A DNA stretch of 33,418 bases, from positions 1 through 33,418 of the forward strand of contig PKCN01000039.1 in the NCBI GenBank assembly GCA_002862205.1. Reading direction: 5' to 3'. Below are positions 1 to 33,418 of the stretch, piece by piece (positions within the stretch are counted from its first letter, which is position 1; each line of letters begins with the position of its first letter). The position numbers and the translations under genes are program-made. The notes under the pieces are model-generated. The model was given only the letters and a program-made list of their open reading frames with translations. It searched no databases and had not been told where the DNA came from. This DNA comes from Planctomycetaceae bacterium. Lineage in GTDB: Bacteria > Planctomycetota > Planctomycetia > Pirellulales > Pirellulaceae.

Positions 1-281
1 GCAGGGCTGTGGCAATTGATGCACGTCGCAGTGGGGGGCACAGCAGCATGGGCAGCATCAAATACGGTGTTGTGGCAATACCGGCAGTCCAATTTCAGTT
101 GCCCGGCATGAATCGCATGGCTGAACGGGACCGGTTGAGTCGGCTCGTAGCCAACATTCAATGTCTTGGGGTCGGTAATCAATCCACCCATCGCACCCGC
201 GAAAACAACGCCCGCAGCCGTTGCTACCGCAAAAATGCCCAAGAGTGGATTAACCCAACGAGGAAACAGAAACCGTTGCAT
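1..281 (-). CDS. Multihaem cytochrome c, ActA-like subunit of alternative complex III (partial, N-terminus)
   Basis: This is the first ~93 residues of a minus-strand gene that runs off the left edge. The translation starts MQRFLFPRWVNPLLG, continues with a single hydrophobic segment (about residues 11-33), and then reads VGYEPTQPVPFSHAIHAGQLKLDCRYCH followed by TCINCHS. Two CxxCH haem-binding motifs (CRYCH, CINCH) are visible, and the phrase with QPVPFSH and HAGQ before the first haem site is typical of ActA, the pentahaem subunit of alternative complex III (quinol:electron-acceptor oxidoreductase). Such subunits are membrane-anchored and pass electrons on the outer face of the cytoplasmic membrane. 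The ATG at 279-281 is preceded in frame by a TGA a few codons upstream, so the start is well constrained. The rest of the operon lies outside the window. Assignment to the ActA family rests on motif memory, not a search. Confidence 0.82.
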   Translation of the reverse strand, partial: MQRFLFPRWVNPLLGIFAVATAAGVVFAGAMGGLITDPKTLNVGYEPTQPVPFSHAIHAGQLKLDCRYCHNTVFDAAHAAVPPTATCINCHSP

Positions 282-657
282 GATTTGTTTGGCCAGCGAT
301 CAGCTCGCAGCCCACTTCCGCACTGAAAGATGAGGGAAAATGTGGCAAAGGTGCCTAGTCGTACACAGTATGGGGACACGCCCCTTACGCTGGCAATGGC
401 AGCGGGGAATCGAGCGACATTGTGTCGCATAAATCAGCCGACTTTCCGCAATTCGCGACATTGTGCCGCACAAGTCAATCGTCAAACCCGCCCACAAGAC
501 TGGCTTGACCGCCCCATTGCACCAGTGTCAGGTGAGGAGTTATCGACCAGTTAACCGTCGAACCATCAGGATAAATCACCGTTGCTCGCTGCGCAACCAG
601 AACCGACAACTTTTCGCACGCACAAGAGAGGCTAAATAGGCAAGAACAACAGGCCTT
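282..657. other. Intergenic region between folK and the ActA-like gene
   Basis: No convincing gene is present. Short open frames here lack family resemblance. The region should carry the promoter of the minus-strand cytochrome operon; its only clear structure is the palindrome pair at 414-469. I could not assign -35/-10 boxes or a terminator for folK. Confidence 0.5.
414..469. promoter_or_regulatory. Pair of 15-bp palindromes upstream of the ActA-like gene (candidate operators)
   Basis: At 414-428 the sequence is a perfect inverted repeat, GCGACA-TTG-TGTCGC. At 455-469 it recurs with one mismatch, GCGACA-TTG-TGCCGC. The two starts are 41 bp apart, close to four helical turns, so both sites would lie on the same DNA face. 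They sit about 130-190 bp upstream of the minus-strand ActA-like start and downstream of folK, which fits an operator pair for a dimeric regulator. I cannot name the regulator. Confidence 0.5.
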
Positions 658-1647
658 CTACCACCAGCCACCATCAGCGGTCACTGCCTCGACAGGGCAT
701 CGCATGGAGGACAAGGCAGAGGCCAACTCACTCACAGCCCAGCCCAAATCATCAATTTCCAGTCGATACTCGGGCCAGCGCCAACCTGCAGGCCACATCT
801 GGTGCGGTGCAGGCCATCGGGTCTGGTCGGTCGTCGATTGCATCCGTGCGACCAAACGAGGCACATTGACGGAAGCCGTTTCCGACGAATCCAACGGCGG
901 CAGCGGAGGCATGAACGCGGAAACCCACGGCCCTGTATCTGCATCCGGACGGATGATGCTCTCGACCGATTTACCTGCTGATTTCGGATCCTGAGCCGGA
1001 GGCTGAAGATCAACGGACTGACGATCACGAACGATGGGTGCGGGGGCATTTCCGACAACCTTCATTGGTGTCGCGAGCGGCTTGGCGGCGAAAGTGGTAA
1101 TCCCGGATTGCGCAGCCAGACGCAAGCAGAGTTCCTCGCGAATGGCCTGATCCCCTCCTACCAAGGCTAAAGAAGGAATCCCTTGGTCGATATGCTCGGC
1201 AAGACGTTTCAAGGTCCAACCGAATCGTGGATCCCGGTAATGGGCAGCAACATCGCAAGCAGGCTTGAGCACAAATTGCCGAGCGGTGTATCGCGGGTGG
1301 GGCACGATCAAACCCGTACCGCCGCCGACCAACTCACCATGCAGGACCACATCCAAGTCGATCGCACGCGCTCCCCAACGCTGACGCCGTTGGCGTCCCA
1401 GATCTGTCTCAATGACTTGCAAACAATCCAATATTTCCCTCGCCGAAGCCATGGTGTCAAATGCCGCAACGGCGTTTAGAAAGGGTTCTTGGCCAGCAGG
1501 TCCCCCAATGGGAGGCGTCTCAAAGAGGCGACTGGCGCGCAGTTTGTCGACCTTCGGAAGATCAGCCACAGCCTTCGCAGCGTCGGCAATCAAAGCGTAC
1601 CGATCGCCCAGGTTACTGCCAAAACTGATCAAACACTGCGACTTCAC
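658..1647 (-). CDS. folK: 2-amino-4-hydroxy-6-hydroxymethyldihydropteridine pyrophosphokinase with C-terminal extension
   Basis: HPPK transfers pyrophosphate from ATP to 6-hydroxymethyl-7,8-dihydropterin in folate synthesis in the cytoplasm. The N-terminal ~155 residues show the family motifs: SFGSNLGDR (8-16), ETPPIGGPAGQEPFLNAV (43-60), the arginine-rich loop leading into AIDLDVV with the metal-binding D97/D99, and VPHPRYTARQFVLKP (115-129). Typical HPPK proteins are about 160-180 residues; this one is 329. Residues ~157-329 start with a small hydrophobic strand-turn segment (SLALVGGDQAIREELCLRLA), run through a proline-rich linker, and end in a tryptophan-rich segment (WPAGWRWPEYRLEIDDLGWAVSELASAL). 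I do not recognise this half. The start is GTG at 1645-1647, with AGGTG just upstream and an in-frame TGA above it. Confidence 0.9.
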   Translation of the reverse strand: MKSQCLISFGSNLGDRYALIADAAKAVADLPKVDKLRASRLFETPPIGGPAGQEPFLNAVAAFDTMASAREILDCLQVIETDLGRQRRQRWGARAIDLDVVLHGELVGGGTGLIVPHPRYTARQFVLKPACDVAAHYRDPRFGWTLKRLAEHIDQGIPSLALVGGDQAIREELCLRLAAQSGITTFAAKPLATPMKVVGNAPAPIVRDRQSVDLQPPAQDPKSAGKSVESIIRPDADTGPWVSAFMPPLPPLDSSETASVNVPRLVARMQSTTDQTRWPAPHQMWPAGWRWPEYRLEIDDLGWAVSELASALSSMRCPVEAVTADGGWW

Positions 1648-2014
1648 GATGCCTATTCACCTGCGTTAATGAAACAGTCGTCATCGATTTCACCCTCGAT
1701 GCGATAGGGCATTGCGGTGGGGCAATATCGCACTACAGCCGAGCAAAGGCTTAAAAAAACGACTCGCGCACACCTGTGGCCAACCCGCTCTTTCGCCCTC
1801 ATCGGAGAGTCCACACCAGACAGACCTCACTAATCTACGCGGCATGGCAGTCGCCGACCAGAGATTGAAGTCTGATCGAAAGCTGCACTTTCTCGCTGTA
1901 GTGTATCGGCGAGGTGGGCGTTCACAACGTTTTGTGCGAGAATGAGTACAGCACTCGTGTCTTGAAACTTTTCGGATAGTCGAGGATTCCGTTGCTTACC
2001 AGAACAGCGTCAAT
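1648..2014. other. Divergent intergenic region between folK and the CPBP protease gene
   Basis: No gene is supported. The stretch must contain promoters for both divergent genes. At 1701-1731 there is an imperfect hairpin: GCGAT (1701-1705) and ATTGC (1711-1715) pair with GCAAT (1722-1726) and ATCGC (1727-1731), with a 5-nt bulge and a 6-nt loop. It lies about 55 bp upstream of the folK start and may be a leader structure or simply chance. Confidence 0.4.
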
Positions 2015-2686
2015 ATGCCCCCTGAAGAACAAGAAAACGCTGAGCAGACCCCGGATCGGGTTTTCCTGTCCGCTGCACTTTTTGAACTTGCCCTCGCCGC
2101 GGTCGCATTGTTCCTCGGCTGGGCAATCGGGCCATCAGCAAGAGAAATGGTGCCCGAACTCAGCATCGAGGAACTGTGGCCCATCCTCAGCAATGTCCTG
2201 CTAGGCTGCGTCGCCGCTGGACCAATTTTATTGTTCGTCGAGATCATCCGTCGGATTCCATGGGAACCGATTCGAGAACTGGAGCGATTGACGGACGACG
2301 GGATGCTCAGCACCTTGCTTCAACTGCGTCCAGCCGAACTCATCATGGTCAGCATCTGCGCCGGCATCGGGGAAGAACTTCTGTTTCGTGGTTGGCTCAT
2401 GTACTGGCTTGCAGATGTAATTGGCCTCGCGGTTGCTGCCGGTGGAGCTCAAACTCCGTTAGCGATCGGGATCGCTCTGGTCGTATCATCGCTGGTGTTC
2501 GGGCTTTTCCACCCCATTACCAAACTTTACGTCGTACTGGCCGCACTGATGGGTCTGTACTTTGGCAGCTTGGTGCTGTTCACGGGAAATCTTCTGGTGC
2601 CCATTGCCGCACACGCAACTTATGACGCAGTTCAGCTGATTCTCACGGCCCGCAATGAGCGGCGTGAAGCAACTCAGGCTACGTGA
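2015..2686 (+). CDS. CPBP family intramembrane glutamic endopeptidase
   Basis: This 223-residue membrane protein has the three conserved blocks of the CPBP (CAAX protease and bacteriocin-processing, Abi/Rce1-like) family: EELLFRG at 120-126 (motif EExxxR), FGLFH at 162-166 (FxxxH) and H200 within AAHATYDA. These residues form the glutamate/histidine active site inside the membrane. Hydrophobic segments surround them: about 17-38, 55-77, 108-140, 147-165, 171-190 and 190-210. The substrate is unknown; family members process prenylated or small peptide substrates, or act in immunity to bacteriocins. The ATG at 2015 gives a short acidic cytoplasmic N-terminus (PPEEQENAEQ) before the first membrane helix. 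It is a single gene, with folK divergent and the cytochrome/DUF1553 unit about 210 bp downstream. Confidence 0.9.
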   Translation: MPPEEQENAEQTPDRVFLSAALFELALAAVALFLGWAIGPSAREMVPELSIEELWPILSNVLLGCVAAGPILLFVEIIRRIPWEPIRELERLTDDGMLSTLLQLRPAELIMVSICAGIGEELLFRGWLMYWLADVIGLAVAAGGAQTPLAIGIALVVSSLVFGLFHPITKLYVVLAALMGLYFGSLVLFTGNLLVPIAAHATYDAVQLILTARNERREATQAT

Positions 2687-2803
2687 GGCGGGCGATCGTT
2701 GAGCCAACCCTCCCAGCCAGACCTTGGTTCCATCCATCGGGTCGCTGCGGGGAAACACAACCAAGACAATGCAAAAATGTCGTCATCCCTCGTTGAAATA
2801 TCA

Positions 2804-2838
2804 AGTATCATGGTGTGTAAACAGTATCATGGTCTGTG
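2804..2838 (+). repeat. Direct repeat upstream of the PSCyt1/DUF1553 gene
   Basis: AGTATCATGGTGTGT (2804-2818) is repeated at 2823-2837 as AGTATCATGGTCTGT, with one mismatch and a 19-bp period. It lies 60-95 bp upstream of the proposed GTG start at 2897. The placement would suit a binding site in the promoter, but two copies are few and it could be a chance duplication. Confidence 0.4.
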
Positions 2839-2896
2839 AGTATTAGAACTCTGCAGCGACCTGGCGATCAGGTTTCTGTGAGATCCAAGGAAAATC

Positions 2897-5467
2897 GTGT
2901 CAGCGGACGCCATTTCCTGCCCGCCATTCGCCTCTCCCAATCCCATCTCAGGTCTCTCGATGCTGAGCATGCATTCGCAACCGGCTGCCATCCCTGTGAA
3001 GTCCGCATCGCATCTGGCGATGCCGGTCGCCGGCATCGTTGCGATTCTGACAAATCGAAGTACCAGGTGTGTTTTCATAAGTGGTTTCATTGCCTTTCTT
3101 TTTGCTGCGGGCCTGAGCCCCACGGCTTCTGCTAACGATGATACGGCTAAGCTCCGCTTTTTCGAAACCAAAGTACGACCGTTGCTGGTGGCAAAGTGCT
3201 ACGAATGTCATTCCGCCGCCAAAGTGGAAGGCGGTCTCAGACTCGACACTGGTAACGCGATCAAGAAAGGAGGCGACGGTGGAAATGCCGTCGTCCCGGG
3301 CAATCCGCAAGAAAGCCTCCTGATCAATGCGATTCGCTATCAGGATCTCGAGATGCCTCCCAAAGCTCCTTTGACAACGTCTCAACAGGAGGTGCTGGTC
3401 AAATGGATCCTTGATGGAGCATTCTGGCCTCAAGACACACCGTCCACCGCGGACGCAGAAACCAAAACGGAAGAGCCATGGTGGGCAGCTCAGCCGTTAA
3501 TGCCACGCACGGTGCCGCAAAACTCTGGGAATAGCCAATCCCGTCATCCCATTGACCGTTACATTGACAGAACTCTGAATGAAGTTGGTTTGAAACGGGC
3601 AGAGACAGCTGACCGCCGCCACCTGATTCGCCGTCTATCCATGGACCTACTGGGCCTGCCACCCACGCCAGAACAGATCAAAGCATTTGTTGACGACCCC
3701 CATCCCAATGCCTACGGTCGACTCGTCGACCGGATGTTCGCCGAACCAGCTTATGGCGAACGAATGGCTCGCAGATGGCTCGATCTTGTTCGCTTCGCCG
3801 AATCGGACGGTTGGCGTGCTGACGCGTTTCGTCCGCAAGCATGGCGTTATCGACAATTCGTATCGGATGCCTTCAACGAAGGCATGACTTATGACAAATT
3901 CGTCGCATGGCAACTCGCTGGCGATGAGATCGCACCAGAGAACGACCGAGCATTAGCCGCAGTTGGCTTATTGAGACTTGGCATCTACGAATTCAACCAA
4001 CGAGACGCCGAGGGTCAATGGCAAAACATTGTGGACGAGATCACAGATGTGACCGCCGACATTTTCATGGCCACTGGCCTGGCATGTGCAAAATGCCATG
4101 ATCACAAATTCGATCCCATTCCACGCAGTGATTACTTCCGTTTTCGCAGCGTCTTTGAGCCCATCCTGTTCGTCGATCAGAAACCCCAGAAACAAGTGGC
4201 TGCGGGAAAAGAAGCACAAGTTCAATCACTGCTCGCAGAACTTGCCGCGATTGAGGGTGACGATATCCAGTCACTTGCCGACGGTCTGATTGATCGCTTC
4301 CCACTCAACGTACAGGAAATGTTTCGCAAGCCAGCAGGCAAGCGAACTACCTACGAGCACCAAATTGCATACCTTGTTGATCGACAAGTATTCGATGAGG
4401 GAATCACGGCAGCCAAAGTCGCCAAGGCAATCGGGAAGGAACGCAATGAAAAACGCAAAGACATCCTGAAACAACTTTCACTCCTCAATGCGAATCCTTA
4501 CGACGTCGCTGATCTGATCACTGTTGCTGATGCCAACGGCAGCATCCGCCCCACACGTCTACCAGGACGCTCAACCGGCAACTCTTTTCAGCCCGGTGCC
4601 CCAAAGGCGCTAGGAGGACAGTCGTTCTCTGGACAAAGAAACTCCGCCACCCAATCAAGCGGACGGCGGACCGCTCTGGCAGCTTGGATCACATCACCAG
4701 AGAATCCGATTTCTGCCAGAGTCCTGGTGAATCGGCTATGGCAATATCACTTTGGAACTGGGCTGGTAGACAGTCCGAATGACTTTGGGCAGTTGGGGCA
4801 ACCTCCTTCGCATCCAGAATTGCTCGATTACCTTTCCAGATCATTGATTGATTCGAATTGGAATATTCAGCTTCTACAACGTGAAATCGTCAGCAGCAAA
4901 ACGTATCAGCAGTCAACGAATCACCCACAACAAGCCAAAGCACTGGAAATCGATTCCAACAACCGACTGCACTGGCATCGTACGATTGCCCGAATGGACG
5001 CCGAGCAATATCGCGACTCACTCCTGGTTGCCATCGGCGCAATACAAATGCAATACGGTGGCCCCAGCGTCGCGGGCACCCCCGGACGACGATCGATTTA
5101 CCTTCAACGCAAACGAAACTCATCTGATGAAATGCTCAACGCGTTAGATGCCCCCAGTGGTCTGGTCGGAACCGCCAAACGGGATGTCACAACCACTGCC
5201 CCGCAGACGCTGATGATGATGAACAGTCCGCGTGTTATCGGCGCTGCGAAGAGCTTTGCGAACAATGTCAGAAGAAAAGTCAGTCATGCCGAACAATCAA
5301 CGCGTGGAGCGGCGTTTGTGAAGCACGCCGTGGAAATCATCAGCGGGATGCCGGCGGACCAGAAAACCATTGACTTGCTCGCGCCCCTGGCCGCCAGCGG
5401 ACGAGAGGGTGAAGCAGATGTTTGCCACATCCTGATCAATAGTAACGCGTTTCTGTTCATTGAGTGA
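2897..5467 (+). CDS. PSCyt1-DUF1549-DUF1553 exported cytochrome-type protein
   Basis: This is an 856-residue planctomycete-type protein. After a hydrophobic export signal (about residues 57-78, ending ASA-ND), it has a PSCyt1 cytochrome c domain with haem motif CYECH at 101-105 and the downstream EMPPK methionine region. DUF1549 follows from about residue 215 (IDRYIDRTLNEVGL, RRLSMDLLGLPPTPEQ) and holds a second haem-like motif, CAKCHDHKFDPIPRSDY, at 397-401. DUF1553 runs from about residue 590 (LAAWITSPENPISARVLVNRLWQYHFGTGLV) to the C-terminus (INSNAFLFIE). The biochemical role of this family is unknown; the haem motifs imply an extracytoplasmic redox or ligand-binding function. GTG at 2897 has AAGG upstream, but it puts ~55 residues before the signal; ATGs at 2960, 2969 or 3020 are realistic alternatives. 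The DUF1501 gene starts 3 bp downstream, so the two are likely cotranscribed. Confidence 0.88.
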   Translation: MSADAISCPPFASPNPISGLSMLSMHSQPAAIPVKSASHLAMPVAGIVAILTNRSTRCVFISGFIAFLFAAGLSPTASANDDTAKLRFFETKVRPLLVAKCYECHSAAKVEGGLRLDTGNAIKKGGDGGNAVVPGNPQESLLINAIRYQDLEMPPKAPLTTSQQEVLVKWILDGAFWPQDTPSTADAETKTEEPWWAAQPLMPRTVPQNSGNSQSRHPIDRYIDRTLNEVGLKRAETADRRHLIRRLSMDLLGLPPTPEQIKAFVDDPHPNAYGRLVDRMFAEPAYGERMARRWLDLVRFAESDGWRADAFRPQAWRYRQFVSDAFNEGMTYDKFVAWQLAGDEIAPENDRALAAVGLLRLGIYEFNQRDAEGQWQNIVDEITDVTADIFMATGLACAKCHDHKFDPIPRSDYFRFRSVFEPILFVDQKPQKQVAAGKEAQVQSLLAELAAIEGDDIQSLADGLIDRFPLNVQEMFRKPAGKRTTYEHQIAYLVDRQVFDEGITAAKVAKAIGKERNEKRKDILKQLSLLNANPYDVADLITVADANGSIRPTRLPGRSTGNSFQPGAPKALGGQSFSGQRNSATQSSGRRTALAAWITSPENPISARVLVNRLWQYHFGTGLVDSPNDFGQLGQPPSHPELLDYLSRSLIDSNWNIQLLQREIVSSKTYQQSTNHPQQAKALEIDSNNRLHWHRTIARMDAEQYRDSLLVAIGAIQMQYGGPSVAGTPGRRSIYLQRKRNSSDEMLNALDAPSGLVGTAKRDVTTTAPQTLMMMNSPRVIGAAKSFANNVRRKVSHAEQSTRGAAFVKHAVEIISGMPADQKTIDLLAPLAASGREGEADVCHILINSNAFLFIE

Positions 5468-5470
5468 GTC

Positions 5471-6955
5471 ATGGCCAGATACCCCAAGCCCCGACCTGAT
5501 CGAATGCACCACACAAACTCAAACCTGTGCCAGAGGGCGAACGTCCCGCACATCCAACCCGTGATGAATCGTCGCCAACTGTTAGCCCAAGCGGGTGCCG
5601 GTTTCGGTTCGGTTGCTTTGAATGGAATGTTGGCCCAAGCCGAAATACTGCCATCAGGTCTGCGAACACAAGGTTGTCATCACCCCGCAAGTGCCAAGAG
5701 TGTCATTTTTCTATTCATGGAAGGTGGCCCCAGCCAGTTGGATACGTTTGATCGCAAACCCTTACTCAATGAACTCGCCGGACAATCGCTGCCCCATTCA
5801 TTTCGAGAACCGATCACGGCAATGGGTGAAAAAGGGTCACCACTACTGGCATGCAAACGAAAATGGAATCGTTACGGCGAAAGTGGCCTGGAGATCAGTG
5901 ACTGGTTCCCCCACGTTGCACAACACGCAGACGAATTGGCAGTTTTGCGATCATGCTACGGTGAAGGCATCAACCACTCCGGCGGATGCAACCTCATGAA
6001 CACTGGCAGCATCATTGCCGGTCGTCCCTCGCTGGGGGCCTGGGTGACCTACGGTTTGGGCAGCGAAACCGAAGAATTGCCCGCGTATGTGGTCATGAAA
6101 GACCAAAAAAAGCCCGGCACCAATGGCGTCCGCAGTTGGGGCCCTGGCTTCCTGCCAGCAACCTTTCAGGGAACCCCCATTGGTGATGGCCCCAATGATG
6201 AAGCGATCGCCAATCTGAAACTGCCAGTCGGAATGGATGAACCAAGGCAACGTCAGAAACTGGACCTGATTCGAAAAATCAATCAGATGCATGCCGCACG
6301 CCTTCCCAATGTTTCAACGCTGGACGCCCGCATTCGTTCCTATGAACTCGCCTACCGAATGCAAAGCGCTGCTCCCGAAGCGGTTGACCTCACCAGGGAA
6401 ACATCCGAAACACGAAACCTTTACGGCTTGGATAACAAACAAAACGCGAACTTCGGTGAAATCTGCCTGTTGGCAAGGCGAATGGTTGAACGTGGTGTAC
6501 GCTTCATTCAATTGTTCAGCGGAACCGGCAGCGGATGGGATGCGCATTCTGGAATCGAATCCAATCATACGAAGTACTGCGGCAGTGTCGACAAGCCAAT
6601 CGCTGGACTATTGACCGACTTGCGTCGTCGAGGCTTGTTGGATCAAACCCTTGTCGTCTGGGGTGGTGAGTTTGGGCGAACTCCCATGAGCGAAAAGGGG
6701 ACTGGGCGCGATCATAACCCCACCGGATTCACGATGTGGATGGCTGGCGGTGGTGTCAATGGCGGCCAAGTCATCGGAGCAACCGACGAACTCGGACTTT
6801 ATGCGACCGAAAACAGGGCACACGTCCATGATATTCATGCGAGCATCCTGCACCTGCTGGGGCTGGATCGCCTGGATCTCTCCTACAATCACCAAGGTCG
6901 GCTTGAACGCCCCACCATTAACGAAGGCAAAATGATTCAGCAACTCGTCAGCTGA
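5471..6955 (+). CDS. DUF1501 protein (alkaline phosphatase/sulfatase-like fold), Tat-type signal
   Basis: This is a 494-residue DUF1501 protein. A twin-arginine signal is visible: MNRRQLLAQAGAGFGSVALNGMLA, beginning at residue 32. The body shows the family's blocks: VIFLFMEGGPSQLDTFDRKP, RFIQLFSGTGSGWDAHSG, VVWGGEFGRTPMSEKGTGRDHNP and HVHDIHASILHLLGLDRL. Asp/His residues in these blocks correspond to the metal-site region of the alkaline phosphatase/sulfatase superfamily, but no enzyme activity is established for DUF1501. The gene follows the DUF1553 gene by 3 bp, a pairing frequent in planctomycetes. ATG 5471 is the first start; ATG 5564 would place the twin arginines near the N-terminus and may be the real one. 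Folded export through Tat would suit a metalloprotein assembled in the cytoplasm. Confidence 0.88.
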   Translation: MARYPKPRPDRMHHTNSNLCQRANVPHIQPVMNRRQLLAQAGAGFGSVALNGMLAQAEILPSGLRTQGCHHPASAKSVIFLFMEGGPSQLDTFDRKPLLNELAGQSLPHSFREPITAMGEKGSPLLACKRKWNRYGESGLEISDWFPHVAQHADELAVLRSCYGEGINHSGGCNLMNTGSIIAGRPSLGAWVTYGLGSETEELPAYVVMKDQKKPGTNGVRSWGPGFLPATFQGTPIGDGPNDEAIANLKLPVGMDEPRQRQKLDLIRKINQMHAARLPNVSTLDARIRSYELAYRMQSAAPEAVDLTRETSETRNLYGLDNKQNANFGEICLLARRMVERGVRFIQLFSGTGSGWDAHSGIESNHTKYCGSVDKPIAGLLTDLRRRGLLDQTLVVWGGEFGRTPMSEKGTGRDHNPTGFTMWMAGGGVNGGQVIGATDELGLYATENRAHVHDIHASILHLLGLDRLDLSYNHQGRLERPTINEGKMIQQLVS

Positions 6956-7068
6956 AAAACCGAGATCGCCTCAAGCACCCAACATGGTTCATCCCAGCCA
7001 CGAACGACGGTAGCACTACATTCGCAAAAAGTGCCTCACAGTCGAAACGAACGGTCTGCAAATTACCC

Positions 7069-7152
7069 CCGGTACTGGCAACCCGGTACTGGCAACCCGG
7101 TACTGGCAACCCGGTACTGACAAACCGGTACTGACAAACCGGTACTGGCAAA
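7069..7152. repeat. 14-bp tandem repeat, six copies
   Basis: Six head-to-tail copies of a 14-bp unit, CCGGTACTGGCAAC, fill 7069-7152. Copies 1-3 are identical, copies 4-5 read CCGGTACTGACAAA and copy 6 CCGGTACTGGCAAA. The array is followed by a further CCG. It lies between the convergent ends of the DUF1501 gene (+) and the secreted hypothetical gene (-). There are no spacers, so it is not a CRISPR array, and the unit is not multiple-of-three coding. Confidence 0.95.
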
Positions 7153-7190
7153 CCGCCTGGTCTTTCAAAGCGAATTCATTCAGTGCCAGA

Positions 7191-8234
7191 TCAAAGCGAA
7201 GTGGGCGTGATTTTCATCTCACCAGCCCCAGCGGCCCTGCTTTTCTCTAACCCGCGACTCACTCTTGGTACCTGTTCGCTGCCGACTTGAATTCCTGAAA
7301 CACGCGACTGTTCCGCTGGGGCAGCAGGCTTGGCAGGGGTGTCTTCGGCAGGTTGCACAGGTATCCGTGGTGCAGGCGGCAGTGGTGCAGGCGGCTTGGG
7401 CACAAAATCAGCAGGCTCCACCGGCAACTGCGTTCCCGCTGCAGCTCGGTTGACAGCCGACTCCCTTGGCCGATTTGTCTCTCGCAAGTACTGCCGAAGC
7501 AGGTCCCGCGACTCAATGAATCCTCTTGCAAATTGAATCGAACGCAATGTTCCGTTACTCACAACGCCATCGTAATTGAGAATCAAGTCCTGCAATTCAG
7601 AAGGAGAACGCCCATAGTCAACGTTTTCAATGATGCGTTGAGGTCCAAGATAATTCAACCAGACGTCACCGTCCTCCCGTAGCGAGAGCGTCCGAGCCAA
7701 CCGCTCTGCCGCACCTCGCAAACGTTCCGGCAGTGGCACCTCCAAACGAGGCCGATTCGATGAATAGGCACCTTCATGAACAGGTTGCCCAACAATGGCT
7801 GCCCCCGGGTAGACCACTTCCGGGTAGACCACTTCGGGGTATTCGTACCCATAAGCATTCGGGTAAGCAGGAACGGCAATGACAGGAAAGGTTGGCACCG
7901 AAGCGACCGCATACGGGTATGCGTAGGGATAGGGTACGGGGAGCGGAAACACTCCTACAGCGGGAGGGAATCGACGGGTGCGGTAACTGCGATAGAAACC
8001 GGTGTCGATTGTTGCAAAAGGAACTCGTATGTGTGTGCCCCTGGCAAACGGCAGCACGTCAACGGAAACAAAAGGAGCGCGCACTCGGACACCACCGGCG
8101 CGCCCTACCACTACCAGTTGGGCCTTTACGTTCTCGGCCAAAAAGATCGCAACGAGCATCAATACCAACAAGCTCGGCAAACTTCTCAGCACATCACTTG
8201 CAGGGCGCGACATCGATTTCGTGACAAGTCTCAT
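7191..8234 (-). CDS. Secreted hypothetical protein, Tyr/Pro/Val-rich centre
   Basis: This 347-residue protein has an N-terminal signal peptide (LRSLPSLLVLMLVAIFLAENVKA-Q, cleavage near residue 39). It is followed by a basic segment rich in valine and phenylalanine (RAGGVRVRAPFVSVDVLPFARGTHIRVPF), a Tyr/Pro-rich stretch (PVPYPYAYPYAVASVP), and a duplicated PEVVYPEVVYPG whose DNA is a 15-bp tandem duplication near 7806-7835. A more globular part, about residues 165-265 (LPERLRGAAERLARTLSLREDGDVWLNYLGP), precedes a Pro/Ala-rich tail. I do not recognise a named domain; similar secreted proteins seem common in planctomycetes. It is likely cell-envelope or surface located. It is transcribed alone, convergent with the DUF1501 gene and downstream of, but about 200 bp from, the end of the WD40 gene. 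Confidence 0.72.
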   Translation of the reverse strand: MRLVTKSMSRPASDVLRSLPSLLVLMLVAIFLAENVKAQLVVVGRAGGVRVRAPFVSVDVLPFARGTHIRVPFATIDTGFYRSYRTRRFPPAVGVFPLPVPYPYAYPYAVASVPTFPVIAVPAYPNAYGYEYPEVVYPEVVYPGAAIVGQPVHEGAYSSNRPRLEVPLPERLRGAAERLARTLSLREDGDVWLNYLGPQRIIENVDYGRSPSELQDLILNYDGVVSNGTLRSIQFARGFIESRDLLRQYLRETNRPRESAVNRAAAGTQLPVEPADFVPKPPAPLPPAPRIPVQPAEDTPAKPAAPAEQSRVSGIQVGSEQVPRVSRGLEKSRAAGAGEMKITPTSL

Positions 8235-8434
8235 TGCATTGGCCTTTTTCGCTGCATTATTTTTCCTGCATTCAAGCTTCAGACTTGCAAGTCCATCAAA
8301 GCCTGAGATCAGCCCTCTGCATTCACAACACCCAGCTTCAAAAATACGGCTGGTTCGGATTCACGACTGACATCTTTCCAGTGTACCGTTTCAAGATCCG
8401 GGTGGGCATTCCAAGCGACATCAACGTCCCAAAA

Positions 8435-11400
8435 TCAATCCAATTCGTGCACCAGTTTCCCGTCTTTTACAGTCCAGAACCGGACCTTTCCACTTTGCCC
8501 CGCTGACACCAGACTCGCACCATCCGGCGTGACACTTAGAGTGTAGAGAAAGTCACCGGAGGCATTGAACGAACGCAAAGACTTACCATTGGAACTATCG
8601 TAAAGCCTGACCTGGCCATCAGCACAGGCCAAAGCTATCTGATTCGTTGCTTCAATGAATACAACCGACGTGACCTCTTTCGAGAAGCCGCTAATGGTCC
8701 GACGCTGCTCACCCGTTTCAATGTTCCAAACTTTGACAGTTTGATCTGCACTGGCAGAAGCAATGGTTTGCCCATCATCCTGCCATGCGATCGACAAAAC
8801 ATGGTGGGTATGACCCTCGAGCGAACGAGTGACTTCCCCGCGACGGAGGTCAAGTAATCGGATGGTCTTGTCTGCTGCAGAGGATGCCAAAACACGACCA
8901 TTCGGCGAGAAGGACAAGCCCAGAACGGTATCACTGTGCACATCACCAAAGTCTCGGACGGGGCGTCCGTTTCGCACATCAAATACAATGACTTCGCCTG
9001 ATCGACTTGGCGGTCCACTCCCAACTGCAATTGATTTCCCATCCGGGCTGAAGTCGAGTGCGGTGACTCGATCACTGATCACTTTCGGATCATCAGCGGC
9101 ACCTATGGTTCGCTCCAGTACCCATTGCGGATCAATCGACCAGGATGTGGGTCCAGACTCTGAGGTAAACCCGACGACTCTGCTTCCTAAACTAGCCAAC
9201 TGCAAAGGCTGCCTGCTTGCCGACAAAAACTCAGCTACAGCGCGACCATCCCTCAAGCGATAGACATCAACACTTCCGTCCTGCCTTGCAGCGACCATCG
9301 TTCCATTCGTCCCCAGACTCAAATCACAAACGGCATTCCCGGGTGCAGACACCCCCGCTTGCAGAGCTACCAACCGCTGATCGAGTAAATCCTTGCGAGT
9401 GGTTTCTGAGCGAATCACCAATTGATGCTTGGGGATTTCAGCGGTCGCACGTTGTTGGGCTGCGTTCGCCGTATCCAGGGCCTGCTTACGTTTGGCAACA
9501 TCTGCCTCATTTTTCTGCTTTGCCGTTTCGGCATCGGTAACAGCTTTCTTCTGGGCTTCAATTTCCTTTGTTGATTTTCCGGTAATCTCTTCAGAATCAG
9601 CGAGCATTTTTTTTGACTGATCAATCTTTGCCTGACTCGCTGCAGCCTCATCATTTGCTTTTTTCAACGCTGCGTTGGAATCATCAATCATCTTCTGGAT
9701 TGCATCAGTCTTGGCTTTGGCTGCTGCTTTCATTTTTTCAGCTTGCTCGGCCGCTTGAGCCGTCTTCGCGGCTTCTTCCATCGCTTTCTTGAGTTCAGCC
9801 TTCTGGGTTTCGAGCTGCTTGCTGACTTGGTCCACAGTTGATTTGGTACTTGCCAATGTCATGGAAACCGCATCGATCATTTTCTTTGCTGCTGTAGTGT
9901 CTGTCGCCGCTTTGGCTATTTTTGCCTCCGTTGCCGTAACCACTGCCACTGCTTCGACTCGTTTCTTTTCACCCTCGGTCAAGGCAGTGACTGCTTTCTG
10001 ATGCTCCTCGGTCACTTTTTTCAAAGCTGCATCTTCCTTTTCCAACGTTTTCTTCAACGTTTCGGTTTGTGCATTGAGGCGAGCGAGTGCAGATTTCTGG
10101 CGTTCTGCATCACGTGTTGCAGCAGCGAGTGCAAGGACATCACCGCGACCTTCACGAACCTTGAAAAGGTTCTTTCCGTCTGCCTGACTCCATACCTGAA
10201 TCACTCCATCGACTCCGCCTGTGATAATTCTGGACTGATCCTCATTGACTGTGATGGACTCAACCCCAGCACCATGCTCCACTTTTCGAAGGACTTTGTT
10301 GTCTGCGATACTGATCAGTGACACCGTCCCATTGGCAGAAGCAACGACTGCCGCAAACGCTGGCTTAGTCACCAGTGCAATCGCGGTCGCCTCTGTGAGC
10401 CCCCCCAAACTCTCCTGCGCCGATTCCAAGCCTGATGCGTCAGCTTTGACCAGCAAAAGTTGCGGCTTACCTTCTGAATTGATCCAAGCGAGATGTGTTC
10501 CCTCAGGAGACCAGACAAGCTGCTTGATCGGTCCTCCTGCATCATGTTCAAAGCGGCGTGTCGCGGCATTGAGATCCCAATTGGTGACATGCCCCATTTC
10601 ATCCACTGACAACAACGAATTGGAAGCATCTGACCAGACCAGGTCCACCACACGTTCAGTATTTCCCTTGAGCGTATTTTTCAGCTGCTTGTCCTGCAAA
10701 CTCCAGACTTCGATGTCCCCAACGGCATTGACCAAGGCAATCAAGTCCTGTGCTGGATGGACAGCCAACAAACCCACTGCATTGGCAAATGGAATCTCAT
10801 CGACAGCGAGTTCCTGCGAAGCGCGCCGCCAAAGCCTGACCGTCCGAAAACCACCCGTGGCAATCAAGTCTGCCTTAGGCGAGATAGCTACTGACTGAAT
10901 CAAATCAACATCAGTGACTTCACCAACGGTCAAAGATGGGTCAACCAGACGTCCGCTAACCTCATGGGTATCCGTGTCAACAACGATGACACGATTGCCC
11001 CTGCCGACCACTGCAAAATTGCCATCGGGGGAGACCTGAAGGGAATACACAGTGCGAATGGATTCAGGAATCGGTTGCCACTCAATGGACTCCGCAGCAC
11101 CTGCTTTTCCCGCTTGTGCTCCCTGATCGATCCACAGCTTGAGTAGTCCAAGTTGTTCTGGGCTCAGTGATTTTGCACCGACACCATTATCTTCAGGTGG
11201 CATCAGAGGATCGTCTCCACCCACGGCTCGCGTGAAGAGCAGGCTTTCGGCAGGCTTACCAGCAACCAATGCCGTTCCCGAATCCCCCCCTTTGAGGATC
11301 GACTCAAGTGTTTCCAGCACCAGCCCGCCTTCTGCTTCTTTCGCATGGTGGCAAGCAAGACAATTCTGCTTCAACAGCGGCAGAATTTCGCTGGTGTAGT

Positions 11401-11575
11401 CGACAGGCGTTGTGCGTTCGATCTGCGCAACCGCCAGTGGTGGTTCTGCTGCCTGCGATTCCATGGGGGCCCCTAAACAGAGGAAGAAGAGGGACCACAG
11501 GGAGAAACGGGACAGCAGGGAGAACATGAGCGGCACGGGAAGATAGGGGTGGCACACGGGATTGGGTCGAATCAT
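8435..11575 (-). CDS. PSCyt1/WD40 protein with long central coiled coil
   Basis: This 1046-residue exported protein has a signal peptide (about residues 17-43), a PSCyt1 cytochrome domain with CLACH at 72-76 and a PLMPPED block near 124, and a set of WD40 repeats (about 165-480). An Ala/Lys/Glu-rich coiled coil follows (about 485-738), then a second WD40 set (about 740-1046) with repeats such as HSDTVLGLSFSPNGRVLASSAADKTIRLLDLRRG. The WD40 sets probably form beta-propellers and the coiled coil could be a rod or dimer contact. The function is unknown; the haem motif indicates a place outside the cytoplasmic membrane. Its ATG overlaps the stop of the upstream PPC gene as ATGA (11572-11575), so translation is probably coupled. 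It is the last gene of the four-gene operon that begins at 17698. An internal ATG at residue 17 would give a tighter signal peptide. Confidence 0.9.
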   Translation of the reverse strand: MIRPNPVCHPYLPVPLMFSLLSRFSLWSLFFLCLGAPMESQAAEPPLAVAQIERTTPVDYTSEILPLLKQNCLACHHAKEAEGGLVLETLESILKGGDSGTALVAGKPAESLLFTRAVGGDDPLMPPEDNGVGAKSLSPEQLGLLKLWIDQGAQAGKAGAAESIEWQPIPESIRTVYSLQVSPDGNFAVVGRGNRVIVVDTDTHEVSGRLVDPSLTVGEVTDVDLIQSVAISPKADLIATGGFRTVRLWRRASQELAVDEIPFANAVGLLAVHPAQDLIALVNAVGDIEVWSLQDKQLKNTLKGNTERVVDLVWSDASNSLLSVDEMGHVTNWDLNAATRRFEHDAGGPIKQLVWSPEGTHLAWINSEGKPQLLLVKADASGLESAQESLGGLTEATAIALVTKPAFAAVVASANGTVSLISIADNKVLRKVEHGAGVESITVNEDQSRIITGGVDGVIQVWSQADGKNLFKVREGRGDVLALAAATRDAERQKSALARLNAQTETLKKTLEKEDAALKKVTEEHQKAVTALTEGEKKRVEAVAVVTATEAKIAKAATDTTAAKKMIDAVSMTLASTKSTVDQVSKQLETQKAELKKAMEEAAKTAQAAEQAEKMKAAAKAKTDAIQKMIDDSNAALKKANDEAAASQAKIDQSKKMLADSEEITGKSTKEIEAQKKAVTDAETAKQKNEADVAKRKQALDTANAAQQRATAEIPKHQLVIRSETTRKDLLDQRLVALQAGVSAPGNAVCDLSLGTNGTMVAARQDGSVDVYRLRDGRAVAEFLSASRQPLQLASLGSRVVGFTSESGPTSWSIDPQWVLERTIGAADDPKVISDRVTALDFSPDGKSIAVGSGPPSRSGEVIVFDVRNGRPVRDFGDVHSDTVLGLSFSPNGRVLASSAADKTIRLLDLRRGEVTRSLEGHTHHVLSIAWQDDGQTIASASADQTVKVWNIETGEQRRTISGFSKEVTSVVFIEATNQIALACADGQVRLYDSSNGKSLRSFNASGDFLYTLSVTPDGASLVSAGQSGKVRFWTVKDGKLVHELD

Positions 11576-13704
11576 GGATCAACGACCTGTATGGTCAAGT
11601 TGGGGGTGGGAATGAAAACAGTCAATTGCTGCTCTTTGGCCTCGGCTTTGGCTGCTTCAACCAGTTTGTCAGCAGCAACCATTGCTGCCTTGATCGCTTC
11701 CAGTTGGGCGGTTTGTGCCGGGTCGTCATGGAGGGTCTGTAGATGTTTTCGATAGGCCTGCGTCCGTTCAAGGGCCTGCACGTTGGGCTTTAACTTCAGT
11801 TTAGTTTCAACTTGCAGCCAGAGCGAATAAGTTCCTGATAAAGCTTTGTCAGAAACTTTAAGTTCCAATTTCCCCTCCGTCTTGTCTTTTGCCACGGTGA
11901 CATCGGCCATCGTTACTCCGGGCGGCAAATTTTTCGCTCGCAGGACACACGCTTCCGACCCGCCTTCGCGTCGCGTAATCACGACGGGGACGCTCAGAGT
12001 TTCCGTTTTCTTGACCTGTGCGACACTGGAGTCACCAACTCGAATCGTCAGAGGGGCAATATCTTGTGCGGAGACTTGGAACGTCAAATCGGCATTCACA
12101 CGTGACTGGATAAAATCTCTACCGGCTCCTCGCCCCCAAACCTGAGTCACCGGAGTTGCCGAATTTTTTATTTTCCCATCCTCACTCGCACCGGTCACCA
12201 CTGCTACGAAATGGGCGGTTTCGGCATCGGCAGAGGCGGTTAGAGTGATCTGTGTCTGATGCTGATTGGCGGCCAACACAACCTCGCTTGCTGTCACCCC
12301 AGACGGGAGACCTTCAACACTCAGCTTGATCGGCCCCTTCCACCCACCACGCCTTGCTGCAATCACCTGAATTGCCTCAGCTCCCCCCCGAAAAAGTTTG
12401 GAACCAAAGCCACGACATTGCTTCGCATCCTTGGTTGGAAACGCAGGGTAGGCAACAAGATCAAACGCAGGTGCAGGCTTACCGATATTGAGTTCAAAGA
12501 GCTGTCGTTCCGACAGCATCTCACCTACATCCATGTCATGCACGATCACACGATAATCAGCATCGTGACTGGCAATCCACAATGCCACAGGATCCTTAGT
12601 CAACAAGCTGAGCGGTTCACTTCCCAGACTGAAACTGTCATCGGACTGGGCAATCGCATGATACTTCGGTTCACCTGTTTTCTGAGGTTCAACACGCTGC
12701 ACAAACAACTTGGCATCCGAGGGTTGCCCCACCCGCTCTGAAACAACGCTGACCGAAAGCTGTTCTCCCTTTTTCGCCTCGAACTCGAATACCTGCCCGC
12801 TCTGATCGCGAGGAAACCACCATGAACCTTCTGAAGGCAGATCCAATCGCTGAACCGCCTTGGGCTGGACGACGTCCGCCAAACTTAACGGTTTTGATCT
12901 GCATGTCACCGACATTGGCAACCGATTCACAGGCAGTTTGCCTGCTGTCATTTCGTCTTCCCTCTCCAGCCTCTGCACATCCGATGGGGAATCCCCGGCA
13001 GATGAAACGACCAATTGATAAGGAAACTCACTACCGCCTCGGTAGAGAAAATCATGCAGCATGACCGTGTATTTCCCCGGCCCCAACTGCGCAAGCCTGA
13101 TCATCGGATCAAACTCATCGGAACCACGTGCAGTGGCCAGAGACTTGCCCTCAGCATCCATCACCTTGAGCTGTCCGATCATGCGTGAATCAACACGCCG
13201 GGCGAAAAGATCGACCCGAATATCAGCAGTCTCTTTCAACTCAAAACGAAACCAGTCCCGCTGTGCAACGGTACAGGACGCATTGAGGAACTCTCCCACT
13301 GGCAACTCAGTAGGCGCCGCAGGAACATGACTAACGGCAGGCAAAAGTTGATTTGCGGCCGAGGTCACAAGAAAAGCACGAGGATTGGAAATTCCATGCC
13401 GTCCAGAAACTCGGACTTCGTACGCCCCCGGGGGCACGGCTTCTTCAACTCGAACGCGAAACTTCCCGGACAGGCCAGCGACCTGATCTGAAAACGGCAT
13501 CGCTGCCCCGGTTCGCTGCTCGGCAATGATTCCGGGGTTTGAAAAGACAAGAACATTGGCCTCGTTCAGACGATCTCCCGCGACGACGTCCAAATCAAAT
13601 GCTGCACCACGTTGACCACCTGTCCGTGACAATGCACGCAATTCACAAGCGTGAAATTGCGCGAATACCGATTCAGTAATCATTGTCGCGAATGCGCAGA
13701 ACAT
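11572..13704 (-). CDS. Exported PPC-domain protein
   Basis: This is a 710-residue protein of the operon. A bacterial pre-peptidase C-terminal (PPC)-type beta-sandwich is visible at about residues 148-234 (QRDWFRFELKETADIRVDLFARR to GPGKYTVMLHDFLYRGGSEFPYQLVV). The flanking regions look like further beta-sandwich modules, with no protease catalytic domain seen. Such PPC proteins accompany DUF1553/DUF1501 genes in planctomycetes, and a binding or structural role is an inference. The first ATG (13702-13704) gives a short, uncharged hydrophobic start MFCAFATMITESVFAQ. In-frame codons just upstream encode a better signal start (NLQVKRCFSAL) but hold no ATG, GTG or TTG, so the real start may be non-canonical (CTG near 13749 or ATT near 13737). 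It begins 44 bp after the DUF1553 gene and its stop overlaps the next start by 4 bp. Confidence 0.82.
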   Translation of the reverse strand: MFCAFATMITESVFAQFHACELRALSRTGGQRGAAFDLDVVAGDRLNEANVLVFSNPGIIAEQRTGAAMPFSDQVAGLSGKFRVRVEEAVPPGAYEVRVSGRHGISNPRAFLVTSAANQLLPAVSHVPAAPTELPVGEFLNASCTVAQRDWFRFELKETADIRVDLFARRVDSRMIGQLKVMDAEGKSLATARGSDEFDPMIRLAQLGPGKYTVMLHDFLYRGGSEFPYQLVVSSAGDSPSDVQRLEREDEMTAGKLPVNRLPMSVTCRSKPLSLADVVQPKAVQRLDLPSEGSWWFPRDQSGQVFEFEAKKGEQLSVSVVSERVGQPSDAKLFVQRVEPQKTGEPKYHAIAQSDDSFSLGSEPLSLLTKDPVALWIASHDADYRVIVHDMDVGEMLSERQLFELNIGKPAPAFDLVAYPAFPTKDAKQCRGFGSKLFRGGAEAIQVIAARRGGWKGPIKLSVEGLPSGVTASEVVLAANQHQTQITLTASADAETAHFVAVVTGASEDGKIKNSATPVTQVWGRGAGRDFIQSRVNADLTFQVSAQDIAPLTIRVGDSSVAQVKKTETLSVPVVITRREGGSEACVLRAKNLPPGVTMADVTVAKDKTEGKLELKVSDKALSGTYSLWLQVETKLKLKPNVQALERTQAYRKHLQTLHDDPAQTAQLEAIKAAMVAADKLVEAAKAEAKEQQLTVFIPTPNLTIQVVDP

Positions 13705-13748
13705 CAGCGCACTGAAACACCGCTTTACTTGAAGGTTAATCGCCCACC

Positions 13749-16355
13749 TCAGTGATTGAACAGGAACTCTTTGGAGTTAATCAGGGACCACAGCACATCT
13801 TCGAAGGCTTCACGTCGGTTCTCCTTTCCTGCAACGTAAGACAGAGTCGCTTTCAATTCTCGATCATCCGGATCGCGGCTGAACGCAATGGAATACAACT
13901 CCCGTATTTTTTCTTCATCTGGACGCTTGTCATCTGCGGCCAACTGCGCAGCCCGCCCCTGATCGCCAGCAAGCTTGCTCTGAATTTCTTCCGAATTCAA
14001 CAGATGTAAACTCTGCGAAAGATTTGCTTCCTGTGATCTCTCACATTCACAAGCCGTCGTTGACTCGGGTCTCCCGAAGACAGTCAAGAAATAGGAGGAG
14101 AATCCGGTATCAGGCAAAGCAACCGCACGCACACCCGGTGGCATCCCGGCAAACTTTGTTGGGCTCAGGGTCAGGCGATCGATGGAATCGAGCAAGACTT
14201 CAGCCTGCAGACGTTTCGGATAAAAACGTGAGTAGCTGCGTTTGTCACCAATATTTTCAGGCATTGCGTCACTGTCTGACTGGTAGCAGCGCGATGTGAC
14301 GATCAAGCGAATCAACGCTTTGATATCGTACCCAGAATCAGTGAACGAATCCGCCAGCCCGGCAAGCAACTCCGGGTTGGAGGGGGGATTGGTAACTCTT
14401 AAATCATCTTCGGGCTCAACCAACCCCCGACCCATGAAGTGTTTCCAATAACGATTTGCCAGCGCTTTGGCGAAGAACGGATTATCAGGGTTGGTCATCC
14501 AATCAGCAAAGTGCGAACGAGGGTCATCCTGAGCTCCGATGACCACTTCCTCGGCGTCCAATCCAGCAGGTTTTAAAGCCTGCCCCGTTTTTGGGTGCCT
14601 TGCAGACGCCCCACCCAGTTTGGCGAACACGGCTGGTTCAAGCGGGTCCCGTCCGTTCTTTTTCGATACGGTTGTGAAGAAGGCAGAAAGCTGAGCGTAA
14701 TCAGCTTGGCTCCACTTCTCATACGGATGGTGATGACACCGGGCACACTGGATTCGTTGCCCAAGAAACAGCTGCGCCGCATCTTCAATGCGTTGATTCG
14801 TGTCAGTGACTTGTTGATACCAGGCAACCGGTGGGTGACTCGCCACGCTTCCTGAAGCAGTGATAATCTCCCGCACAAATTTGTCATATGGCTTGTTGGC
14901 GAGGATGCTTTCCCGTATCCACTGGTGGAACGCGACATTTGCAAACCGCAGTGTTCCACCCGTGCGTCGATTTCGCAGAATGGTATTCCACTTACCGGCA
15001 AAGAAATCAGCGTGGTCTTCGCTCGCCAAAAGACGGTCAATGACTTTCCCACGTTTCTCAGGAGATCCATCATTTTGAAACTGAGCAATCTCCGGCATTG
15101 ACGGTGTTCGACCTGCCAGATCCAAAGTCACGCGACGCAGAAAAGTTGCATCATCGCAAACGGGTGAAAGACCAATTCCCAACGACCGTAATTTCGCAAA
15201 CACATGACGATCAACAGCATTCTCTGGTTGCGTTGGGAATGCATCTTCGGCAACGGTTGAATTGGGTACAGGAATATCCGCTCGGAACACGGTGACATGT
15301 CCTTGATAGCGAGCCATCACTGCCACATCACCGACGAGATCCTTCAATTCGACCAGTCCATTTTCGTCACAATCCGCCATTTCTGAATCATTCGATTCAT
15401 ACAGGGCGGCTCGGGTCACATCTTCTACACTTCCGTCAGAATACTTTGCCAGAACCGCCAACTGCTGACTTGAAGCGGCGTTCAATCGTCGATGCGGAGG
15501 CATGACTTCAATCGCAATCACTTGCGGCTCATCAGCATGACTGTAAGGCATTCCCTGGGAAATCCATCTCGCCAGAATCCGGTATTCATGACTCTCAACG
15601 TCAAGTCGTTTCCCTCCACCATGCGGTGAAGCATTGATCGATTTCTGCAACAGCAAACTTTGTTCGGGCGAAGCGGGCGAAAGCCTCCGTCCTCGTGATT
15701 CTCGAACCAAATGCTCATAATCTTCTCGTGGTTCGAAACCGAGCAACGAAAGTTTGAATCCATTTTGCCCGGCAAGCTTCCCGTGGCAGCCTCCGCCGTT
15801 GCAACCCAATTTGGTAAAGATCGGCACCACGCGTCCTGGAAAGCTGATCGCGGGTGCATTCGCCGTATTCTCAACCATCACCTCTAAATCAGCCGTCAAA
15901 CCATCTTCGTCCACCGCAGTGATCTTGGCCCTACCATCTTGCAGGGGAATGACCATCCCATCGATGACCTGCAAAACCTCGGGTTGATCAATCCGGAACT
16001 CCACTTGATGAGTCAAATCTCTCAGCAATTGACCTGTTGCTTGACGCGAAACAACCAACTGTAACCGTGCATCCAAACCGGACAGAATAAAACCATGCTC
16101 CTGCGCTACATTATCAAACTGCAATATTGAGTGCGAAGGCGATTCCACTACGGTTTTATCAACGTCCGCAGCCCCAGTTGTGGGCGAAGCCAAAGTGAGA
16201 AAGGCCAATCCAAGCAACCATCGCGTCATGCTCCACATAGCAGCATTAAGTCTCGCAGTTGCCTTGCAATGGACTTCGTCACTGCGAGGGACGTCGATCA
16301 GACCAACTCGGGAAATCACGTTCATCGAACGCAAGCCTTGTTTATCAGTGGACAC
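13749..16355 (-). CDS. DUF1549/DUF1553 protein with CNGGGCH motif and Ig-like (Big2-type) modules
   Basis: This 868-residue exported protein is of a different subtype from the one at 2897. The signal peptide is WLLGLAFLTLASPTTGAA (about residues 46-63). Residues ~95-162 look like a bacterial Ig-like domain. Next comes CNGGGCHGKLAGQNGFKLSLLGF (185-207), which replaces a classical CxxCH with C-x4-C-H, then a Big2-type module (~280-362, LAVLAKYSDGSVEDVTRAALYES). DUF1549 (~375-560) contains CARCHHHPYEKWSQADY at 537-553, and DUF1553 (~630-868) ends in LINSKEFLFNH. GTG at 16355 overlaps the upstream stop as TAGTG but leaves ~40 residues before the signal, so ATG 16238 or 16229 may be the true start. 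It is the second gene of the operon, immediately after DUF1501. The function is unknown. Confidence 0.88.
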   Translation of the reverse strand: MSTDKQGLRSMNVISRVGLIDVPRSDEVHCKATARLNAAMWSMTRWLLGLAFLTLASPTTGAADVDKTVVESPSHSILQFDNVAQEHGFILSGLDARLQLVVSRQATGQLLRDLTHQVEFRIDQPEVLQVIDGMVIPLQDGRAKITAVDEDGLTADLEVMVENTANAPAISFPGRVVPIFTKLGCNGGGCHGKLAGQNGFKLSLLGFEPREDYEHLVRESRGRRLSPASPEQSLLLQKSINASPHGGGKRLDVESHEYRILARWISQGMPYSHADEPQVIAIEVMPPHRRLNAASSQQLAVLAKYSDGSVEDVTRAALYESNDSEMADCDENGLVELKDLVGDVAVMARYQGHVTVFRADIPVPNSTVAEDAFPTQPENAVDRHVFAKLRSLGIGLSPVCDDATFLRRVTLDLAGRTPSMPEIAQFQNDGSPEKRGKVIDRLLASEDHADFFAGKWNTILRNRRTGGTLRFANVAFHQWIRESILANKPYDKFVREIITASGSVASHPPVAWYQQVTDTNQRIEDAAQLFLGQRIQCARCHHHPYEKWSQADYAQLSAFFTTVSKKNGRDPLEPAVFAKLGGASARHPKTGQALKPAGLDAEEVVIGAQDDPRSHFADWMTNPDNPFFAKALANRYWKHFMGRGLVEPEDDLRVTNPPSNPELLAGLADSFTDSGYDIKALIRLIVTSRCYQSDSDAMPENIGDKRSYSRFYPKRLQAEVLLDSIDRLTLSPTKFAGMPPGVRAVALPDTGFSSYFLTVFGRPESTTACECERSQEANLSQSLHLLNSEEIQSKLAGDQGRAAQLAADDKRPDEEKIRELYSIAFSRDPDDRELKATLSYVAGKENRREAFEDVLWSLINSKEFLFNH

Positions 16356-17698
16356 TAGATCAACTCACGTAAAGGTTCGTGATCGACGAGATATTGTGGA
16401 CGTCCTGTTGGATCCGGGATCGTGACCGTCGCAGTATCGATTCCGAGGTTATGGTAGAGCGTTGCCATGATTTCCTGAATATGCACCGGCCTTTCAGCGG
16501 CCTCTTCACCCAGTCGATTCGTTGAACCGATCGCTTGCCCTGTACGCATGCCGCCACCCGCCAGATACGCGCAACTGACTTTGTTCCAATGATCACGGCC
16601 TGCCTTGTCGTTGATTTTTGGCGTACGACCAAACTCGCCCCAAACCACAATCGTCACATCATCCAACATGCCACGTTGCTCGAGATCCTCAATCAACGCA
16701 CTGAGGCACTGATCCAATTTGCCTCCATGATCGCGAACCAGATCAAAGTTGGCACCGTGGCTATCCCAGCGTCCGTAACTCAAACTCACAACGCGAACAC
16801 CTGCCTCAATCAATCGACGGGCTATCAACAGTTGCTCATTGCAGGTAGGTGCCCCATCGTATTGATATTGGTAAGGTTTGCCGTCTCCATACCGTTCCAC
16901 GATTTTTGGATCTTCTTTGCTGAGGTCCAACGCATCGAGCAGCTTGCTGCTGGTCAACACATCAAGAGCTCGTTGCCCAAACACGTCCATGCCAGCCATC
17001 GCACCTGTGATGTCGATATCGCGGCGCATCGAGTCGATGCTGTTTAGCAGGTTACGGCGATCATTGAGCCGCTCCATGGTGATCCCATTGAGCGTCATGT
17101 TTTTCATACCAGGTCCGTCTGGTTTGAACGGGGTATAGGCGGCACCAAGAAAACCTGGGTTCCCAGCGTCTGACCACGGCAGATGCTTGGTGGGCTTTGC
17201 CAATCCGATATTCGGTGGTACCGAAGCATCCACTGGACCAAACAATTTCGAGACAGCCGACCCAATTGCTGGCCGACCACCAATGCTCTTCAAGTCACTC
17301 GTCTTCCAACCCGTGAGGCATTGGTGAGCATCATGCCCGCCAGCGCAGCCAACCACACTGCGAATGACTGCCGCCTTGTCCATCTTTGCAGCCAGGCGAG
17401 GAAAAACTTCACAAATTTCGATTCCCGGCACATTGGTCTTGATTGGCTTGAACTCGCCTCGCACCTCCGATGGAGCCTCCGTTTTGATTTCCCACATATC
17501 CTGATGCGGAGGGCCTCCTCCCAAAAACACATTGATCACAGCCTTGTGAGACTGGCTCTTGCCCGATGCTGCCTCCGCACGCATCAAATCAGCCAGCGTG
17601 AACCCGCCAGCACCAAAAGAAAGACCACCAATTTTCAGGAAGCCGCGGCGTGAGACACCATCACAGCAAAGGCTCTTCCGGCCAAGAATCGACAACAT
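16355..17698 (-). CDS. DUF1501 protein, Tat signal, first gene of four-gene operon
   Basis: This is a ~447-residue DUF1501 protein from ATG 17698; an upstream TTG at 17707 is a weaker alternative. The Tat motif VSRRGFLKIGGLSFGAGGFTLADLM is clear near residues 15-40. Family blocks are VINVFLGGGPPHQDMWEIK, RSVVGCAGGHDAHQ, RWDSHGANFDLVRDHGGKLDQ, VVWGEFGRTPKINDKAGRDHW and HIQEIMATLYHNLGID. These correspond to the metal-site region of the alkaline phosphatase/sulfatase fold; no activity is known for the family. It opens the operon DUF1501, DUF1553, PPC, WD40 and sits divergent from the epimerase gene across about 250 bp. Compared with the DUF1501 at 5471 it has GGGPPHQDMW instead of GGPSQLDTF, so the two belong to different subgroups. 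Confidence 0.9.
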   Translation of the reverse strand: MLSILGRKSLCCDGVSRRGFLKIGGLSFGAGGFTLADLMRAEAASGKSQSHKAVINVFLGGGPPHQDMWEIKTEAPSEVRGEFKPIKTNVPGIEICEVFPRLAAKMDKAAVIRSVVGCAGGHDAHQCLTGWKTSDLKSIGGRPAIGSAVSKLFGPVDASVPPNIGLAKPTKHLPWSDAGNPGFLGAAYTPFKPDGPGMKNMTLNGITMERLNDRRNLLNSIDSMRRDIDITGAMAGMDVFGQRALDVLTSSKLLDALDLSKEDPKIVERYGDGKPYQYQYDGAPTCNEQLLIARRLIEAGVRVVSLSYGRWDSHGANFDLVRDHGGKLDQCLSALIEDLEQRGMLDDVTIVVWGEFGRTPKINDKAGRDHWNKVSCAYLAGGGMRTGQAIGSTNRLGEEAAERPVHIQEIMATLYHNLGIDTATVTIPDPTGRPQYLVDHEPLRELI

Positions 17699-17946
17699 GA
17701 GCAGCAACGCCTAGTTGGAGTTTGGGATGGGTGAGAGCAAGTCAAACGACTGCTTAAGGTGGGTGATTACGCCGCATTCTGGGCAGATAGGCTGCGTATT
17801 CCTGCTACCAAGTATAGCCAAGGCGGACATAATTTGGCAAGCTTTCCCCAAGAAGGCGGCTCCCCATCAAGCAGGCAATTTCCGGGTAAATGCCCGCAAC
17901 TTTTCCGCAAATGGACTGTTTTTTCTCCGAAAAGCACGAAATATCC

Positions 17947-18972
17947 ATGCCACTGTTCTCAAACGCTCGTGAGTTGGACGAAACGATCACCCGCCCCAGT
18001 GATCAAGTAGTCAACGCCCTTGGCCGCTGCCCGGGTCGCATCACGATTCTGGGCGCCGGTGGAAAAATGGGCTTTCATCTGGCCCGCATGCTGCAACGAG
18101 CACTCATTGAGCTGGAACGTGAAGACCAACTGCTAGCCGTCTCGAGATTCTCATCAAGCGATTCACTGCATTCATTCCGGCAGGCGGGAATCGCAACTCA
18201 CACCGCAGACCTCTGTGATCGGGAAGAGGTTGCTTCGCTCCCCCTGACTCCATGGGTATTTTTTCTTGCTGGAGTCAAATTCGGAACATCCAATCATCCG
18301 GAGTTACTGACAAGAATGAACGCAGAAATGCCTCGACTGGTGGCAGAGCACTACGCCGACTCAACGATCGTTGCCATGTCGACAGGTTGCGTTTATTCGT
18401 TTGTCAACCGATCCAGTGGTGGTTCGACTGAGACGGATGCAACCGCCCCGCCCGGTGACTATGCCCAATCCTGTCTTGATCGAGAGACCGCCTTCATCCA
18501 GGGATCTACCTCGCATGGCACACGATGCTGCCTGATCCGTCTGAATTACTCGATCGACTTGCGATACGGAGTGCTCATGGACATTGCACAGCAGGTTCTG
18601 GATAACGTTCCGGTGAATCTAGAGACCGGCTACGTGAACGTCATTTGGCAAGGCGATGCGATTGAGCAGATCATTCAGGCCGTCACATTAGCAGACACAC
18701 CGCCCCAGATCCTCAACATCACGGGATCCGAAACAGTAAGTGTGCGTGAGATCGCGTTGGAGTTTGGCAAACGCCTGAACCGCTCCCCACAATTTTCAGG
18801 CATCGAATCAGAAACCTGCTGGCTAAGCAACAATCAGAAAGCATGCAAACTCCTCGGCCCACCAACAACCAGCCTTGAACAAATGCTGGATTGGATTTCT
18901 GCATGGCTGACTGCTGGTCGCCCCACACTGAACAAACCAACCCACTTTCAAACCCGTGACGGAAATTACTAG
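17947..18972 (+). CDS. NAD-dependent epimerase/dehydratase-like protein
   Basis: This extended-SDR-like protein has ~341 residues from ATG 17947. The dinucleotide-binding loop ITILGAGGKMGFHLARML is at about residues 33-49, and the strand with STGCVYSF precedes the active-site region. The catalytic YxxxK is altered: GDYAQSCLDRE puts Cys (residue ~176) where Lys is expected, four positions after Tyr (~172). Activity could therefore differ from classical epimerases, although the same variation may be normal for this subfamily. The gene is followed after 2 bp by a DapA-superfamily gene, suggesting one pathway, perhaps oxidation and cleavage of a sugar or sugar acid (inference). Longer starts at 17890 or 17911 exist; 17947 puts the N-terminus a usual distance before the Rossmann fold. 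Confidence 0.8.
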   Translation: MPLFSNARELDETITRPSDQVVNALGRCPGRITILGAGGKMGFHLARMLQRALIELEREDQLLAVSRFSSSDSLHSFRQAGIATHTADLCDREEVASLPLTPWVFFLAGVKFGTSNHPELLTRMNAEMPRLVAEHYADSTIVAMSTGCVYSFVNRSSGGSTETDATAPPGDYAQSCLDRETAFIQGSTSHGTRCCLIRLNYSIDLRYGVLMDIAQQVLDNVPVNLETGYVNVIWQGDAIEQIIQAVTLADTPPQILNITGSETVSVREIALEFGKRLNRSPQFSGIESETCWLSNNQKACKLLGPPTTSLEQMLDWISAWLTAGRPTLNKPTHFQTRDGNY

Positions 18973-18974
18973 CA

Positions 18975-20009
18975 ATGGATTCTTCATGGCGAACCAAACT
19001 CCAAGAGGGAACCGTCATCCCAGCCAGCCCTTTAGCCCTGACCCCAGAACGTGAATGGTCTGAACAGCACCAACGCGGCCTGACCAGATATTACTACGAC
19101 GCGGGTGCCGGGGGCATCGCGATCGGAGTCCACACAACTCAGTTTGCAATCCGCAAACATGATCTTTTTGAACCGGTCCTTTCATGTGCTGCCACCACCC
19201 TCCAGCAGTGCCAAGCAACAAGCCCTCGAACATTCATTCAAATCGCAGGCATCTGTGGAGATACGCAGCAGGCATCGGATGAAGCATATCTTGCGAAATC
19301 ACTGGGCTACCATGCAGGCTTGCTGACCACCAATGCGATCCGAGAAAAATCTGAACACGAGATCCTTGAGCACTGCCGTGTCATTGCCGACATCATTCCG
19401 ATTTTTGGCTTCTACCTGCATCCTGCTGTGGGAGGTCGACTCTACTCTCATCAGTTCTGGCTGCAATTCTGTGAAATCCCGAATGTTGTCGCCATTAAAA
19501 TCGCCGCTTTCAATCGCTACCAGACATTGGATGTCATAAGAGCCGTCATCGCATCCGGGCGAGATGACATTGCGTTGTACACAGGTAACGATGACAACAT
19601 CATCAATGACCTGCTGACACCGTTTCATTTCGATGGCAAGCAAAGATGGATCGTTGGTGGATTACTAGGGCAGTGGGCTGTATGGACACAACAGGCTGCA
19701 ACCATGCTCGAGCAAATCAAACAGGTCAGAGAGCAAAAAATGATCCCCACTCACTGGCTTACCGCAAATGCTTCATTGACTGATGCAAACGCAGCAATTT
19801 TCGATGCCGCCAATGGCTTTTCTGGTTGCATTCCCGGCGTCAATGAAATGCTCAGGCGTCAGGGATTGCTGCCTTCCAACCTATGCCTCGACCCCGCCGA
19901 AACATTGTCGCCCAATCAATCTGCCGAACTCGATCGAATCACAATTGATCAAAAAACTGATGACCAGTTTATCGCCCAAAATCTTGATCATTGGCTAAAC
20001 GCAGACTGA
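18975..20009 (+). CDS. Dihydrodipicolinate synthase (DapA) superfamily protein
   Basis: This 344-residue class I aldolase/lyase-type TIM barrel is of the DapA/N-acetylneuraminate lyase superfamily. The phrases TVIPASPLALTPEREW, AGAGGIAIGVHTTQF, FGFYLHPAVGGR (with the conserved Tyr) and VVAIKIAAFNRYQ (with the Schiff-base Lys) mark the active site. The chain is longer than true DapA (~290) and the substrate is unlikely to be lysine-pathway intermediates; a 2-keto-3-deoxy sugar acid or similar 2-oxo acid is more probable (inference). ATG 18975 lies 2 bp after the stop of the epimerase gene, so the two should be cotranscribed. A second family member of different sequence lies at 21295-22308 on the other strand. 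Confidence 0.85.
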   Translation: MDSSWRTKLQEGTVIPASPLALTPEREWSEQHQRGLTRYYYDAGAGGIAIGVHTTQFAIRKHDLFEPVLSCAATTLQQCQATSPRTFIQIAGICGDTQQASDEAYLAKSLGYHAGLLTTNAIREKSEHEILEHCRVIADIIPIFGFYLHPAVGGRLYSHQFWLQFCEIPNVVAIKIAAFNRYQTLDVIRAVIASGRDDIALYTGNDDNIINDLLTPFHFDGKQRWIVGGLLGQWAVWTQQAATMLEQIKQVREQKMIPTHWLTANASLTDANAAIFDAANGFSGCIPGVNEMLRRQGLLPSNLCLDPAETLSPNQSAELDRITIDQKTDDQFIAQNLDHWLNAD

Positions 20010-20472
20010 TCAAAACATCATCACATCACGCCCACTGCCTCCCAATTTGCCGACACGACACTCCAGGACATTGGGTCCCTATTTCTCTCACCAATTCGTT
20101 CCACCATGGCTCGACCGGCAGGCATCCGTGTTGTCAATGAGGTCCAAACCAGAGCAAACCGAATCGCTCGCATCCGATGGCATCTGCGACAAACGTTCGT
20201 TATTTCCTGATCTCAAAAGAACCATGTACAAGCATTGCTCAAGCAATAAAAAGCAGCGAATCGGGATGGCAACTGGATGGGCAACGCACAGCCTGACAAT
20301 CTGACGGCCAACGTCCATTGAGTCTAGCGGAACCAATCCTTTGAGCGATTATTACAGCATCTCGCCAACTTCCGCAGCAACGTTAGAATGCTCGCTTGTC
20401 AGTACACTACACTTCTGACCACAACCGCACGGTACTGAATACCACCGTCCGCATCCCCGGCAAAACTCAATC
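20010..20472. other. Intergenic region upstream of the methyltransferase gene
   Basis: I see no supported gene in these 463 bp. A short open frame on the minus strand (20088-20336) shows no family features. The region should hold a terminator for the epimerase/DapA pair and the promoter of the methyltransferase, but I could not place either with confidence. Confidence 0.4.
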
Positions 20473-21201
20473 ATGACAGACACAGCTGATCCCTTCTTTG
20501 AAGCCTATCACCGAGATGAGATCGCATACGGCGAAACACCTGCCCCCGGTGTGCAGTCGATCATTGACCTGAGCAGGCCAACTGATTCCGGGCCACTCCG
20601 GGCACTCGACCTTGGAGCAGGTGCAGGACGTGATTCCATCGCCCTTGCGAAAGCGGGATATACCGTCACAGCTGTTGACCTTAGCGAAATGGGCCTTGAA
20701 CGTATCAACCAAAGAGCCTCCGCGGCAGGCGTCGGCCCGATGGTCTCAACGCAAGCCGAAGACGTTCGAAACTTCCAGTTTGAAACGGAGAGTTACGACG
20801 CAGTCATTGCAACCACCGTTCTTGACCATATCCCCGCTGCGGATGCGATTATCGTATGGCAGAAGATCGTCAGAAGCCTGACAGGACATGGACTGTTAGC
20901 CGTTGAAGTCCACAGTTCTGAAGACCCAGGTTCCGACCTGCCGCCAGGATGCAATTCGGAAGCACCTAAAAGTGAAACAGCCAGTGCAGTAGTCAATTAC
21001 TTCCAACCCAACCAACTTGCCCAGTGGGCATCAGAATCGGCAGCAAACCTTCGGATTCTCCGCTACGAGGAGAGGCTCGAATGGGATTACACACACGGTC
21101 CCGAACACCTGCACGGCAAAGTATCGCTACTGGCGATACGTCAGGGAAATTCACCTCAGTGGTATGGCCAGCCAAGCCTTTTTCCACGACGAAAACGGTA
21201 G
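20473..21201 (+). CDS. Class I SAM-dependent methyltransferase
   Basis: This is a 242-residue cytoplasmic protein with the Rossmann-type SAM site: ALDLGAGAGRDSIALAKAGYTVTAVDLS (44-71), where GAGAGRDS is motif I and D69 ends strand 2. The post-motif acidic/aromatic block YDAVIATTVLDHI follows, and ALLAVEVHSSEDPG-like residues form the next strand. Overall it is reminiscent of TehB or small-molecule methyltransferases. The C-terminal EHLHGKVSLLAIRQ strand is typical of the fold's end. The substrate is unknown. It is probably transcribed alone and is convergent with the DapA-superfamily gene at 21295, with only about 90 bp between stops. Confidence 0.85.
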   Translation: MTDTADPFFEAYHRDEIAYGETPAPGVQSIIDLSRPTDSGPLRALDLGAGAGRDSIALAKAGYTVTAVDLSEMGLERINQRASAAGVGPMVSTQAEDVRNFQFETESYDAVIATTVLDHIPAADAIIVWQKIVRSLTGHGLLAVEVHSSEDPGSDLPPGCNSEAPKSETASAVVNYFQPNQLAQWASESAANLRILRYEERLEWDYTHGPEHLHGKVSLLAIRQGNSPQWYGQPSLFPRRKR

Positions 21202-21260
21202 AGATTCAGGCCCGATCACGCGACAGCCCACGGGGAGCACAGATTCAGCTGGAGGCAGGA

Positions 21261-21276
21261 TCAGTCACGATACTGA
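21261..21276. terminator. Weak hairpin between convergent genes
   Basis: TCAGT (21261-21265) and ACTGA (21272-21276) form a 5-bp stem with a 6-nt loop, followed on the plus strand by CGATTTT. It lies between the stops of the methyltransferase and DapA-like genes, where a terminator is needed. The stem is short, so this is only tentative. Confidence 0.25.
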
Positions 21277-21294
21277 CGATTTTACGTGCCGTGT

Positions 21295-22308
21295 TCAGGA
21301 ACCAAGTATTTCCTGAAGTGTTTCGTGACAGGGTCCATCACCCATCAAATCAAGGCTACGGCATAAACGCTCACGATCGCTTTGGCGTTTCAACTGACGC
21401 AAGGCGTGCACGACGCGTTCAACCTGCTCTGAGGACACCTGGCCGCAGATCGGGTGCCCAAGCCCCATGATGTACTTGGCTCGCTGCAAGTCGGCAAAAT
21501 GACGTGGGTCATCCTGCATGGACTGAAACATCTCAGTCACAGCCTGCTGAGCCAACTGCACCTCCAGCCAATCCGCCTGAGCAGCGGCAGCAAGGATGTG
21601 TTGATACTGATAGACGGCAAATGACATGGGTCCGCTGGTGATGCCACAGCGTTGCGTCCCCGATTCTGTTCCATCCTGCAAAGCCCGTGCAAGGTGTGGA
21701 TCCCAGCCCTGCACAATCCTCAAATGGCCAAGACCTGGCTGCTCCAGAAATGTCAAAGTGCTATCTTCGTACGATGCTTCCGTCACCTTGACGGCGACGA
21801 TCGCATCGCCACCAGGGCCGTCAACCAATCGTTGAACAACCGCCGCCGTCAACGGCATGCCACTGACATCGGAAATGGAATAAAGGCCAACAGGTAAATG
21901 CAAATCACTCGCCCGCTGCACGAGCGGTTGAAGTTGTTCAAAAATGTCAGCCTCGGAGCATGCGGGCCCAAGATTGTTGCCGGGACGCAGGAATACAACC
22001 GTGTAGGAAAGCTGTTTGAGAAGTTCCAGAAACTCGGCATTGGCATCCAAACCGTCCTCTGGACGCAGCAAGCCCATGCGTTGCAGTGCTGGGGGAGCCG
22101 ACTTGGCCGCAACAATAAAAAAATCCCTCAGTTCCTCAACGGTGCGCAAATGCCCCTGACCTGTGGAAGCAGCAATCAACACTGACTCGGCACCAACGGC
22201 GTCGAGTTTCTGCAGGAATTTTCGCAAACGATCATGATCCAACTCACGACGAGGCAGGTTTCCTCGCGTGGGGTCAAAGCAGGCGATAGTGGCGGAAGGA
22301 TAAATCAA
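21295..22308 (-). CDS. Second DapA-superfamily protein
   Basis: This 337-residue TIM-barrel protein is of the dihydrodipicolinate synthase superfamily. It shows SVLIAASTGQGHLRTVEELRDF in the position of the phosphate/carboxylate-binding loop, VGLYSISDVSGMPL with the expected Tyr, and IVAVKVTEASYED with the Schiff-base Lys. It resembles the protein at 18975 only at fold level. The start codon at 22306-22308 is ATT-adjacent; the reading MIYPSATIACF is consistent with the beginning of strand 1. It lies 22 bp downstream of the DASS permease gene in the same direction, so the permease may bring in the substrate or a precursor (inference). The exact reaction cannot be told from sequence. Confidence 0.78.
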   Translation of the reverse strand: MIYPSATIACFDPTRGNLPRRELDHDRLRKFLQKLDAVGAESVLIAASTGQGHLRTVEELRDFFIVAAKSAPPALQRMGLLRPEDGLDANAEFLELLKQLSYTVVFLRPGNNLGPACSEADIFEQLQPLVQRASDLHLPVGLYSISDVSGMPLTAAVVQRLVDGPGGDAIVAVKVTEASYEDSTLTFLEQPGLGHLRIVQGWDPHLARALQDGTESGTQRCGITSGPMSFAVYQYQHILAAAAQADWLEVQLAQQAVTEMFQSMQDDPRHFADLQRAKYIMGLGHPICGQVSSEQVERVVHALRQLKRQSDRERLCRSLDLMGDGPCHETLQEILGS

Positions 22309-22329
22309 AACCTTTTCCCCATGATTGAA

Positions 22330-23694
22330 TCAACCAAAAACGAGCCAGCAGGCCAGAGTCACCACGAAGACTCCGAATATATTCAGCACGATCCCCTGAC
22401 GCATCATGTCCTTGACCGTCAACACACCATTGCCAAAGACAATCGCATTGGGTGGCGTAGCAACGGGCAACATGAATGCAAAACTTGCGCTAATCGTGGC
22501 AGGTATCATGATCAGCCGGGGATCAATCGCTGTCACAACCGCCGTGGCTGCAAGGATTGGCAACAGCAGTGTCGCAGTCGCTGTATTGCTGGTCACCTCC
22601 GTCAGAAAAGTGACAGCCAAACACACCACCCCAATCATCAGGATCAATGGTAAAGCCGAGATTCCACTTAATGCTTCTCCCAATTGCTGGCTCAGTCCGG
22701 ATTCAATGCAGGCTTTGGCAATGGCGATGCCTCCCGCGAACAGCAACAGAACACCCCATGGAATTTTGACAGCGTTTTCCCAAGTCAACAACGTCTGGCC
22801 TTTGCCATTGGGGATCACATGCATGATCACGACAGCCAGCATGGCGACAGAGGCATCACTTGCCCCGGGGACCCATTGCCCCCATCCACCATAAGGTTCT
22901 TTTCGGGTGATCCAGAGCAGAGCAGTGATTGCAAACACAATCAACGTTGCTTGTTCCTCATAACGCCATTTCCCCACAGCAGGCATCTCCAAACTCGCAT
23001 CGGATTTCAGTCCTCTCGTGAGCCACATGCCAATCAGCGGCAGCATGACTGCAGCAATCGGTGCAGCCCAAATCATCCACTCTGTGAAAGAGGGTTCCTC
23101 GCCAAATGTCTCACTGTAGACCGACATAAAAACCAGATTTGGTGGAGTTCCAATCGGCGTGACGATTCCACCAACACTGGCTGCATAGGCAATTCCCAGG
23201 AGTAACGCGACTTTGAGGTTTCGGTCCGTACTTTTTTCGACCACGGCAACAACGATTGGCAACAGCATCAGGACAGTTGCAGCATTGGATATCCACATGC
23301 TCAGGAAGGCAGAAGCCGCCATGAAACCAAACACAAGCCGTCGACTGCTGGCACCGCCACCAAAAAACCCAACCATGTTCAGTGCCAACCGCCGATGGGT
23401 GCCACTTTGCTCCATCGCCATCGACAGCATGAAGCCACCCATCATCAGAAGCACCAAATGATGACCCACACAGGACCCAAGCTGTGCCGGAGTCAACACG
23501 CCACCCAGTGGAAAAATGGCAAGCGGAATCAAAGAAGTAGCAGGAATTGGGATAGGCTCAAAAACCCACCAAATTGCACACAGCACGACCACCGCTGCGG
23601 TCAGCGCAATTTCACCGGAATGCCCTAACAGCAATACTGCAAGTCCGACACCAATTGCTGACAGCAAACCGGCAACGAGAATCACATACTTCAT
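22330..23694 (-). CDS. SLC13/DASS family sodium:dicarboxylate-type permease
   Basis: This ~454-residue polytopic membrane protein is of the divalent anion:sodium symporter family. The two inverted halves each carry the substrate/sodium signatures: SNAATVLMLLP followed by GGIVTPIGTPPNLVF in the first half, and TEVTSNTATATLLLP followed by PVATPPNAIVFGNG in the second. These SNT-type and PP loops bind Na+ and the carboxylate. The chain begins directly with a membrane helix (KYVILVAGLLSAIGVGLAVLLL). ATG 23694 is preferred over the preceding TTG at 23697. Family members import C4-dicarboxylates, citrate or sulfate; the neighbouring DapA-like gene 22 bp downstream favours an organic acid (inference). 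Confidence 0.9.
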   Translation of the reverse strand: MKYVILVAGLLSAIGVGLAVLLLGHSGEIALTAAVVVLCAIWWVFEPIPIPATSLIPLAIFPLGGVLTPAQLGSCVGHHLVLLMMGGFMLSMAMEQSGTHRRLALNMVGFFGGGASSRRLVFGFMAASAFLSMWISNAATVLMLLPIVVAVVEKSTDRNLKVALLLGIAYAASVGGIVTPIGTPPNLVFMSVYSETFGEEPSFTEWMIWAAPIAAVMLPLIGMWLTRGLKSDASLEMPAVGKWRYEEQATLIVFAITALLWITRKEPYGGWGQWVPGASDASVAMLAVVIMHVIPNGKGQTLLTWENAVKIPWGVLLLFAGGIAIAKACIESGLSQQLGEALSGISALPLILMIGVVCLAVTFLTEVTSNTATATLLLPILAATAVVTAIDPRLIMIPATISASFAFMLPVATPPNAIVFGNGVLTVKDMMRQGIVLNIFGVFVVTLACWLVFG

Positions 23695-24368
23695 CAATTT
23701 CGCGAACTTTAATTCGAGGATTGGATCGGTGAAATAAAAAGCTTACTCGAACTGTGACTTTCAAGTGTGATGAGCCGCCGCAGAAAATGGTGCATGTCGC
23801 ATTCCTCCCCACATATTACCGTGCTGCCTTGCCAGCACTGACAAAAGAACTTCTCCGAGTATCCCCTCTCACTGAAACGAGCGCACTGCTGCATCGACCC
23901 ACGCGTCTGAATGCATCATGCATCGATACCCAGCGTTACGGACAGGTTCCGTTGGTGAAAATTCTACTCAATTCCCCATTCGCTCGGCAGAACGCTGGCG
24001 GGATACGGGAACGCGGGCGGGATACGGGAACGCGGGCGGGATACGGGAACGCGGGCGGATACGGGAAGAACTGGGTCGTACCATCAGCATGGCAGATCAC
24101 ATTTGGGTTCATGAGATCCCCGTGCAGAACGTCGTCAACAGCCTGCAGGAGCAAGTGATTTTGCTTCGATCCGATAGATGGCATCGCTTGGCAAAACGCA
24201 ACGATTCAGATCTTACCATGCATTCACACGAACCCCTGAGCCACTTCTGCCATTCGCGAGCGACTGACAAGCTTCCAACACCAATTTGGCGAAAGCCCCA
24301 ATCCCGGCGTGAAAGGCGACTAACCATGATCGCGAGGTTCACCTGCGGCAGAGCACCTTAGCAGAGCA
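23695..24368. other. Intergenic region between thiG and the permease gene
   Basis: This 670-bp gap contains no gene I can support. Overlapping open frames on both strands run through the tandem repeat at 23997-24069 and owe their length to it. The promoter of the permease/DapA pair should be at the right-hand edge of the permease gene (just above 23694, minus strand). Confidence 0.45.
23997..24069. repeat. 19-bp tandem repeat, three full copies and a partial
   Basis: Three identical copies of the 19-bp unit GGCGGGATACGGGAACGCG occupy 23997-24015, 24016-24034 and 24035-24053, followed by a fourth, truncated and lacking one G, to about 24069. No spacers are present. The array is in the long gap between the minus-strand permease and thiG genes. 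Confidence 0.95.
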
Positions 24369-25253
24369 TCATTCTGCGTTACTGGCCCCATAAGGTCGCG
24401 TGCTGATCATCCCCTCGGCTGGACTGCTGGCAGTTCCATACAAGCGTTTTGGAATTCGACCAGCGAGAAAGGCATCGCGACCAGCAAGCGTCGCGTACTT
24501 CATCGCTCTTGCCATGCGAACAGGGTCTCTGGCATGTGCAATTGCCGTATTGAGAAGAACACCGTCGGCACCCAATTCAAAAGCTTCGCTGACGTCACTG
24601 GCAGTCCCGACACCTGCATCAATGATGACAGGATAATCCGGATCGCCCTCTTTCAAATAATCGAGAATGATCCGCAGGTTATTTTTGTTCAGCAATCCTT
24701 GCCCACTGCCGATGGGACTTCCAGCGGGCATCACACTGGCCGCTCCCGCCTCCTTGAGACGTTTCGCTGTCACAGGACAGTCGCTTGTGTAGCAAAGGAC
24801 TTGAAAACCATCGGCTGCAAGTTCACGACACGCCTCTACGGTCTGAACCGGATCGGGCAACAAAGTCTTACTGTCACCAAGCACCTCTAGCTTGACCCAG
24901 TCCGCCCCCGGATTACCCAGCGTTTTCAGTATTTCCCGCCCAAGTCGGGCGGCTCGCACTGCATCAATTGCGTTGTAGCAACCTGCTGTGTTGGGCAGCA
25001 ACGTGTAGCGATCGAGGTCAATAAAATCGAGGATATTTTGACCGGACCGGTCATAAAGCCGCTCGCGTCTGACAGCAACGGTCACACAATCCGCTCCCGA
25101 TTCATTCAGCGAATCTCGCATTTGGGTCATCGTGTCGTAACGTCCCGTACCCACGATCATTCGGCTTTGCAACGTATGCCCGCCGACAACCAACGGTGTA
25201 TCTTCCGAGGGTGCATTGTCGATAGAAGAATCAGCTGTCGTGGTCACGGACAC
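24369..25253 (-). CDS. thiG: Thiazole synthase
   Basis: ThiG forms the thiazole phosphate ring of thiamine from 1-deoxy-D-xylulose 5-phosphate, dehydroglycine and ThiS thiocarboxylate. This 294-residue protein shows the family blocks: [79 protein letters not shown] with the Schiff-base Lys (~121), [15 protein letters not shown] and [30 protein letters not shown]. It is a little longer than usual (~255-265) because of an acidic ~20-residue N-terminal stretch and a short tail. The start is GTG at 25253, with a second GTG two codons in. thiS lies upstream in the same direction, separated by an unusual 116-bp gap with a tandem repeat. Confidence 0.97.
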
Positions 25254-25323
25254 TGCATTACTTTCGCGTCGTTACGTTGATAATTGGACGAGCAATTTAA
25301 GCAGAAGGCGCTTGGTCGTGTTG

Positions 25324-25366
25324 CCCAATCAAGCCAAAACCCAATCAAGCCAAAACCCAATCAAGC
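25324..25366. repeat. 16-bp tandem repeat between thiS and thiG
   Basis: The unit CCCAATCAAGCCAAAA occurs at 25324-25339 and 25340-25355 and again as a partial CCCAATCAAGC at 25356-25366. It lies in the thiS-thiG spacer, ending just 3 bp before the thiS stop region. On the transcribed strand it reads as TTTTGGCTTGATTGGG repeats. Confidence 0.93.
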
Positions 25367-25369
25367 GAC

Positions 25370-25573
25370 TCATCCCCCACCCACCAATGTCACTAACTCA
25401 ATTTGGTCGCCATTTTGAATGACGTGAGCCGTGTATTCTTCTCGCGGAACCACTTCCGCGTTCACCTCAACGGCCAAATAGTTGGGCGGAACCTCAACAC
25501 GGTCAAGCATCTGCTCAACAGTCATCGATTCATTCAATTCAACATTTCGGCCATTGACGGTGATTCTTATCAT
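25370..25573 (-). CDS. thiS: Sulfur carrier protein ThiS
   Basis: This is a 67-residue ubiquitin-like protein of normal ThiS length. It begins with MIRITVNGRNVEL, has TVEQMLDRVEVPPNYLAVEVNAEVVPREEYTAHVIQNGDQIELVTLVGGG, and ends in the Gly-Gly tail that is adenylated and turned into a thiocarboxylate. It donates sulfur to ThiG for thiazole formation. It lies 14 bp downstream of the sugar-isomerase-like gene and 116 bp upstream of thiG, all in one direction, so a three-gene transcript is likely. ThiF or other partners are not in the window. Confidence 0.95.
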   Translation of the reverse strand: MIRITVNGRNVELNESMTVEQMLDRVEVPPNYLAVEVNAEVVPREEYTAHVIQNGDQIELVTLVGGG

Positions 25574-25587
25574 GCCTTGAATATCTC

Positions 25588-26589
25588 TCAGTTTCCTTCA
25601 TCAAAGGCCGCGTCAAAGGCACGACTACTTGGAGAGAAATCCAATTTTTTGGTAAATTCGCAAGCTTCTTTCGCACCAAACTCACGCTCCATTCCGCTAT
25701 CTTCCCACTCAATTGAAAGTGGACCTTCGTAGCCAATATCATTAAGCGCTCGAATGATCTCTTCAAAGTTCACGCCACCGCGACCGGGACTGCGGAAATC
25801 CCAACCTCGGCGGTAATCACCAAAGTTCAAGTGGCTGGCATTGATGCCACTCTTCCCGTCCAAAGTCACAATCGCATCCTTGACGTGAACATGGTAGATG
25901 CGATCGGCAAACGTGCGGATGAACTGGACGGGATCGATGCCCTGCCAAATCAGGTGACTGGGATCAAAGTTGAACCCGAACTCGGGTCGATGATCCAGCA
26001 CTTCCAAAGCTCGCTGAGCAGTATAAATATCAAATGCAATTTCGGTCGGATGCACTTCCAAAGCAAAGCGGACACCACACTCGCCAAATACATCAAGGAT
26101 CGGATTGAACCTCTCTGCCAACAGATCAAACCCGGCATCAATCATCGATGGCGGGACAGGAGGAAATGAATAAAGAAGATGCCAGATGCTGCTGCCAGTG
26201 AAACCATTGACAACGTCGACACCAAATTTCTGCGCAGCACGAGCCGTGTTCTTCAGTTCTTCGATTGCCCGTTCATTGACACCTGCTGGGTCCCCATCAC
26301 CCCAAATGTAGGGTGGCAGGATTGCCTCGTGACGTTCATCGATATTGTCCAAAACTGCTTGACCAACCAGATGTGCACTGATGGCGTGGCATTGCAAGCC
26401 AGCATCGTCCAACAACTTGCGTTGGCGGTCACAATAATCATCTTCGGCCAAAGCGCGATCCACCTCAAAATGGTCGCCCCAACAGGCAAGCTCAATGCCG
26501 TCGTAACCGAACTCGCTGGTCATGCGAGCCATTTTTTCGATTGGAAGGTCAGCCCACTGACCGGTAAAGAGAGTGACGGGTCGAGCCAT
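25588..26589 (-). CDS. Sugar phosphate isomerase/epimerase-like TIM-barrel protein
   Basis: This 333-residue protein is of the xylose isomerase-like TIM-barrel family (AP endonuclease 2 superfamily). Metal ligands are recognisable: Glu178 in [10 protein letters not shown], Asp209 in [12 protein letters not shown], His235 in YHVHVKD, and Glu294 in LSIEWED. The first strand, [13 protein letters not shown], and [13 protein letters not shown] are also typical. Members isomerise or epimerise sugars or inositol derivatives; the substrate here is unknown. The ATG at 26589 is the natural start. It stands 14 bp upstream of thiS, so it shares a transcript with thiamine genes; whether this reflects function or chance is unclear. 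Confidence 0.9.
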
Positions 26590-27084
26590 GAGGGGTCTCC
26601 GCTGTCAGGAAAAGAGGGATATTTAAAGGTATGGAATGCTGAATATTGTGCGCCAGTACCCCGCCTATCTGCAACATGCCGACGTTTTGACCTCTCCCCG
26701 TACAACTCCAGCTGGCGTCGCCAACCCACCCAGCCGGTCGAGGCAGTGAGTTTCCCCCTCCCATTTCGCTACTTTGCAACGCATTGAGACAAGGCAAACA
26801 GCAAACTGATTACTCGTAAATTGCCATGTATCAACACGTAAGCTGCAAGAATCAGCTCGAATTACCACGACGCTTTTCCCTGAATCCAGATTCACCTGCA
26901 GGGGAAACCAACGGAAGGTTTCAGCCCACCGCAATCCTCGTCCGAGATAGCAGCTGCCGGAAAAGCTCACGACTTATCCACAATCCGGTTCACCCGGCGG
27001 AAATCAGCGTCGCACCTCCACGTCGCACCTCCACGTCGCACCTCCACGTCGCACCTCCACGCCGCGTTTCACCGCCGAGATGAC
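26590..27084. other. Intergenic region upstream of the isomerase gene
   Basis: No gene is supported in these 495 bp. A plus-strand frame at 26826-27083 and overlapping minus-strand frames have no family features; their ends run through the 13-bp tandem repeat. The promoter of the isomerase-thiS-thiG unit should lie just to the right of 26589. Confidence 0.45.
27008..27059. repeat. 13-bp tandem repeat, four copies
   Basis: Four identical copies of CGTCGCACCTCCA fill 27008-27020, 27021-27033, 27034-27046 and 27047-27059, followed by a degraded CGCCGC. The array is about 25 bp from the stop of the minus-strand hypothetical gene. On the minus strand it reads TGGAGGTGCGACG. Confidence 0.95.
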
Positions 27085-27858
27085 TTAATTTCCAGAGCGT
27101 GCCCGGTACCTGCGTTCGCGTTGTTCCTGCCGCGAAATGCGAGCGTTCAGTTGTGTTTCTTTTCGAGCCAGGGCTTCTGACCATGCCTGTATTCGTCGGA
27201 TCAAATCTGTTGCATGTAACTTGAGACAATCCTCGGCATCAAAACCAATGCTGTGTTGCCCAGTGCGGTCACGAGCCTCACCTGATGGAACCTCAACATC
27301 AGCCCCAAGGGCCGACGTGCGCGGGTCAACATTCTGTTTACCTTCATGATCGCAGATTGAATTCTGAGCGTCAAAAGTGTTTGCAGATACATGCCCTGCG
27401 TCCGGCGATGCTTCCAATTCAAGCAGCGGTAGAGCCTCGCAGTGCTGGTCCCGACAGCCCTCGTGAGTGGTTGCTGGTCCAACACCACTGCGTGAATCAA
27501 TGCCTCCCAAAAGACCCCCGAAAGAAAGACGTCGCTTTGGTGGCACCGTGCCATGACGTTTCGTTTCGGGACCGTGAGCGGTATCGAAACGGTGCTCCAC
27601 CGGTTCGCCATTCTCTGAGCGAGCAGTGATCCCCATCAAGCAACCTTGTTGCCCCCCAATTACAGGACTTGAAGTAACCTCCTGTTCCCCGTTTTTCTTC
27701 ACCACAGCTTGGCTATCCCTGCCTCTCTCTTGTTGAGATGCAGGATTTTGAGTCCAGAGTGACGTTGAGCTTCTTCGGGGCCTGACGAGCCTCGAACGCG
27801 ATGTGTCTTGGACAGGACAAGAATGGGGCACCATGGCGGTGATCGATAAAACTGGCAA
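27085..27858 (-). CDS. Hypothetical protein with charged helical C-terminus
   Basis: This is a 257-residue protein without a recognised domain. The first ~200 residues are low in hydrophobic content and look disordered. The C-terminus (about 215-257) is an amphipathic, highly charged helix: LHATDLIRRIQAWSEALARKETQLNARISRQEQRERRYRAR. Tails of this kind (a short helix with ARKETQLN and QEQRERRYR) are familiar from Rhodopirellula-type hypothetical proteins, so I think this is a real gene; no function is suggested. The start is uncertain, since several in-frame candidates exist and the N-terminus has no distinctive feature. It is transcribed toward the 13-bp repeat and is divergent from the squalene-cyclase-like gene. 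Confidence 0.6.
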   Translation of the reverse strand: MPVLSITAMVPHSCPVQDTSRSRLVRPRRSSTSLWTQNPASQQERGRDSQAVVKKNGEQEVTSSPVIGGQQGCLMGITARSENGEPVEHRFDTAHGPETKRHGTVPPKRRLSFGGLLGGIDSRSGVGPATTHEGCRDQHCEALPLLELEASPDAGHVSANTFDAQNSICDHEGKQNVDPRTSALGADVEVPSGEARDRTGQHSIGFDAEDCLKLHATDLIRRIQAWSEALARKETQLNARISRQEQRERRYRARSGN

Positions 27859-28070
27859 AATCGGCTGAAAAAACGCACATTACCGATTCAATGAATCGTC
27901 AGCCCTCGTGTTCCTGCTGCATTTTAATGGTCCCAGCGGCTAAGATAAGACTGGATGCCGTAGCGATCGCAACACGTTGAACGCTGATGCGACCTGCAGC
28001 ATTTATACAAATTAGCCCATCCCGATCAGTGATCTGATTGATTCCTTAGTTTCCGGTGTCGATATCGCTC

Positions 28071-29228
28071 ATGTTTCCAAGACAATTGAATCGTCTGAAT
28101 TTCTGCCTACGGCTCGCACTCGTGGCCTGCTTCAGCCCACTCTTCGCCGCCAACACGCATCAGTCCTATGCGCAGGAAAAAATTGATTCAGAAACCATCA
28201 AAGATGCAGATGTGGATCGTGCGATCAACAAGGGGATTGAGTTTCTTCGCAGCCGTGGTCAGTCAGACAATGGCGCCTTCAGCCCTGAGACTGGAGCAGC
28301 AGTCACTGCGTTGTGTGTGCGTGCAATCCTTGAACACCGCCCAGAAGCAGTGAATGACCCAGTCGTCAAGAAAGCTCTGAAGTATTTGGATTCAAAAATT
28401 CGGGGTGATGGCGGAATCTATGCTGATGGCTCCCGATACCGAAACTACGAAACCTCAGTCGCCGTCGGTGCCTTACTGAAAGCGAATCAAAATGGTAATT
28501 ACAGCAGCGCGCTCAAACGTGCCGAAGCGTTCCTGAAGCAGATCCAGTGGGACGAAGGAGAGGGTATTGAATCCTCGGATACTGCATACGGTGGCGCAGG
28601 CTATGGAAAGCATGAGCGGCCCGATCTTTCCAACACGTCTTTCCTGATAGATGCTCTCCAGGAACTGGGAAACAAAAGTGATGATGAGGCGATCCAAAAA
28701 GCACTCAAATTTGTGGTTCGCACACAGAACTTGAAAGGTGAAGGTAACGACACGAAGCATGCAGAAGCGATTGACGATGGGGGTTTCTACTACACACCCG
28801 CAGCCGGCGGCCAAAGCCAGGCTGGCGAAGATGGCTCAGGTGGACTTCGAAGCTACGGATCGATGACTTACGCTGGCCTGAAAAGCATGATTTATGCGGG
28901 ACTCACAGCGGATGATCCTCGCGTCCAAGCGGCAATGACCTTCATTCGAAAAAACTACTCCCTGAAAGATAACCCCGGAATGGGGCAAGCAGGTCTGTTT
29001 TATTACTACCATACATTCGCCAAAGCACTCGATGCAGCCAATGTAGAAATCATCGATGACTCCGATGGTAAACCCCACTCATGGAGAAGAGAATTGAGTC
29101 AACAAATTCTCCAGATGCAGCAAGCCGACGGTTCTTGGGTCAATGGCGAGAATGACCGTTGGATGGAAGGCGACCGCCAATTGGTGACCGCTTATGCTCT
29201 TCTAGCATTGGCATTTTGCCGTTCGTGA
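28071..29228 (+). CDS. Exported prenyltransferase/squalene-oxidase repeat protein
   Basis: This ~385-residue protein has a signal peptide (NFCLRLALVACFSPLFAANTHQSYAQ) followed by alpha-barrel repeats of the prenyltransferase/squalene cyclase type: INKGIEFLRSRGQSDNGAFSP, VKKALKYLDSKIRGDGGIYADG, LQMQQADGSWVNGENDRWMEGDRQLVTAYALLAL. The repeats match the QW-type pattern (Q..DGSW). The acidic DxDD motif of true squalene-hopene cyclases is not evident, and the signal peptide argues against a standard cytoplasmic-side terpene cyclase; exported relatives are widespread in planctomycetes with unknown function. ATG 28071 is chosen; a GTG at 28056 adds five residues. It is probably monocistronic, about 210 bp before the WD40 gene. 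Confidence 0.85.
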   Translation: MFPRQLNRLNFCLRLALVACFSPLFAANTHQSYAQEKIDSETIKDADVDRAINKGIEFLRSRGQSDNGAFSPETGAAVTALCVRAILEHRPEAVNDPVVKKALKYLDSKIRGDGGIYADGSRYRNYETSVAVGALLKANQNGNYSSALKRAEAFLKQIQWDEGEGIESSDTAYGGAGYGKHERPDLSNTSFLIDALQELGNKSDDEAIQKALKFVVRTQNLKGEGNDTKHAEAIDDGGFYYTPAAGGQSQAGEDGSGGLRSYGSMTYAGLKSMIYAGLTADDPRVQAAMTFIRKNYSLKDNPGMGQAGLFYYYHTFAKALDAANVEIIDDSDGKPHSWRRELSQQILQMQQADGSWVNGENDRWMEGDRQLVTAYALLALAFCRS

Positions 29229-29239
29229 GCGGAGCGACC

Positions 29240-29266
29240 GCAGGTTAGCCCAGCGAGCAAACCTGC
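29240..29266 (+). terminator. Possible hairpin after the squalene-repeat gene
   Basis: GCAGGTT (29240-29246) and AACCTGC (29260-29266) form a 7-bp stem with a 13-nt loop, 12 bp after the stop codon. There is no following T-run, so intrinsic termination is doubtful. Confidence 0.3.
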
Positions 29267-29440
29267 AAACAGAGGCTAGGTAAGCCAGCGTCTTGCACAC
29301 AAACATTTCTGAATGCGGCAAGGGAAACCTTTTCTTTGGTGAACCCGCGTTCCCTTACCAAATGTTTGATATCTTATGAGTTCGGATGTTGGTGTCCGAT
29401 AGACTCGCCCACGAATCACTTTCACCCATCAGGCATTTTC

Positions 29441-30772
29441 ATGTACCGAACTGCTATCACGCTCTGTGTGACGTGCACCTTATTCGCGAACGCATTCACC
29501 TTCACGAATGCTCAGGAAAACGGGAAGCAAGCAGAAGGCACCGTCAAAACCGACATGCAGCCCCCGTGGGTCACCTCACTTACCCAGCTTGGTGAATCAA
29601 GCACCTGCGTGGCGAGTACAGGTGATGGCTTGCTACTGAGAGAAGCCACTGTCTACAAGCTCGAAGCTTCTAACCCGACCGAACTGACACCGCTCTACTC
29701 GCACCCTGCGGCGGTTTGGCAGGTAGTAAGCAGTGGTGATGCCAGCAAGATTGCCAGCGTAGATTACCGCGGTAACCTCGGCATCTACGATGCGGGCAAG
29801 CAACCGCCCGCAGCCAAGGGTGCTCCTTGGCAACCCGGCCCTGACGCCAAGCTAACCGTTCATGAAAAAGTGTTTGAGCGTTGGTGCCAAGCCATGGTCA
29901 TGACACCTGATGACAAATTTCTGATCGCAGGAAATGAAGCAGGAAAAATTTTCATTTGGGATATCGCGGCCGGAAAAGTTTCAAAAACAGCAGAACTTGA
30001 TGGGCATGCGGTAACGGGACTGGTGATCTCACCCAACGATGCTTCTCAACTTGCTGTCAGCGACGGGGCAGGGCACATCCACCTGTTTTCGTGGCCCGCC
30101 ATGGAGTCGCAGGGCAAAATCAAAGTCAGTGACGAAACGGTTTGGTGCGTCGCTTATGCAGCCCCCGGAAAACTTCTTGCGGGAAGCAGTGATCGCAATC
30201 TTTATCAAGCTGATGCCAAAGCTGACAGCAAAGCAGAAAGCGTTGGCAAGGGCAGTGACTGGATCACGCAAATTGCAATTTCACCCTCAGGACGCCTCGC
30301 TGTTGCCGAAGTGGGTGGAAAAATCCACTTTCCACAAACCATCTCGGGAGCTGAAAATGAGACTGCTTCCAAGTACGCACTCGGCAACGATTCCATGAAA
30401 GCAACGAGCGGTGTGTGGGCACTGCAATGGAATTCCGCCCCCCAAGGCGACGAACAAGTCCTGGTAGGAACACGAAAAAATGGAATTCTTGTTGCTGGTC
30501 GATCATGGAAATGGACCGAGCCTCCCCAGAAAGCAAAACCGGAAGCGGAGTCGTCTCAAGCAGACGTAACAAAACCTGCCGAAGAAATGAAAGAGGAAGA
30601 GACGAAAGCCTCTCCAAAAGAAGAACCTGCCAAACCAGAACCTGCCAAACCAGAACCTGCCAAACCAGAACCTGCCAAACCAGAGCCTGCCAAACCAGAG
30701 CCTGCCAAACCAGAGCCTGCCAAACCAGAGCCTGCCAAACCAGAGCCTGCCGCAACCGGGAAAAAAGAATGA
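29441..30772 (+). CDS. Exported WD40 repeat protein with PAKPE tail
   Basis: This ~443-residue protein begins with a signal peptide (MYRTAITLCVTCTLFANAFTFTNA-Q) and has WD40-like repeats forming a probable beta-propeller: VWQVVSSGDASKIASVDYRGNLGIYDAG, CQAMVMTPDDKFLIAGNEAGKIFIWDI, VTGLVISPNDASQLAVSDGAGHIHLFSW. The tail is acidic/basic low complexity and ends in eight PAKPE units. It is probably an extracytoplasmic binding or scaffold protein; no enzyme signature is seen. The start at 29441 is preferred because it places the signal peptide at the N-terminus; the open frame extends to a GTG at 29336. Its stop overlaps the start of the RicT-like gene (ATGA at 30769-30772), so translation is coupled. 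Confidence 0.84.
   Translation: MYRTAITLCVTCTLFANAFTFTNAQENGKQAEGTVKTDMQPPWVTSLTQLGESSTCVASTGDGLLLREATVYKLEASNPTELTPLYSHPAAVWQVVSSGDASKIASVDYRGNLGIYDAGKQPPAAKGAPWQPGPDAKLTVHEKVFERWCQAMVMTPDDKFLIAGNEAGKIFIWDIAAGKVSKTAELDGHAVTGLVISPNDASQLAVSDGAGHIHLFSWPAMESQGKIKVSDETVWCVAYAAPGKLLAGSSDRNLYQADAKADSKAESVGKGSDWITQIAISPSGRLAVAEVGGKIHFPQTISGAENETASKYALGNDSMKATSGVWALQWNSAPQGDEQVLVGTRKNGILVAGRSWKWTEPPQKAKPEAESSQADVTKPAEEMKEEETKASPKEEPAKPEPAKPEPAKPEPAKPEPAKPEPAKPEPAKPEPAKPEPAATGKKE
30626..30745 (+). repeat. 15-bp coding tandem repeat, eight copies (PAKPE)
   Basis: Eight copies of CCTGCCAAACCAGAA/G encode PAKPE at the C-terminus of the WD40 protein. Copies 1-3 end in GAA and copies 4-8 in GAG. The unit is a multiple of three, so copy-number change would keep the frame. 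Confidence 0.95.
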
Positions 30773-31647
30773 GTGACCCCGAGGCTGCCAATGAAACTGC
30801 AAGGATCCCCCCTCAGGAACAACCCGAGTACGTTGTTCGCTTCGGTTCATTGCGCACGCTTGGCGTGATGAGTTCCCGGCAAAGTTATCGGTATGGAGAT
30901 GAAATTGTTGCCCGCACGAACCGGGGCACCGAGATAGGCACGGTGCTTTGCGAGGCGACTCCAGTCGCGTTCGAGGCGATGGAGGAACCCACACAGGGGC
31001 AGATCCTCCGGCAACTTAGCAAAGAGGACCGGTCGCATTTGCAACGGCTGGAAGCTGGTGCAGCAAAGGACATTGCTATTTGCCAACGCTGCGTTAATGC
31101 ATTGAAGCTTCCGATGGAATTGGTTGACACCGAGCGTTTGCTCGGCGGCGAGCGGTTCATTATTTATTTTCTGGCCGACGGGCGGGTTGATTTTCGACAA
31201 CTGGTTCGAGATCTTGCCAAAGAGTTCCAGACTCGAATCGAGATGCGACAAATCGGGGTGCGTGACGAGGCGAAACTGCTCGCCGATTATGGAGACTGCG
31301 GCCAGCCAATTTGCTGCGCCAACTTCCTCAGCAAAATGCCGCCTGTTTCCATGAAAATGGCAAAACTGCAGAAAGCAACGCTCGACCCCTCAAAAATCTC
31401 GGGTCGTTGCGGTCGGCTGAAATGCTGCTTACGTTACGAGTATGATACGTATGAAGCGATTGCCAAAGAGCTACCCTCTCCCGGAAGCAGTGTGCTGACG
31501 CGGGATGGGAACATGAAGGTAATTGCACAAGACCTGCTGGCGGGTCAATTGACTGTCAAGACAGAAGATAATCGCCGGATCATGATTTCCAGCGGAGATG
31601 TGCTCAAAGTCATTTCCGACCCGCAAACTCCGACGAAGCGAAAATAA
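30769..31647 (+). CDS. PSP1-domain protein, RicT (YaaT)-like
   Basis: This 292-residue cytoplasmic protein is of the PSP1 C-terminal/RicT family. After an N-terminal region (YVVRFGSLRTLGVMSSRQSYRYGDEIVARTNRGTEIGTVL) comes the PSP1 core (FIIYFLADGRVDFRQLVRDLAKEFQTRIEMRQIGVRDEAKLLADYGDCG). A cysteine cluster follows: CGQPICC (177-183) and CGRLKCC (214-220), with C105 and C108 upstream. In Bacillus subtilis RicT joins RicA and RicF in an Fe-S protein complex that aids RNase Y in RNA maturation; a similar role here is inference, and no RicA/RicF gene is seen. The longer frame from 30415 overlaps the WD40 gene; the ATG at 30769, overlapping its stop by 4 bp, is the proper start. Confidence 0.88.
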   Translation: MSDPEAANETARIPPQEQPEYVVRFGSLRTLGVMSSRQSYRYGDEIVARTNRGTEIGTVLCEATPVAFEAMEEPTQGQILRQLSKEDRSHLQRLEAGAAKDIAICQRCVNALKLPMELVDTERLLGGERFIIYFLADGRVDFRQLVRDLAKEFQTRIEMRQIGVRDEAKLLADYGDCGQPICCANFLSKMPPVSMKMAKLQKATLDPSKISGRCGRLKCCLRYEYDTYEAIAKELPSPGSSVLTRDGNMKVIAQDLLAGQLTVKTEDNRRIMISSGDVLKVISDPQTPTKRK

Positions 31648-31746
31648 AAGAACAAGTTGGGGTCAGGCAGGGAATGATCAACTCGCATTCAGATGCGAAA
31701 CTTGCCGCACCGCTTGCTCCATATAAGCTGAAAGTAAAATAAGAAT

Positions 31747-32160
31747 ATGACGTCTTCATTGCAAGCGATGCGAGATCTACTAGCCGAAGACACACGCTAC
31801 AAACTGGATGCTTACCAGTTCATTCGCGAGTCGCTTCAATATGCCCACGAGCATATGATTGGTGAATTGGCAGAGGATGAGTCCGGTGAAAAAACCGGGC
31901 CGCGACATGTCACCGGTCAACAACTGTGCGAAGCGTGTCGACTTTATGGCATCGAGCAATACGGGTACCTGACCAAAATGGTACTTGGCAATTGGGGTAT
32001 CAAAAGCACCAGTGACTTTGGTGACTTGGTCTACAACCTGATTCGAATTGAGCAGATGCGTAAGAGTGAATCCGATCAGAGAGAGGATTTTAATGATGTC
32101 TACGACTTTGAAGACGCCTTCGAGCCTGAATTTGAACTCACCGCTAAAGACGAAGACTGA
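31747..32160 (+). CDS. TIGR04138 / Minf_1886-type conserved protein
   Basis: This is a 137-residue small protein recognisable as the family shared by planctomycetes and verrucomicrobia (TIGR04138, Minf_1886). Typical phrases are RYKLDAYQFIRESLQYAHEHM, RHVTGQQLCEACRLYGIEQYGYLTKMVLGNWGIKSTSDFGDLVYNLI. The last 35 residues are strongly acidic (DFNDVYDFEDAFEPEFELTAKDED). It has no export signal and no known function. The gene starts 100 bp after the RicT-like gene and ends 1 bp before the methyltransferase ATG, so it likely shares their transcript. Confidence 0.85.
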   Translation: MTSSLQAMRDLLAEDTRYKLDAYQFIRESLQYAHEHMIGELAEDESGEKTGPRHVTGQQLCEACRLYGIEQYGYLTKMVLGNWGIKSTSDFGDLVYNLIRIEQMRKSESDQREDFNDVYDFEDAFEPEFELTAKDED

Positions 32161-32161
32161 G

Positions 32162-33052
32162 ATGACACACCGAGAACGAACGAGCAATGGACGGAGCAGG
32201 CTTACGCCCCTTCACTTGGCACTCCGTCACTTCATGATTTTGGCCCTGACCTGCTTGCTCGGATTGAATTGGCTACAGCCGACAAACCGCTGTGCAGCTC
32301 AGGACCTACCCGACACCAACACGCAGGCAGAAGACACAGGAACTCTCCCGGAAACAGAACGGGTAGAGCGGCCGCGACCAGTGGAGGATTCTCGCAAAAG
32401 CTATCTTGGGCGTGTGCTGGCCAAACCGATGTCACATCTCGGCGCCCCTTGGCTGATCCGTCCGGAGCGTGAGGAGGAAGAAAGAGCCTCAGAATCGTTC
32501 AAGCAACTCAAGCTCGCGAAAGGCATGAACGTGTGTGACCTTGGATGCGGCAATGGCTACTGGACGCTTCCCATGGCACGGGACGTGGGGGAAGACGGGA
32601 CGGTCTATGCAGTCGACATCCAACGTGAAATGCTGCAAAAACTCAGGCAACGATCCAGCAAGTACAAGCTGAACAACATCGAGCCTGTGCTCGGCAAAGT
32701 CGACGACCCCAATCTACCTGCCAACAAGGTAGACCTTGTCCTGATGGTGGACGTTTACCACGAGTTTTCTCACCCGGAATCGATGCTTTGGGGAATCCGT
32801 CGCTCCCTGACTTCGAAAGGCGTTGTGGCGCTGCTTGAATACCGCGAAGAAGATCCTCGCGTTCCCATCAAGCCGCTGCACAAGATGTCCAAACGCCAAA
32901 TCATGAAGGAATATAGTGCAAATGGATTCAAATTGGTGCGAGAACACAACAAGCTACCTTGGCAACACTTGATGTTCTTTGCCAGAGACGACAGTCCACT
33001 GGAAAAAATTGAACCGCTGCCGGCACAACAGGTGCTCAAGGATCTGGAGTAG
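32162..33052 (+). CDS. Class I methyltransferase with an N-terminal export-type signal
   Basis: This ~296-residue protein starts at ATG 32162, one base after the preceding stop (TGAGATG). Residues ~22-47 (RHFMILALTCLLGLNWLQPTNRCAA-Q) look like a signal peptide. The methyltransferase core shows MNVCDLGCGNGYWTLPMARDV (122-142, motif I), VYAVDIQREML (strand 2 acidic), and VDLVLMVDVYHEFSHPESML, a typical post-II/III block. SAM is normally cytoplasmic, so an exported methyltransferase is paradoxical; the hydrophobic segment might instead be a membrane anchor leaving the domain inside. The substrate is unknown. It is the last gene of the 29441-33052 group. Confidence 0.8.
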   Translation: MTHRERTSNGRSRLTPLHLALRHFMILALTCLLGLNWLQPTNRCAAQDLPDTNTQAEDTGTLPETERVERPRPVEDSRKSYLGRVLAKPMSHLGAPWLIRPEREEEERASESFKQLKLAKGMNVCDLGCGNGYWTLPMARDVGEDGTVYAVDIQREMLQKLRQRSSKYKLNNIEPVLGKVDDPNLPANKVDLVLMVDVYHEFSHPESMLWGIRRSLTSKGVVALLEYREEDPRVPIKPLHKMSKRQIMKEYSANGFKLVREHNKLPWQHLMFFARDDSPLEKIEPLPAQQVLKDLE

Positions 33053-33331
33053 AATCTGGCCGGCACGATTCCCGACCGGAGTCGTTTGCAGATCAAAACT
33101 GGCCCTGACAGCCATCATTCCAATGGCTTCGGTTCATACGTTGATACTGTACCAACCGCCGCAGAAGCAGTCTGAACTCCAAACCGTCACGTTACCAAGC
33201 TCCGTTACACCGCGTGACCTCGCATCGGTAATTGACAGGTGATTGTGAGGAACAGTTGTTAGACCAAACAGTCACGGTCAGCGGCGAGAAGAAATGCACA
33301 CACGCACAGACAAATCGAGCGAAGGAATAAC

Positions 33332-33418
33332 ATGTCCATAAAAGTCCGTCTCAGCATCATGATGTTTCTCCAGTTTTTTGTCTGGGGATCTTGGTATGTA
33401 GCGATGTATGGCTTCATG
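33332..33418 (+). CDS. MFS nucleoside permease-like transporter (partial, N-terminus)
   Basis: Only 29 residues are inside the window: MSIKVRLSIMMFLQFFVWGSWYVAMYGFM. The FLQFFVWGSWYV block matches the start of MFS transporters of the NupG/XapB nucleoside:H+ symporter type, where this forms helix 1. A good ribosome-binding site (GAAGGA at 33321-33326) precedes ATG 33332. The gene is cut by the right edge and the assignment is based on this short region alone. Confidence 0.65.
   Translation, partial: MSIKVRLSIMMFLQFFVWGSWYVAMYGFM

Follow-up and report, generated by a model that had tools for sequence, protein, structure and literature searches.

A conserved DUF1501-PSD1 gene cassette of Planctomycetota and Verrucomicrobiota, perhaps encoding a redox-linked envelope complex

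Introduction

Kamneva et al. (2012, Genome Biol Evol 4:1375) are cited in PMC4452313 and PMC4960237 for a genomic module of PVC bacteria that contains DUF1501, and according to these citing descriptions the module occurs preferentially in compartmentalised PVC species. WD40-DUF1501 and PSCyt neighbours are covered in PMC5587647 and PMC5615132. DUF1501-DUF1800 pairs are described as accompanying bacterial chitin synthases (PMC5122149), and PMC5615132 describes a porin-multihaem cytochrome conduit composed of an outer-membrane porin and a cytochrome with about 8 haem sites.

Here we describe a cassette in a 33,418-nucleotide stretch of DNA from a Planctomycetaceae bacterium (contig PKCN01000039.1; the whole stretch is referred to as the window), in which a DUF1501 gene adjoins genes for a PSD1 protein (the hub), a PPC protein, and a PSCyt1/WD40/coiled-coil protein.

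Results

Organization of the cassette

ORF calling places the four adjoining genes on the minus strand, with the following features.

16355..17707, minus strand: DUF1501 protein with twin-arginine signal (SRRGFLK) and predicted alkaline-phosphatase-superfamily fold (Pfam, alignment, model, Foldseek)
16757..16765, minus strand: D-x-H (D315, H317), putative metal ligands of DUF1501 (D and H each in 57/57)
16589..16594, minus strand: D372-H373, putative metal ligands of DUF1501 (D in 54/57, H in 57/57)
13749..16355, minus strand: hub, with Ig-like domain, CX4CH cytochrome-like domain, Big_2, PSCyt2 (DUF1549) and PSD1 (DUF1553) (Pfam and model)
15783..15803, minus strand: CNGGGCH, CX4CH haem-type motif, hub residues 185-191 (CX4CH in 82/82 family members)
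15621..15623, minus strand: His245 of PHGGG, candidate distal haem ligand replacing Met (His in 56/56)
14724..14747, minus strand: CARCHHHP, CXXCH haem-type motif in PSCyt2, hub residues 537-544 (CAxCH in 82/82)
14037..14051, minus strand: CECER, conserved Cys pair in PSD1, hub residues 769-773 (Cys in 55/56 and 54/56)
11572..13704, minus strand: PPC-domain secreted protein, start codon uncertain (Pfam)
8435..11575, minus strand: PSCyt1 mono-haem domain (by motif), WD40 propellers and coiled coil (Pfam)
11348..11362, minus strand: CLACH, CXXCH haem-type motif, residues 72-76 of the PSCyt1/WD40 protein (sequence)

The DUF1501 and hub ORFs share one base in a TAG/GTG junction at 16355, a 44-bp gap (13748-13705) separates the hub ORF from the PPC ORF, and an ATGA overlap (11572-11575) joins the PPC and PSCyt1/WD40 ORFs. 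The initial annotation of the window had given this same arrangement of four minus-strand genes, and the ORFs and junction sequence confirm all of it. A scan for terminator-like sites found none on the minus strand inside any cassette junction; such sites numbered 9 compared to 10.5 in shuffles, and promoter-like sites 8 compared to 5.7. The first ATG of the DUF1501 ORF (16355-17707) is at 17698. The GTG of the hub is perhaps not its true start, a better signal beginning at Met40; the start of the PPC protein is uncertain because the signal from its ATG is short and the frame is open upstream with no ATG, GTG or TTG. Signal sequences of all four proteins were called by eye, without a predictor.

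None of the four proteins was named by NCBIfam above its cut-offs. There are three haem-type motifs altogether, spread over two of the four proteins, so that the initial claim of motifs in at least two holds for exactly two and no more. The propeller scaffolds that it also proposed are present in the PSCyt1/WD40 protein, the other three being without propellers.

Conservation, rearrangement and fusion

Eighty loci were picked by similarity to the hub alone, blind to their neighbours. DUF1501 lies upstream of the hub at 62 of the 71 testable loci, PPC lies downstream at 58/70, and the whole four-gene set is found at 42 of the 56 loci with enough flank; at the other 14 at least one of the four genes is missing from its expected place. 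Cassette loci are found in both Planctomycetota and Verrucomicrobiota. The source genome contains 76 PSD1 places and 87 DUF1501 matches, and 71 of the 76 PSD1 genes are accompanied within 6 kb by a DUF1501 gene on the same strand (expected, ∼8%). Both this pairing and the recurrence of the set at loci chosen blind to neighbours are far beyond chance. Among the CX4CH paralogs of the source genome, DUF1501, PPC and cytochrome/WD40 genes are kept in other orders, and several hub paralogs are without a PPC or a WD40 gene over the stretch examined. DUF1501 was present in 2 of 14 control genomes, those of Caulobacter vibrioides and Deinobacterium chartae. TatC is present, and ResB gave one partial match (E 1e-8).

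Fusions join several of these parts. The PSCyt1/WD40 protein is fused to the hub at five loci (L036, L126, L127, L128 and L130), all of which carry one CX4CH and two CXXCH motifs, and PPC is fused to the hub at three (L129, L033 and L125), each with CX4CH and CAxCH; the PPC part was identified by Pfam in L129, and in L033 and L125 only by a profile built here (whole-sequence E 5.6e-50 and 1.9e-59). A weaker PPC-like tail is seen on the cytochrome/WD40 protein of L035 (E 9.7e-32 with the profile built here), with no PPC among its best 25 Pfam rows. No DUF1501-PSD1 fusion ORF was found across 111 loci, as separate export routes for the two proteins predict.

Other neighbours were sought by clustering 450 flank ORFs, whose families reach at most 14 of the 80 loci (14, 10, 9, 8, then fewer). 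The largest family is epimerase-like and adjoins the cassette in close relatives, and the families in 9 and 8 loci span both phyla; a recurring CAZyme or transporter may be present at low frequency among the unannotated families. Among the sulfatases listed, one lies within 7 kb of 1/12 CX4CH genes, 14/54 ordinary PSD1 genes and 1/10 other short genes. Simple arithmetic on the at least 150 sulfatases listed gives an upper bound for chance (150 x 14 kb / 7.77 Mb = 0.27), and because the observed proximity is not above this rough level of at most ∼27%, we did not adopt a role in sulfated polysaccharides. Weak PF08811 matches were seen in other ORFs, and these are perhaps PSD1 proteins.

The DUF1501 protein

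The match to DUF1501 (PF07394) is strong (E 1.1e-85; 288.7 bits, cut-off 27). The twin arginine, R20-R21, is invariant in the 57 aligned sequences, of which 43 have the fuller Tat pattern and 20 the strict one. A sequence search for solved relatives gave nothing convincing. The structure model (pLDDT 84.1) has sulfatases and their relatives as its best PDB matches by Foldseek (E 1.4e-5), with lipoteichoic acid synthase and phosphonate hydrolase also among them; 50 chains were matched at E 1.4e-5 to 1e-3, with TM-scores of only 0.19-0.39. The phosphatase fold predicted by the initial annotation finds support in the model and these matches. Position 70 is D or E in 57/57 sequences, and we treat this residue, together with D315, H317, D372 and H373, as putative metal ligands by analogy with the alkaline phosphatase superfamily. 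Column 123, taken as the usual sulfatase-type nucleophile position, is mixed in the 57 aligned sequences, and because it holds no conserved Ser, Thr or Cys, canonical hydrolysis is doubtful. Residue 117, a further candidate for the nucleophile, is Ser in 51/57 sequences.

The hub and its partners

Both PSCyt2 (E 7.4e-47, 160.4 bits) and PSD1 (E 3e-45, 155 bits) exceed their Pfam cut-offs in the hub, and Big_2 falls slightly below its own (22.3 bits, cut-off 22.8). Residues 80-868 were modelled with a pLDDT of 90.0. Mean column identity is 37%, yet the haem-motif residues are invariant: both Cys and the His of CX4CH are kept in 56/56 sequences of set A1, as are C537, C540, H541, H543 and P544 individually.

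The CNGGGCH domain has no Pfam PSCyt1 match at E 0.01. It aligns with PSCyt1 profiles by hhalign (97.7%, E 1.6e-12), and of the 65 domain matches that a PSCyt1 profile built here gave in the hub class, 46 overlap CX4CH and 43 of these have E < 1e-3. The CXXCH plus distal Met of PSCyt1 is not what this domain carries, CX4CH being present in all 82 family members; PHGGG is found in 80 of these and a looser H-GG in the other two, one of which also has MP in range. In the PSCyt1 control set MP is in range in 54/54 domains, two of which are PSD1-type rows selected partly for having MP. The profile alignment sets His245 next to the Met of the PSCyt1 MPP. From its motifs and profiles, we classify the CNGGGCH domain as a divergent PSCyt1, with CX4CH for CXXCH and an invariant His near the usual Met.

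The PPC domain (PF04151) matches residues 148-216 of its protein at 28.9 bits (cut-off 25.9), and a sequence search for solved relatives of this protein gave nothing convincing. The product of 8435..11575 has a PSCyt1 match (E 6.9e-16) in addition to WD40, and an SMC-like coil at residues 485-735 that is far below the NCBIfam cut-off. Among 53 cytochrome-WD40 relatives, 52 have CxxCH within the first 300 residues and 46 a coil-like stretch by crude composition. No porin family was found in the four proteins (for the PSCyt1/WD40 protein, among the best 25 of 46 Pfam families), and each protein has at most two haem-type motifs. With no porin among the families listed and so few haem-type motifs, the cassette does not fit a porin-multihaem cytochrome conduit.

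Discussion

Gene order conserved in two phyla, reshuffled paralog cassettes and fusions between parts support a single assembly, as the initial annotation had suggested for the extracytoplasmic space; that the four proteins bind one another is our inference, and a probable one. Occupancy of the haem-type and metal sites is likewise probable. The PSD1 protein would be the hub, with two haem-type motifs in a PSCyt1-like CX4CH/His domain and PSCyt2; the PPC protein would bind it as a scaffold, and the PSCyt1/WD40/coiled-coil protein as a mono-haem electron carrier. These three would be exported by Sec, since haem attachment requires it, and DUF1501 would leave by Tat already folded, probably carrying its metals, to act as a catalytic or substrate-binding partner. 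Leaving the reaction aside, we lean towards a single exported assembly of haem proteins in which DUF1501 is a partner. It is a tentative further step that electrons pass between the hub and the WD40 cytochrome, with DUF1501 acting on a polymer of the envelope or the extracellular space, most likely a polysaccharide. Such a redox-linked complex of the envelope, which might act on polysaccharide, is our preferred guess. Its most specific form, a redox-coupled alkaline-phosphatase-fold complex of two phyla in which a CX4CH bis-His hub links the WD40 carrier to a nucleophile-less DUF1501 metalloenzyme and electrons drive or gate extracytoplasmic polymer chemistry, is quite unlikely to be right.

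The apparent lack of a conserved nucleophile in DUF1501 also fits a surface-structural or adhesive complex, with DUF1501 as a pseudo-enzyme, haems that have a structural role or are vestigial, and a scaffold formed by the Ig-like, PPC, WD40 and coil parts. In Foldseek the hub matches best to beta-rich and Ig-like proteins, among which proteins of S-layers, adhesins and capsid proteins are numerous. However, the Foldseek table has no query ranges, and the hub's sequence matches to solved proteins (to Ig-like proteins, with weaker ones to phycobilisome linkers and others) fall mainly in Big_2, so we read the structural matches as reflecting the Ig-like parts only. With haem-motif residues invariant in so divergent a protein, and D315, H317 and H373 invariant in DUF1501, we consider this explanation unlikely. 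Somewhat more weight, albeit still limited, can be given to an active DUF1501 hydrolase or transferase of the alkaline phosphatase type, acting on phosphate, sulfate or phosphoglycerol, with cytochromes that serve only to fix its position in the envelope or as oxygen sensors and pass no electrons to the reaction. In its favour are the resemblance of the predicted fold to sulfatases, lipoteichoic acid synthase and phosphonate hydrolase, the conserved putative metal ligands and the common Ser117, a candidate for the nucleophile position; three haem-type motifs kept within a single cassette, however, are hard to account for without redox.

A role in organizing the internal membranes or compartments of PVC cells would agree with the distribution of cassette loci over two phyla and with the reported preference of the DUF1501 module for compartmentalised PVC species (PMC4452313, PMC4960237), but DUF1501 is also encoded by C. 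vibrioides and D. chartae, and we think such a role very unlikely. It is equally improbable that the genes owe their adjacency to nothing more than shared ancestry and local duplication, their products acting separately: expansions are common, as the numbers of PSD1 and DUF1501 genes in the source genome attest, yet neither the permuted orders of shared parts nor the fusions seen in several genomes are expected from an inherited neighbourhood. The cassette defines a unit of four parts that has a clear hub, contacts supported by fusions, an unusual haem-type domain and a candidate metalloenzyme, and so turns a long-standing PVC puzzle into something that can be purified and assayed.

The initial annotation put the cassette forward as a candidate for an undescribed system, which is too strong, in that the DUF1501 module was reported in 2012 (PMC4452313, PMC4960237) and neighbours in PMC5587647 and PMC5615132. 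The setting is already described; neither the fusions nor the CX4CH/His variant appeared in the related literature, as excerpted. The module of Kamneva et al., compared through citing descriptions only (PMC4452313, PMC4960237), is likewise a conserved PVC DUF1501 cluster with signal peptides. PSCyt/PSD proteins of Planctomycetes and Verrucomicrobia share the domains, Big_2/WD40 combinations, conserved neighbours and many copies per genome (PMC5615132, PMC2754498), and the excerpted text of these papers makes no mention of the four-gene unit, the fusions or the CX4CH/His variant of PSCyt1. In the planctomycete WD40-DUF1501 neighbourhood DUF1501 is likewise a frequent neighbour of WD40 genes, although a haem or PSD1 link is not mentioned in that description as excerpted (PMC5587647).

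DUF1501 resembles the alkaline phosphatase superfamily (sulfatases, LtaS, phosphonate monoester hydrolases) in its predicted fold and in a number of putative metal ligands, but differs in having no conserved residue at the position taken as that of the usual nucleophile, and the TM-scores are low, as given above. The DUF1501-DUF1800 pair similarly combines a Tat-exported DUF1501 with a large partner (PMC5122149). At the profile level the PSD1 part of the hub is weakly similar to DUF1800 (81.6%, E 1.1e-5); however, CXXCH or CX4CH is found in 0/8 of the DUF1800 proteins compared, whereas the hub holds both.

Cassette organization and neighbouring genes

The four open reading frames of the cassette, their junctions and their domains are as the initial annotation described them, according to ORF, junction and Pfam checks, with signal sequences assessed by eye and the start codon of the PPC gene uncertain. 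Haem-type motifs are present in two of the four proteins, three motifs in total, a small correction to that annotation, and the propellers it proposed are found in the product of the last gene and not in the other three. The window makes up contig C58 of the source genome, a 7.77-Mb draft.

Features of the window
16355-17707, minus: DUF1501 gene
13749-16355, minus: hub gene (PSD1 protein with CX4CH, and CAxCH in PSCyt2)
11572-13704, minus: PPC gene
8435-11575, minus: PSCyt1/WD40/coiled-coil gene
2897-6955, plus: ordinary PSD1/PSCyt2/PSCyt1 gene, then a DUF1501 gene; 3' of the cassette and convergent with it
7191-8234, minus: proline-rich, secreted-looking protein without a Pfam match
18975-20009, plus, and 21295-22308, minus: two DHDPS-like products that score weakly in Pfam, one of them below cut-off

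The convergent PSD1-DUF1501 pair also flanks the cassette at loci L045-L048, L052, L055 and L063, and a protein cluster resembling the N-terminus of the 7191-8234 product recurs in seven close-relative loci. The DHDPS-like genes lie near an epimerase-like gene.

Conservation of the gene set

Relatives were chosen by a contig scan with the hub protein alone, ignoring neighbours; the best 80 of 415 (record titles of Planctomycetota and Verrucomicrobiota) were taken, and their neighbouring genes were scored with custom-built profiles. This survey, which the initial annotation had called for, found the four-gene order kept, with the complete set at 42 of 56 testable loci. Of the 71 loci whose sequence reaches far enough, 62 have the end of a DUF1501 gene no more than 900 bases upstream of the hub. 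A PPC gene begins downstream, at a distance of up to about 4 kb, at 58 of 70, and PPC plus a downstream PSCyt1/WD40 gene accompany the hub at 47 of 60. With ORF starts set mechanically, the PPC and WD40 genes overlap by four bases at 19 of the 51 loci having both, and DUF1501 and hub by one or four bases at 18 of 66.

Across the phylum, scoring at most six candidates per genome, the hub profile has matches at E 1e-100 in 51 of 149 genomes, 23 of which match only past its CX4CH part; a match starting at or before profile position 120 occurs in 28 of 149. Within the genus, 16 of 22 genomes (own genome counted) have an ortholog at at least 65% identity, one of them partial.

In the source genome, a same-strand DUF1501 gene lies within 6 kb of 71 of 76 PSD1 places (chance expectation about 8%; two PSD1 matches were merged or dropped before counting), and of the 87 DUF1501 matches, 73 have PSD1 as a neighbour. 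Paralogous cassettes there reuse the same parts in permuted order; L034 and L039 have the order DUF1501-PPC-PSD1-WD40. At L089 and L091 one hub is flanked by five DUF1501 genes, which fits DUF1501 being a putative variable partner of the hub. Both loci are from MAGs titled Akkermansia muciniphila, titles that look doubtful; PMC4960237 describes this species as lacking the DUF1501 module.

A candidate haem domain in the hub

Both CX4CH, counted as a haem-binding motif in PMC10734462, and CAxCH occur in all 82 hub family members, picked by overall similarity. The CX4CH domain aligns with the PSCyt1 profile (97.7% probability, E 1.6e-12), Pfam PSCyt1 giving no match on it, and in this alignment His245, invariant in 56/56, adjoins the MPP methionine of ordinary PSCyt1. 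PHGGG is present in 80 of 82 members and a looser pattern in the remaining two, one of which also has MP in range. Among 14 own-genome hub paralogs examined (of 76 PSD1 places), 11 have CX4CH, and these have a His with GG at +2 and +3. We infer a putative His-ligated haem attached through CX4CH.

The AlphaFold model of the hub has a pLDDT of 90.0; the one place where it falls below 50 is the CX4CH loop (residues 107-111 and 113-118 of the folded stretch), as may be expected in a haem-free model. Foldseek returned Ig-like and beta-rich proteins (10 matches at E 0.001 or better, in a table without query ranges); judging from the match names and sequence search, the helical PSCyt2/PSD1 core probably lacks a solved relative. 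The CECER cysteine pair of PSD1 (14037-14051, minus) is nearly invariant and is possibly a disulfide or metal site.

Fusions and export

PSCyt1, WD40, CX4CH, PSCyt2 and PSD1 occur in single ORFs of 1640-1707 residues at L036 (where the ORF runs past the contig end), L126, L127, L128 and L130. PPC is joined to PSCyt2 and PSD1 at L129 by Pfam and at L033 and L125 by the custom profile; at L035 a PSCyt1/WD40 protein has a PPC-like tail, by the custom profile only. Since both accessory parts are found fused to the hub, the PPC and PSCyt1/WD40 proteins probably bind it, and these fusions are the best evidence for such binding.

No joint DUF1501-PSD1 ORF was found in 111 loci, as expected if DUF1501 were exported folded via Tat and the cytochromes via Sec. 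All 57 aligned DUF1501 proteins keep the twin arginine, but only 43 of them have a fuller Tat pattern and 20 a strict one; the genome has TatC and one partial ResB match. Also invariant (57/57) are H125, D315, H317, R361 and H373. The DUF1501 model matches sulfatases, lipoteichoic acid synthases and phosphonate hydrolases (Foldseek TM-scores 0.19-0.39); the residue nine ahead of T in TG, which we take to be the sulfatase nucleophile site, is not conserved among the 57.

Function and comparison with known systems

Our preferred reading, a distinctly tentative one, is that the cassette may act on envelope or extracellular polysaccharide, because DUF1501-DUF1800 pairs are located with bacterial chitin synthases (PMC5122149) and a carbohydrate role has been proposed for some PSCyt genes (PMC5615132). 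Proximity to sulfatases, among the own-genome matches listed, gave no support for this role.

The genomic setting is already known, from a DUF1501 module conserved in PVC species with compartmentalised cells (Kamneva et al. 2012, as cited in PMC4452313 and PMC4960237), and the four-gene unit itself may be. No paper in the literature search has it in its title, nor is it described in the accessible portions of PMC5615132, PMC2754498, PMC5587647, PMC5122149, PMC4452313, PMC4960237, PMC4982196, PMC3597751, PMC11495043 and PMC10734462; the CX4CH/His variant and the hub fusions were likewise not found in the partial texts searched.

Among 14 control genomes, two match both DUF1501 and DUF1800, the others match neither, and none matches PSD1. 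On contig C26 of the source genome (24273-27587) a DUF1800 gene adjoins a DUF1501 gene on one strand, possibly a counterpart of the PSD1-DUF1501 pairs. Weak profile similarity between PSD1 and DUF1800 suggests that the hub may be a haem-bearing relative of DUF1800; the eight DUF1800 proteins compared have no CXXCH or CX4CH haem-type motif, whereas the hub has both.
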